DNA of 64,000 nucleotides from Labyrinthula sp. Ha (lineage: Eukaryota; Sar; Bigyra; Labyrinthulida; Labyrinthulaceae). Positions 1 to 64,000 of this stretch are shown piece by piece. The position numbers were made by a program, and so were the translations under genes. The stretch spans positions 992,001 through 1,056,000 of the forward strand of contig JAALGZ010000013.1 of NCBI GenBank assembly GCA_015227615.1. Direction: 5' to 3'. The notes below the pieces were generated by a model. It ran no database searches. It was not told the origin of the DNA and was given only the letters and a program-made list of their open reading frames with translations. Position 1 is the first letter of the stretch; each line of letters begins with the position of its first letter.

Positions 1-1
1 G

Positions 2-1210
2 ACTCAAGATGAAAGGGTGCATTACTGTAGACCAATATATGAACCGGTTCCAGAAGAACACATAAACTCAAATCCTCCGCTAATGGATGAGGTCATGGTA
101 TGCATAAGACAACTAAAGAATAATCGAGCCACAGGTGTGGATTGCATCAACAACGAAGTGTTGAAAGCATCACCAGTAGTTCAGAAAATTCTACTAAGAG
201 AAATCCAAGAGTTCTTCAGGAAAACATCATTTAGCCATAGAATGAAGAAACAGTTCTGCCTTGGGAAAATCATTCATATCTACAAACAAAAAGGAGAAAA
301 GAATTTACCTGGATCATACAGGCCCATAGCACTCTTGAACACAGCTTTCAAATTGACAACGAAAGTAATCCACAACCGACTTCAACCAATTATCAGCAAA
401 CTACCTTCCTATCAAGCAGGTTTCAGGTCAGGGTGTTTCACAATAAACAATATTGAAATCCTAAATAATATTGTGAAGAAAAAGCTGCTGCAGAACACAA
501 AACTGAAACTTCTCTTCATTGACTTTCAAAAGGCTTTTGACTCGGTCAACCATGATTTCATACAACTGTCGTTGAAGGAGCATGGAGTGCCTAGCAAACT
601 CAGGAAACTCATCCGGGAATTATATGAAAACGTTGAAGTCAAAGTCTCAGAAGGGAAACATTTGTCCAAAACGGTATACTTGAGAAGAGGAGTACTTCAA
701 AGAGACTCGCTCTCTCCTGCTATATTCATATTGGTGTTGAACTCTACAATAAAAAGAATATATAAAAATACCTTAGCAAACGTAGAAGTAGCAGGAAACA
801 TTTTCAACTACCTCGCTTTTGCGGATGACTTGGTTGCACTTTGTGAAAACAACAACCGAATAAGTTCCTTCATTGAGCAACTTTACAAACTGGAATCTCT
901 CTCTGACCTAAGAATAAACTTGAGTAAGACAAAAATACTACTAACAGACGAAGGATATTCTTTGACAGGACAGATACCGGATAAAACCATAAATAAACTT
1001 CTCACCAACTTTTTCTGCGAAAAGTGCCAAAGAAACTTTCACCGAGAGAAGTCTTTAAAGGCACACCTTAGAAGTCATTTTTGCGATGGAACTTTAAATC
1101 GAAGAAGAGCAGGAACATTAACTGTCAAAGACACTAAATATAAAGTCCAGAAGATGCTGCAACCAGTAGCTGAACCAATATCAGTACTACGAGAAGAAGT
1201 CGGTCAGTAA
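2..1210 (+). CDS. LINE reverse transcriptase with internal C2H2 zinc finger (partial)
   Basis: Encodes the fingers and palm of a LINE reverse transcriptase, which copies element RNA into the genome by target-primed reverse transcription. Visible motifs: an LKNNRATGVD finger motif (about residue 33 counted from base 17), SYRPIALLNTAFK, QAGFRSGCFT, LLFIDFQKAFDSVNHDFI (motif A with catalytic Asp) and FADDLVAL (the YxDD box, here with F). After the LNLSKTK-like motif comes CEKC-x12-H-x3-H, a C2H2 zinc finger near 1015-1080, before the thumb. The frame closes at 1208 just as the thumb motif MKYLG opens in another frame, so this copy is frameshifted between about 1174 and 1210. The start lies outside the window. 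Confidence 0.85.
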   Translation, partial: TQDERVHYCRPIYEPVPEEHINSNPPLMDEVMVCIRQLKNNRATGVDCINNEVLKASPVVQKILLREIQEFFRKTSFSHRMKKQFCLGKIIHIYKQKGEKNLPGSYRPIALLNTAFKLTTKVIHNRLQPIISKLPSYQAGFRSGCFTINNIEILNNIVKKKLLQNTKLKLLFIDFQKAFDSVNHDFIQLSLKEHGVPSKLRKLIRELYENVEVKVSEGKHLSKTVYLRRGVLQRDSLSPAIFILVLNSTIKRIYKNTLANVEVAGNIFNYLAFADDLVALCENNNRISSFIEQLYKLESLSDLRINLSKTKILLTDEGYSLTGQIPDKTINKLLTNFFCEKCQRNFHREKSLKAHLRSHFCDGTLNRRRAGTLTVKDTKYKVQKMLQPVAEPISVLREEVGQ

Positions 1211-1917
1211 AAGAAATGAAGTATTTAGGCGCGGTCTTTAACTCCACGGGAATAGCGCAGGAACATGTGCTGTCCAACCTGGACAAGTGCGAAGCAAGAC
1301 TTACTAAATACAGGGACATACTCTCCTGCAACATCCTGACCAGAAAAGTAAAGAGACAACTTGCACGCAGCATGGTTCTAGCTCCTGGAATATATAACCT
1401 TGGCAACTGGCCCCTAAACAATGATATAAAAAAGAAACTAAACTTTTTGACAAGGAAAATAAACTCCATCTTGAACAATGTGCCAATCCAAGAATACAGG
1501 TTCTGCGAAGGTGACTTGGACATCCAGAAGATACTACTTGAACAGAGAAGAAAATATGTAGACGCAAGTGATGCAACAGCTGACAGACAAGTTCATATCC
1601 TCCGAGAAACTGGAATCAACAACCATCTAGAACCGAAAGATCCAAAGTATATAACTCCCACTGAAGCCTGTAGAAAACTTGGTCTAGAAGAAGAAGAAGA
1701 TATCGATCCTGTGCCGCCCATCCAGGATCCACCAAGCCACGGACCACCCCAACCAATACGTCTTAGAAGAACTTATAACGTACCGGGCACAGGATCCAGA
1801 ACACCAAGCAGAGAAACCTATCTGGAACAAGCAGCGAGATACCGTGGAACTGCACCAGTTAGAATAAACCCGTTGACCTATATAAATGAACTTCTTGGAC
1901 TCACTGGAACATCCTGA
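1174..1917 (+). CDS. LINE C-terminal segment (RT thumb and tail), frame-shifted from the RT
   Basis: This continues the LINE protein in another frame. It opens at 1174, overlapping the end of the RT frame, and carries KEMKYLGAVFNSTG, the conserved KYLG box that follows the RT palm in many LINEs. Next come an alpha-helical region (LARSMVLAPGIYNLGNW, KKLNFLTRKINSILNN) typical of LINE thumb/connection sequence, an acidic stretch (EEEED) and a Pro/Arg-rich tail. I see no restriction-like endonuclease or RNase H motif in the tail. The frame change relative to the RT is one step, consistent with an inactive copy, programmed frameshifting or an assembly error; this copy alone cannot decide. Confidence 0.7.
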   Translation, partial: TNISTTRRSRSVKEMKYLGAVFNSTGIAQEHVLSNLDKCEARLTKYRDILSCNILTRKVKRQLARSMVLAPGIYNLGNWPLNNDIKKKLNFLTRKINSILNNVPIQEYRFCEGDLDIQKILLEQRRKYVDASDATADRQVHILRETGINNHLEPKDPKYITPTEACRKLGLEEEEDIDPVPPIQDPPSHGPPQPIRLRRTYNVPGTGSRTPSRETYLEQAARYRGTAPVRINPLTYINELLGLTGTS

Positions 1918-2340
1918 ACCTGGAACCCGAACATTTAGCAACTGCATCTAAAAAATATTACATCCCCAGCCGATAAATAGAACACAACCCCTTTCTCCCC
2001 CAAGATACAGCCTGAATGGACCTCCCAACCTCCCTAACTCCATCCCAACCCAAAACAGCCAAACACCGAAATAACCAGAATTCACCTCCTGACCAAGAAA
2101 CCAGCCAAAACCCCCTCGATACACCTCCCTGGCACCCCTAATAGTTATGGAAAGTAAGAATACACCGTTCACGACCTTGAAGCAACCTCGTCTAAAACCC
2201 CGGTGCACCAGCAGCCCCCAGAAACCTCAGCTCACTACCTTCCAATTGATATCAGCAAAAACCGCTCGGAAACTTGTTCAATAGCCCTTCATACACCTCA
2301 ATAAGCCTCCCGGACACAATATCTGGACATTCTGCAGTCT

Positions 2341-5300
2341 GCTTCAGGCTCACGCGGTCAGATGAGTGTCAATTCCAATCTTTTTCAATTTGGATTATTT
2401 TAGATTGAAATTTTGGGAAATTAGAAATTTTGGGAAATCATGGATAATCTAGAGTAAAGCAGCCTTGGACGAATGAAATCGGGCATCCTGGAGCGCCATC
2501 CAATAAGAACCAAAGAACAAGAACACGATATTGATAGTAATAAGAAGCACGTAGATATATACAACTAAATCTCAGTAGGTTAAAAGTGTAGTAAGTACCT
2601 GGCTCGTAGAAGGTTACGCCATCTGGTCCATTTAACACTTAAGAACTAACTAACTAGCTAACAACATAAAAAAGTAAGATTACAACTAAGAGTTAAAGCA
2701 TTTAAGGAGGTCAGAGTTACAAGAGAAGACTAAAGACAACTGAGTTCAGGCCTTGATACATATTCTAGAATAAGAGCCACTCGATCTGACGGAACATACC
2801 AGATCGATCTACAAATAGTATTGACGTTTTGAACATGTAAAAACAAGATCGTATTCGGGAATTGTAGCGAGACACAGATGCAATACCCAAGTTCCCGAAA
2901 GAACGAGTGCACAAAAACAAGGATTGGAACTCGGAAAACGGGAAAATTTCGGGAATGATTTGAAGCTTATAACGGGAATGTAGAATTCAGTTTTGGGAAA
3001 AGTCTTAGGAAGATTTCCCGAATCCCAGCCCTAAGGAAGACACTGAATAAATTTGAGAATGCAGCTTTGTAGGGTTATAATGCTTCACACTAAGATATAG
3101 ATGTATAATCACGTTACTAGTGCCTTAGTTCTTCTCATTATGTTGTGTTTTATAACATATATATTTGTAGATAGAGTTATTTAGATATATTTAATTATTT
3201 AGATCTTACTAGTTTCTAGGTACGCTAGCAATAGCTTTCAAGCATATGCCTTGGTAGTATAGATTATCCCTAAGCTGCTTACTATTCCTACCAAATACAA
3301 CTCATATGCAAAGTATGCACAATGTGCATTGGCATAATGAAATACTTTATTACAGTAATGAACTTCAATCAAACATAAGCTTTCAACTAGTGTTTCATAT
3401 CTACATCTTAAACAAGTAGCCACTTGCTTAAAACTTAAAAAATAACCATCTTGATTTATGATTTAAGTTGCATGAGACTATAAAATTCAAGCTTGTTGCT
3501 GAAGAACTCATTCGGTTCACTAGATATGTTTCATTGTCCAAACACCTGCATGTGTTCATTCCTACTAAGAGTAGCTAGTGTTCGGAATTTATTTCAAATG
3601 ATGTGCAGAGATAAAACCCTCCGACAGGTTGATTATATCGTTCTACTGCTAAACATTTAGCTAAGCATTTTCGGATTTTGTTAATTTAATTTGGCATATT
3701 CTTATCAAGGTAAAGGCGCAAAAGCTACGGCACCCATAGATTTCATCTTGTGGTTTCCTTTGCTTTTTCTAGTACACAGCAATATGGACCCTCAGACTAA
3801 TATTTTGCAGGGAACCCAAGAAACACACTGAACAATATTTAAAGTCCTCCAAGATCTCAAGAGAGAAAAAATCGGGAGTTCTTCTTAACTTTAGACTTAA
3901 TTCGATTTTAACAACTCGGTTATTGAGTACGGGTATTCAGTATTAATCAAACTACATAAGCGCATACTAAAGCTAATTCCTGGAGGATATTACTTTCTTT
4001 TGCAAAAGGATTTGACAAAAGACACATTAGAAGAGATTGTTCTTTGTTAATGTATACTTTTTAGTCATTAATGTATTTATACCAGTGCCAGCTACATTTC
4101 AAGACACGGTACCTTAAATACAAATTTAGAGGCGATAAAACTTCTTTGACAGCTCTAATACATTATATTCAAATCCTACTATAAATACAGCTCGGTTTGG
4201 ACTATTATAGACTAGTTAAATACAAGTCAAGCTTCAATATGGCAAATTTTTATTGAAACATACCTTTTCTAAAATTTATTAAGTAACCTATGCGTTACAA
4301 GTTTATTAAAGGAGAAATGGATTGCAATAGAGTGTCCGCACCATATTGTCGCTCTAAATTGAGCATTGTTGCTTATAAATGTAATCTTAGGTTTAATGAT
4401 GGGAGTGGATGCCTTCTTCTTTCTAATGTTTGTTACTAGGGACTGTTACGATGACAACAAAAATTAATGATAATGTGTGAAGCATAGGGAGTAAATGCCT
4501 AATTTTCTGAAGGAATGCTGATGTATAGTGGAAATATATATTTATATTATCTTCTACATTCTATTGTTAATCTTCATGAACTAAAGCAATCATATTTGTC
4601 GATAATTCATATGGAAAATTACCTAAATATCTTTCTTAACTCCAGAAAAAGCTACTGGGAGCAAACTTAGGTGAGTTGTATCATGACTTTTTTCTTGACT
4701 TCTGAAATTTGAAGTCTCAGTCTCCAGAACCCAAGGTTCATAAGTCTTGAGACTTCTTGTTCTCTTGTTTAGAATTTACTTGAAGTCTTAAAAGCTCCAA
4801 GAATACGAAAAAAAGAAAAAAAACTAAATATTTTACCACCCCCCCCCATATTTCTAAAAAAACTTGAAGAATAATAAGTACTAATCCATATTAGACTTTT
4901 ATCATGTCCCCCATTATAGTCTTAATAATCTTTCTTAGGCTCCAAAACCTTTCAAAACGACACAGGTTCCAGAAAAATATGCTGCATCCCATGCTCAGTT
5001 TAATCTTGAATTTGATAAATATGGTGAAAAAATAGCCTTACTGGCCAAGAAAGTCGATAAATGAGCCTTATGACTCAATTCTCAGAAAGATTCTAAGATA
5101 TGATCACTATAGACCCAGAGTTCTTGAAATATCAGACACTTTTACTATGTCATCGAGAGAATTTCTAAGAGTCGGCAGAGCTTTCAACAAAATCCGAAAT
5201 AATACCCATACACCGCAAACAGTTTCTTCAGAAGAAACAAGTTATAAATATATGTGCTGCTCTTGCGCCCAATGCTCAGATCAAATCTTATTCCCTTAGA

Positions 5301-8300
5301 TCGCTTTGAACATAGCAAAACTCTTGAAGTTTACTAAATTTACCTGATTACGTAACTTTCGCAAAGGAAGAAATTGCTCAGTCTTATGTTAAATTTTAAG
5401 AGTTTGAGCTAGACATCAAATATAACAGAAGTAATAGAATTCAACCCTTTTATTCTCAAATCCCACATGACTTCGAATTAAGAAATCTGGTTTTGGACAA
5501 AACATCTTGCAATGTGAAAGAATGTTAATTGTGCTCTTCTTGAAACAATTGATCGAGCTAGTCCTTAGGGATTTCCTAATATATGAACCAGAGGTTACAC
5601 CCTGTATTTTCTTCATAAACTTGAAAAGGTTATGCTTTAGTCTGAATATTTAATTCTATACAACAGTTTTAACAGATGAATGTCCTATAGAAAACTGTTT
5701 TGTTTAGCATCTATCTGTTTGATACTACAGATGACTATAAGACGAAGGGAAAGTACGTTATAAAATAGCGCGTGTACATCATCGCGGTGAAACTGAATTG
5801 AGCTCTAAGTATAGGCGTATGATAATAGTATTCAAATCTATATAGAGAAAAAAGGAACTTGGGATTTTTTTAATTATCAACAAACCAAACCATCTCCAAC
5901 CCTTATTTAACCAAGAATATATAATTAAAAGTCAAAACTTCTTACTCTTAGACTAGTTCTTAAAGAATAATTTCTGTTCAAAATATATTATAAAATTTTA
6001 GCGTTTATTTTGTCCACTTAAACTAACAATAAACTACTATAATCTGGTCTATGGAGAATATTAACTGGGTTCCGCTACTAGCCGTATATAACAAGATTAC
6101 GGGCGTGTTTTTCCTAGCAATTGTCTATGAAATTGTGATGGTTTTACCCCAGGAGCTTTTTTCCCTTCAGCTAACTAAATATTTGAGAGTCAATACATTA
6201 TTGCTTGTTTATTTTCTTATCTTGAGCTAAGGCTCTAATTCCCTCATTAATGATAATATTTTAAGCTAGAGACTTTTGACTTAATTTTATCTAATCTGAA
6301 CCTGTAATGAGCCCTAAATCATTTTGCTTTAAAGATAATCCGCTTTAGCTTACCGCATACTGAAATTACTAATTGTAACACTTGGTCGTAATAAAATCGA
6401 TAGATTTCATTATCTCTAAGATTCTTTAAACCCATACCAATAATACTTACAAGTTGCTGAAACCGAGAGTGCAACTACATAAATTTGAGACTTAAGAGAA
6501 ATGAATGTAAGTTTTATTCTTTTAATTGGAATTTTCTTTAGCGCAAAAGTGTATTCTTACTTTGTGGTAGGGCTTCTTATCGTGATTCGCGGTAATAATT
6601 AGGATTTTGTTTTCACAAAGATTGCTTAACATTGTTTCCTCTAACAGATCCCTGACGGAATGGTGAATTAATTACAATAACGATTAGGAAAAAATTTCGC
6701 TTGTTCCTGTTCTCAAAAATATTCCTTCAAGTTGACGTCTTTTTGAGGGTCGAATCTTATTTAGGTATTCCAATTTATCTTTTATGGAAATTAGATAAAC
6801 ATCTGCATTACTATACACAAAAAGAATATATGAGCGACAGACTTAAGTTAGTTAAACGCTTCAGCAAGTTAGAATTTTCCAGCATTGAAATCGCCTGTAA
6901 ACAAAATTTTACACTTCTATGTATGAAATCATCCTGTACCTTTATTGGTTTCACCTCTCTGTCTGCTCCGACTTAATTCAAAACTCGTGTGTTTTTCCAA
7001 AATCCCATCCCTAATTGACCTATTCTTAAATGGCAATGACATACGTGGATTTGATAAGAAAACTGCACACGATAATGCCAAACAAGTCAATAAAGTAATG
7101 GATGCAAGTAACTCCAAGAAACGTTAAAATTTTCTTCGAGGAAAATATTTTCGTATTTAACTGTTTTCTTAATAGCCAAACTTAAACAGCTTTATACTGT
7201 CTCAAAGGGCACAAAGCTTGAATTAATTTTTTTTTCTAACTGTCATTTTAATATTAGACACAACATCTAAACCCAAATCCCCAGACACCAAGGAAGAATT
7301 GCTATAGTTGATCACCCAAGGGCCAATGCAGAAAGTACTTCTTACCTAGTGGAAATTTCAGATACTTTTGTAGTATATTAAAATAACGGCATTTTCTTTG
7401 ATTTCAAGTTTTATTAATATACTTGAAGCGGATCATCTATGGTTAAACTTAAACTTAACTCCATCCAAATCATTGACAGATATGAACTCAGCATAATTTC
7501 TTGTTAATTACTTCGCAAATAAGTGTTTAAAATATCTAGAAAACCTAAAAATACTGGTTTTAACTTTACTCTGTGGAATAATTCCAGCGTATCACTCTTT
7601 CACTTCTAAGATCTGTAATTGACAGCTATTAATCTACAGTCAACATCCATATTTGAAACGAAGAAGTATGACTCATTTGCCACAAAAACTTAGACAGCAC
7701 CTTTTCATAGGGAATAAAGGTAGTCATTGAAAAAAAGACAGTTTTCATATTATCAATATTTTTCTCTTCACTCTCTGCAATGGGGGTCTTCAGAAAAGTT
7801 AATTCTGGAGTACCTCAGGGAAAAATCTCTTAAGTTCAAGAGTGTTTTGACTAATTAAGCCAACTTCATAATATGTGACGACAAAATAGCTTGAAGCAAC
7901 CTGAGGAAGTGTGATGGTCAAGATCATGTTGAATGTCTATATACCTGGGAGCTAAGAAATTTAAGTAGAATGCCCAATCTATAAGACGATGCAGGGTAAC
8001 CTCTAGATAGAACTCAATTTGATCGTAGCCACCTAGATTACACCAAGTAAGGTTTTGAAAATTAGCATCTAATAATTTTGACGTATGTATCCTAAAAGTT
8101 GTGCAATATGTAACTTTTCAAAAGTGTTGTTTGCTTCCATTATTCCCAATTTTCTAGTGTGAAGTCATGGTTAAAATGCCGAAGTGAATTCGACAGCAAC
8201 GCTCCGATTGTGTGCATATAGTCTAGTGTATTAGATTATTTTGTTTCACGTCAAATATTAGGCATGTATTGAAAAACCGAAAGTAAACTAAATTTTTCTT

Positions 8301-9841
8301 TGTGCTGGAAACATAGCTTAATATGGGATTTATTCGTTGGGTCCTATATTTCTTTCTGATTTCTTGAGTGGATTTGCTTGATTCTTACTTCGAGTAGGAG
8401 AAATTCATGATTAATTGCTCTCGGAAACTGCTGGAAAATCAGGTTACATTTCTTTTTTGTTCATGCTTCCATTTAATTTAGTGATTTTATCTTTAAAAAG
8501 AAATCTCCGTACATCATTAGCGGCTAGAGGTACACACTGAGAAAGCTCCTCATCAAAGAATCAAGGATCCTCAGGCTCAAACTCAATCAAACTATATTTT
8601 CGACGTTTGAAGGTTCTTTAAACCACGTCAAGAATTTTTTCGATTGATTTCTCGCAAGTCATCAGTGAATTCCCTAAAAATCCGCAGTCACATTCTCAGA
8701 TATCCTACGAAAGTTTCTTAGTAGACCCCTTAAAGCGTTCCTAATTTCTCCCTCAAAGTGGTCTCACGATTAATTTAAGTTTACTTAGTAGCTCAGATTT
8801 TTCTCAACAACCCGAAAGTTTCCTCAATGAGGACTCATTATACACTATGCACGCCAATTGATAACCAAAACAGTAAGTGCTCTTACCGCAAAAGGGACTG
8901 ATTGTGCAATTAAGAAAGAATTCATAAAAAAACACGCCTTCAAGCTTTAAACAGAACAACCCACACAACAATTTAAATAAAAACTTCAGGGAGAATTTAC
9001 AGAAAGATTCCTCGGGCATGATCCCCACAGATTACTAGAATCCAGATGTAATGTAGTATGCTTTTTTTATCCACAAATTGAAGAAAATATCATGGTTAAA
9101 CAGGACTGAGTAAGATTTTTTCTCTCCTTCATGGTACGTCATATTCTCTAGATGCTCCTTCTAGTCTCAAAGTTTGAGTCAAAAAACTTATTTGTTTGGT
9201 TACGGTTGAACTCTTGTATCTACAATCTTTGGAAGTATACCTATATTTCTAACTTCTGTCAATATGACAAGAAACCTCCTTTTTGTGATTTAAGTATTGA
9301 AACCAGCCGTATAGATCACCAACATTGGAAACATTATAAGCAGAGAATTTAAGCAGTAAATAAGCTATAGATATTCTAGACTTATATATAGTAAGAATTC
9401 TTGCATGAGAAGAAAAAGGAAATCAACACAGAACTGAGTCTTTCATGAGCTTTTGCACAAGAAAAATAGAGCTACAGAGAGAAGAAAAATGGCAGTATCA
9501 GCTAGGAATAAACTCATCTATAGAGAAAAGAATGTGCAAATAATAGATCAAAGAGCATCAATGCAAGATAGATTTTCAGGAGATAGTTGATAAAATGCAG
9601 CACAGCAAAAATAGAGTTATGAGTAAAAACCAGTATTTAATTATCCTTACTTATCAATTCTTATTTTGCGAGCAACGCTATCCAGAGATGACTATAACCT
9701 AATCTTCTTGTTCAATTTTGTCAACAACTAGGCATAAAGCCTTAAATACACAAAAAAGATCTTAAATCAAACTGTAGCGTTTGTCTAATATAATCATTTA
9801 CCAGTACCTGCTTTATATAATGTATCCACACAGGCAGTTGA
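2341..9841. other. Gene-poor AT-rich tract
   Basis: No gene is recognised in about 7.5 kb. Between 2405 and 2441 a 17-bp unit (GAAATTTTGGGAAATTA and a near copy) is repeated twice in tandem. From about 2440 to 3010 the DNA is richer in GC and has an odd texture (runs such as CGGGAAAATTTCGGGAATG); it may be a remnant of another element but no protein similarity could be read. Around 4833-4850 there is a short poly-C tract. Open frames beyond 3 kb (for example near 6701-6976 and 6945-7127) are short, overlap on both strands and show no family motif. Confidence 0.6.
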
Positions 9842-11085
9842 TTAGTATTCAGCTAGTAGTTCTTCTGACAAATCCCAGAAAGATTCTCTGTTTTTGTTCC
9901 CAACCTCCCCAAATGCATACTTTCCCACTTTCACATCTTTACAGTCACTGAAATATTTTCCTGCAATCTTTTTTTCCGGAGCAAAAAGACAAGTTAGAGT
10001 TTTTGAACTACCTTGATCCACACTTTTAGTAAAAGCCCCAAGAAAATATTTAAATAAGAAACCCACAACTTTGCCAGAGTTATGTGCAATATTAGCTCCA
10101 ATTGCAGTACCTGGATGCAGACTTACTGCAACAACGCCATTGTCAACCTCCATTTCATTTAAACTCTGCTCAAACAGTACGTTGCAAAGTTTACTGTTTC
10201 CATACAACTTCAATCCATTAGAAAAACCTATTACTTTCACCTCCTCCTTTGGTTCTACAATTGTGTCCATCAGCACTTATTTATTATCAAACTCTTTTGT
10301 GAAGAATGGTCCTTCATGACTCTCCGAAGCTACTACCACAACTCTGGATTTAACAACATTAGCATTCGCACTTAGAGTAGGAAGAAGAAGCTTTGTCAAC
10401 AACATGTGACCGAGATGATTAACACAAAAATGAACATCGATCCCTTCTTTTGTCTTCAACCCTTTGTTGGTTGTTAATCCGGCATTTAAAATAAATGCTT
10501 GAAGTGGCGGAAGCTCCAGCGCATCAAATTCATTCGCAAATTGTTTTACAAACTGCAATGAACCTAAGTCTAACTCAAGGAACTCTAGTCTTGCCGAAAT
10601 TTCCTCGGCAGCCATAGATCCTGCCTGGTCGATCCTCTATAATCCACTTCATAGCCTCAATCACCTCTTTCTCACTTCTACATGTCAACACAACAGTTGC
10701 ACCATAATATGCCAAATACTGTGCAGTCACATTCCCAATACCAGTGAGAGAAAAGAAAAGGTGTATACTAAGTAGAGATTTAGATAGGTAGTGAGAAGAG
10801 CGCAGAAGCTTAAAGTTCAAGTTTAGATCTTTAAATTGATGTAGATAATGTCTTCTAACTCGCAGTATTTGTTGAGATACGAGTCAATGAATAATTTGTA
10901 AATTTGTGTCTTTGATTGATAGGTTAATTGTTAGGCGGTATTTACAGTAATGTCATACTCTGATATAATAGTATGTAGCTATCAAAGAAAGACTTTGAGT
11001 ATGCCTGCGTTTGCACCAGTTACAATCACAGTTTTGCATTTAAAGTTGTTATATGTCGAGTCTTCGATTTTCGAAAAAAACTTTT
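9842..11085 (-). CDS. Short-chain dehydrogenase/reductase (retinol-dehydrogenase-like), multi-exon, possibly damaged
   Basis: An NAD(P)-dependent short-chain dehydrogenase/reductase of the retinol dehydrogenase/WWOX type. Reading the minus strand: VIVTGANAG at 11035-11005 (first half of the TGxxxGIG cofactor motif), then GIGNVTAQYLAYYGATVVLTC at 10742-10680, LEFLELDLGSL, FILNAG (the NAG motif), VVVVASESHEG (catalytic Ser region), YGNSK (the YxxxK catalytic pair) and LHPGT. A 28-nt GT-AG intron at 10664-10637 joins exons in frame. The gap of about 260 nt between the two halves of the cofactor motif has no canonical GT-AG solution; the best fit is GC at 11004 and TG at 10742. An in-frame TAA at 10277-10279 lies before YxxxK; a 38-nt GT-AG intron (10292-10255) would remove it but leaves the frame one base off. 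No ATG exon was found. Either a decayed gene or one with sequence errors. Confidence 0.75.
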
Positions 11086-14000
11086 AGCACTTGAGAGCAA
11101 GTCGATTTTTTTCCAAGTTTTTCCATTACTTATTTAATCTTAACGGCTAGCATATTCAATTCAAGTTCGTTTCAATCGGTATATTTAATTTTTTTTGCAA
11201 TAGTTCCAATACTGGTTTTATATATTCAACCATGAAGGTTGGATTTAAAATTCAGTATCGGATTTAAATTAACGTTAGCCTAAGTGGAACAAACTTACCC
11301 TGCTAGATAAAACAGAAATTGATTAAAATTTGTTCCTGTTAAGGAAATCTTACGAACATAAATATCTTTAAAACATATTGTATAAAATAGTTTTACAAGT
11401 TTGGATTATCAACCCAAGAACTACCTAAGACAGTTTTGGATATAATAAAATTAGAAAAACAAAGTTAGAATTATTAAACTAAGCAACGATTAAACAAAAT
11501 AAAGAGAGGTTTGCATACCAAGTGTTACAAAGGTTCATTCAAAATTGGTCCAAAATGTGCAGTCATAACATAAAATTTTTGTAAGTTGATTAGATGCAAC
11601 ACTTACATCTGTTAAACTGCTTTTATGAAGAGGTAAGAATCAATTCTAAATATTGTTTTTCTTTTTCATAGAGCATTGTTGTTGAGCTGGTGCCTCTTTT
11701 TCATAATGGTTAGGTGTTGCATTTGAGCTTGACAGTTTCCCAAAACTAGTTTATCAAGTATAGCTTCTTCGAGAAAGATATGATCTCTCCAAGTTTAGTA
11801 AGGTTCTAAAAATAAATAGTGTTACAACGTAGACGAATATCAGTTTGACATATAGTCAGAGTTAATTTTTGTTCGTCATAAATAATGTAATAAGGCAATT
11901 CGATTTTCATCTAAGTGCGCTTTCAGAGTTACTAACTATTGATTGCGGTCGGTCAAATGAATATCAGTATAGGCAACCTATAGTTAAGGGTATAGTGTCT
12001 AATATTTCTAATTGTAGAAGACTTGGGAAACTGTTTAGGGTTGGAGCAGCATAGTAGCACCTCTTCACAATCTTTAACACTCCTAATACATCTTTTCAGT
12101 ATCTTTTAAGGGTTTTGGGGATGATTTAAATCTTATTATTACTTTTTTTCTAAGAATATGTGAACGCGAGGACAAGAAACATTTTCAGTACACCGTGGCG
12201 GCGATATTTTTGTAACAGACTTCTTCCATTATATAGAGTATAAAATCAATGAAATTTTTATATTAAATTTGCGATTTCCATTAGATAAAACGCCTAAATT
12301 GCCATAGAAATTCATAATGAAAGTCATAATTCCCTTGATCCTGGCAGTCTAAGCAGCAATGTTTCACACACCTTTGAAATTCAGCTTTCTGAGAACGAAT
12401 ATACGACATTCACACACCTTGGATCCATTGCTGGTAGCCTGGTATTGGTGACAAAGATTATGGAAAATCACTGCCATAAAAGAAACTGTGGCTTTTAGCT
12501 GTAGAATTGAATGTGGAGTAAATGCAAAGAGAAATTTAAAGAAAAAAATATCTTGTCAGTAGCTGGAATAAGGATCAACATTGAAAAGTGAAAGTATATT
12601 TCAAGCAATTCTTGCTGTTGCAATGGAAGCTCCTTGCTTGTCTGTTTTGAAGTTTCAAATGTGTTAATTAGTCATCATTAAAATACAATTACTCCTTTCT
12701 ATCCGATATTACCCATAAAATTAACAACTAGATTATTAGACTCAAGATCTCCATTTATTATGATTCTTTAGTAACTTTTTTGTCTAGAAGTAAGAGATAA
12801 AGTCGCAGAAGCTTCCACGCACAGAATTTTCACATTAGAGTAGTTCGGTGTTAGTACGTAACATTTAGTTTCAATAAATAGTGACTCAAGAGCGCTCAAA
12901 GTTCTCTCAACATATATCGAAACGAAGTTTCTTATGTTCCAATAATACCTACAGGGCTTATTATTTGTTTCTCAGGAATAGCTAAGAAATTTGAAAATAA
13001 TTTCATTCCAATTGAAGCAAATTCTTAATAAAGATCTTCCATTCAGATGATGATTTACTCAGGTACCTAGAAGATATGAAGCAAAAATAAAGTTTGTCAA
13101 AGAAGGGTTTACATTGTATATTAGCAATGCCGATAAACATGTTTAAATTTTGCAAAAGTCACACTCAACCTTGTATTATTGCAAGGTACATATCAATAGA
13201 AAATATACTAGGATATTGTAGCGTCTTGATAGGAAAATGTAAAAAACATATCTTATTTCCATCAAAAACGTTGGAATTAACAAAAAACGCTACCACCAAT
13301 AAAAAATTGTAGCAGGTATAGAACATGTAAAGGCTGAAGAAAATGGTCTTCTCCAAGAAAGGTTACTGTTCAATTGTGGAGAAAATGTTGCCGATGCAAG
13401 ATGTAAAGAAACAGCCACAAGATTTAGATTCTTTATCACCAGGGAGGTATATCATTTGGATGGTCCAAAATAAGAATTTTGCAACAATATATATTGCTGA
13501 ATTAAGTGAAGACATATCAACTTTCAGCTGTGAATTCTGTAGGTGGAACATGCTGTGGAAAGATGTGTTCATCATATTCTGCATATTCGAGAAAAAGTTT
13601 TTCTTGTGAACACTGAACCACGCGGAGAGAGCGTTAGTGAGAAGACATGAACTTTATAGAATCCCTTTAAAATAATTCTCAATATTCTACAAAAACGTAG
13701 ACAAATATCTATCTCTCCCTCTGACAGATATATAATATGGTCATTTGATGGACCCAGTTAATACCCAAATCTGAAGGTGATGAGTCAAGAAATTGTCATA
13801 TTTCTACTAAAATGGAAGGGGTTTACAATGTGTCTACAAAAATACTTCTCAGTTTGAGAAATAAAAATATCCAAGGGAAAATAAATTGCTTCCACCTGTC
13901 ATATACGCAGATTGTATAATGACATCCAAGCTTCAGAACGTCTAACCATTGAGCAGGTGACCCAAAAAATAATAGAAAAAAAATAAATATAGTACGAGTT

Positions 14001-17000
14001 GTGCTAGTGGCGTAGAGTAATATAACTCTTGGGTAGGGTTAAGCGTTGTACTTTTTTGAAAAGAGATAATCTTAGTCTCCCTTTGGCATCAATTTCTAGC
14101 AACAATATCATAAACCTGTGGTTAGGCTTCCCTGTGTAATATACACCTTAACCCTAATTCACATCTTTTTCAAATTTCTGAACCTAAACACCATCTTGAG
14201 CTGGATGCATTTATTTTTAATGATGAACACATGATGTAGTTTTAAGTTAATATTTGTCAATAATTTGGAGTTGCTTTTTCAGTTAAATAATATGTAAAAA
14301 TATATGTATTTGCCACTTTCTATTTTTCTTGGTTATGTTTCATTGATACATCCTTATATTTTCCCTCTCCTCTGGTTTGATTCTCTCTTTTTTTCTTGTT
14401 ATGCGTAAGTATATCTTAATGGCTTCTGACTTTTGTACGTTTTGGATTCATAATTTGGGAATTCCAATTTGCTGATGTTCTTATGTTTGGTTTCAAGTAT
14501 TGGACAATTAGGTTTTAACCTTTGACGTACGTCTAGCTCAAAATATATTTCAAATTATAATCTGCTATTGCTTATTGTTTTCTATTTTATCAGAGAAAGT
14601 GCAATTACTTTATTTTCAGCAGATAGTGTTAAGATGTTATAGATGGATAGCTTTGGAACGAATACTGCTTAAAGGGTCGGACCCAATAGTATGCGGCCTG
14701 GGGAATGTACATCGTTGCTAGTATTGATACATCAATAGCTTATAGATATTAAATTTTGTTTATTTTCCTTATGAAATAGCGGAATATATGCCTATCCATT
14801 AGCTTCTCGACAGTGTGCCTAAATCTAGACAAGATTTTATTGTTTGCCATAACTGTACTTTCTTAAAAATAGCGTTACCGTTAGGGTTTATCATCGTGCT
14901 TACCGTTATTAACAGCAAGGGATTCTTAACGTATCGTGAATTCTACGAAAATAAACGTCAGGCACGATGTTCATGACAACTCTTGATTTCCCCAAAATTA
15001 TCCAACAGTTTAATACCCTTTGCCAAATAATGTCTTCATAATATATTCTACCTATATTCTTACTCTAAGAGAATAAACCCGAAGCAACAGCTGAATTAGA
15101 TGTAAGTTCAACGCGGAATCAACATCATTTGCAAGCTATTTGATAAAAAAATCTTCGTATGACTATCAACACTACCCTTAAAGTTTTTTTTAACTCAGCT
15201 CAAAATGAACTCCCAGAGAGTAGAGAAATCTTCTAAATACCCCTGTTAGATAATTTAAAATAACTGATTGAATTCTTAGAGAGAAAATAGAACTGAGAGA
15301 ATAGGGTTAATGCCTTGGCAATAGCGAGAATTCTGCATAATTTTCGTATAGAAATACACTTATCTTCGCTCAAGCCTTTTTCACAAAATTCAACATAGAA
15401 AAATGTAAAATTGTACTTAGGAACAATTACTTTATCGTTATCCCAGTTCGGTCGGTTAGTTTTCTTTCCTTTGGTCTAATCATATTGTATTTCTTCACAA
15501 AACCACGGTATTCATACTAGATTAAGTAAGACTTAGCTTTGTCTGCATCAACAGAGTTTGGTCAAGTCCCGTAAGAATTTCTTATTTATCCTCGCTCAAT
15601 GGCAATAATCTAAATCATTAAGAACTTTCACTGGAACCGAGTTAACGAACTAACAGGAGCTTTTTATGTTAACCAAATTGGATAGAGACAATACTCCAAG
15701 TACAAACATTCATGGCATAAAATGCAATTTCTTTACTAGCTAAAGAACCATATTTATAAGTTGTAAAAACTAAGACTTGTAACAGGGTTTTTAACTAAAA
15801 ATTTCACTAAGATGTCGATGGAAAAGTCTTAAAGTGAGCTAATATACCTCATACTCTACTTTCAAATAGGAAACGTGTTCTAACCTTCAAAAATAACTGG
15901 AAAAAATGTCAATAAGTAGGAATAATAATACAATATTAATGGTTATGTATGATTCCAAAGCCCATAACAGAAAATGCAAGATCAGATACGATAAAGAATA
16001 GATTTCAAATTATTTTAATTTGAATTAAGAGCTAATTACTAACTTTATTCAAAATCATGAACTGACCATTTGAAACTAAAACAGTTTAATTGGGAATGGG
16101 GGAACGTAACATTCCATATACAGTGACATACCGGTCACTTGCCCCTTCTAGACATGGGTTATGTAAATGTAACATACACCTACAGCATTCAAGTATACAA
16201 AACAATTAAAAAACTCTGATAAACATCGATTAATTGGAAAATTCTGCCGCGTAGTCTTGCAAATATTTTTCCACATGTATATGTGAAGTTGGAGACCCCA
16301 AGCAAATAACCAAGTGTACTTCATAAAACTCTATAGGAGCCATTATCCATCAAATATAATTGGCACTAAAAGAAAAGGAATATTTTTAAAGATGATTACA
16401 ATCCAATAAACTTAGTAATTTAAAACTCCCCCGACAATCTCTGTATACCATCTACAAACACAGAAAAGATTGCTGCTAGAACACTCAACTATTCTTAAAA
16501 AAAACAGAGCTAACGATCCTAAATATCGAAAGAAAAATTACTTTAACCGGCTTTCAAGTTCTCTGTAAGAAGAATGTAATTAATGGGTTCACAAAGCAGC
16601 GGGAAAGATACATTACTACCATTCTGTTAACCATATAAGAACTATATACCAAATAATAAATAGGTTGAAACCTACTTTCAAAATTTGTCAGAGCAAAGAT
16701 AAACAATTAATGGGTCAACTTAGATGCAATAGGTATACTAAGATAACTGTTAATTCTTTGGAACTGTAACGGAAAGTTTTAAGACTAGCACCTGTTGCTT
16801 CAAGTCCAGGAATATAGGATAGCCCTAACCCTGTTCCTAAGCCATGGCAACATATAAATATAGATAAAGTACATCCACACATATCCACCCCCCCTAGTTT
16901 AGGCTCCTTATGCTGTAATATATATATATATTTCATGAATTCTGTGTTGGCCATTTTTACCCATGATATGACTTTACATAACAAGAAAAACGCGTTTGTC

Positions 17001-20000
17001 TGCTATAGGAGTAATGTTCCATTATGTTCAGTTTTTCAAGTTTTACCTTATTAATAGCGTTTAGTTTCTGTTGCATCTATCTAAATTTTTGCTCATTTTA
17101 TTTGTTTGACACTAATATTGCTTTCCAATCAATTATGGCTGTATCAACACATTTATGTACAATAACGATTTACTAATATGCAAATAATTTACGGAGGGAG
17201 CTGGAACTATATAATAAATGTTCTTGTGTATGAAATACGACAATAATTACATCTTCCTACTTTGCGAGGCGATATACATACGATGTCATTATTGTTAACT
17301 CGCGGCATCTTCCATAATATCTGACCATATTTCAATGCTTCAAGTCGTTTTTTAATATATAGAAAATTTGGTTTAATAACTATATTAATATATATTACAG
17401 TATATGTGAAAACGTAGTGTCATTCTAAAACCGGTTTTGCCTTGAGGCAATAAACCTAGCAGATATAATACACTCCATTCAAACCGATTCATTCAAGAAA
17501 AAACACAATGAATAAAGTTTAGAGTCCAGTTAAATCTTTGATGTGTTCGATACCTCCTGATGTTTTCCTTTTTAGAGATGTGGTCGCAGTTATTTCTTGT
17601 GATATTTAAAATTATTCTTTCCTTTTAATACTTAATATATTAATGTTTCTAGGGATATATTTAAAACTTGTTTCTTGTTGATTTAACCACCAATGAAATG
17701 TACCTAGCTCTAATAATGTTTTTTTGCGCACTTATTGTAATTGTTTTCAAAGTCCAGTAGCTATTTTACACATATATATTCATTCTTAGAGATAAAATTC
17801 ATAAGGTGTAATATGTTTCATCGATACATATCGGAGCTCTAGTACCTCAGATATGATATTTTCTATAATCAAGATAAAACCTCATACGGCATCAGTTATT
17901 CACATCGTGTCAGTTTAATGTAAAGTAAGAGAGATGCCGCAGTTGATACAAAAGCCAATAAGGTGTGAATTCGGCTTCATTCTCACTCTGCTCCCAATGT
18001 AACAGAAAATTCTCTTAGATGACAGATTAAGCTTTTAGTGTGTATCACATAAGTTATCAATTGAGTTATTGATGAAATATATAATAATTTGCTATATTTA
18101 GGGTTTGGTACCCCTGATTAATTATCGTATTCGAAAATTATAGTCAAAGGTCAAAGTTAATTGTTTACCAAAACTGCGCTCTTATATACCTTATTACTCT
18201 CTACTAATAGAAGACCACAATGGAGCCGAATCTAAGCACATGTAATTTAATTTGCTTAAAGTGGTACTTTACTTGATAGAAACAATAAAATGGAAAATAG
18301 TATTGAGCCAGCAATAACCAATCACTCGAATGGTGAAATGATCTGAGCCTCTAAAGTTGACATCCAGTCTATCTTAATAAACCATTCTAATGCTTAAGAA
18401 ATAACCACCCATATAGTAATGATCAATTTATGAATAAAGAACCAATTGTTTAAGGGGGAAAGTAGCAGACGATATAAGAATAGTCAAAATCTGAGACTAT
18501 TTCTCTACTATTCGATGGGGTGTTGAGTTTGCAAGTGACTGCCACCAGGGAATATTAGAAACTTGAAAGAGCACTTAGGGAAAACTCCTAGGTCTACTGC
18601 TGCAAAATTGACAATCTCGGAAAAAACAGTTCATAGGAAAATCTAACCTTTAAAATGTTTTACATAATAAATTTGCATTTGAGATTAGAGCAATTGTCGT
18701 GTGGCTTTTTTGAACCCAAATGTACATAAGGGAATGGTGAAACTATAGTTGTATTGGTATTATTTTGTGAATTATACCTCAATAAATAAAACCAAACAAG
18801 TAAATACGCTCTAGTAAAAAGATGTTTAACTTGAACTTCCATTTTATTTAAATCTCGATTGGGGTTATTCAATCCAGTTTGATCGAAGAAATGAGTATAT
18901 GTGCATCCTATTTACAAAATTACTTCAAACTGCAATGTTAGCACTTGCTTTTGCTGAGCCATTCTCTTATGTCTTCAACTATTTGGTTTCTAAGTAACGG
19001 TTTTTGCTAATAACTTTTTTTTTTACTTTCCCAAACCTTCAATTAAATTAATATCCTCAATATATGCTATTATATCACCACACTGCACCACGGATAACTC
19101 GAAACAAGTATCATTGGTACCAGTGTAGTAAGTTTTGCACTCAGCATGAATCCCGACTGCTTGTAGTTTCTAGTTGTTTTTTCCCTGGAATATTGCTGTG
19201 ACGTTTCCATGTTTTGTATTTTATCCCAGTTTATCAGAGGCGAGTGATCCATAAATTCGCTCAAACTGTATTCTAGGTGCACATCCACCTAAACAATTTG
19301 TAAAATAGAGTGCATAAACCTATTGAAGACTACAATGATGAGCTCAACCCAATCCGCTGGAAGCTGTTTCTACTAGATAGACATACTTAAATTAAAGTTT
19401 ATATTGACATGAGTGGATGCACGATATTTTAGAGCTGTCACGTCTTCTTTTTATATGTAGAAGATACTGGTACATGGCATTTCGATCTTTCAGAAGGGGT
19501 ATTAGCTTCTAGTGTTGGGTGTGTACTAGTTAAAGGCGATCGTTTTCACTTATAGCTGATTAAAATGTAACAATATCTTTCTGATTTATTGAATCTAATA
19601 CTTCCCTACATATGTTTTTTGATTGTAGATAATCATTGAATATCAGAATGAAACTTTTGTACCTACCTACAAAACTTTGATTTCACTTATCCTGTATGAA
19701 AACCTTCACAAAAGGGCCTATATGCCACGGATAAAATCTATTTCTAAATTAGTCATGGGCGAAATTGCTCATTAAATGAAGAATACCAGAAAAAGCAAAT
19801 TTATAATAATAAATTTCTCGTTATTTAGCCAGGCGCCAGCTTCCCCGATGAGTTACCTATACTTAATAAATATTGAAATAAAATGACAATCATTTCATAT
19901 TTTTGAATCCCACATTTATTATTCATAAATGGCCTATACTTGCAAACAAACTGATTCTTGAAGATTCTTGTCCACTTAAGGACTTGGTCATTGCTTCGTT

Positions 20001-20906
20001 TATTCTAACCTCAGTTGTCGAAGTGTTGTACAGGTAAGGGATATCCAATGTTCTTAAGTCATCCTGCAAATGTTTAGGTATATTTACAAAGAGTGAATGG
20101 AGAGAAAAAGGGATTTAAATTTGCTTTTCCTCCATTATCTACAGTTTTTTGAGGTATTAATATTCCTTGGCAAGTATAATCTTCGTTGTTCTTAGAGTAG
20201 TTGGTACTTTAATTTTACGGAAGCGCAATTTTTGTTGCCGTGGTAGTGAGCAAGTTAAAAAAGCAGAAATCGATCACAGTTTGTTAGAATTAAAGCTTAG
20301 TGCATAGAATACTGGTCATACTGCAGACAGTGGTTTCTGTAGAAACATTTCTTGTTGAACAAGTACTCAATCCTGTTGGATTCAAGTTGTTGAGCTATGT
20401 GCGAGGGAAACATGCTACCTGGTAGAGAAACGTGAAGGGTTATATTTCGTTGCTCTATCCTATGTAGGAGGGAAAAGATGTTTGAGTCAATGTTTTGTTG
20501 TAAATGATGAAGTACAAGCCAACTTTCCAGGTTTTCTTGTTACGACAATGCTTCTAGAATGATTTCCTGTTATCTAATTGAAAGTTCAAGTGGTGTCTTA
20601 GACATTCAAAGTTCCGAGTAACTGAGTAAAGTATCTTTCTTTCTTTTTCCAGTCTTCTTGTAGTCTAAATATTGCTTCTGCAAGAATTAAACCATAATAC
20701 TCTTAGACATACAAAGTGGTCTTTTTAGTTGTAACATAAATTAATATCACATACTGTCTGGCAATGCCCAAAATTTAGGATACAGCAACAGCCCAAAAGA
20801 AACATGTCCACATCGTCCACTCGTTTGAACGGTTAAATCAGAACCGAACGCATAGACAGCAAGCTGTAAGAAAAACTCTTGTGTTTAATACTTCCCATAA
20901 CTAATC
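11086..20906. other. Gene-poor AT-rich tract
   Basis: About 9.8 kb without a recognisable gene. Short open frames at 13094-13312 and 13343-13609 are not matched to any family. A small repeat related to one at 54.8 kb lies at about 14868-14945 (listed separately). The final kilobase before the phosphatase start at 20907 presumably contains its promoter, but I see no clear core promoter motif. Confidence 0.55.
14868..14945 (+). repeat. Dispersed repeat, copy A (TTAGGGTTT / TACCGTTATTAAC family)
   Basis: Contains TTAGGGTTT near 14880 followed by GCTTACCGTTATTAAC near 14899. The same blocks in the same order occur on the minus strand of the element at 54803-54945, including a shared AAATAGC just upstream. 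Two separated copies in one window point to a dispersed repeat, perhaps a small non-autonomous element. Boundaries are approximate. Confidence 0.5.
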
Positions 20907-23417
20907 ATGGGTAACTCTCTCGCAGCACCTAACACTCGAAAAAGCATAGAAAAAGGTAGTTTCTCAAGCTACAGCTATGCTGCCTGTTCCGCCCAGGGGT
21001 GGCGACTGTCAATGGAAGACGCACACGTTGTCAAGCCTTTCGTCTCTTCTTCAAGCAAATCTGGGAAAGAAGAATCACACATTTTCGCCGTTTTCGATGG
21101 GCATGGGGGCGGCGAGGTGTCCAAATTTATTAAGGCTAGGTTTATCAAGTTGTTATCTGAAGACAAGAACTTTAAAAATGGTGATCTCGCTGAGGGATTA
21201 AAGAGTACTTTCTTTTTGTTAGATGAGCTGCTAAGGAAGGACAGATACATTCCTGAGCTTAGTGGCTATAGAGCACAAGGTATAATCCACCAGTTTACAT
21301 GTGTGAAGAGTATTCTCCTGGCTGAAAGGGAGAATAAATTTACTTTGAATCAGTTGCAAGACATACTTAATCAAGCTAATTTCTATCAAATTCGGTTGCC
21401 AGTGGATGAACATCTTATAGCCAGTCTGGAGCGAATTGAGTCACATAGAAACAATGGTCCAACGGCTGATATTGCTAAAGAGCCAAAAACTCGACACAGG
21501 AGTATTGACTATCCCATGCCTGATGACCATCATGGCATTACTGTTCTGCAAATACCTGAAGCCGATGAGGAATTTGAGGTTGGAAGCACACATTCAGTGA
21601 GAAGTGAGGATTTTAAGAAACCATTGGTAGCAAAGGTTCCACAAACACCAGCTCCTGAAGCGGAGTTTGTTGGTCGGAAACCTGTTTCCGGGCCTGATGT
21701 AACAGCTGTCGATGATTTTTTGGACCTAGCAGAAGCTGAAATGAGAAAGAAACAACAGCTTAAAGCAAGAAGTGAACCTCATGGGACAGAGTTGGAGATT
21801 GATGAGCCAGTGCCTAGACCTGACATTAAAAGTAAAAGTTTCTCAGGTAAGCAACTGGTAACAACTGAGAGCTCTCACTCCTTGCAAAGCCAGGATTCCT
21901 TTGAAGGAACGGGAAACAAGTTCTTCATTTCTTCGGGACCGCGATCTACTCCTCCTCCTGGTATGAGTGGAGTGTTTAATATGGATTCTGATGTGGAAGA
22001 TGAAGGGGGCGACGAACAAAGAGAAAAAAGGAGTGTTTCGATGTCATTCAAAGTTAAGCAAAGTTTGAGAAACCCATCAGAGATAGAAATTGAGGTTACC
22101 CCATTAACGGAGCTCTCGCCAAGTAATGACATTGGAGAGGATATAGCATTCTCTACTAGAGACATGACCAAGAGAAAGTCAAAGATTATTGAGCAAAGGT
22201 ATCAACAAGATTTAGAAAATACGAAAAGCGTTGATCCATTGGAACAGGTGGAAAAGCTAGAGGAAGGGCTGAAGGAGATGTCGGCAGAGTCATTAGTTGT
22301 TGATAAACCCACAGGAAGCAAGCATGTCAGTGTAAGGATTGTCAAAGATGAGCTGAAGAATGAAGAAGAGCAGGCAGATCCTCAGGAGATGGCTAAAGCT
22401 AATCCCCCAGATAGCGCTAGAGCGTCCTCAAAAGGGAAATTTTTGAAACGGATTACGAGCGGTTTCACACTTCCTAGAAAGAAGAGAAAACCACCTGGAC
22501 TACGAACGGAATTTGACTCGTCCCAAGATCCTGCTCCGGCACCTCGAAAACCAAAAAGAGATCGTAGGCGCGAGATGGAGCAAGAAGAGGTTTATTCAAA
22601 TTCCGACATTGGAGCAGCTAGTAACCAGATAGTTGAATCAAAGCAGTACAAGCCTCATCGTCCAACCGCTAAGAACAAGAAGAGAAAAGATCTAAATCCA
22701 TATGCGTCGGCTCAGCGCAAACCAAGCGGAAATAATCAAACTGATGCTACTGGCGAAGATGTAAGTGAAGCTGTAAAGAAGCATCTTGAAACTTTGATGA
22801 GTTTTAACACCAACGCAGGATCGACAGCAAATTGTGTGGCCATTCAGGGAAACAAGTTAATTTGTGCAAATATTGGCGATTCTAGGGCTGTTTTATACAG
22901 AGACGGGAGGGCAGTAGCTCTCAGCACAGACCACAAACCAGATGTTCCGCAGGAAAAAGCCAGGATAGAACAAGCGGGTGGCCAAATATCATCTCTAGGA
23001 CGGATTAACAACGACCTGAACCTCTCTAGATCTGTGGGAGATCTACGGTTCAAGTATAATGATGCTTTACCCCCTGAACAGCAAATGGTTTCCGCAGAGG
23101 CAGAAATTAGTGAAATGACTCTCTTACCCTCGGACCTCTTTTTTATCACTGCCTGCGATGGAATATGGGACTGCATCGAGAATCAGCAGATTTGTGAGTT
23201 GGTTCTAGCCTTGATTCATAAAGGGCACACACCTGATGAAATAGTAGAGAAGATAACGACCCGTTGTATCTCAACTGACCTTGTTAAGACAAAAGGCTTG
23301 GGTGGAGATAATATGACAATAATTTTAGTGCTTCTGAAAGATATTGAAGAAATTAAACGATACAGTCCACCTAAAGTAGCTGGGCTAACAAAGCTCTTCC
23401 GAAAAATTTTTAACTAG
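20907..23417 (+). CDS. PPM1G-type protein phosphatase 2C, intronless, 836 aa
   Basis: A metal-dependent Ser/Thr phosphatase of the PPM/PP2C family. The start MGNSLAAPNT fits an N-myristoylation signal (Gly2) and resembles the PPM1G N-terminus, which also reads MGxxLxxPNT. The catalytic domain is split. The N-terminal part has GWRLSMEDAH (residues 31-40) and FDGHGG (63-68); the C-terminal part has GSTANC (about 637), ANIGDSRAVL, DHKPD, NLSRSVGD, ACDGIWD (metal-binding Asp) and GDNMTIIL (about 800). Between them, residues 110-630, is a long charged, probably disordered insert with basic clusters such as KKRKPPG and KNKKRKD that could be nuclear localisation signals. PPM1G also carries a large insert at this point, though a strongly acidic one. 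All key metal ligands are visible, so the enzyme looks active. One uninterrupted exon; flanks are non-coding. Confidence 0.95.
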   Translation: MGNSLAAPNTRKSIEKGSFSSYSYAACSAQGWRLSMEDAHVVKPFVSSSSKSGKEESHIFAVFDGHGGGEVSKFIKARFIKLLSEDKNFKNGDLAEGLKSTFFLLDELLRKDRYIPELSGYRAQGIIHQFTCVKSILLAERENKFTLNQLQDILNQANFYQIRLPVDEHLIASLERIESHRNNGPTADIAKEPKTRHRSIDYPMPDDHHGITVLQIPEADEEFEVGSTHSVRSEDFKKPLVAKVPQTPAPEAEFVGRKPVSGPDVTAVDDFLDLAEAEMRKKQQLKARSEPHGTELEIDEPVPRPDIKSKSFSGKQLVTTESSHSLQSQDSFEGTGNKFFISSGPRSTPPPGMSGVFNMDSDVEDEGGDEQREKRSVSMSFKVKQSLRNPSEIEIEVTPLTELSPSNDIGEDIAFSTRDMTKRKSKIIEQRYQQDLENTKSVDPLEQVEKLEEGLKEMSAESLVVDKPTGSKHVSVRIVKDELKNEEEQADPQEMAKANPPDSARASSKGKFLKRITSGFTLPRKKRKPPGLRTEFDSSQDPAPAPRKPKRDRRREMEQEEVYSNSDIGAASNQIVESKQYKPHRPTAKNKKRKDLNPYASAQRKPSGNNQTDATGEDVSEAVKKHLETLMSFNTNAGSTANCVAIQGNKLICANIGDSRAVLYRDGRAVALSTDHKPDVPQEKARIEQAGGQISSLGRINNDLNLSRSVGDLRFKYNDALPPEQQMVSAEAEISEMTLLPSDLFFITACDGIWDCIENQQICELVLALIHKGHTPDEIVEKITTRCISTDLVKTKGLGGDNMTIILVLLKDIEEIKRYSPPKVAGLTKLFRKIFN

Positions 23418-26400
23418 TCATTGGCATATGTTTAGCTGGCTTGATGTAGGTGTTATTTTAGTTATAGTGAAAGATTGGGGCACTGGCTCTGAAGATTTAA
23501 TTATTTTCCCGAGTACATTCTCACAAATCTTTTTCCTTGAGTCCTGGTAACAGTCTGTTTAGTTGATGCTATGGTAGTTTCACTAATGGATTTTAGAATG
23601 AAATCTATCCCTGGATATCTATTCAGGGATGCGTTTTGTTGTATCGTCATTGACATCAGTTCCTACAATTCTTAGAAAATATTCCATTCAACTTAAGAAG
23701 TACTCAATCCGCGTAGTGGTAGACCAGGACTTAGATACCAAGTTTCCAAGTCTTGAGAAACTATCACTTAATATGAGAATTGGCTGTATAGTTAGAGAAC
23801 TCCAATTAACCAGCAGTTTGTTTTAAATTAGTTCTGTCTCCGCAGCACAACTCATAATCTTCTTTTGAGTACTCAAAAGGTCTATAGATGTTTCACAATA
23901 GAAAAACAGTGTGCTGCGGAGCTGTTCCAATTAGGTAAGAAATGAACAAAGTTTTTACTATAAGAAGACTCATTAAGCTTCTATTCTGAAAAGTTAATAC
24001 CATGTTCTACTACAAAGACCTTGACTCTTGCATAGCTTCTGCAGGAGATTGACAAAAAACATTGAGAAGAAGTGTTTAGTTAGAAAAAAGATACTTAGGA
24101 GTTTGTAGCAGGTGGTCTTCAAGTCCAGTAGATGAAGTTCTCCAATTTTGTCTCTCTATAGATCATTCAACCGATGTTAGACCTATACAAATAAGTATGA
24201 CCACTGAAGTAAAGCGATTTATTCGTAAACCTTCCATCAGTCAGCTATAAAAGGACAAACTTCTCTAGTTAGGATTAGCTTGTTTCCACTTTATATGAGA
24301 AAAGAAATAAATTGGAAAACTTGAAAGTGTTTCTTTAGCGCTAGAGGCTTAGTGTCTTGAATGTATGAGGCATACTCTAGTTTTCTTCTAGAAGGTGACC
24401 TTCGTAGATGACTTTGTAAAATCCAAACAAAGAAAAAATGACCAGGTTGTTGAGGGATATGGTATTCATCGTCATAGAGCTAGCAGAGAATCAAACGCTT
24501 TAAAGATAATTTTTATCTTGGTTGAGTTCTAAAGACAGACTCATTCTTTCTTCCAAACAACATTTTTCGCCTGAGATATATAGTTCAAAGTTTGTATAAA
24601 ATAAATATTATTTTGGACAACGAGACAAGAGGTTATGGTAGAAACAGAAAATAATTTAAAACATACGAACTAGCTAGAAATACTACTTATATCTTTTAAT
24701 AAATACTAACAAAATCATCAACCAGTTTACACCAGAGTTAGTTTCCCTTGGACACAAGTTTTAGGTTCAACTTGTGTGTAGTAACAGTTCATGCCTGTAT
24801 GTTCATTAGGATTTGCCAAAGCTTTTTGCTAACTTTTGGTGACATGTGTCATGCTTCAAAATCATTTTGCTTAGACGGAGAAGTCATTTGCTGTGCTATT
24901 TAGTCATAGTTCAAGTACTGAATAAGTGTTAAGGTAAAAGGAACAATCTTATTGTAGCATTGTACAGCTTAATTCTAAGGTAAATAATGCAGCCTTTGCA
25001 AGGGTTTTAAAGCTAACTTAACCATTGAATAGATATAATGCTATCAACAGATCCTTACAATCAAAAAGAGTGGATGTATTGATTGTCAATAGTGAAAGAA
25101 TCTATTGGATAACATACTAATCAAAAGAAAATTAGTAGCAAAATTTTCGCTGCAATATTCTGTAGGCTCTGAGAAAAGGTAGAAAGCATTTATTCAATTA
25201 GAACTATTTTCCTATCAAAACTAAATGAACAGGAAATACTCGTGTAATACCTCAACCCGACATCTAAGAAAATTAGTTAGATTGTTCATGATAGTTTTTT
25301 TCACTGACACATTTAAAACAAACAATGAAGTGATCATACAGTACTGTTACAACAAAATTCTAATATTCACTTATATTGAAATCCTCGTTGACTAGCTGAT
25401 TTACCCTATTTATCACCAATAAGCAGAAGCAAGTACTAGAATCAAGGATGTTATTTATATGGAGAGCAATACCGTTTTTTCGTTGGTATCTTGGAGAACG
25501 GCCTTAGAAAGCTCTAAATGAGAAAGCGAGAATTTTCATTACCATTCAAATCAAGCTTAAAATGTTTTTACAATACTCAAACATTTCTCAGAGGTTTTGT
25601 TAGAGAGTTCTCAAAAGCCAACAAACTTTTTCAGCAAATATCTTTCATATTGCTGAAAACTAAGTGTATAATATAATTTATTGTGAGATTACTGTCGAAC
25701 TCTATGCAATTTTTAGAGGACTCAATGAGAAAAAGATGTACCTTAGGAATTTTGAAGATGAATTAGATAATTCACAAAATTTCACTGATAAATTGGCCAT
25801 GTGGGGTATTTCAGAATTCCTCAGATACTAAAGCTTATTCGTATATAATCTCTACACTACTACTAAGCTAGAAATAAATTAGGGATCCATTTTTGAGCTT
25901 GAATACTGAATCAGTTTCCAAGTTCGAAGTTCCATGAAATATATTAGAGATAGATTGGACAACACGTAACATTGAATCATGTAGTACTGTGAGTAATGTT
26001 AGAAAATTCATGAAGAAATGTTTGAGAAATATCAAGGAGTTTGTTACTGATAGCTTGATAAATAATAATTTATTACTTTATTTTCCCAAGCTTCCAATAT
26101 TTGAAGAGAGAATGAAGACCTTTAACTTCTCAGTGAGATATTATCTCAGACTGCGCACCTACCCAAAGAGTTGTATTACCAATTTTGTATGAAGTCAAAT
26201 ATGTCTTCTACAAAGTTTTTTAGATATGAAAGTACTTTGGCATGATCTACTTTATAAAACCAATTGTTTATCTCAAATTTTCTTTCATTTGTCCTTGTTG
26301 CGAAAATTACAAGCCGATAGACCTTAGTAACTAGCTTGGTTCAACCCAACTCCAAGATATCTCAATATCCTTATTTCATTTGATCCTGAAAATTTTAAGC

Positions 26401-27071
26401 TTAACTTATAGGTGATAAGGAAAAATATCTTATCATCTTAGCATACACATAAAATCCAGAGATTAGTCGCTTTACGTGGAAAGATTTCTTATCACAGCAA
26501 TTCTTCGACATCCATAACGCTGGTGTTCACCTTAAAATCAACGAAGCTCTAATCAAAATCCTTAAAAAAGTGCACAATATTACTTTGCACCTATTTAACC
26601 TGCTAAGTTATATCAGCAAACCTCACAAATCGTTAAGTTGGTATTTAATTTGATTTTTTATTCGTAGAGTATAGTTTCAGCAATATTCGCCTTGTTTTGG
26701 ATCTTAGATGTTGTTAAAAGAGAGTTTCAAGCTGATTTTAATACAGAATTATCGTTCAATATAAAGATTTATTTCTTTTTTAATCTCTTAAACCTTAATT
26801 GAAACATGGGTGGTGCTTTGTCTATGTCACATTCAATAGAGCGAGGTCAATAAAAGAAACTCTAAACCATCTAAAGCTTTTTATACCTACTGCCATACTA
26901 GTTAACTTCAATACTATTTGCCAAAGAAATGTTTTTATTTCTTGTGTATGTGGTAATACACCCCTTTAAAATTCTTAGTTATAAGAAATCCGCTTTAATG
27001 TCCATCTCCGAGAACAAAATCTGAAAGACCTTAATTTGATTACTGAATATGACATTACCATAAATTCGTAA
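23418..27071. other. Gene-poor AT-rich tract
   Basis: The 3' flank of the phosphatase gene followed by AT-rich DNA. Short frames at 23629-23826 and 25989-26192 show no family motif. No RNA gene or repeat array was recognised. Confidence 0.5.
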
Positions 27072-27884
27072 ATGTTAGTTTGTAACGAACTTACTGAAGG
27101 TATCCTCTGTGTTCTGTTTATCTGTAGAGATTGAAGCCATCAACGCTATAGTTGAGCCTGATAGGGCACTTTTGGATGAAAAAACCTCTAAAATAACTTT
27201 ATACATTGGTGAATTCACATTGATCCTTGGTTTTCCAGAGAATTATCCGAATTCCGAGAAGCCTCTAATTGTTTCCACAGTTTCATCTCCTATGCTAACT
27301 AAAAACCAAGGTAACAGATTTCGAACAAAACTAAATAATTATTTGAAAACTCTTTCTGACAACTCTGCACTCTTCCCTTTATATAACTTTGCTCAAACGC
27401 TCTTCGAAGAGTTTAGAAATTTGACATTAGTTGAAGAAGTTAATTTGGATATGAAGAAGAACGAAAAGTATTCCCTAAGATGCTTGTACAAATATTTTGT
27501 TTTTTATTTCTCAGATGGAGCCACCATATAAAATCAACGAAAAAAAGAAAATTTATAATATCCACGGCAAAGGAATTGAATCTTACTGGATTTTCGAAGA
27601 TAGGGTACCCAGGAGTCATTATAGTTCATGGGAAAGAAAATTGTTGTAATGAGTTTGTGAAAAGAATAAAAGCACTTCGTTGGAAAGCGATAGCTGTTAA
27701 GATTGAGGAGAATAATCTTAGGGAAGATGAGTTGAAACTTTGCAACAATTTCTTAGAAATAGAAACTGAAAAAATGTCTGATCTTACAAAGCACTTCCAA
27801 GACTCAGAAGACGCTGAAAAACAAAAATTCGCTTCTTTATTTAAATGCTATTTTCTGAATATCAATGCCTCAACTTCGCAATGA
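27072..27884 (+). CDS. RWD domain + DUF1115 protein (RWDD2-like), three exons
   Basis: Exons 27072-27099, 27128-27467 and 27515-27884, total 738 nt, 245 residues. The introns are 27100-27127 (28 nt) and 27468-27514 (47 nt), both GT-AG and frame-preserving. The ATG at 27072 gives MLVCNELTEEIEAINAIV, which restores the start of an RWD domain; the typical RWD pattern continues through LILGFPENYPNSEKP (a YP-x-x-x-P type motif) and the helices LKTLSDNSALFPLYNFAQTL. The third exon matches the DUF1115 half found in RWDD2 proteins: ELNLTGFSKIGYPGVIIVHG, then CCNEFVKRIKALRWK. The cellular role of RWDD2 proteins is poorly known; RWD domains are protein-binding folds related to E2 enzymes. It converges on the ROCO gene, with 123 nt between the stops. 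Confidence 0.88.
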
Positions 27885-28007
27885 AATATTAATACTGTTT
27901 GCTTATTCAATCTTGCAGATTTTCCTTTTTTTTAGCCCTTTTTTTAATATAGCGTCGAAATTATAATAGAGAAATGTTGAAAAAATATTTAGGCCCAAAC
28001 CGGATTT

Positions 28008-30833
28008 TTAGTAGTCTATAAGATCTGTGCGAATACTTTCTAGACGTCTCTCAAGTTCAGAGAAGAAACTGTGCTGCTGATAAAATTGTCGAAGATATTG
28101 AATACTTCCAGATTTATAAAATATATCTGAAATTACTGGAGGGGCAGCCTCAATATACTTTTCGAAGTTGGGATATTCACCAATTCCTGTTTCAGGATGA
28201 TGCAGTAGCAGTATTTCTTTATTATCTTTTTTTGCAGCTTTTATTTCCATTAATACAGATGGACTATCGAAGATGTTTTTCGAAAGGAAGAGAACATAGA
28301 CCATACTCCTATTTACACCATCTACCATAGCTTCGGGAATGGGTCCATTTCTCCCTCTATACTTCATGTCAAACCAGCATCGAAACCCAAGACTTTCGAG
28401 TTTCGTGTATATAACCTCAATTATGTCAGTTGAATCTGTTTGTTTATAGCTTAGGAAGCAGTGATAATCACAGTGAGGTGCCAACTCCCGATACTGGCCA
28501 TTTCCACCTGGCCATGAAATAAGACTTCTTCTGTTACTTGGAGACCAGAAACTGTCAGTTTCACCTTCAATTGCCTCTTCATTGAACCAATGGTCGTATG
28601 CATGCACTGGAACCTGTTCATTCCCACCTATTACAGGAGTAATATAAGGAACTTTTGGCTGCCTCCTAATCATGCGGAGTGTTTCGTAACCTGCTAACTT
28701 TGCTCCCTGAACTTCATTTGATGGTAACAGCAGCTTGCAGGATAATAATGACGGCTTAGTTGTTTGATTAGGCGCATGTTGGGAAAAGAATTTCTCCTTA
28801 ATTTCTGTTACCACAGACCAAATTTGACGAATGAGGTCATTAGCCAAACGCTGTGAAGTTCCTTCTTGCATCTGTACTCTAATTCCTTTCCTATTATCTA
28901 GAGAGCACATATAAATACAAAAATGAAGTTCAAGACCAAAACTGATGTATGCAGCAGTTGGTTCAATTTTTGGCCTCTCACTTTGGAAATAACTAGAGCT
29001 CAGCTTTACTAAAGTACACAGGATTTTTTCAAATAAACCATAAGGTAAGAACTGGACGCAATCTGTTTCAGGTTTCTCATAAGCACCAGAGAAATCCAAA
29101 ACAAAAAAAAGGCCAGAATACCTAGAAGGCGGGTTAAAACTCTCGTAAGGCTCCTGAAAAAGTGGAATAAACCAATCTCTAGATCTTTCAAACTTGTAGC
29201 TTGACATGAGAAGCGAACTTTCCATTATTTTGGTTAGAAAAGTTTGAATCTCCTGTGCAAAACCTGCTCTATGCCATATATTCTTCATCAAGGTACCGGA
29301 GAGAATGCGTTTTTCAATGAAGAAGTTATATTCCGCTCTAAGGGTATCATCGAAGTTTGGTTCCGGATGCTCTGCAGAATCAAAAACTAGTTTTGTAATT
29401 GCTTCGATTAACCATTGAGGATCTATTATGACTAGATTTTGTGGCCCCCTGATCTCTTGATAAAAAATGAGACCCCTATTCATCAGAAATCTTAGAGCTG
29501 CATTCATGTTAGAAACATAAATTCCACGTCGATGAGTTTCTTCCCGCAAATCAACGACTTGAATATACTGTACTTTACTTGAAACTAGGTAATCATATAG
29601 GTGAACATAACCTAAAGCTACAGCCTCATTGAAATATTCTGCTTTCATAATCTCAGTCTGAATATGCTTTGTTAAATTTTCTACCCCGATGCGCTTTGCA
29701 TTGTCCACCGGAAAGAAATTAAGTGCTTGAGCTTTTTCAGTGTTTCGTACCACAAGATGTGTTCTCGGAGTTACCCTACTCCTCAAACTTAACCCCACAT
29801 ACAAGAATTTGGAGACTTCTAGGATCTCAGCAGATCTCAATGTCTCGCAAAATGTTCCAACAAGAAGAGTTGGCGAGTTTTTTGCATGTAGTTTCTTTGA
29901 ATTTAACCAAAAGGAAAGGTAATCTAATACTTTTTGTTCTCCCTGCTGGATTTCCTGATAAAGTGCATGTGCATTAAACACTATTAAATAGCAACCATAT
30001 TCAGTCAAGAACATGTGATGGAGACTATAAAAAACCTTCTGGCCACCAAAATCGTACACCGTGAGTGAAATATCAGAGTCAATTACATCAGCATGTAATT
30101 TTTGTGCTTCAATATATCTATCCTGAATGTCTTCTCCTTTTATGGAGTTTCTTTCCCTTGGATTGTATCTAGGTACTTTATTAGGCCTTCCCAAGGTTTT
30201 ACCGGCTAGCAAAGCATCATTTAACATACGAATAAAGAGAAGCCTTTCTCCCATATTTACTTTCCACTGGCTCTGGGAACCGTCAGAGTAGATATTTACA
30301 GAATCTAATTTACATCCTACAGTCGAAGGTTCTTCTGGGTTATGTTCGATCTGTAGCAAAGCTTTAAGTAAACTAGTTTTTCCTACTCGTGCCTGTCCAA
30401 CTATCATAAGCTTTGAGTTCTTAAAAGGTACTAGCTTGTTTTTCTTTATCACTGTATACAACTTTGTACCTAATTGATCTGGATCTTTCACTCCAGCAAA
30501 CTTGTTCGAACTTGAAAACGAAGACCCAGTTTTGTTCTTGAAAAATGGTATGTTTCCAAGTGAGCGAGAACTAGAAGCTGATTGGTGCTTGTCGTACTTT
30601 TGCCTCTGGCTCCTAGCTTCAAACTCTGCTTCCAAAATTGCCGGATCTGGACGCACGCTACTCTCCTGTTGTTTCTTTGGAGTAAATGGCCAAAAAGTTC
30701 CCTTGTATATTCTATATAACATAGACCCTTTTCTCGGCGCCTCTTCCTCATTGCGAGGGAGATTTTCAAAGTTTAGGGAAGTATCTTCTTCCTCTTCGTA
30801 TGGAAAAACTCTTTGTCGTTCATTTGCTGTCAT
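28008..30833 (-). CDS. ROC-COR-TIR protein (ROCO family GTPase with TIR domain), 941 aa
   Basis: A single-exon ROCO protein. Residues 1-115 are polar and probably disordered. The ROC GTPase domain begins near 137: the P-loop is GQARVGKTS (146-154) and G3 is DFGGQ (261-265). The usual G4 position reads VGTFCE instead of a [TN]KxD, so guanine specificity may be weak. A COR region follows (about 390-720), with IDPQWLIEAITKL typical of the ROC-COR linker and FFVLDFSG. The C-terminal TIR domain starts near 788 with YHCFLSYKQTD; it continues with GFRCWFDMK, GPIPEAMVDGVNRSMVYVLFLS and SVLMEIKAA, where the Glu occupies the place of the conserved TIR catalytic/structural Glu. ROCO proteins act as GTP-regulated switches; TIR domains signal in immunity or cleave NAD. 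Leucine-rich repeats and the kinase domain of LRRK types are absent. Confidence 0.92.
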   Translation of the reverse strand: MTANERQRVFPYEEEEDTSLNFENLPRNEEEAPRKGSMLYRIYKGTFWPFTPKKQQESSVRPDPAILEAEFEARSQRQKYDKHQSASSSRSLGNIPFFKNKTGSSFSSSNKFAGVKDPDQLGTKLYTVIKKNKLVPFKNSKLMIVGQARVGKTSLLKALLQIEHNPEEPSTVGCKLDSVNIYSDGSQSQWKVNMGERLLFIRMLNDALLAGKTLGRPNKVPRYNPRERNSIKGEDIQDRYIEAQKLHADVIDSDISLTVYDFGGQKVFYSLHHMFLTEYGCYLIVFNAHALYQEIQQGEQKVLDYLSFWLNSKKLHAKNSPTLLVGTFCETLRSAEILEVSKFLYVGLSLRSRVTPRTHLVVRNTEKAQALNFFPVDNAKRIGVENLTKHIQTEIMKAEYFNEAVALGYVHLYDYLVSSKVQYIQVVDLREETHRRGIYVSNMNAALRFLMNRGLIFYQEIRGPQNLVIIDPQWLIEAITKLVFDSAEHPEPNFDDTLRAEYNFFIEKRILSGTLMKNIWHRAGFAQEIQTFLTKIMESSLLMSSYKFERSRDWFIPLFQEPYESFNPPSRYSGLFFVLDFSGAYEKPETDCVQFLPYGLFEKILCTLVKLSSSYFQSERPKIEPTAAYISFGLELHFCIYMCSLDNRKGIRVQMQEGTSQRLANDLIRQIWSVVTEIKEKFFSQHAPNQTTKPSLLSCKLLLPSNEVQGAKLAGYETLRMIRRQPKVPYITPVIGGNEQVPVHAYDHWFNEEAIEGETDSFWSPSNRRSLISWPGGNGQYRELAPHCDYHCFLSYKQTDSTDIIEVIYTKLESLGFRCWFDMKYRGRNGPIPEAMVDGVNRSMVYVLFLSKNIFDSPSVLMEIKAAKKDNKEILLLHHPETGIGEYPNFEKYIEAAPPVISDIFYKSGSIQYLRQFYQQHSFFSELERRLESIRTDLIDY

Positions 30834-32109
30834 TTTCCTTGACGTATTGCTTAGAATATGTTTTGCAACGTAAGCAACTTACAAAATACAATTTTGGATC
30901 TATCTCCTAAACAAATAAGATTTGGTTAGTTTCGTTCGTTTCATTTTATGGTTTCTTTAGTATGTTGTTGAACATAAATAAACTTGTTACTCCTTTTAAT
31001 TGTATTAAGTTCTTAAAGCTATTTAAATATTAGTTCCCTGTCCCGGAATAACGCCCGAATTCACATAAAATAGAATCATATTATTATTAATATTCGAGAA
31101 ACGAGATTCAAAGTCAATATCAGTACAAAGGAAACCTAAGTGAATCGAAGATTTTGATATTTCTCGATCAGGTAAAAAGTACATCTCTCGTTAGCTCTCA
31201 GAAAATGAAAAGAAGTCAATGACAAAAGAAAATTCTTTGTTCATAGTTCCATTTTAAAAGTAAGAGAGTGAAATGGTAGGGAGATCATTCACGGTTTTTT
31301 AAAGATGTTTTCTTCCATTAAACATCCTGAAACTTTGATGCACAACACTATATAAGCACGACACGAACAACAAAAAGGAGTCCTTGCTCTCTAAAGAACT
31401 AGGGAAAGGTTTGGCAAAAATTAGAAGAGATTTTTCTACCTTGTAGGAAATAAAAGCATAAAGAGATTAACTGGAAATTTGCTTTTCCCACTCCTACAAC
31501 CATTAACATCGTATTGAAAGAGTTCTACAGGCTTTCAGAGAACTCTCTTGCCACTACGGCTTCTACGTTAACTATCTTTCTGATATCTTAATAGAGAAAA
31601 AAATCCACAGTTTGTACGATTCTGTTTATCACGGTATTTACTATGTATATATTCTCAACAGCCAGGGATCAAGTTAGATTCCTGGGACTGTTAAGGTTAA
31701 TATTAGCAAAGATTGCACATATAGCAATCAAACTCTCATATAGCGATTATTTAACCTACCGTTTTCGCTCAACCAATACCCAAGGTTTTTTTGCTTTGCC
31801 ATTCTTGAATCTTTGACTTAATTGTAAAAACCTATGAAATTCCAAATCCGTTTGAATATTAAGAGTATCTACTGAGATAAAACCGAGAAATCCTGTAGAT
31901 CTTTTATTGTACAAATACAAGAAGACAAGAATCTCGATAGATATTTCGAAACAGATTCGGTACTTTTATTTCGAGAATTAAGTCTTGGTACAAAAGTTAG
32001 AAATGACGCAATCAGACAGATAAATTCAAGACATGTTAACAAGTGACAAATACACAAGTACAGTGATATCTTAGATAATATGGAATTACTGGTTAAGATT
32101 TGACTTTGA
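30834..32109. other. Intergenic AT-rich sequence
   Basis: Upstream region of the ROCO gene up to the target-site duplication of the retrotransposon. No coding or RNA feature recognised. Confidence 0.5.
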
Positions 32110-32113
32110 CTGT
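32110..32113. repeat. Target-site duplication, left copy (CTGT)
   Basis: CTGT directly precedes the LTR here and directly follows the other LTR at 39845-39848. A 4-bp duplication fits integration of an LTR element. Confidence 0.7.
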
Positions 32114-32278
32114 TGTACGTCTCTTCTTTCTCGTTATGCTTGCTTGAATTGAATTCCCTTAACAGTTAGTATTTCATTTGACCGATAGTACGTTTATTTC
32201 ATATATTACAAGAGTGTTCTAGGGACACAAGTCCGTGCGTGCAGTAGATGACGTGGCAACTAGGTTACTGGACGGACA
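32114..32278 (-). repeat. 3' LTR (165 bp)
   Basis: On the element's strand it begins TGTCCGTCCAG and ends GACGTACA, i.e. TG...CA. It matches 39680-39844 at 164 of 165 positions by eye. The end of the methyltransferase reading frame lies inside it. Confidence 0.95.
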
Positions 32279-33194
32279 TCCCCTCTTCTTCGAGTAGATC
32301 CTTCTCTAGTTGGTAGATGTACCTCATGTCTACCATGGGCAACAAGTCGATACCAATCGATGTCCATCTTGAACGTAGGTTATTTGATCTTGCGAAGAGT
32401 TCCACAGCATTAGCCCACGGAAAAGTATGTTCGAGCATTGAATACAGTTCTTGAGGTTTGCATGAATTGTCGAGCGGCTGAGTTATAATCGGCACGGAGC
32501 AGGATTTCCTATTTTCGTCGTTAAACACATCGGAGTACTGCAAGTCCCTTGAGGTTTTTCTCTGAAATACCAGACATAGCTCCTTGCAATGAGTTAAATA
32601 GTGTCCCATTGAGTGCCTGTGTTTGCCGCTTGGGAATTTCTTAATCCAGGGTATATAATCTACTAAATAAAATTGTTGACTTTCCATCCATTCCAGGCAT
32701 TCGACAAAAGCCATGTTCACGGTCCACAGTAATAAATAACTTCCATAAGGATAATTTTTCACTGGAAAGGTCATAGCTGCTATCTGCTGCACGGCGAGTG
32801 TTGGATAGTCCAGCGCGATTCCACGAGTCGGGTTTTTTACCCCAGCATTCCAAGGTGGATCAAGTACAATAACCTTAAAGCGGTTCGGACTTTTCTTTAA
32901 ACCTGGAAATCTGAAGTTAAACGCATCTCCTAAAATCGGCCTTGAATTTAAAGGCTCGTAGAAAATAGTTATTTCTTGATTTTCAATAAAAGTTTTGAAT
33001 TTATTCCCCCCTTCATAGCAAAAGTCAGTTTCTTCTTCGTTTTTTGGCTTGATTTTTAGTTTCAAAGTATCTAGATCTTGCACTTGCACCGAGCCTTCCG
33101 AGCATCTGTATGTCTTTTTCGTGACGCTACCTAAATGGGGTTCCCCCTTCCTAAAGGATACTATATTTACATGCAGATCGTTCAAGTCCTTCAA
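32265..33194 (-). CDS. MT-A70 family adenine methyltransferase carried by the retrotransposon
   Basis: An S-adenosylmethionine-dependent adenine-N6 methyltransferase of the MT-A70 family (METTL3/METTL14/METTL4 and ciliate MTA1 relatives). It has the catalytic DPPW motif in RFKVIVLDPPWNAG (residues 112-115 of the open frame), followed by DYPTLAVQQIAAM, YLLLWTVN and GHYLTHCKELCLVFQRK (equivalent to the GHW...KEHCLV strand). It ends with KPQELYSMLEHTFPWANAVELFAR and a final RSRWTSIGIDL. All core motifs look intact. It has no ATG of its own before the catalytic domain, so it is probably made as part of a longer element product. It runs through the polypurine tract and ends in the LTR. Whether DNA or RNA is methylated cannot be told. 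Confidence 0.9.
   Translation of the reverse strand: MKDLNDLHVNIVSFRKGEPHLGSVTKKTYRCSEGSVQVQDLDTLKLKIKPKNEEETDFCYEGGNKFKTFIENQEITIFYEPLNSRPILGDAFNFRFPGLKKSPNRFKVIVLDPPWNAGVKNPTRGIALDYPTLAVQQIAAMTFPVKNYPYGSYLLLWTVNMAFVECLEWMESQQFYLVDYIPWIKKFPSGKHRHSMGHYLTHCKELCLVFQRKTSRDLQYSDVFNDENRKSCSVPIITQPLDNSCKPQELYSMLEHTFPWANAVELFARSNNLRSRWTSIGIDLLPMVDMRYIYQLEKDLLEEEGMSVQ
32279..32291 (-). other. Polypurine tract of the retrotransposon
   Basis: On the minus strand GAAGAAGAGGGGA abuts the 3' LTR start TGTCC. This is the expected position and composition for the plus-strand primer of an LTR element. It doubles as coding sequence for Glu/Gly residues at the end of the methyltransferase frame. Confidence 0.8.
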
Positions 33195-33212
33195 GAGCTG
33201 GTTACATTTCGC

Positions 33213-34025
33213 CTATAAAATTTCCAAAATATCTGCGTAGGACCTTGCTTTGAGGACTGCTTGTCGCTTTGAATCGTTAAATACATTAACTTTCACCTTT
33301 AGCATCTCCTTCGTTAGGTTGTTCACTTTCAGAAATTTCGTCTGCTCTTCAGTTTCGTGTTCCTCCAAAATAAGCTTTAAATGATCTATATCGAACAGTC
33401 GGCGGTAGTACAAAACTTTCTGGTACGTTCCGGTGAATTCTCCTATATTTCTAGAAATATGGTTCCGTAGCTGCTCATATTCTTGCTTTTCGATTGTCAC
33501 TCCCGGCTTCCTCACCTTGTACTCCTTGCTCCCCCAGTATTCATCTAAATATAAGCGCACCTTATCCACGTCTATTTTTAGCCCATGCAAAAATCCAATG
33601 CTTTGGATATTCAGTTGCTTCTGTATTTGTGTGTAGATTTGCTGCTTCGACCTATACGGGAGGATGTTTCGTTCCATGTAGCTTGAATACATACCACAGC
33701 CCAACAACTGGATAGCCGATTTCAGAACTTCCTTCTCCTCAATCAACCAGCCGCGTGTTCTCGGGGCTTGCTTATTTTGTAGCAAGTGTAGCCTTTTAGC
33801 TCTAATGCTTTTCTTTTTTCTCTTAGTCTTATTTTTCCCTTTTTCTTCCTGCTCTTCTTTATCCCATTTCCATAGGTTGTGTAGAATTGCTTCTTTTTCG
33901 AAGGCAGTCAGGTCTGAGCCACCATTGATATAACGGCGGATCAAATTTGGGATCCGGTTGTATACTTCCTTTAATGGGTGCCAACTGTTCTTGGTATCTT
34001 CAAATCCTAACCATTTTATTAGCAC
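33213..34025 (-). CDS. Chromodomain + Myb/SANT-like segment of the retrotransposon
   Basis: The start reads LIKWLGFEDTKNSWHPL, then IPNLIRRY. This is the second half of a chromodomain of the kind fused to the C-terminus of chromovirus integrases, which steer integration by binding histone marks. A basic stretch follows (KNKTKRKKKSIRAKR, a likely nuclear localisation signal), then a segment with spaced aromatic and hydrophobic residues (GWLIEEKEVLKSAIQLLGCG...SKQQIYTQIQKQL) that resembles a Myb/SANT DNA-binding domain. The rest (about residues 150-270) is charged and helical, unassigned. It sits directly upstream of the methyltransferase. The Myb/SANT call is tentative; the chromodomain call is firmer. 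Confidence 0.75.
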   Translation of the reverse strand: MLIKWLGFEDTKNSWHPLKEVYNRIPNLIRRYINGGSDLTAFEKEAILHNLWKWDKEEQEEKGKNKTKRKKKSIRAKRLHLLQNKQAPRTRGWLIEEKEVLKSAIQLLGCGMYSSYMERNILPYRSKQQIYTQIQKQLNIQSIGFLHGLKIDVDKVRLYLDEYWGSKEYKVRKPGVTIEKQEYEQLRNHISRNIGEFTGTYQKVLYYRRLFDIDHLKLILEEHETEEQTKFLKVNNLTKEMLKVKVNVFNDSKRQAVLKARSYADILEIL

Positions 34026-34218
34026 TTGGTATTCTGGTCTGCGTGTTGCCGTCAGTTTGATTCCAATGATCTTTTCTGCCTCTAAACTACCTAAATTCTG
34101 AATAAAAAAGGGGTCTCAGATCTTTGTAATTCTTGGGACGCTTTTTGCTGTAGAACCAAAGTCTTGATGCGTGCGCCTCATATCGCTTGCCGGTTATCGT
34201 CTCTAGTTCATAGACATC

Positions 34219-37200
34219 TTAGGAAATAATTCTTGTTATTTGGTAAGGTCCCGTCCAAACTAGAGCCGTTTTCGTTTTCTCTCTCGGTGTCCCTTCACTT
34301 GAAAGCATCACAAAATCTCCGGGACTAAATTGGACCACCATTCTAAAATTCTTGTTCCTTCTTGCCCGTTCGAGCTCCCTGGACAGCTTCACATGGTCGT
34401 AGATCATGTCCAGCCTTTCGTCGATTCTTTCCTGTATTTTGGCCGTATTGATCTTGACTTGCTCGACGTCCTTTGGCCTCAGCGTCTTATTTTGGAGCGT
34501 GATCCAGAAACGTCTTGATTCCTGCTCTAGGGTCCCATAGGACGGCTTCAAATCGAAAAATAGCTCATCGGGTGTGTAGTCCTTTCGTCGAGGATTAGGA
34601 CGATTGTTAATGAGGTACGATATGTATTGCACAAGTTTCGGCCATTCTTCTTCATTCAGTGAATATTCAGAACATAGCACTTTTAGGTAGTGTAAAATCT
34701 TGGAATTGCCAACTTCTATATACCCGTTTGTCCATGCGCTGTATGCTATAGTGAAGGACTGTTCAAAGTTGAGTGCCCTTGACAGCAGTTCCATCGTTTG
34801 GTTTGCAAAATGACTGGCATTATCTGTTACTAGTCCGAATTCTGGGAGTAAACCAAGTGTACTTCTCCATAGCAGTATAGCGTCACGGATTCCTTCTGCG
34901 TTGGCTTTTTTACAGTAGGTCAACAGGATCTTTCGAGTGCAGTTGTCGGTGACTGCCAAGATGTAGCCTTGGCTGTTGACGTAGAGGTAGTCCGCGTGTA
35001 ACAATTCCCGCGGCTTATTCGTCAGGAAGATTAAATTTAGCGATCTTCTTAACAGCTTCGGAGATCTATTGCAGTTTAAACATCTGCGCCTAAAAGAGGA
35101 TATGAGAAGATTTAGATTCTTGCGTGTCAGCCCTTCAAAGTAGTATTTGTGCAGGAATTTGAGTTCATCTGCTTTTGAAGGGTGTCCTTTTGAAATATGA
35201 TTTGTAATTAATATTCGCGTAATGAGAGATCTCGGGATAACTAACATCCTCTTAAAATAGAGGAGTCCATCTTTCAGTTCCATATCCTTCTTAATGCTGG
35301 GATCCATTTCCTTCTGTTTTTGGCTCAAAATTGATTCCTCCAGCGGATCATAATGTTCCCCAGAGTAATACGGGTTAACAAAAGAGAGCGGGTGTTGATC
35401 CAGCGAAGCTTTCAGGTCCTGAATATGGCCCGGAACGGTAGTTTCCTTTGCTGTCATCACTTCGATATTGTTACCCAGATTATCGGTGCCCTTACTGCTC
35501 GACGCATCACCTTCTTCTTCACCCTTTTTCTCCCTATCATCGGCTTCTTGCACGGATAACTGTTTAACTTGAATAGAATCTAAAATATGTTCCACTTGGG
35601 CATTGAAGCAGGCAACGGTTCTCTCTAATGAATCTCCATCAACTTCTGAAAGTAGCGATGAAGAGTTCAGAGAACTGCTCATGTCGTTAAATACTATTCT
35701 TCTTGCTTCAAATTGCTCGGGTTGAGCCCATCGTGAAAGTAAATCCGCCAGAAAGTTCTCTCGACTGCTTATATGGAATACAGTCATTTCCAGCGATTGC
35801 AGCTTTAGTGACCACCTAAATAGACGGTCCATATACACCTTCGTTTCCTTCTTGCCTGGCCTTAGTATCGCTAATAGGGCTTGGTGATCCATATATAGGA
35901 AAATACCGGCCCTGTGAGTCCTGATCATAAATCCGACTCTTTCGAAGCTATACAAGACAGGGTATAATTCTTTGGAGCTTATATGCCATTTCCTCTGTGG
36001 GTCAGTAAAGGCTCCAGATAAGAACAGTAAAGGTTTCGGGCGCAAAGTTTTGATGTCGTTTGTGACGTTTTCGGGCTCGTCCTGAAGTAAAGCTAAGCTC
36101 CAGGCCTCACCGGAAGCGTCTGTGAATAATAAAAGAGGCTTGTAGCGATCGTACTGCTCAAAACCGAGTTTCGCTGCCTTAGCTATTTCTTTCAATAGCT
36201 TCCTAAAGTTGACTCTTAGATCTTCGGTCCATTCCACTTTAATTTGCTGCTTTTCGATTTCCTTTAACTTTTTACCTTCCAAGTTTATTAGCGGTGCAAA
36301 TGGTATCCTCAACTTTGCCATGTTCGGCACTGCAGGGCTGAGCCAGTTTGCCAGGTATATTATCTGTGCCAGCTCGCGTTTCATGTCGGGAAATGGAGCC
36401 TTAGCAATTTTATCAAAATACTCTTCAGCGAAATTCCACCTACCATCGAATAACTTTCTGCCACACCAAATCGTTTCTCTGCGTATCCATTCACACTTTT
36501 TTAAATTGAACCGAACTCTCTTTTTTATCGCGTTATCTAGAATCTCCGTAGTCATGCTTAGTAGACTGTTTACGCTGTTACTATAAAGAATTATATCGTC
36601 TAACCAACAACATGCTCCAGTTAGATCCCTGTTGAAGTGTTCCCGAATAACTTCGGTAACTACCCGCTCCGTAAAGAGTTGCGGGGTATTGCACCAACCC
36701 ATTGGCGCACCCAACATAGTAAATGCGCGCTTCCGGGTTACCAGGGTGAATATCTCCTGCGAGTTCTCCTGGGTGGGGAGGAAGTCGAAGCCAGATAAAA
36801 TGTCCAGTAAAATATAGTAGCGTGTTCCTTTTAGGTGGCGCATTTGTCTTTCCAGGTTAGGTAGATCCAGAGGAGACCTGATGGTGTAGTCGTTGAGCTT
36901 TTTCATATTAACCACCATCCGATACCTATGAAGTAAGTTATCGGATTCCCACTGCTTCTTTGCCGCGATGTCCCATTCTGCGAAGCCCAAAGGTTTCTTA
37001 ATCTTTTTCGGGACCACGAATACAGGAGAGCCAAACCTGGGGTTTTTATTCTTCTTAACTATACCTGCTGCTTCCAGTGCTTGAAACTTTTTGGCCAGGA
37101 AATCCTCTTCCTCATCCGTGTGGTGATAGCCTGTAGCTACAATGGGAGGGTGGTTCGGTTTTAAATGACATTTTATAGGAGATAATAAAGACATCTGGGC

Positions 37201-37908
37201 GTTAGACTGGTGAATTCCAAAGGCACTTATCTTCTTTACCATTAAACTCCTCAACTTATCTCTATCATTTTCCTCCAACGTGCACATATCCATGTGATCA
37301 TCGATTAGTTCTAATAGAAGGGCTCTTTCATCCTTCTTCTTGATTTCAGCTTCCCCTATTCCTATTTCCTGAAAAGGTTCAGGTATCTCATCCAGAATAT
37401 TGGAGACCAAAATAGGCTTTACGTCAATTTCCTTCCCTTCAAACGCAGCCAATTCATCTAAATACGTTGTCCCAACTCGGGAAAGTGGTATAGCCTCTAG
37501 CTTCTTTACACTGATTTCTTGCTTGCCGGATTTTTCCTTGGTACTTTGATAATAAAATTTCAGCTGAAGGGGGGCAGGGTAAATTAACTCCTGCACAATA
37601 TTCTCGAAAGTCTGCTCTAATTCAACATTTTCGAAAACATCTCCGCTTCTTTGTAAGTTTAAAGGAATATCCATATCCACGCGCTTGAATAAAAGCATCG
37701 TGGTATCACAATGTAAAAACAACTCGGCTCTACTTTCCTTCTTATCGTCTTGAACAAAGGTAATAGATTCGATAAACCTATAGCCTTGTAAGTAGAAAGA
37801 TTTGGTAAAGCATATCCAGTTTGACGGCTCTGTGATTATTGCAACAAACTCCTCGTCAAACTTTATTATTGATGATGGATCCTTTACACAGGTGGGCTCA
37901 TATATCAA
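34219..37908 (-). CDS. Retrotransposon Pol: reverse transcriptase, RNase H, integrase
   Basis: A Ty3/gypsy Pol frame. RT motifs include VVPKKIKKPLGFA, RMVVNMKKLNDYTIR, YYILLDILSGFDF, FTMLGAPMGWCNTPQLF and CWLDDIILYS (catalytic DD with L in place of M). RNase H shows LLLFTDASGEAWSLALLQ, SSKELYPVLYSFE and YMDHQALL. The integrase has an HHCC zinc region (GHPSKADELKFLH...CLNC) and the DDE core as LLHADYLYV, LVTDNASHFANQ and TNGYIEVGNSK. Gene order RT-RNase H-integrase marks it as Ty3/gypsy rather than copia. The frame has no obvious ATG, as expected for a Gag-Pol product. It ends shortly before the chromodomain segment. Confidence 0.93.
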   Translation of the reverse strand: MIYEPTCVKDPSSIIKFDEEFVAIITEPSNWICFTKSFYLQGYRFIESITFVQDDKKESRAELFLHCDTTMLLFKRVDMDIPLNLQRSGDVFENVELEQTFENIVQELIYPAPLQLKFYYQSTKEKSGKQEISVKKLEAIPLSRVGTTYLDELAAFEGKEIDVKPILVSNILDEIPEPFQEIGIGEAEIKKKDERALLLELIDDHMDMCTLEENDRDKLRSLMVKKISAFGIHQSNAQMSLLSPIKCHLKPNHPPIVATGYHHTDEEEDFLAKKFQALEAAGIVKKNKNPRFGSPVFVVPKKIKKPLGFAEWDIAAKKQWESDNLLHRYRMVVNMKKLNDYTIRSPLDLPNLERQMRHLKGTRYYILLDILSGFDFLPTQENSQEIFTLVTRKRAFTMLGAPMGWCNTPQLFTERVVTEVIREHFNRDLTGACCWLDDIILYSNSVNSLLSMTTEILDNAIKKRVRFNLKKCEWIRRETIWCGRKLFDGRWNFAEEYFDKIAKAPFPDMKRELAQIIYLANWLSPAVPNMAKLRIPFAPLINLEGKKLKEIEKQQIKVEWTEDLRVNFRKLLKEIAKAAKLGFEQYDRYKPLLLFTDASGEAWSLALLQDEPENVTNDIKTLRPKPLLFLSGAFTDPQRKWHISSKELYPVLYSFERVGFMIRTHRAGIFLYMDHQALLAILRPGKKETKVYMDRLFRWSLKLQSLEMTVFHISSRENFLADLLSRWAQPEQFEARRIVFNDMSSSLNSSSLLSEVDGDSLERTVACFNAQVEHILDSIQVKQLSVQEADDREKKGEEEGDASSSKGTDNLGNNIEVMTAKETTVPGHIQDLKASLDQHPLSFVNPYYSGEHYDPLEESILSQKQKEMDPSIKKDMELKDGLLYFKRMLVIPRSLITRILITNHISKGHPSKADELKFLHKYYFEGLTRKNLNLLISSFRRRCLNCNRSPKLLRRSLNLIFLTNKPRELLHADYLYVNSQGYILAVTDNCTRKILLTYCKKANAEGIRDAILLWRSTLGLLPEFGLVTDNASHFANQTMELLSRALNFEQSFTIAYSAWTNGYIEVGNSKILHYLKVLCSEYSLNEEEWPKLVQYISYLINNRPNPRRKDYTPDELFFDLKPSYGTLEQESRRFWITLQNKTLRPKDVEQVKINTAKIQERIDERLDMIYDHVKLSRELERARRNKNFRMVVQFSPGDFVMLSSEGTPREKTKTALVWTGPYQITRIIS

Positions 37909-38070
37909 AGCGGCCCATATCTCCTGTGGTTTTATTTCATGGAAACCATCGTTTTGCTTTTTCGGATCAGGTGAAGGGGATTTAATAATGTTCTTGTCCA
38001 GCTCCTTTGCTTCTTTGCCCCCATTGGCTGGCTTAGGACCGGGACTGCTAAATCCGCTCCCGCTTGTCTC

Positions 38071-39660
38071 CTAATGCTGCTTATTCGTATCAAAAGCTAA
38101 CTGGATCCCATGTGCGTCCAAGGTTTTTTTGCCGATGAGAAGATCTTTCCAGTTCTGATCGTTTGTTAAAAAGACGAGCTGGGTTCCAAGATCCTTCTTC
38201 TTTTCACCTTTTTGTAACATTATGTGGATTCTCGCTACTTTGTACACTGGAATAAAGGAGTCGTCTGGAAACGTAATATGAGTGATCATCCTCGGGTTCT
38301 CCTCCTTTAAAATGAACGGCTTCATTAACGAATATGAACCTATATTTCTGAGGGTACCTGTGTCTGGACAACCATGGACCATCTTGAACTGATTTGTAGC
38401 CTTATCTTTGCAGAGGACTTGTATTTCCAAAATCTTTTTATCAGAGATCTTATTGCAGGATAACTTCTTCACTCTAGTTTTCTTATGCTCCATAGGTTGG
38501 TGTGATACGCCTCCTTCATCTTCTAGTGACCAGTTTCTATTATTTGCCAACTTTTCCAGATATTTTAATTGCTTTAATTTTGGTTTAGTATTTAGCATAT
38601 CCTTCGTAATTCTTAACTTTTTCGGAAGCTTATCTATAATGATCTTTGCAATAGTTTTTTCATTTGCTTTCCTTTCTTCCGTATTTAAGTCAGCCAAAAT
38701 AATCTTTGCGTTGTCAAAAAATGTGTTCACCTGATCATCCAACCCCAATTCTTTCGAAGGCCAACGGAGCTTATCTTTTAGTCTCTTTAAAGCTGTTTTT
38801 TTATTAGATCTTGAATGTCTTCTTGCAAAATGCTCCAAGTATTTCAGTACATGTGCTGATCTGGACATATCTACGTTTCTAGTTCGCAATGCTTTGGTCG
38901 CATTAATACTGAGGTAAGATCGAACATCGGCATTGGCTACTGTGCTTCTGAAAGCCTTGAATTCATGCAGGAACTCTTCTACTTTTGGTCCTGTTATCTC
39001 TGAGAGTTTAGCCATATTAAGTGTAGTCAGTGAAATAAGGTTAGCGGCTGCAGGATATCCATTGTTTAAATACGGTGCTGGAGCTTGAGTTCCATGATCT
39101 TCGCGCGACTTCGCATCCGCTTCGTCCAATGTTCTGTTTGCTTCAGTTAACAAAGATAAGGTTCTAACGCTTTGGATAAGTGATTCTACTGAATCAGAAT
39201 GTTCAGAATCTTGCTCGGCCGTTTGTTCCGCAACTTCTTTTTCTTGCTCCTCGACGGGAACCGACGCCTGAAAGGGGTCGACTCCTCTCTGCTGCGTATT
39301 CTGCGGAGCAGGCACTACTGTTAAATTCTTCCTTCTAAGATACTTATCAAGCTCCCCCTCCAGTCTGCGTTCCACGTCCGAAGAGGTGTATCTCCTCCTC
39401 CCCTGGGGAGCTTGTCGCGGGGTAGATACCCCCGTTCTCCTAAGTGGTTCAGGATTGACCGTTACAGGGAGCCCTTGGGGAGGGTTCCCCGATTCGTCCA
39501 GAGGCTGATTTTGTGTAACTTCTGCAGATGAAACCGTAGGGTTATTCTTTTGCTCTTCATCTTTTCCAAAAGCCACTTCTTGTTCTTCGGTGGGAGTAGG
39601 TGGAGTGTAAGGTAGATTTGGGTCTTTATCTTTGTCATCGCGTGGAGTAATGAAGGACAT
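38071..39660 (-). CDS. Retrotransposon Gag with aspartic protease
   Basis: The ATG at 39660 lies 19 nt inside the 5' LTR. The N-terminal 200 residues are Pro/Gln/Glu-rich and low in complexity. A helical region (about 210-400) with ETITGP-like and LKRLKDKLRWPSKELG segments is likely the capsid. The C-terminal part holds HGCPDTGTLRNIGSY, where DTG is the aspartic protease active-site triad, and LLIGKKTLDAHGI, the matching flap/ILG region. So protease is encoded with Gag and Pol follows in a separate frame. No CCHC zinc knuckle is seen. Confidence 0.85.
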   Translation of the reverse strand: MSFITPRDDKDKDPNLPYTPPTPTEEQEVAFGKDEEQKNNPTVSSAEVTQNQPLDESGNPPQGLPVTVNPEPLRRTGVSTPRQAPQGRRRYTSSDVERRLEGELDKYLRRKNLTVVPAPQNTQQRGVDPFQASVPVEEQEKEVAEQTAEQDSEHSDSVESLIQSVRTLSLLTEANRTLDEADAKSREDHGTQAPAPYLNNGYPAAANLISLTTLNMAKLSEITGPKVEEFLHEFKAFRSTVANADVRSYLSINATKALRTRNVDMSRSAHVLKYLEHFARRHSRSNKKTALKRLKDKLRWPSKELGLDDQVNTFFDNAKIILADLNTEERKANEKTIAKIIIDKLPKKLRITKDMLNTKPKLKQLKYLEKLANNRNWSLEDEGGVSHQPMEHKKTRVKKLSCNKISDKKILEIQVLCKDKATNQFKMVHGCPDTGTLRNIGSYSLMKPFILKEENPRMITHITFPDDSFIPVYKVARIHIMLQKGEKKKDLGTQLVFLTNDQNWKDLLIGKKTLDAHGIQLAFDTNKQH

Positions 39661-39667
39661 TTCCACG

Positions 39668-39679
39668 TTATTCGAATAA
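39668..39679. other. Perfect 12-bp palindrome at the primer-binding-site position
   Basis: TTATTCGAATAA lies immediately inside the 5' LTR, where a tRNA primer-binding site would start. It is a perfect palindrome and does not look like the usual TGG-starting complement of a tRNA 3' end. Confidence 0.6.
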
Positions 39680-39844
39680 TGTACGTCTCTTCTTTCTCGT
39701 TATGCTTGCTTGAATTGAATTCGCTTAACAGTTAGTATTTCATTTGACCGATAGTACGTTTATTTCATATATTACAAGAGTGTTCTAGGGACACAAGTCC
39801 GTGCGTGCAGTAGATGACGTGGCAACTAGGTTACTGGACGGACA
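39680..39844 (-). repeat. 5' LTR (165 bp)
   Basis: Matches 32114-32278 apart from one base. It would contain the element promoter; no TATA element was assigned with confidence. Confidence 0.95.
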
Positions 39845-39848
39845 CTGT
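39845..39848. repeat. Target-site duplication, right copy (CTGT)
   Basis: CTGT follows the 5' LTR and pairs with 32110-32113. Confidence 0.7.
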
Positions 39849-42800
39849 TTTACCTAGTCTAATATGATACCACCCCTAGTAGAGGCATTAAGCTAAAGCT
39901 TAATTTGCCTTTCTCTATTCCCCAACTAACTGCCTGGTGAACTCTGTCCATTTAATGCGCTCTCAAAAAATCTATATACTAACCTTCTTTATAAACTAAA
40001 AGTATTGTTGAAGTAATAAAGTGAAAGTATAAAGCATTATGAAATATATAGCTTTCATTTATCTTGAATCGCAACCTGACAAAGTAACATCTAACGCTTG
40101 GCTTAAAGAAACTTGGTTTGGAGTTAACATACTATAAATAATCCACCTTGTACAAAACTAAAAAGCAAAAAATACTTTGAATATCAGCAAGTAACAATAA
40201 GAATGCCATATTACAATTGCCAATGTCACTATACAGTCTGACATGCTCACGGCAACTACCAAGCGCCACGTTCGCATATCAACTCTTCAGATAGGGTCAA
40301 ATGAAATATGCTAAATGGAATTACTCGACTTAACTAGAATATTTTATTAATACTTGAGGAATTTTAATGATCTCAGTCATTAAAATCTTTTAACTGCCTA
40401 AGAAAGAAGCTAGGCTAATTGTCACCAGCGGATAGGAATGACCCTTGATATCTTAGTAATTAGTTAACATTAGTTTGAACCATTTTCATGGTGTTATCTA
40501 ACATTTATTTTATTCCTGATTATTTTTTTCAGTAATAATTGCTTTGGGTTATAACAAATGCTTTGGGGAAATGAAGACACGGCACTTTCGGCCGATTTAG
40601 TCGTAACTATTTCTCATCATCAAGGTAAAACTAAAATACCTGATGAAAATAAGAACCATACACCTCTCATTGGCTTTTAAAAGCAACTAATATTGGGTCG
40701 TTTTCTCCGATATTAACCTTTCTTGCGGCAAAGATAATAGAACTTGTAACATTGGTCACATACTGTAGTTGCTCTAGCTGGTGCATCTTTCAGACCAAGT
40801 CTTGAAAAAGGTCATCCATGTCATTTAAAATATATTTCCCGATCAAAATTGATGAACAAGTATACAAATATTAATCGAAGGTTCTTTAACTTATAAGATG
40901 AAAGGGGTAACATAGTGTGAAAAGCGACAACAAACTATTATTAAGCGCCAGTTCTTGTCGGTTCAAGAATATATTCACCATTAAAATGACCAACAAAAAA
41001 GCTTACCGATGTCTCTGCAAGTGCTTACTATTTTCTACTCTTCCAAACCATCATAACTTTTAGCACCCTCCATTGTTTCCAAGGTAAAGTTAAGGAGAGA
41101 AAAAACTAACCAGTTGATAGCCATTTTTTGTGTATATGGAGAGCCATAAATGTAACCATGGTAAATTTCTTAAACTTATGGAAAGGTGTCTCAAATCAGA
41201 AGTTGATTACGAAAATAACATCGGAACTATTTCCAAGAAGAATAGCCTAAAAAAACTCTGCCTCCACTAGTAGTTTCATAGAAAACTACTTTTTGTTCAC
41301 TCCTGTAGTATTATACTGATTTATACATGAAATTATGTTGAAACAATACTTTGTTTTCTTAGGCATCTGTACTAACGAATTTTATGGTAGTGAAGCTCTT
41401 AGACCATAAAGATAATAGAAAAAACTGGGAAATGTAGTTAAGGATAAGATCAAATATGTCTACACTTCTAGTGATTTTCTATGTATTTTCATCACATGAA
41501 TAACCATAAGGTCAATAGTAATGGTATTTATTGGCAGTATACGAACCCGATAAGAAAGTTTCATAAGTTCCACGGAAAATTTTGGGACTGTTTTGTACAG
41601 TTTACTTCGTCTGGTTGCTGAAACCACTCTATAAGCCATACGAATCTGAATCTACCAAGAACAAAAACGCAGTTGAAAATAAGTTAAAAATGGACGCCGT
41701 ATCACAATCATAGGTAGAAGAGCCCGAAGAGCACAAAAACTGCTAAACGGCATGTATGAACCCAATACCGAGGAGTTACATCACAAACTATGTATATATA
41801 TAGTGGTCAACAATGTTCTTCGATTTTGCTTTAAGGGAGTGAAGCATTGCCTCGTCAATTTTGAATGGAATAAGCACAAGGAAGCTTGAATTTCAGAGAG
41901 AGAGAAGGTTAAGCAGCTGTAACGTAATATTTGTTTTTCTTCGTTTACCCTTTATGGGTTTCCCATTAAGTTTTATTGGAACCCCCACTATTCATATTTG
42001 CTGGTGAAGACAGTTGAACATTCTGGAAATGAAGTTAAGACAAGCTGAACTGCAAAAATATATCTTTGTAAGTTGAAAAAAGAGGACTTGAAGCTGATTA
42101 TACATTTATTTCTGCCAGACATCATATTGAGCGCCACTGAATATGTTCTACATCGTGTGTACCACCATGCTATTCCTTAATTAAGAAACCAAGAGAGAAA
42201 TAACAAAAATCAAACACGAACAAAGAAATACTGAAGATGCAAGTACTAAGATTATAATCGAGACTACACAAGATTGTGCAAGAGAAAGAGATTAATTTGA
42301 GATATTATCTTGTTTCATTACTCTAGGTAAGCTAATACTTACTGGGATAAGCTGTCTAGAATAATTACACATAAGACTAGAAGACGTATATTTGGATAGG
42401 AGACATTTCTATACGACACATGAATTATCAGAACAGATATTTGTTACCCTGTTCCTATTGCTCCAAGTTTATTTTTGGTAACTTTGATCTTTGACTGTAC
42501 GTAAATCCAAACTAAAAATAACTATTAAATAATCTCTGCCTTAAAGGGCTCTGGGTTGGACTAACCTAGAATAATCAAAACAGCTTAATCATATGATTTC
42601 TCCAAATTTTCTGAATTTGTTTTATTGTCGCATGTAACATGAATGAAAAATCAAGCAATATTGTTCGGTAATACAGCAAATATTATAACTGTTAAACCAC
42701 TCCAGGAGCTCATGTTAAAGCAACAGAAATAAATCATCGATCCATTTACTATATAAAGTGCCCTGGGTGTTCACCTTAAGAAGGCGATTAATGATTTTCC

Positions 42801-44878
42801 TATTATGAGACAGCTCATTCACCTAAAAAGTAAAATGAACTTAGGAAATGTTTGTGTTGAGCCCATGTGAGTTTGAATATTAACTTTGCTCATACATCCA
42901 ACCTGTATGTTGAATTTTTTTCCCTCTGGACTCAAAGGGTACAGGCAGCTGTCACAGAAGCTCAAGTCTTGGACATTACATCAACTTCCTGTGTACCCTC
43001 GAGCGACGATTGATAAATGTACCACATCTGTCCAAAGAATATTCAGAGGGCTTGCTGTCTAAGGATATTATGTTTCAAAAAGTTCAGAATATTATAACAG
43101 GGGAAATCCAATAAGTTTGTGGCGATTTTCTCGGTTTCCGAAGCATATAATTATAGTTTCGCTGTCACAACAACAGTGTACTGAGTGCTCACAGATTATA
43201 AAACTAAAATCTAAAATAAACATGACCCGTTGCTGCCCAAATGCAGCTGGGCAACGTGATTAAGTGTAATCATCCCCTGTAGCTATTCTTGTATGTGCAT
43301 GCATCAAACAAGGAGTAAACTATCTCCAGAGAATCAAGTTGCTTAGAAGAGAAAATTTCCTGGAGAGTCCACTTCATGGATCATCATTCACGGGGCTTAA
43401 AACATTAACAACTCTAGAATCATTATCCCTAGAAATTGAGATCAGATACGAAGTTGTGATTAGATAAATGTTCAAAAAAAAGCCAGTGGTTAGATATTCC
43501 ATTTTGTCCATTGCATCTAGGAAACTTGTATAATTAGCCAATTCAAGCACTGATGAATTTTGTACTAGAGAAGAATGAAGTTTTTCTCAACGTGCTAGCT
43601 CTTAAGATAAGTTCTTTCCGTCGAGTGAAACCTTACTTCCTTATTTTTGTATTGTTTTGGCTTTTTGAAACAACTTGGTATTCTTGCACGAACGTTCGCT
43701 ACAATACCAATATATTCTCCGCAGGTAACCTTTACAACAGGACCAACTTCTGAAACTGCACAGCGCAAAAAAACTTCAAATAAATCCCCAAAGACTTCAA
43801 TATACCAAGTTTTAAGCAAAAGTGCATTACAACTAAGGAGGGTTTAGCCCATTTAAATATTTCTTTTTTCAAATTAGAGATGCGCTCAGAAATAATGTTG
43901 ACGAAAATTATCAGAATTAGAGATGTCATTAATACTGAATTTTGAATCAACCATATCGTCACCACGGAAATTTAAATGAAGAGAAGAACCGATCCAAAAC
44001 CTCGCCAAGCCACCTGAATATTTTGGAGCAACTTCGCACACCCTTGCAACAGTAAAAATTAAATAAAAGGCTAAAAATTATCAAGAGGCAAAGGGTCTCA
44101 AAAATATGTTATATTTTTTTAAAGTTTTAACTCCTATACAATGAAACTAGAAAAAGACAAAACCCTAGACCCCATGCATTGCTTACATATCTCTCTAGTG
44201 CTATCGGATTTTAATTTTCACAAAAGGCTACACCTTGCTCCTCGCCAATCATATGTGAAAATGGTTTCCCCAGTCACCAGCCATCCTGAACTTTGGTTTG
44301 ACTTCCTGTCTGTAGTCTAAAAAATACTTAAAAACTGAGCCTTTTGCCCCCAATCATGAAACCAATGTCATATCATATACACACTCAGCTCAACCTCTGC
44401 TATCCCTGTCTCCCTGAAAGAAATTTAAACTCTCTTCCTTTCTGTTGGTTATCGGTTCTGATTTTTTGTTAATAGATAGTTCTTAGTGAATAGATTTTCT
44501 TTCATGAACCCCTCTTTCTCAAGAGCTATGATCTAACTACAACACCCAGACTGTAGTTATTGCCTTTCACAACTTTTTGCATTGTTGCACATAGAACCAC
44601 TTAATATCTGTCTCATTGATTTTGTAGCTCCAATATATATTAAAACTTCTCTTCAAGGTTGAATAACTACACCTTCTTAAACATCTATCTCTTGAAATAT
44701 TCTTTCATTAGATTCTAATTTTATTTCATTATTTCTGATTCTACATATATTTGATTTTGTATTTTTTAAACTGATTCAACCAATGAAAAAAAAATGAACT
44801 CTGACAAACCAATCTCTAAGAAACATTTCCCAAAATTTTCAGCAAGTATAATTCATCTCATTCTTATTAGTTATCACA
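39849..44878. other. Gene-poor AT-rich tract
   Basis: Five kilobases without a recognised gene. Overlapping short frames on both strands near 43553-43965 include a slightly coding-like stretch (GPTSETAQRKKTSNKSPKTS), but no family could be assigned. The imperfect hairpin GTTGCTGCCCA...TGGGCAAC near 43230-43257 is the only notable local structure. From about 44330 to 44800 the plus strand is pyrimidine-rich ahead of the deaminase gene. Confidence 0.5.
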
Positions 44879-45370
44879 ATGGTGAGTTACCATAGTAACA
44901 TGGAACGAGCTATTTCTGAAGCACGAAGGTGTAAGTCAGTTGAATCTGCTTATAACGTAGGTTGTGTCATTCAAACTACGGGAAATTCGGATTTCCCAAT
45001 TTTTGTTGGATATAGTCGGGAAATTGAAGGTAATACTCATGCAGAACAAGTAGCTCTTCAAAAGCTAGAGAAACATCTCTCTGAAACCAACACGTCTCCT
45101 TTAAGACTAAGTTTGTATACAACTATGGAACCTTGCAGCAAGAGATTATCAGGAAATAAATCTTGTACAAATAGAATAATGGAGTTCAATATCAAATATC
45201 AGGGGAAAGTATTCATCGAAACAATTATAATTGGCACTAAAGAACCTTCAAACTTTGTTCACTGCGAAGGAATAAAGATACTAGAAGAAAACGGGCTTAA
45301 AATAGAATACGAAAACAATTTAACTTTGCTTGATGAAATCTCAAAGTTAAATTCTCATTTAACTACATGA
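44879..45370 (+). CDS. Pyrimidine/DRAP-type deaminase (cytidine deaminase superfamily), 163 aa
   Basis: A zinc-dependent deaminase with the signature HAE (residues 54-56; His is a zinc ligand, Glu the proton shuttle) and MEPCSKRLSGNKSC (Cys86 and Cys96, zinc ligands). The RLSGN spacer between the two cysteines and the GYSREIEGNTHAE approach are typical of the deaminases of riboflavin biosynthesis (fungal RIB2-type DRAP deaminase) and related proteins. Those act on pyrimidines with a ribitylamino or ribosylamino group. The assignment to riboflavin synthesis is inference. The internal ATG at 44900 is a possible alternative start. The stop lies 4 nt from the stop of the convergent kinase gene. 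Confidence 0.88.
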   Translation: MVSYHSNMERAISEARRCKSVESAYNVGCVIQTTGNSDFPIFVGYSREIEGNTHAEQVALQKLEKHLSETNTSPLRLSLYTTMEPCSKRLSGNKSCTNRIMEFNIKYQGKVFIETIIIGTKEPSNFVHCEGIKILEENGLKIEYENNLTLLDEISKLNSHLTT

Positions 45371-45374
45371 AAGC

Positions 45375-46458
45375 TTAGGATAAGTAATCTGAGTACTCCT
45401 TCTTCTTTACTTCTTTTGTCAGCTTTATTATAAGGCCCTCTTTGAAAAAGTCTTTACAGTCTTCTCGCAGCTTAGTTGCTGAACTTCGAAAACCTGGATT
45501 TATCTTTAAGCAACAATTTAAAGCCTGTTTTCCAAACTCTTTTCTTATGCCTTTTTTTTCTACAAATTGCAAATTTTCAAGAAACCTTGGAAATTTTAAA
45601 TCTTCATCTTCGCTTGGATTAAATTGAATAAAGGTCTTTTGAGAAGAATACTCAGGCCATGACTTTTCACAGGGAACTCCAAGGGCATCAAATATTGCAC
45701 ATAGTTGTGATAAATCAGCGTCACAGTACCAGAATGGCTCTGCATTATTTGTTAGCATCTGAATAAGAACTATTCCTAGAGCCCAAATATCAACTTTTGA
45801 GTTATATTTTAAGCCAAGAAGAACTTCAGGTGGTTTATAAAATCTGTTTCCAAACTGCCCTGTTAGACTGCTAAGGGTTGTTTCGTTAGAAATAGTTCTT
45901 GATGATCCAAAATCGCATAGTTTTATAACGTAGCTGTCAATAGTCTTCTTGAACAGTATATTATTCGGTTTGATATCACGGTGAACGCAATCTTGTCTAC
46001 AAATTATATTTAATCGAAACATTTACCCGTGGATGAACTCCAGTGCCTTTAAGATTTGAGAGGTAATTTCTATACAGGGGTTATCTTCAATCTCTCTAGT
46101 CTTTAGAAAATAAGTATATTTACTGTTTAGAGTTAATGACATCATGTAGATCAAAATTGGCAACCTCAAATACCAAATAGAGTTTTTCTTGGTCCTTCCA
46201 TACACAAAAGAACTAAACACTGAGAAGGCACTACTAAGATACGTGGATTACATTTTCATGATCAAGCGCTTTAAGAATGCTGACCTCATTTTCTGCAATT
46301 TCATCTATTTTCTTCTTGTTTCGTCGATCAAAAAAATGCTTAAGTCGTTTTAAAATAAAGGTTTCGTGTGTTTTTTTGTTTTTTCCCAGGTATACCTTGG
46401 CAAACATGCCTTCAGCAACTTTTTTTATTGTCTCATACTCCGCGTTTTCCTTATCCAT
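45375..46458 (-). CDS. CMGC-type (CDK-like) protein kinase, four exons, 331 aa
   Basis: Exons (minus strand) 46458-46243, 46212-46124, 46095-46027 and 45996-45375, total 996 nt. The introns are 30, 28 and 30 nt, all GT-AG and all required to keep the kinase reading frame. Motifs in order: AEGMFAKVYLG (glycine loop, with only one of the usual glycines kept), FILKRLK (VAIK Lys), ENEVSILKALDHENVI (helix C), FFCVWKDQEKLYLVFE (hinge), HRDIKPNNIL (catalytic loop), DFGSSR (magnesium loop) and FYKPPEVLLG (CMGC form of APE). VDIWALGIVLIQML and SWPEYSS follow. HRD, DFG and Lys are intact, so it should be catalytically competent. The HRDIKPNN and YxPPE motifs place it with the CDK/CMGC group; the exact subfamily is uncertain. 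Confidence 0.92.
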
Positions 46459-46666
46459 TCTCCAAAAAACTGTTATAATTTTCGCCAGTTACTGTTCTTC
46501 AACTGTCTTAACAAGTATTATCTCGAACGAAACAAAACGCGAAAAACCGTTTTTACAGATGAGGGGTAATGCAATATTGAGTTTACATAACTAAGAGTCC
46601 ACGTGGCGAAATAGCTCAATATTGAGCGTCCACTGTCTCAGTTTGATTTTCTTGGGCAGTTGCAAG

Positions 46667-47833
46667 ATGCACCAAAATTTCGGAGAATTTCTAAGAAAAA
46701 ACTTAAAGAAAGAAATAATGAGAAAGCCGAATAAGAAGAATTATGAAGTCGTAGACACCAAAGGAGACTCTGGATCTGATACTTTGATCACAATCAAGAT
46801 TAAGCAAACTGAGGAAAATGTGAAAAGCCTCTCCGTTTCCCCGTTAATGACTATCAAAGCGCTGAAAGAACAAATTGCCACCTTGACGAACATTGAACCT
46901 AACAGGCAGCGGCTCATTCACTTTGGAAAAATGATGAACAATGACTCAAGGAAAATCGATGATTACAAAGTCAACTCTGGAGATTTTATACACTTAGTTC
47001 CTCTGCCGAAGAATTTCAATCCAGAGACTAGTGTTCAGGTTAACCAGTCTAATGCTAGCAACCTTCCGGCGCACTCGCCCACTGGTCCAAACATTTTTCA
47101 ACCTTTTGCAGGACCGAATTCACCTGATCCTTTTATTCTGAACATGGATGCCATAAACAATCTACCTAGTAATGCTGATTACTTTGAGCGAGTTGAGCTT
47201 GGATTCTGCAGGGCAAGACTGAGACTACTCTCATCAACTATGCTCTTCTACTATATTCTCACTGCTTTCTCGGCGCTTGGTGATTGGACTCATCCTGAAT
47301 ATCGAGACAGTACATACGAATCAGGCCATGGACCTTCTGACCTATATCTCTTGCTGAATGTTTTTGAATGCTTGATGGGGATTGCTGTTGCGATGAGAGG
47401 AGTTAGAGCTGCTGCTAGTGATCATCTGCTTTGCAGTAGCAAGTTCTTTCAAGCTCTAGTTCAATTGTTCACATTGCATCTGATAAGCTTTATTATTTAT
47501 TCAAAGGAGTTTATATCTGGAGATATAGTTTATAGTCAAACGGATGCAACGCACATGGGGCATGAGGGATCTGAAACTTCCGATGAAGCTGCGCAGTCAC
47601 TTGGGCCAGTGCAAATAACCGTTTTCAACTTCTTCATTTCAATGTGTATTTGGTTCTGGATATTTTCGATTGCTGTAAAATTTCATCGTCAGCTTGCCAT
47701 TGTTCATCCTCAAGACGACATGGAGCCGCTGTCGTCCATTATATTCACTAATTCCGTTCACCCAGAGGAAGCCGATGCAGCAAATGTTCCCAGGACTGAA
47801 TCTACTCAAGAATCCAACGTAAATAGAGTGTAA
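46667..47833 (+). CDS. Ubiquitin-like domain membrane protein (TMUB/HERP-like), 388 aa
   Basis: The first ATG is at 46667. A ubiquitin-like fold lies at about residues 40-110: ITIKIKQTEENVKSLSVS, IKALKEQI, EPNRQRLIHFGKMMND-type core, and GDFIHLVPLPK. A Pro/Asn-rich linker follows, then about four hydrophobic segments (LSSTMLFYYILTAF, DLYLLLNVFECLMGIAVAM, FFQALVQLFTLHLISFIIY, ITVFNFFISMCIWFWIFSIAV). UBL-plus-membrane architecture is shared by TMUB and HERP proteins, which act in endoplasmic-reticulum-associated degradation; that function is inferred from architecture only. The gene is divergent from the kinase (about 210 nt between starts), and its stop is 3 nt from that of the next, convergent gene. 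Confidence 0.85.
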   Translation: MHQNFGEFLRKNLKKEIMRKPNKKNYEVVDTKGDSGSDTLITIKIKQTEENVKSLSVSPLMTIKALKEQIATLTNIEPNRQRLIHFGKMMNNDSRKIDDYKVNSGDFIHLVPLPKNFNPETSVQVNQSNASNLPAHSPTGPNIFQPFAGPNSPDPFILNMDAINNLPSNADYFERVELGFCRARLRLLSSTMLFYYILTAFSALGDWTHPEYRDSTYESGHGPSDLYLLLNVFECLMGIAVAMRGVRAAASDHLLCSSKFFQALVQLFTLHLISFIIYSKEFISGDIVYSQTDATHMGHEGSETSDEAAQSLGPVQITVFNFFISMCIWFWIFSIAVKFHRQLAIVHPQDDMEPLSSIIFTNSVHPEEADAANVPRTESTQESNVNRV

Positions 47834-47836
47834 ACA

Positions 47837-48728
47837 TTAAATCCTAAATACTTGGTTGTTTCGGAAACCTCTGTACTGCAATAGACCACCTAGATCAGGT
47901 TGTTCTCCAAGCTTACCATCCTCATGACCTGGACCGCAAAGTTCTGAAATAAAATTATCTGATCCAGAGACTATGACCACGTCTTCATTAGTATTTAACT
48001 CTTTAACCACGCGATGTAGGTTTGTTCTTGAGGTTTCCAAACGAATTTCTTTATCCATACTAAAATGCCTAGGAAACATAAGGACCGTAAAAAAAACACT
48101 TTTGGGCCCAGACTTTGATTGACTCACCTATAGACTTCTTTTCAAAAAGGTAAATCTCGGTTGTCAAGTTACAGTTTTCTTCATTTCGCACTTTCTGACT
48201 CGCTTCAACAGCTTGAATGCAAGGCGCTACAGCAGATCCTTGACAAATAGCGACCAATCTCCTTGGGATTAAGCTCTGCTGCTTGTTCACTCTATTTCGC
48301 AGCAGGATAACCTGGTTTAAAGTGGTAAAGGTGAGAACAGGTTCAAACTTGAAAAAATATAACCTAGAACCTGCACCTATTCTTGTCAACAGGCTAGAGA
48401 AGTATCCATTTTCTACTTCCTTAACTAGAACCCCTATTTCGTTTCTTGGTCCAAGGTATATAGCACTATAAGGGCGAAAGACGTTCCCCGAATCAGCAAT
48501 ATTTACCTTTACTATACTCCGCTCTTCCCCCTCGTTCCATACATCTTTCCCTCTAAAACGTATAAACTTGTATTTCTCGTTTATTCGTTCGTGCCCAATA
48601 ACTTCCCCAAGAAAACCAAAGCTATCCACACCGTGTTTTCTAGTGGAATATCTTTGGTACAATGGCGTAGAAACACCCAGCATTGCCAGCCCCGTTCCAA
48701 AGACTTTTAGCGATTTTCTTGTTACCAT
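47837..48728 (-). CDS. Cytochrome-b5-reductase-like FAD/NAD oxidoreductase with a one-base slip in a T8 run
   Basis: The ATG at 48728 is followed by a hydrophobic N-terminus (residues 8-22) that could anchor the protein in a membrane or target mitochondria. The FAD-binding half has FRPYSAIYLG (the RPY[ST] motif) and GYFSSLLTRIGAGSRLY (GxxS region). The NAD half has LVAICQGSAVAPCIQAV, then FTVLMFPRHF, EDVVIVSGSDNFISELCG and a closing GLLQYRGFRNNQVFRI (the CG...lGY...F end of the family). The two halves lie in different frames joined at a run of eight T (about 48085-48092); seven T would give one continuous protein across the expected strand. A strong donor-like GTGAGT nearby does not give an in-frame intron. 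So this is either a real one-base lesion or an assembly error. Confidence 0.8.
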
Positions 48729-48821
48729 TTATTAATTTTGTTACATCTAGAGTATGTTAATGCTGTATTGTGATCTTTCTTTTTCTTTCTTCCAAGCCGT
48801 TAAAGGATGAGAAAGTTCTAG

Positions 48822-50264
48822 ATGTCAAAGTCAGAAAAAGTGAGTTTTTCTCTACGTAACGCTTAGATACACCAGCTAGTGAGACAAGTAAATGAAGGAG
48901 ACTTGGATCAAGATGCTTTTTTCGATGAGCTAGCCAAGCTGCACAGTGCGAGCAGTGAAGGATATGAGAACAGAAGGATTGCTCAACCTGTGTTTAACTT
49001 CAAGGGATCTATAGGAAGTGTTGATGACGAGCAAAAGAGATATGGGCAGAAAGATGTAAGATATTTCATTGAAAGAGTAACTCTCTGGGCTGAAGCAAAG
49101 AAAATTTCCAGAGATAAACTGCTTCAAGCAAAGGAAAGCGAAGAATTGAGATCCTGTACATTTTCACCACGGATTAATAAGTATAAACCATTTATACGAA
49201 CTGTGTGTGCTAATAGAAATGACCTTGATATCTCTGTTGGAAATAGAGCAAGCCTTAGATTATTTGAACATAGCAAAAAGAAGAAACAAACCTTGCTACA
49301 AAACCAAAAAAGAGAAAAGTTAAAAGAACTAGAGAGACTGAAACGAGTATGTACATTTACACCAGCACTAAACAAAACCTCATCAAATTATAGACCCAGA
49401 CGATTTTCCTATAATAGACCAAAGTGTAAGCAAATTTACACGCCTCGAGAGGAGGCTGAGTATTTCGATTTTATGCCAAAGGTAAACCAGACACGAGTAC
49501 AAAGTGCACAAGCAAAAAAATATTTGGAAACAAATATATTCGAGAGGCTAGCAACTGCTAAGCAACCTAGACCTCAAAGCGCAAGAAACAATGTTTATGC
49601 AAAAAGACCTTATAGTGAAGTCAGTAGTTGTCGAGACACTCCAAGTCAAAGAGGAAGGAGTGGTCAATTCAATGCCTTTCTGCAAAGGCAGGAAATTGCC
49701 TCAAGGAAACAATCTGAGAGGTTAAAGTCTAGAGGAAGTCAGTATTCGCATTCGCCTTCAATAAACCGTAACAGCAAAGAGCTTGCATATAGGACATATC
49801 CGAGAGACCATCAGAGCAGGGTCAAGCTGTATATAGAGAAAAAGAATATGAAATCTTTTCGCAGCCACCAGAAGTCAGGCGAAGAGCCGAGGTTTCAGCC
49901 AGAAATAACGTCAACAGGTAAGAAAACTCATTCTAGGGTATTATCAACAAACCAGCATGAAGTACTCGCTCGAGAGAAAAAGATAAAATTCTTGAGAAGA
50001 CAGCTCGAGCTGGACTGCGATGAAATGAGAAACTTAACATTCAAGCCAAAATTGAGTTCTGAAACAAGACATGGAAGATATAGACACGTAGAAGGAAAGC
50101 TGAAAATTACTGCAGATCCAAATGGCTATATCACAAGACTGAAGAAGGAAAAAGATGAAGCTGTCAGAAAAAAACTGTTATATGATCGCCTAAATGATTT
50201 GCATAATATGAATGAGTGCACCTTCAAACCTAACCTAGTAGCAAGATATTGGAGATACCAATAG
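48822..50264 (+). CDS. Charged protein with repeated [CL]TF.P..N motifs (basal-body/flagellar-type), 471 aa
   Basis: Exon 1 is 48822-48839 (MSKSEK), the intron 48840-48866 (27 nt, GTGAGT...CTTAG), exon 2 48867-50264. The protein is Arg/Lys/Gln-rich with predicted coiled helices. It carries about seven spaced motifs: CTFSPRINK, CTFTPALNK, DFMPKVNQT, HSPSINRNSK, RFQPEITS, LTFKPKLSS and CTFKPNLVA. Repeats of this TFxPxxN type recur in uncharacterised protist proteins, several linked to flagella or basal bodies; that link is background knowledge, not shown here. It starts 94 nt from the divergent reductase-like gene and converges on the next gene with 17 nt between stops. Confidence 0.82.
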
Positions 50265-50281
50265 GTAGGCCACTTATTATT

Positions 50282-51316
50282 TTAGACGGAGTACTGCATT
50301 CCCTCTAGCCTTTCAAATTCAGTTTTTCGCCTTAAGTCAAACTTGGGGAAAAACATACTGACTGATTGTCTTATATTTTCGTGAGGCTTGTAAGTTTGTG
50401 ATATAAATTCCGAATCAAGTGAAGCAAACACTTGCACCGCTACCAGATTTACCAATGTATCAGAGAAAGATCCAGAAGAAAACAATACGACAAAGCTCAG
50501 CGGGAAGAGTAGTAGAATAGAAAGCGGGTCACTCAGAATAATCACCGTGACAGCAAACAGATTAAACAACCGTTCTTTCCATACCTTTCTGTAAGCCTTA
50601 TTGAACAAAATGCTTCGAAGTTCAAATAAAATCATTATAGGTTCCACAGCCAACCTTAATATAAAGAGAACCGGAATAACAAATATCACTTGAATCAAAT
50701 TTTTTAAGTGGTTGCGAAGACGCTGACCCCTGGTCATCTGCTCCATTTGATGAAACTTATGTTCCAGAAGTGCGCGGCTAGTTAAGTTGAGATCTCCATC
50801 TGAAGATGGGTTGACTAGACAGGGAAGGTATTTTTCAAAAAAGAACTGGTACCTTTTGTAAATTGTCTGCTGCCTGTCGGAAGCAAGGTTCCCATGAAGA
50901 ATAACGGCGTAAAAGATTGTATTTGCAAGCAAACTCTCTGAGAGAAGTGGCATCGTTAGAACAAGCGAAATTACCCAGGTAAAAAGCTGGAAATTGCATA
51001 AGCTTAGGCCTCCCCTTCTTTCTAAGACTGGATCGAGGTCACCTACTAGCTCAACGTCGTGAAAACAATACTCGAACCTTTCTTTGGAATCATCAAAAGC
51101 CTCGAGTAGAGTCCAAATAGCACAGGCAGAAATCAACAATGAAACCCAGCACTTAATATAAATATATTTTCTTCTGATACTTAAACCGTCAGTGCTTACT
51201 TCCTGTTTCCTTTCTTGTTTTATTTGCTCAAGAATGCTTTCAGCCCCTTGTTCCAAGTCGTTTCCTTTTACAGAAACATTTATTGACTCTTCTTTTGTAC
51301 TATTTTTCTCAGACAT
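50282..51316 (-). CDS. Multi-pass membrane protein of unknown function, 344 aa
   Basis: Not matched to a known family. A polar N-terminus (about 45 residues) is followed by hydrophobic segments: CWVSLLISACAIWTLLEAF, LFTWVISLVLTMPLLSES with LLANTIFYAVILHG, LIQVIFVIPVLFILRLAVEPIMILFEL, LFNLFAVTVIILSD and ILLLFPLSFVVLFSSG. There is a basic loop (RGQRLRNHLKNL) and a short polar C-terminus. About five or six membrane passes. No signature residues of transporters or channels were noticed. Single exon, last gene of the compact island. Confidence 0.75.
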   Translation of the reverse strand: MSEKNSTKEESINVSVKGNDLEQGAESILEQIKQERKQEVSTDGLSIRRKYIYIKCWVSLLISACAIWTLLEAFDDSKERFEYCFHDVELVGDLDPVLERRGGLSLCNFQLFTWVISLVLTMPLLSESLLANTIFYAVILHGNLASDRQQTIYKRYQFFFEKYLPCLVNPSSDGDLNLTSRALLEHKFHQMEQMTRGQRLRNHLKNLIQVIFVIPVLFILRLAVEPIMILFELRSILFNKAYRKVWKERLFNLFAVTVIILSDPLSILLLFPLSFVVLFSSGSFSDTLVNLVAVQVFASLDSEFISQTYKPHENIRQSVSMFFPKFDLRRKTEFERLEGMQYSV

Positions 51317-51539
51317 ATTTCTTTGAATTCTTTCTAAATACTGTATTGTTAAATCGACAACTTCTAGACATTACATCGTAGCTTACGTAACTTATGATGA
51401 AATAGAGAAGTTCCCAGTTTCCTGGTATATTTTGTACCAGATGCTTTCTTCATTCCAAAACTACCAACTGCAGACAATTCTGTGGTTAGTTTGGACATTT
51501 TAAATGTTACATTACCAGTATGAATAGAAGATCGAATAA
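51317..51539. other. Short intergenic spacer
   Basis: Upstream sequence of the membrane-protein gene up to the MULE insertion; nothing recognised. Confidence 0.4.
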
Positions 51540-51699
51540 GATTAATTGGCTCGGGAGTCAGATACTCCTAAATTACATTGGACGAATTTTTAATTTCCCA
51601 AATTTTTTTTTTTGAGAAAAACAAACCAACAAAATCAAGATAAAAAAATTGAAATCATGACAGTTGTATGATAAAAGACAGGACAGGACAAAGCTAGGA

Positions 51700-52260
51700 C
51701 CCCGAAAACATAATAATTTGCAAGATTGAACAAGATTATACAAGATTGAACAAGATTTTACAAGATTTAAGAAGATTTAAAGATATTAAAGAATTTTGAG
51801 TGCAAGAAGAGAGCCACGAAACAGAAAAGATAAATATTGAACAAAATGGAGTGCAAGAAGCGAGTTAGTAAAGGCAAAAGGTAAATATTGAATAAGATTT
51901 AGTGCTGCCCAGAGGGTTGAAAACACAGATTTTACTCAAACCAAAACTCAGGGTTCAGGATTATTCAAAGCAAAAGGGAGGGGGTTTAACATTTATATTT
52001 AAAAAAAACAACTTGAAGAAACTATATTTCAAGAAAACAAGTTCAAGAATTTATATTTAAAAAAAAATGTTCAAGATTTCATATTTAAAAAGAAAATGTT
52101 CAAGATTTTATGTTTAAAAGAAAATAAGTTCAGGATTAAAAAAAAAGGGTTAGGGTTCAAGGTTTTGTATTTCAAAAAAACAAGGTTCAGGATTTAAAAA
52201 CCAAAGGGTTCAAGGATTTATTCTTAAAGAAACAGTTCAAGAAAAGCAAAGGGTTGAACA
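51700..52260. repeat. Degenerate AT-rich tandem repeats inside the MULE
   Basis: First a series of CAAGATT(GAA) units (51720-51790), then about 20-35-bp units built on TTCAAGATTTATATTTAAAA and GTTCAGGATT. A similar but shorter AAG/TTCAAG-rich stretch lies in the matching part of the second MULE (about 58730-59120). Likely transposon sub-terminal DNA. Confidence 0.6.
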
Positions 52261-52274
52261 ACGGACCACTTTTC

Positions 52275-52562
52275 TCACTCATCTGTGAGAAGAGTGGTCT
52301 GAGAGAAGTCCAGAGGTGAAGCTACCCTTTCTCCCTTCCCCTTCCTTCTTTTGACCCTCTTCCTTGATGACTCAAACATAATCCCACTTTCTTCAGAAAC
52401 TTGATCTAAATTCCCAAAGTCTCCATCTGGGTTCTCCCTGAGCGCAGCGGTCATCTTCAAGACTGCTGCGTAGCTTTTCTTCCAGCCCTCGTTGCTGCTT
52501 TTCGCCTCTTCACAGAGCGCTTTGCATACAGCGAGAAGCTTGTAATATTTAGGTTCCGGATT
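52275..52562 (-). CDS. Conserved in-frame extension downstream of the MULE transposase TGA
   Basis: Directly after the TGA the same frame stays open for about 95 codons, beginning NPEPKYYKLLAVCKALCEE, passing MTAALRENPDGDFG and a basic cluster KRVKRRKGK (likely nuclear signal), and ending at TLLTDE. The same TGA and the same extension occur in the second copy (59134-59421). The first part is almost identical between the copies, far more than the transposase itself. It could be read-through sequence, a separate small product starting at the internal ATG 52460, or a recently converted segment. Confidence 0.5.
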   Translation of the reverse strand, partial: NPEPKYYKLLAVCKALCEEAKSSNEGWKKSYAAVLKMTAALRENPDGDFGNLDQVSEESGIMFESSRKRVKRRKGKGERVASPLDFSQTTLLTDE

Positions 52563-54371
52563 TCATGGGATGTAAGCTGCGTTCACAGGTGGAACTCTCA
52601 CCTTGAACTCAATACACCCACGTGGGCAATCGACTTCTCGCCCCATCTCCCTTATTTCTTGCTTGAACAGAGGATGCTCCTGGTGCCTCCACATCTCAGG
52701 AAGATGATCTATGTCCATGTATTTGATCCTTTTACGATCACAATACCGGGCATAGTGACGACATGGAAAACGTTGATTTGTCCAGGTTTCACAAGTACAT
52801 GACTGAAGTTTTATCCCTTCCCTTTCAACAACCTCCAGCACATGTTTCATCTTTACTCTCATGTTTGCATCACTGACAATGAACTTTCTTGAACTCAACT
52901 CTTCAACAATCCAACACGCTCCCATCAACTTCAACTCTTTTGTGAACATTTCATCAGCTTCCTTTGAAAAATCTTTATCCTCCCGAATCAAATCCTTAAT
53001 CTTTTTCAAAGTTTTCTCCATGTACTTATCCACATTATTCTCGTGGTAAGTCACAACCTCATCTAGGGTCCAAGTTTTAAGAGTACTTTTCAAAGAACCA
53101 TTCCCTTTAATTGCTGAGTGAAATGATTCAACCCTCTGAGTAGCGCTGTGAGAGAACGTTGGAAGTTTTCTCGTCATTTCCCAACACACTTTGTTTTTTT
53201 TTTCCTTAATTTTTTTTAGGGCAACTTGCTGTGCTGCTTCAGGATATTCAATCAACATGTTTTCAATAAGCTGATCAAGTTCTTTTTCTTCTGAAAAGAT
53301 TCCAGTGAGAACATCCCCCAAGCTGTTTGTAAATTTTATTTTTTTCATCCCTTTTAGGCCGGATGCTGCTGAGTTCAAGGTTGCAAGAAAGTGTTTCCTG
53401 CAAAGAACATGAGAAGACCCAAGTTCCTCCACAGCTGCTTCCAGTGCTCGACTCCCATCGGTCATGATGACTTTAGCATCCTGAAGACCCAGAAGTTTCA
53501 GCCCTTTCACAACATCCTTGCTGGCCTCACTTTCCATCATTGAGCATCCGAAATGTATTGTTTTACGGAAGCAATCGATCCCGCAAGGGAACATTGCCAC
53601 CAATCGATATCTGCTCATTCCATGGGTAGTATCCACTTGGATACTATCCCCGTATACTTTTTTTAATTTATTTTGTAGGTCTTCTTGAAAGCTGACTCCA
53701 TTTAGAATAGCTTTGCCTTCCTTAGGATAATCCCAAGTTAGATCAAATTTTCCTCCACGTTCTAAGCATCTTTTCCCACACGTAATTAACTTTTTAATAT
53801 TATTATCTTCGCTAGCGTCAACGCCTTCTTTAGCTTTTTTCATAATTCTTTTTACTAATACTTTGTCAAACAATGTGCCTGGAAAATTGCGATGTAGAGC
53901 GACATCTGCCGCTGCAATTCCACTGTCGGCAACTCCTAGGTGTTTAATCATTTTTTATTCTTCACTTGTAAGCTGTTGTGCATATTTTTTTATTTTTCCT
54001 AGTGCTTTTACCTCATGATTGCAGTGATTTTCGTTAATTACGACGAAAATGTACTTAGAAGTTTCAAGATTAAGCTTAATGTTAACTTCAAAAGAGCAAT
54101 TTTTGTCTGAACTACACTTAATTTTACCTCTCTTAAGTCTTTTGAAGTTCCAGCCCCACTTAACCAAGCTGATTACCTCGTCAAAGTAGCGAGAAGCACG
54201 AATTTTCCACTTAGAACGACCACTGGCAAGTCTACTGATCACTTCCAGCATTTCTTCTGAAGTAGAATACGTTGCTGCAGTCCATTTTCTTAGTATTTCT
54301 GATTGACTTTGTTCCTCAGGGTCGAGAACCTCTAGTTGGAGGTTTGTCCCTTTCGTTTCGTGTTTCTCCAT
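52563..54371 (-). CDS. MULE transposase (zinc-finger N-terminus, DDE core, SWIM finger) with one in-frame TAA
   Basis: The ATG at 54371 begins an N-terminal domain with a WRKY/GCM-like zinc-binding pattern, WGWNFKRLKRGKIKC then C, later HCNHE (residues about 70-125), typical for MuDR-type DNA binding. A TAA at 53955-53957 interrupts the frame; the second copy has TTA there, so the ancestral codon was Leu and one base changed. The remainder in the same frame is the transposase core: IQVDTTHGMSRYRL (first Asp), VIMTDGSRALEAAV (second Asp), LCRKHFLATLN (C/H region) and TQRVESFHSAIKG (Glu). The SWIM zinc finger is CTCETWTNQRFPCRHY. The D, D and E residues are all present. The frame ends at a TGA at 52563, but see the conserved sequence downstream. 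Confidence 0.9.
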
Positions 54372-54584
54372 AGTTTTTGTTCGTAATTTTGTATTTAGAA
54401 TTGCCCAAAAATATAATTTTCTGCCCTGTTTAAATTTTCTCTAAGTATGGGATTCACAAATTCTGTGCATCTATTATTCAGACGAAGTATGATGAAAAAA
54501 ATTTTGGGAAATCGATCTGACCAATGAGATCGCGAGGAGTATCTGACTCCGGAGTCAAAAAAACCGCGCCCGGTTTTGATTAAT

Positions 54585-55320
54585 AATTTTTAGAAATTAT
54601 CTTATTGGTACAATTGGAAGAGTGGTGTAATTTACACCAACGTAAATAAATACTATCCCCAAATTATTTATAAGAGCCCGGTCAAAGGTAACTTAAACTT
54701 AAACACTTTTAAAGAATATGAATAGAACTTTGACCTGAATCTTCAATCAGAATAATACGATAAACTCTGGAATAGTGGGTTGCTCTATACGTACAGACTG
54801 TTAGGGTTCTTTAACGGTATAAACGGTAATTAACGGTAGAAAAAGCATCCAAATTTTGCTTATCGTTAATAACGGTAAGCAGAGTTAGCCGAATCCTTAA
54901 CGTTAACTAACAGTCATACTATACCGTTAAGAAACCCTAATTGCTATTTGTCATCCGTCAACGAATAAATAAGTACAAATTTACCACCTAAGATATAAAC
55001 AACTGAAGATACAAGAACAACATTACGTTAAGTACCGATAAGATAACGTTAAGCTAAGTGTACAAAAATGCCCATTTTATGTAAATGAAATAACGTTTGA
55101 TTATTGTCATGTTCCATAAGTTTATTAACGATAGTAATGTGTAGTCTAATTATTTAAAATACCCAGTAGTTAGTACATATTATGAACAGTTACACAATAT
55201 TAAAATAACAGTTCCAATACAATACTATCAAATGGTTAAAAAAAACTGCATACCGTAGGACACGTTCAGTTGGGCCCAGTATAGCTGCACTTTGACTACA
55301 CCAAAACTAAATCAAAGCCA
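54585..55320. other. Intergenic sequence with a small inverted-repeat element
   Basis: Between the MULE and the PT-repeat gene. It holds the dispersed repeat at 54803-54945; otherwise AT-rich, nothing else recognised. Confidence 0.5.
54803..54945. repeat. Dispersed repeat, copy B, with inverted ends (TTAGGGTT.CTTTAACGGTATA)
   Basis: The left end TTAGGGTTCTTTAACGGTATA and the reverse complement of the right end, TTAGGGTTTCTTAACGGTATA, match almost perfectly, giving about 21-bp inverted ends around about 100 bp. Inside are several TAACGGTA motifs and CTTATCGTTAATAACGGTAAG. Blocks are shared with copy A at 14.9 kb. The structure fits a MITE-like non-autonomous element. Confidence 0.6.
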
Positions 55321-56403
55321 ATGAACAAACCAGAACATGAAACGGTCTCGCTTAGCATTTGGAAAAATATAGAAATTGCGCAAGATGTACCCACATCTCG
55401 AAGAAAACTCAGTGTGAGGTCAATACTCCTCCTTATTCTTGGAATGATTTTATTTGCCGGCTTCCTTGTATATCTCTTACGTGAGATGCAAGTTTTTCAA
55501 GAAGAGGATTTCTTGAACCAGCCTACTTGGAGCCCCAGTGAAAAACCAACCATACAACCTACTTGGAGCCCCAGTGAAAAACCAACCATACAACCTACTT
55601 GGAGCCCCAGTGAAAAACCAACCATACAACCTACTTGGAGCCCCAGTGAAAAACCAACCTTGCAACCTACCCGGAGCCCCAGTGAAAAACCAACCTTGCA
55701 ACCTACCCGGAGCCCCAGTGAAAAACCAACATTACAACCCACATTAAATCCCACTTACTCTGGTCATTTATACGATCGCTGTGTTGATTTAGTAGTTGGT
55801 GAGAAAATGAAGTTTCAAAGCAAAGACTATATTACAGTTATTTTTGTAACTGAAGTCACGGTGCAGCAATGTATGATTTTTCTTGAAGCAGCTGGACATG
55901 TATCAGATTATTTTAATCAAGTTGGAAATGGGTTCTTTATTTCTACATATGGGATTAGTTTTCACGATTTATTCTACAACTCTAGTATTCCAGATGTTGA
56001 ACTAATTTCTCCAGGCGAGCAGATTATCGATTTAACAGTAGGGGTAGGTATTGGTCCTTTGGATGGGCCAGGAACAAAAATTTCAGGAGTGTTTGTTTAT
56101 ATTTGTATAATTTTCTAGGCTTCGAGAAGATCATCGGAAGGATCCTTGTTTAATGGCAGCTATGTTGGATATATTTACTATGATATTTTGGATTTAGACT
56201 TTAATGGATACAGGTTTGAGGAAAAAGTTATGGATTATATGTTTTTTGTTGCTGGGATAGATCCAACAGACTCTCTTCTAGAAGTTGGTTCTGCTTATAA
56301 GTCTTTTGATTTTGGTATAATGGATTCCAATGAACTGTTCTATGAAGATAATTTTTCTATTGGTGAAGATGAAGTATTTTTAAAAGAAGCGATTAAGAAA
56401 TAA
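55321..56403 (+). CDS. Type II membrane protein with PT-repeat stalk (N-terminal part of a putative LRR surface protein)
   Basis: Exon 1 55321-56088, intron 56089-56118 (30 nt, GTGTTT...TTCTAG, in frame), exon 2 56119-56403. About 45 cytosolic residues precede a single membrane segment, SILLLILGMILFAGFLVYLL. Then come six 12-residue repeats, QPT[WR]SPSEKPT[IL] (nucleotides 55519-55734, 36-bp unit), a Pro/Ser/Thr stalk like those common on diatom and other stramenopile surface proteins. The following ectodomain (CVDLVVGEKMKF..., with an NSSI glycosylation-type site) is unassigned. The frame closes at 56401; leucine-rich repeats follow downstream in broken frames and may belong to the same gene. 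Confidence 0.8.
55519..55734 (+). repeat. 36-bp tandem repeat, six copies
   Basis: Codes for the 12-residue units of the PT stalk. The first three units end in Ile and the last three in Leu; the last two have Arg in place of Trp. This indicates stepwise local duplication. The high identity makes the copy number likely to vary between strains. Confidence 0.9.
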
Positions 56404-56499
56404 CTATAAATCATTCACGGTTTTTCTGTAAAAAACTTGTTTTGTATATTGAAAATTTTCTCCAAGAATTGAGTCTAGAAAGTTGAAAAACAGGTATAT

Positions 56500-58112
56500 A
56501 TAAATGAGTACTACTGTGTTATTTAGAGTAAATTTAGTATAAAAAGAACAAGGAGATAAACTTACACTTTCGCCAAACACCTTTGTAGAAAATGTGTTTC
56601 CTTTAAAAAAAGAGATATTTGGAGTTTCGAGTTTATCACTTTGAAGATCTTATTTTGACTGAACACTCAAAAGATGAAGTTGAGGGATTGAAGATTTCTC
56701 TTGTGAACGAAACTAACACAGAAAATGTAGAAAGTGTTCTTGAGCAGTCTTCCGACTGGAAAGTAAATAGTTTCAAATTAGATGACTTTCAATATTTTTC
56801 ACCAAGAGATTTGAGTGGAAATTTACTTGATAATCTTGAAGAATTATATATAGAAAGTCAAGAACCAATGGAATATCCGAATACATTTATCAATTATTTA
56901 CCAAAGATAAGAGAACTGAGCTTAGGTCTAATGAACTCTCTTCCTTTACCAGAGAAAGAAATAAAACACTTGAAAGTCTTTCTTTCAGTGTAATTTATCC
57001 TCTAGAACTTCCAGATGACTTTCTGAAAAACTATCACATACTGCAGAGCTTTTTTGTTTCTGGTTTGAGCTATTATGAGTGTGAAAACTCTGTCAGAAAT
57101 AGATTAGGTACACAAGAGAGAGAGTTGAATGTAGATTTCTTATTTTTTTATGGAGGTTCTTGTGTTACTTTAGATGGAACTATAGATCTTTCTTCTTATG
57201 AAAATGAATTATGTTCGATTGGAGAAACTATGCAAACTGTATTTGATATAAATGATGGACCTGCTTTTTATAGAGATACACATTTTTTCCTAACGCGTTG
57301 TGTTTCTCCAAATATTTTTTCTCTGAGTACTAGAGATTTTTCTTTCATGGAAAAACTTATACTTGATATAGAAAATGTAGAATATCTTTCGGAAAAAATA
57401 TTTGTTACAAAAGAAGATGAAACTATATTCTTAAATATAAAAGACCTTCAAATATTTGATGGAAATAGTCTTAATTTAACAGAAGGACTGCTTGGAAATA
57501 TCTCTTTTCCAAAACTAGAAAGTTTATATTTTTGGAACACTCACTTTAGAAGCGTTCATTCAGATGCACTGAGTGGTAATGAAAAAAACCTAAAACACTT
57601 TTTTATGTTGAGAGGAACTACTGGAAACCTCAGTGTATTTTGGGAGCAAATTATTCCCAAATTTCATAGTATAGAGATGTTGACTTTATCTTCAGCTGGG
57701 TTGACAAGAGTTTCTGAAGGTATACCTACTTTTGTAAACTTGAGCGTTGTTTTGTTGACAGAAAATGAGATTGATTTAATAGAAATTCATAGATTTTGCA
57801 CTGAAGAATCTTCCATGAACTTGAAGGTTATTTCATTGAGCTCTAATCCTATAAGATTTGTTCAAGACGATTCGTTCTTGCAGTGCCACGGCTTGGAAAC
57901 CTTATATATTCAAGCAGATCTTCTTAATGAAACTGAAACAGAGTTCAGAGAAAGAACAGGTGCTTTTACGTATAGCGATGAATGTCAACTATATTACTTT
58001 ATCTAAAGAGTTAAATGTTCATATATTCTCTCTTAAGGAGTTTGCCTTTAATGACGTCACTAGCACTTATAGCTTTGCACATGTACAGTTTAGACATATT
58101 TCCGGGAATTAA
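56500..58112 (+). pseudogene. Leucine-rich-repeat ectodomain, frame interrupted
   Basis: Coding-like sequence in several frames: LTLSPNTFVENVFPL near 56560, a frame at 56619-56993 and one at 57065-58006. Leucine-rich repeat units are readable: LEELYIESQEP, IRELSLGLMNSLPL, LESLYFWNTHF, LKHFFMLRG, IEMLTLSSAGLTRVSEGIPTF, LKVISLSSNPIRFV and LETLYIQADLL. Single-base slips separate the frames, for example CACTTTGAA near 56640 (one extra T) and CACTTGAAAG near 56970 (one base short of an LESLSF repeat). Some may be assembly errors. With the upstream PT stalk this could form one receptor-like surface protein; alternatively it is a second, decayed gene. A last frame to 58112 is unassigned. Confidence 0.65.
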
Positions 58113-58174
58113 ACTTAACTTGTTCTAGACAAAAAACAAGATATAAAGACACAATTATGAAATATGTTTGTTTT

Positions 58175-61100
58175 ACTCTGGAGTAGGATACTCCTAAATC
58201 TCATTGGCCGAATATTTCTTGAAAAAAACTAACCAACAAAATTAAAAATGGATAGTCTAAATGATGACAGTTACATCACAAAAGACGCGGAAGATCCTTT
58301 TGCCAAGAAGAAACAGTTCAAGATGATGTTAAAGTACAGGGGGAAGCTTCAAGAATGTATATGTTATGTTTCTCAAGAAAAGGATGACATGATGTTTAAG
58401 GAATGAGCAAACAACAACCCAAGACCAAGCTGAAGATTTTATGAACAAGATTTCTTACAAGATAACACAATGCAAAGAAAAAACTTAGATTCTTTTTTTT
58501 GTCTATGTATGGTTCTACTCAGAGGGTTATTATTTTATCTGTTCAAAGAGATTTTGGAAGATTTTGTTTTTTGGATGTTCATCAGCTACGAGGGATAGGG
58601 TTCAAGAAGGAAAGTTTTATTAAATGGGTTGGGTGGTAGGGATCAAGATTCATTCTGTACACATTTCTAAGGTAAGAAAAAACTTTAAGGATTATCTATT
58701 TTTCAAGAATGTAAATGATAATTTCAAGGTTCAAGAGCTTCAATTCTCAAAAAATAGTTGGAAGAAACTACATGGATCAGGGTTCAAGATCCACGTATTC
58801 ATTAGAAAAGATATGGGGTTTCAAGGCCACGATTTTATATTTTGAAGATAAAACGATGGATTCAAAAGGTTAGGTAGATGAGATAGGGTTGAAAATACAG
58901 TTGAGAACTCAGTTCTCTTCTGCAAGTTTTAATGGTATGGCTCAACTTTTTTTAAAAGAAAAAAGTCAAGGTTCAAGATTCGGGTTATATATTTCAAAAA
59001 AGGGAGGAGGTTTGCATTCAGGCTTTATATTCAAATTTCAAGTCTTTTATTCAAAAAGGAAGGAGGTTTTGGTTCAAGGTTTATATAATTAAGAGTAAAA
59101 AAATCCAAGGATTAAGTTTCAAGATATAAAACCTCACATATCAGTGAGGTAGGTGTTTTGTGAGAAGTCTGCAGGTGAAGCGACGTTTTCTTCCTTCCCC
59201 TTCCTTCTTTTGACCCTCTTCCTTGGCAATTCAAACATGAAACCACTTTCTTCCGAAACTTTATCCAAATCCCCGAAGTCTCCATCTGGGTTCTCCCTTA
59301 GCGCAGCGGTCATCTTCAAGACTGCTGCGTAGCTCTTCTTCCAGCCCTCGTTGCTGCTTTTCGCCTCTTCACAGAGCGCTTTGCATACAGCGAGAAGCTT
59401 GTAATATTTAGGTTCCGGATTTCATGGGATGTAAGCTGCATTCACAGGTGGAACTCTCACCTTGAACTCAGTACAATCACGTGGGTCATCGACTTGTCAC
59501 CCAGCTCCCTTAATGCTTGCTTGAACAGAGGATGCTCCTGGTACCTCCATCTCGCTGGAAGATGATCTATGTTCATGTATTTGATCCTTTTACGATCACA
59601 ATACCGTGCATAGTGGCGACATGAAAAATGAAGATTTGTCCCCGTTTCACAAGTACATAATTGAAGCTTTGCCCCTTTCCTTTCAACAACCTTGACCACA
59701 TGATTCATCTCTGTTCTTGTGGTTAAATCACTGACAATGAACTTTGTTGCACTCATTTCTTCAACAATCCAGCGCGCTCCCATCAACTTCAATTCTTTTG
59801 TGATCATTTCATCAGCTTCTTTTGAAAAATCTTTATCACCCCTTATCAAATCCTTGATCTTTTCTAGATTTGTCTCCATGTACTTAACCACAGCATTCCC
59901 AAGGTGGATGACACCCTCATCAACTGTCCAGGTTTTAAGGAAGCTCTTTAAAGAACCATTCCCTTTGATGACCAAATGAAATAATTTAACCCTTTGAGTA
60001 GCGTTGTGAGAGAATATTAGAACCATTTTTGTCATATCCTAACACACTTTGTCTTTGTTTTTTTCTTATTTCTTTCTAGGACAACCTGCTGCAACTTATC
60101 TGTAAACTCTGACAACATATTTTCAATGCGCTGATGAACATCTTTCTCATCTGAAAAGATTCCAGTGAGTACATCCCCCAAGCTCCTGGTAAACTTTATG
60201 CTTTTTAACTCCTTTTAGGCCAAATGATGCTGCGTTCAAGGGGGCAAAGAAGTGTTTTCCGCAAAGAACATGAGACGCCCCCAGTTTCTCAACAGCTGCT
60301 TCCAACGCTTTGCTCTCGTCCGTCATGATTACTTCCGTATCTTAAGGAGCCAGAAGTTTCAACCCTCTTAGGACATCTTTACTCGACTCGCTTTCCATCA
60401 TTGAGCACCTGAAATTTATGGTTTTAAGGAAGCAATCGATTCCGCAAGGGAACATTGCCACTAACCCACATCTACTCATTCCATGGGTTGTATCCACTTA
60501 TATACTATCCCCGTATACTTTTTTTAATTTATTTTATAGGTCTTCTTGAGAGCTGAGTTCATTTAGAATGGATTGCCTTCTTTGGGATAATCCCAATTCA
60601 AATTAAATGTACCTCCACGTTCTAAGCATCCTTTTCCACACGTAATTAACTTTTTAATATTATTATATTCGCTAGCGTCAAGACCTTCTTTTGCTTTTCT
60701 CATAATTTTTCTTACTAGTTCTTTGTCAAACAATGTACCTGGAAAATAGCGATGTAGGGCGACATCTTCCGCTACAATTCTGGTTTCAGCAACGCCTAAA
60801 TGTTTAATCATTTTTAATTCTTCTGTATTAAGCTGTTGGACGTATTTTTTTTAATATTTCCGGCGCTTTCACCTCATGATTGCAGTGATTTTCGTTAATT
60901 ACGACGAAAATGTACTTAGAAGTTTCAAGATTAAGCTTAATGTTAACTTCAAACGAGCAATTTTTGTCTGAACTACATTTAATTTTGTATCTTTTAAGGC
61001 TTTTGCAGTTTCAACCCCACTTAGAATAGCTGATTGCCTCGTCAAAGTAGTGAGGAGTACGAATTTTCTACTTAAACCGACCACTGGAAAGTCTACTGAT

Positions 61101-61432
61101 CACTTCCAGCATTTCTTCTGAAGTAGAATACGTTGCTGCAGTCCATTTTCCTAGTATTTCTGATTGACTTTGTTGTTCGGGGTCTAGAACCTCTGCTTGG
61201 AGGCTCGTCCCTTTGGTTTCGTCTTTTTGTATAGTTTTTGTTTGTAATTTTGTTTTGAAATTTGCCCAAAATATTTGTGTCTTCCCTCTTTAAATTTTCT
61301 CCAAGTATGGGATTCACAAATTCTGCGCATCGATTATTCAGACGAAGTATGATAAAAAAAATTTTGGGGAAATCGATCTGACCAATCACATTATGAGGAG
61401 TATTTGACTTCGGAGTCAAAAAGTCCGAGCCT
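58175..61432 (-). mobile_element. Mutator-like DNA transposon (MULE), copy 2, decayed
   Basis: Related to copy 1. The left end, GGAGTAGGATACTCCTAAATCTCATTGG (about 58180-58207), and the right end, about 61335-61431 with ATTTGACTTCGGAGTC and CCAATCACATTATGAGGAGT, correspond to the inverted repeats of copy 1. The right end also shows an outer GGCTCGGACTTTTT block (reverse strand) that copy 1 keeps only in part. Transposase pieces lie on the minus strand between about 59134 and 61240. Confidence 0.8.
59134..61240 (-). pseudogene. MULE transposase remnant, copy 2
   Basis: Colinear with the copy 1 transposase but split among frames: zinc-finger part about 60870-61240, a start-of-core piece 60563-60811, a middle part, then 59457-60035 and the C-terminal extension 59134-59421. 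The start ATG equivalent is ATA, several frames are shifted, and the catalytic Glu motif TQRVESFH reads TQRVKLFH (Glu to Lys). The SWIM finger is partly kept (CTCETGTNLHFSCRHY). It cannot encode an active enzyme. It keeps the sense codon TTA where copy 1 has a stop. Confidence 0.85.
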
Positions 61433-64000
61433 CTGGAGGATCTAAAATATTGTCGCCAGTCTCTGAGCAACCATGCATTTTGAGCCTTGGATGAAGGTTT
61501 TCTCTATCTTACGGAGTCACTAGAATAATCTGGTTCGATTTGCTTTCACTTTATGTACTTACATAAAAATACATAAAATGTTTATTAAATTCTATTATTA
61601 GTTTCATACCCATTATTGATTTCCCAAAATGTGATCCAAACAAGAACACAAATTGAGACTTGAATAGAATTGATGGATTAGATCAAAACCTAGCTCGTTT
61701 CGGAATTCCAAACATTTATTAAGTTTTTAATATTTTTGTTGGTGATGTATGAGCTCATACTGAAGCAGTCCCACCACAAATATTGCCTCAAATAAGAACT
61801 GGATACCAAATAGCTATTCCGCCTAAGTGCTATAAATCCTAGTTGATTGTTTAGACTTAGGTTAGTTCACGTCATAACAGTGATCCAAATTGACTGTTAA
61901 AGTGCTGTAAGGGCCAGGGAAAAGGTGCTATGCAAGAATTGTGTGTTGACATCGAGGATTCTGTTTCTTTTTGGTAATTTGCATTGGCGATGACTATAAG
62001 TAGGATTTTCTAAGTTATCTTTAGAGCAGATCTTGTTAAGAATATCTTGGGGTAATCTTAGTTCAATATTGCAGCTGGTCTATCCAAAAAAAATAGACTT
62101 GGGATGGGGTTGGGGTAGAGAAAAGTAAACTTGGCGAGAGAGCTACCGGGGTGTCCGGAGGAAATTTGAATATACTTGGGGATTTAGTTGGTGAAATAAA
62201 TTTGTGGGAATGGAATTCTTTTACGCAATAGATTACTCCTGTATTATTGCTGTCTTTTTTGGTGAAGTAATTTTCCAAGGATCCCAGAGTTCTCTGATAA
62301 CTCGGCGTCCAAGCTATTTTCCATCTTCCACTTAAGATCCATGTGCTTTGGTTCCCTTTAGATTCTTCATGGAGGTCATGTCAGTGACTCCGGACATACT
62401 TTTTCTTCTTCGCTTCTTCGTCGAAAATATTAATTTTTTTCATTTTCATCCCTTAGTTTTCTGGATAAGATGTTTATTTTCAAGTCAGGTGCTCTCTTCA
62501 CAGGTTTACAGAAATTTCAGTCAAAACTAAGTCATGACAGGGCAAGAGCATTTATGGTTTTGTCTTTCCATTTATTAGAAAACTTTCCATTTGGAACTGT
62601 TCTGGAGAGTATATGTGACACTTTGTTTGCCTATTGGATTTGGAGTTCAGGGTTTCATATGATGGTACTTTATGTCTTTATGTCCATATCTAGGCATTGA
62701 AAACTTTCGCCAGGTAGCTAATTCATGTGCCTATCTCGCTTTCGGTTTCAAGTGGAACATTATCGAAGATGTATTTTCCAACAGCCCTTTTAAATGCTAT
62801 CTACCTCGTTCTACTGATAACTATTTCCGGTTCTTCATCAATACAGTAAGGTTGGTATCCAAACAGCGTAAAAACTTGACACAAGAGATCTGATATAGTT
62901 TTCACACACAAAGTCCCGGATTATCATATGAATGAATTCTTTGGAAAGTATTTCAAAAAGTTTTCTTTTGTAGACTATGGTTATCGATAAGCCTAAATTC
63001 ATATTTATTATAAGCAATGGCTTTTCTAGAAATCACTCAATATTATATACAAACGATGCAAGTATTTCTCAATTGTTGAATCATATACGCTTATCATCTG
63101 GTAGAACATAGATTATGGTAAAGTAATTGCTCTTGTATAGATTATTTTCTTCAATATTTTGTGACAAAAGTATTATTTTATTGTCCATGACTCTGAATAA
63201 TAAGGCTGAGGTCTGGCTGTTGGCTCACAGTGCCCTTCGGTGAGTATAGATTCTCTTACTTAATCCTGAGTACAATTTAAGTTGGACACTTGAATACTTG
63301 TGAAAGTAATATACCCTTTATTCTTTCACTTGAAGAAGTTATCTATATCTAGTAACTAAATCTTTCAAGAAATTTGTTGACTTATACAAAAAAGTTCTTC
63401 TGGTCACAGTGTCTTATCTTTTCCTGGCGCGAAAAATATATTTTTTTATGGTTCCAACTCTTTATCACCAAGTAATTAGGCAATAATGTCTTGTTTCTTA
63501 TACAAAAAAGATGTTGTCTATCCTCGATGATTTTTATTAAAATTCCACATCTTTATTATAAGAGAAGTGAGCGACGAGTAGGAAGAAAATTGAAGGGGGT
63601 TTTGGATGTGTTTGTTTTTCGGGGGGTATCGCTTTTGTAGTTGCAAGTTGAAACATTTCTTTTACGTCTTGAATTTCTGGTCATCAAAAGGCTTTCGATT
63701 ATCTTCTTAGTACCTTGATTAACAACTGAGGTCTCTTTCATTCAATTCTATAGATTTCATAAGCTATATATTTTAGTATTCAACAGGGTCTCAGTAAGAG
63801 GTTGTACATCACCGCGTATTATGTTTTTGTTTGAAAAAATCCTTGGTATTTCATGTGTAGTGCTCATATGGTGCTTCCTCTATGTATTCTACATATTGCT
63901 TTTTTGTATGTGAATATTTTAGCTCTTTCTATATCCCCTGAATAGCCTAGGAATTGGCTTCTGGTTGTGTCCTACACGACTTTATTTTATTTAAGGACTC
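61433..64000. other. Gene-poor AT-rich tract to the window end
   Basis: Short frames near 62348-62893 overlap on the plus strand and are rich in Phe/Leu, but show no family motif. No RNA gene, repeat array or element end recognised. Confidence 0.5.

Follow-up and report, generated by a model that had tools for sequence, protein, structure and literature searches.

A Ty3/gypsy lineage of Labyrinthula with relatives of p1 and MTA1/AMT1 at the Pol C terminus, a candidate module for marking new DNA with 6mA

The window, a stretch of 64,000 nucleotides from Labyrinthula sp. Ha (contig JAALGZ010000013.1), contains an LTR retrotransposon with an adenine-type methyltransferase domain. This raises the question of whether the enzyme is a gene of the element or a host gene captured once, and of what it could do for a retrotransposon.

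Results

Positions 32114 to 39844 of the minus strand, on which all features below lie, are occupied by a Ty3/gypsy-type LTR retrotransposon with an MT-A70 domain behind integrase. The 165-bp LTRs with one mismatch and the 4-bp duplication described in the earlier note were recovered. The 5' LTR (39680-39844) and the 3' LTR (32114-32278) both have TG...CA ends, their single mismatch is located at LTR position 122, and the target-site duplication reads ACAG on the 5' side (39845-39848) as well as the 3' side (32110-32113). A perfect palindrome of 12 bp (39668-39679) adjoins the 5' LTR, where the primer binding site is expected. The gag-like open frame (38071-39699; 542 codons stop to stop, first ATG at 39660) had no Pfam match and ends at TAG 38073-38071. 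Past this single TAG, the pol open frame (34219-38070) continues in the frame of gag and closes with TAA 34221-34219. It encodes RT (~36469-36933; Pfam RVT_1, 2.3e-14), RNase H (~35794-36147; RT_RNaseH, 3.6e-14) and the integrase core (~34738-35019; rve, 3.6e-7, at 30.8 bits slightly below the cut-off of 32.6). These domains are followed by an HP1/CBX-like chromodomain (33927-34082; Chromo, 4e-7), a p1-like domain (33216-33760) and the methyltransferase frame (32265-33212; 315 codons). The MT-A70 domain in this frame (~32352-32879; Pfam 2e-20) has DPPW in its translation, which confirms the enzyme noted earlier downstream of integrase. In Pfam it was the sole methyltransferase domain of the element, and a cytosine-C5 methyltransferase domain was absent. 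No tyrosine recombinase match (Pfam) and no inverted repeat pair were found; a DDE integrase core and direct LTRs are present instead.

The methyltransferase frame stops within the first 14 bases of the 3' LTR, and a purine run resembling a polypurine tract falls in the last methyltransferase codons. By these two features, the methyltransferase gene is an integral part of the element. The position of the stop codon, the broken frame of the window copy and the p1-like domain were not part of the earlier note.

In-frame stops and a frame change interrupt the coding sequence of the window copy. TAA 34221-34219 is close to the end of integrase, a frame shift lies between it and the chromodomain frame, and an in-frame TAG (33213-33215) separates the p1-like part from the methyltransferase, at a position where the nearest relative, L009, is open. 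No ATG is present in the methyltransferase frame upstream of DPPW. The element had been called young, which fits its LTRs, but its coding frame is broken. A reassigned stop codon was considered as the cause of the in-frame stops and rejected by inference, because long frames are open under the standard code, with 838 and 956 codons in two neighbouring frames and up to 2660 codons in elements. Proline/serine/threonine repeats were seen in a neighbouring frame.

Judged by profile comparison, a second captured piece, a relative of p1 of the Tetrahymena MTA1c complex, lies between chromodomain and methyltransferase. A profile of nine sequences matched p1 over 220 residues with an E value of 1.6e-26, compared with 1.7e-6 for the best other Myb-type protein. 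A search of the genome with Tetrahymena p1 found the window locus at 3.7e-10. The p1-like sequence of the window alone did not reach Pfam Myb. p1 is described as the DNA-binding and MTA1-binding subunit, with a homeobox-like part at residues 25-71 and an MTA1-binding helix-turn-helix at 152-183 (PMC9852454). The element region aligns to p1 residues 14-233 and takes in both parts; in the window, the Myb/homeobox-like part covers ~33558-33755, and the profile match extends into the part after it.

For the MT-A70 domain of the window, the nearest solved structure was MTA1/AMT1 (7.6e-30). Weaker matches were obtained for METTL3 (1.1e-13), "Methyltransferase-like protein 2" (7cv6; 4.1e-7) and METTL14 (0.13). 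Eight cofactor contacts of MTA1 are listed in PMC9852454. In an alignment read by eye, five of them (D182, D209, S332, R357 and N360) are identical in the window copy and three (V183, N370 and E371) are substituted. The predicted structure of the methyltransferase, a low-confidence model (mean pLDDT 54), had MTA1c as its best fold matches (ranks 1-6), followed by METTL3, a ranking that supports the assignment weakly. The model of the integrase-to-methyltransferase protein P0007 (mean pLDDT 42), also of low confidence, was set aside. These matches bear on the earlier proposal that the enzyme places m6A on the element's own RNA. Such a mark might tune packaging, translation or stability. METTL3 does belong to the same MT-A70 family, and Ty3/gypsy elements of orchids encode a demethylase for m6A in RNA (PMC9289625). 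However, the closest relatives of known structure are the DNA enzyme MTA1/AMT1 and, for the part fused alongside, p1, not METTL3/METTL14, and p1 and p2 are reported to have shown no binding to METTL3-METTL14 (PMC9852454). An RNA substrate is disfavoured, and we regard it as highly improbable.

The catalytic motif was scored in 33 of the 39 element loci of the genome, those with a stop-free fragment covering 60% of MT-A70 (L010, L011, L025, L037, L038 and L046 were too short). DPPW was found in 25 elements and DPAW or DPSW in 5, and the motif was missing from the scored fragment in 3. DPAW replaces DPPW in one subclade. All 30 motif-bearing elements have D in the first position, where the script accepted D or E. 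The position behind integrase and chromodomain is the usual site of targeting domains, and the p1-MT-A70 tail is found directly there. It might mainly dock the integration complex to the host 6mA complex or to linker DNA close to active promoters and so steer integration, with catalysis being secondary. The DPAW subclade and the binding of p1 to both DNA and MTA1 (PMC9852454) would fit such a role. The retention of DPPW in most scored elements, the invariant first D and the five identical cofactor contacts argue against it, and we consider it unlikely.

An MT-A70 phylogeny had been proposed as a check on the origin of the enzyme. The tree has a weak backbone that fixes neither a single clade of element enzymes nor their grouping with AMT1 against METTL3; an AU test of their single origin gave p 0.141 (31 rows against 3). 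METTL3 and P0003 fall among the element rows, on weak branches. L012, L024 and L047, whose fragments are without the motif, were omitted, and L039 duplicates the host gene in L050. Trees of p1 (21 elements) and of p1 plus methyltransferase (19 elements) placed the elements opposite host and Tetrahymena sequences across one branch, with support of 99/97 and 98/98, respectively. Both give no root because they have no outgroup.

Three pooled searches yielded at least 230 MT-A70 places in the genome of 51 Mb. At 25 of 25 loci (~10 kb each, window locus included), an LTR element with MT-A70 before the 3' LTR was found. LTR pairs are present at all of them, and a script detected the 4-bp duplication together with TG...CA ends in 8. 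Pfam Chromo was matched in eight of nine regions scanned. Among the matches listed, 82 of 93 places with a window-like integrase are followed on their strand by MT-A70 at a distance of up to 3.5 kb, and 11 have no listed MT-A70. Likewise among the matches listed, MT-A70 follows 346-959 bp downstream of p1 at 119 of 150 p1 places (~0.9 expected by uniform chance); two of the other 31 are host genes. For rve in general, 95 of 150 places have no MT-A70 within 3.5 kb downstream, and 96 of 217 MT-A70 places have no integrase upstream, again among the matches listed. The kind of MT-A70-less element was read in one example, L051, an rve place that resembles Ty1/copia by its integrase-RT order; a restriction of the module to Ty3-type elements is not claimed on this single case. 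Two ENA proteins show the same architecture as the window element, and among 31 pattern matches in IMG/VR no relative was confirmed. The architecture is spread over many diverged families of this genome and the two ENA proteins. The preset test between an element gene and a one-off capture came out for the former, as other copies carry the enzyme.

Distances between RT, p1 and methyltransferase were strongly correlated in Mantel tests (RT-methyltransferase, r 0.91, 20 elements; RT-p1, r 0.89, 18 elements; p1-methyltransferase, r 0.94, 19 elements; p 0.0001 each). Single transduction of a host gene was ruled out by this co-divergence with RT and the many MT-A70 element loci. In informative pairs, dN/dS of p1 and methyltransferase was 0.04-0.13. 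For the window and L009, values of 0.10 [0.05-0.17] for the methyltransferase, 0.11 [0.05-0.17] for p1 and 0.04 [0.02-0.07] for RT were determined. The methyltransferase of the pair L018-L019 departs with 0.71 [0.13-2.40], a value from almost no changes. Where it can be measured in informative pairs, natural selection apparently maintains p1 and MT-A70 in the elements. That the fusion arose by chance, or that the gene is a passenger of no use to the element, would suit the broken window copy, but the shared architecture of all 25 loci, the purifying selection and the two ENA proteins with the module make this barely credible.

The host has an AMT1 gene of its own (55% to Tetrahymena) and two stand-alone p1-like genes, all at separate places in the genome; 6mA can therefore presumably be made and kept here. 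With these host genes and so many MT-A70 places, the module could also act in trans, on the host genome or in competition with the host 6mA complex, e.g. by sequestering MTA9 or p2, and so weaken silencing generally. Such a benefit would be common to all copies, however, and by inference would not explain why each family retains an enzyme, at dN/dS of about 0.1 or less in the informative pairs. We rate a trans effect as improbable.

Discussion

In this Ty3/gypsy lineage, a DNA-binding p1 relative and a catalytic MTA1/AMT1 relative are joined in tandem to the Pol C terminus, behind integrase and chromodomain, and on balance the module probably marks new DNA with 6mA. Methylation of the element's own new DNA is the most likely role. 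Attached to integrase, the module would accompany the freshly made double-stranded DNA and methylate its adenines, by analogy in ApT, or those of the integration site; the mark could afterwards be maintained by host AMT1. According to PMC12695648, 6mA in AMT1 eukaryotes marks chromatin that is transcribed and permissive, so a new copy might bear this mark from birth and escape silencing. An MTA9-like second MT-A70 domain was not seen in the window element with Pfam. The element acting alone is argued against by descriptions of p2 (PMC9852454) and of a non-catalytic MT-A70 partner (PMC12695648) as needed; the module may borrow the MTA9-type partner of the host or work without one. The complete scheme, an old retrotransposon lineage whose own p1-AMT1 module on integrase gives each copy de novo permissive 6mA that is inherited through host AMT1, is put forward tentatively, at somewhat less than even odds.

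The sequences suggest that these elements may be writers of an epigenetic mark of their own. Relatives of p1 and AMT1, two DNA-facing subunits, occupy more than 100 selfish-element places and appear to be kept by selection where this is measurable; MT-A70 families have been described as relatively static after their origin (PMC12695648). If new copies do receive 6mA, this would be the mirror image of silencing, with the parasite supplying its own activating mark, an epigenetically inherited licence for transcription. Whether 6mA instructs transcription would then be directly testable, because open and broken copies as well as DPPW and DPAW copies coexist in this genome.

A literature search found no AMT1-p1 module in retrotransposons. 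Both captured domains have their closest relatives of known structure in the Tetrahymena MTA1c/AMT1 complex (MTA1-MTA9-p1-p2), and the window copy retains the DPPW and most of the listed cofactor contacts. In Tetrahymena, p1 and MTA1 are two distinct proteins (PMC9852454), whereas the element has them fused to Pol; neither MTA9 nor p2 was recognised in it. KnitGypsy-Dnmt3 and the Symbiodinium DNMT retrotransposons likewise have a DNA methyltransferase in the polyprotein, under purifying selection in KnitGypsy-Dnmt3 (Ka/Ks < 0.2), and would similarly act as self-carried epigenetic writers. Their enzymes are cytosine methyltransferases, structurally unrelated to adenine ones, and the available text of this source mentions no p1-type DNA-binding subunit (PMC5890265). 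The earlier view of an adenine-type enzyme as a distinct solution needs correction. Retrotransposons with adenine methyltransferases were already known, because DIRS1-like elements carry Dam-like ones (PMC5890265) in the same RT-RNase H-methyltransferase order; MT-A70 differs from these, and DIRS1-like elements have a tyrosine recombinase and other repeat structures in place of the DDE integrase and direct LTRs of the window element (PMC3266345, PMC5890265). The orchid elements with AlkB are also Ty3/gypsy retrotransposons that gained an adenine-methylation enzyme, but theirs is an eraser of m6A in RNA (PMC9289625), whereas the enzyme described here is likely a writer of 6mA in DNA.

Structure of the Window Element

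The LTR retrotransposon was delimited by its LTR pair and target duplication at 39844 to 32114 on the minus strand. Its LTRs of 165 bp each have TG...CA ends and differ at one position, and the target duplication is ACAG; the LTRs and 4-bp duplication described in the earlier note were thus seen again. A Pfam scan recovered RVT_1, RNase H, chromodomain, and MT-A70 (2e-20), with the integrase core scoring slightly below the cut-off. DPPW was present in the translation, and the methyltransferase claimed downstream of integrase was recovered as well. Gag and pol share one frame and are separated by a single TAG. The copy is broken: a TAA lies close to the integrase end, a frame change occurs upstream of the chromodomain, and a TAG precedes the methyltransferase, whose frame has no ATG upstream of DPPW. 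This frame runs into the 3' LTR, its stop codon falling no more than 14 bases past the LTR start, and its last codons contain a purine run resembling the polypurine tract. The methyltransferase gene is therefore an integral part of the element and not placed adjacent to it.

By sequence reading, the window also holds an RT fragment resembling a non-LTR element (1-1917), a 956-codon frame (28008-30878) resembling a Roc-COR GTPase whose C-terminal part is TIR-like, and two stretches resembling a MULE-type transposase with a SWIM-type zinc finger (52563-54440 and 59457-60038).

Other Copies in the Genome

Three MT-A70 searches were performed on the genome (50.8 Mb, 153 contigs). The places scored and listed were 126 of 422 candidates for the window methyltransferase, 150 of 354 for Pfam MT-A70, and 150 of 451 for Tetrahymena AMT1. 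Merged, these gave 230 places among the matches listed, a number that includes the host AMT1 gene and may count one broken copy twice; more places may exist. The window and 24 loci of ~10 kb were examined, 20 being the next-best matches to the window methyltransferase and 4 being picked for long frames; L029 stops at the end of its contig. All 25 loci exhibited an LTR pair and matches to pol, the chromodomain-middle region, and MT-A70, the latter always upstream of the 3' LTR. The methyltransferase frame ended ≤25 bp from the 3' LTR start in 12 of the 14 loci (of 25) where the script located the end. At seven loci (L020, L022, L028, L029, L030, L031, and L032), Pol and methyltransferase share a single open frame of 1797-2660 codons. 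A listed MT-A70 lay ≤3.5 kb downstream at 82 of 93 window-like integrase places; with the 230 places listed, this speaks against a single transduction, the refuting case set out in the earlier note. Among 217 listed MT-A70 places, 96 lacked an upstream integrase in the lists.

Several side features of the family were observed. A perfect palindrome stands immediately 3' of the 5' LTR, at the expected tRNA primer site (39668-39679 in the window). It reaches at least 10 bp in 21 and at least 12 bp in 20 of the 25 loci (window and L009-L032), same-family copies not being independent; at 5000 random places, the frequency of 12 bp or more was 0.3%. Nine distinct palindromes occur, so that the letters vary and the palindrome is kept; a role in self-priming or RNA dimerisation is conceivable. 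At seven of the 25 loci, long gag and pol frames are separated by a single in-frame stop (window, 38071-38073; L018, L020, L023, L026, L028, and L031). Six are TAG and one TGA, each followed by GA, and programmed read-through is possible. L029, L030, and L032 have no stop from near the 5' LTR through to the methyltransferase. In L030, L031, and L032 a retropepsin-like stretch (D-S-G-A motif) lies between p1 and methyltransferase, not between gag and RT; Pfam RVP was reached in two of nine regions scanned.

The p1-like Middle Region and the Host Genes

A profile was built from nine middle regions, the stretch between chromodomain and methyltransferase, and run against PDB. The best matches were p1 of the Tetrahymena 6mA complex MTA1c (7f4l_E, 1.6e-26; 7yi8_C, 2.8e-26; 8xyl_C, 4.7e-26), spanning p1 14-233, compared with 1.7e-6 for the best other Myb-type protein. 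The Pfam Myb model alone was reached by three of the nine regions and not by that of the window. By these profile matches, the middle region is p1-like. PMC9852454 places the homeobox-like part of p1 at 25-71, assigns MTA1 binding to the helix-turn-helix 152-183, and describes p1 and p2 as both needed for activity.

In a genome search with p1 (150 places scored of 304 candidates), 119 of 150 places are followed on their own strand by a listed MT-A70 at a distance of 346-959 bp (expected 0.87); for the other 31, none is listed there. Two of these 31, C1 and C100, are apparent host genes: they stand alone and score far above the rest (125 and 113 bits; next best, 71). The host AMT1 at C91 has 55% identity to Tetrahymena and 248 bits versus 143 for the next match. 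Host p1 and AMT1 thus lie at separate places, whereas relatives of both are fused in the element. The C-terminal part of the host p1-like gene at C1 (L048) seems Tudor-like when its sequence is read.

Affinity of the Methyltransferase

Against PDB, the window MT-A70 matched MTA1 at 7.6e-30, METTL3 at 1.1e-13, "Methyltransferase-like protein 2" (7cv6) at 4.1e-7, and METTL14 at 0.13. The MTA1 cofactor contacts given in PMC9852454 include D182, V183, D209, S332, R357, N360, N370, and E371. In an alignment read by eye, the window copy keeps counterparts of D182, D209 (DPPW), S332, R357, and N360; other residues stand in place of V183, N370, and E371. Long enough fragments came from 33 of 39 own-genome element loci: 25 have DPPW, 4 DPAW, and 1 DPSW, and 3 fragments have no motif. 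DPAW marks a subclade (L031, L033, L034, and L044; also L037), and in one member, L031, Pol and methyltransferase lie in one frame that is open over 1797 codons. In the MT-A70 tree, a short-domain tree with a weak backbone, METTL3 and the ENA protein P0003 sit amid the elements on weak branches, and a single element clade was neither established nor rejected (AU p 0.141). The p1-only and p1+MT trees separated host and Tetrahymena from the elements (support 99/97 and 98/98). Since the short-domain tree does not settle the deep branches, the AMT1 label derives from pairwise scores and the p1 neighbour, not from the tree.

Selection and Inheritance of the Module

For the window and L009, dN/dS was 0.10 (0.05-0.17) for MT, 0.11 (0.05-0.17) for p1, 0.04 for RT, and 0.05 for gag. 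Four further pairs had enough changes to be informative and gave 0.04-0.08 for MT and 0.08-0.13 for p1; three of the four were drawn from L013, L014, and L015 and hence are not independent. The L018-L019 pair was uninformative for MT (0.71, 0.13-2.40; p1 0.17), and MT and p1 dS were saturated in L022-L026 and L020-L021. Distances, among rows that include near copies, correlated for RT-MT (r 0.91, 20 elements), IN-MT (0.92, 15), p1-MT (0.94, 19), RT-p1 (0.89, 18), and RT-IN (0.95, 15), all with p 0.0001. From this co-divergence and the low dN/dS, the module is inherited with Pol and, wherever measurable, kept by selection. The dS between the window element and L009 is very uneven, at 0.07 in integrase and 1.03 in RT, a pattern that recombination among element families would be expected to produce.

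Relatives beyond This Genome

A search of 5.8 billion proteins, which reaches only relatives sharing short exact words, gave three proteins at 1e-5 for the window methyltransferase (of 574 candidates; two EukProt and P0003) and six for the L020 C-terminal part (of 3957; five EukProt and P0010 from ENA). One of the five is 100% identical to L020 over the searched part and thus evidently comes from this species or one very close to it. P0010 in turn found P0011, also from ENA (of 4821 candidates). The two proteins (2015 and 2013 aa) share 46% identity across the searched part. Their precomputed Pfam domains include RT and integrase, and both carry p1-like (56 and 60 bits) and AMT1-like parts (134 and 135 bits) in the same order as the element. 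One scan of IMG/VR confirmed no relatives.

Proposed Function and Known Systems

MTA1c methylates adenine in DNA (PMC9852454), and PMC12695648 associates 6mA in AMT1 species with permissive, transcribed chromatin. Beyond the observed architecture, spread, and selection of the module, we propose that it may ride on integrase to the new DNA copy or its site. By analogy with MTA1c, it would mark the new copy or insertion site with adenine methylation, which host AMT1 would then maintain. Weak points of this proposal are that no MTA9 or p2 was recognised in the element and that a DPAW subclade exists. The main rival explanation is that the module is a targeting tail.

Among the open PMC papers listed, in several cases the best 8 to 20 of many more, no title or abstract opening described a retrotransposon with an MT-A70/AMT1 or p1 domain. 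DNMT-bearing retrotransposons are already known, one of them a Gypsy element that carries Dnmt3, as are DIRS elements with Dam-like enzymes (PMC5890265, PMC3266345); orchid Gypsy elements carry an AlkB demethylase (PMC9289625). In contrast to the DNMT or Dam-like enzymes of the former and the demethylase of the latter, window-type elements carry an MT-A70/AMT1-like methyltransferase together with a p1-like part.
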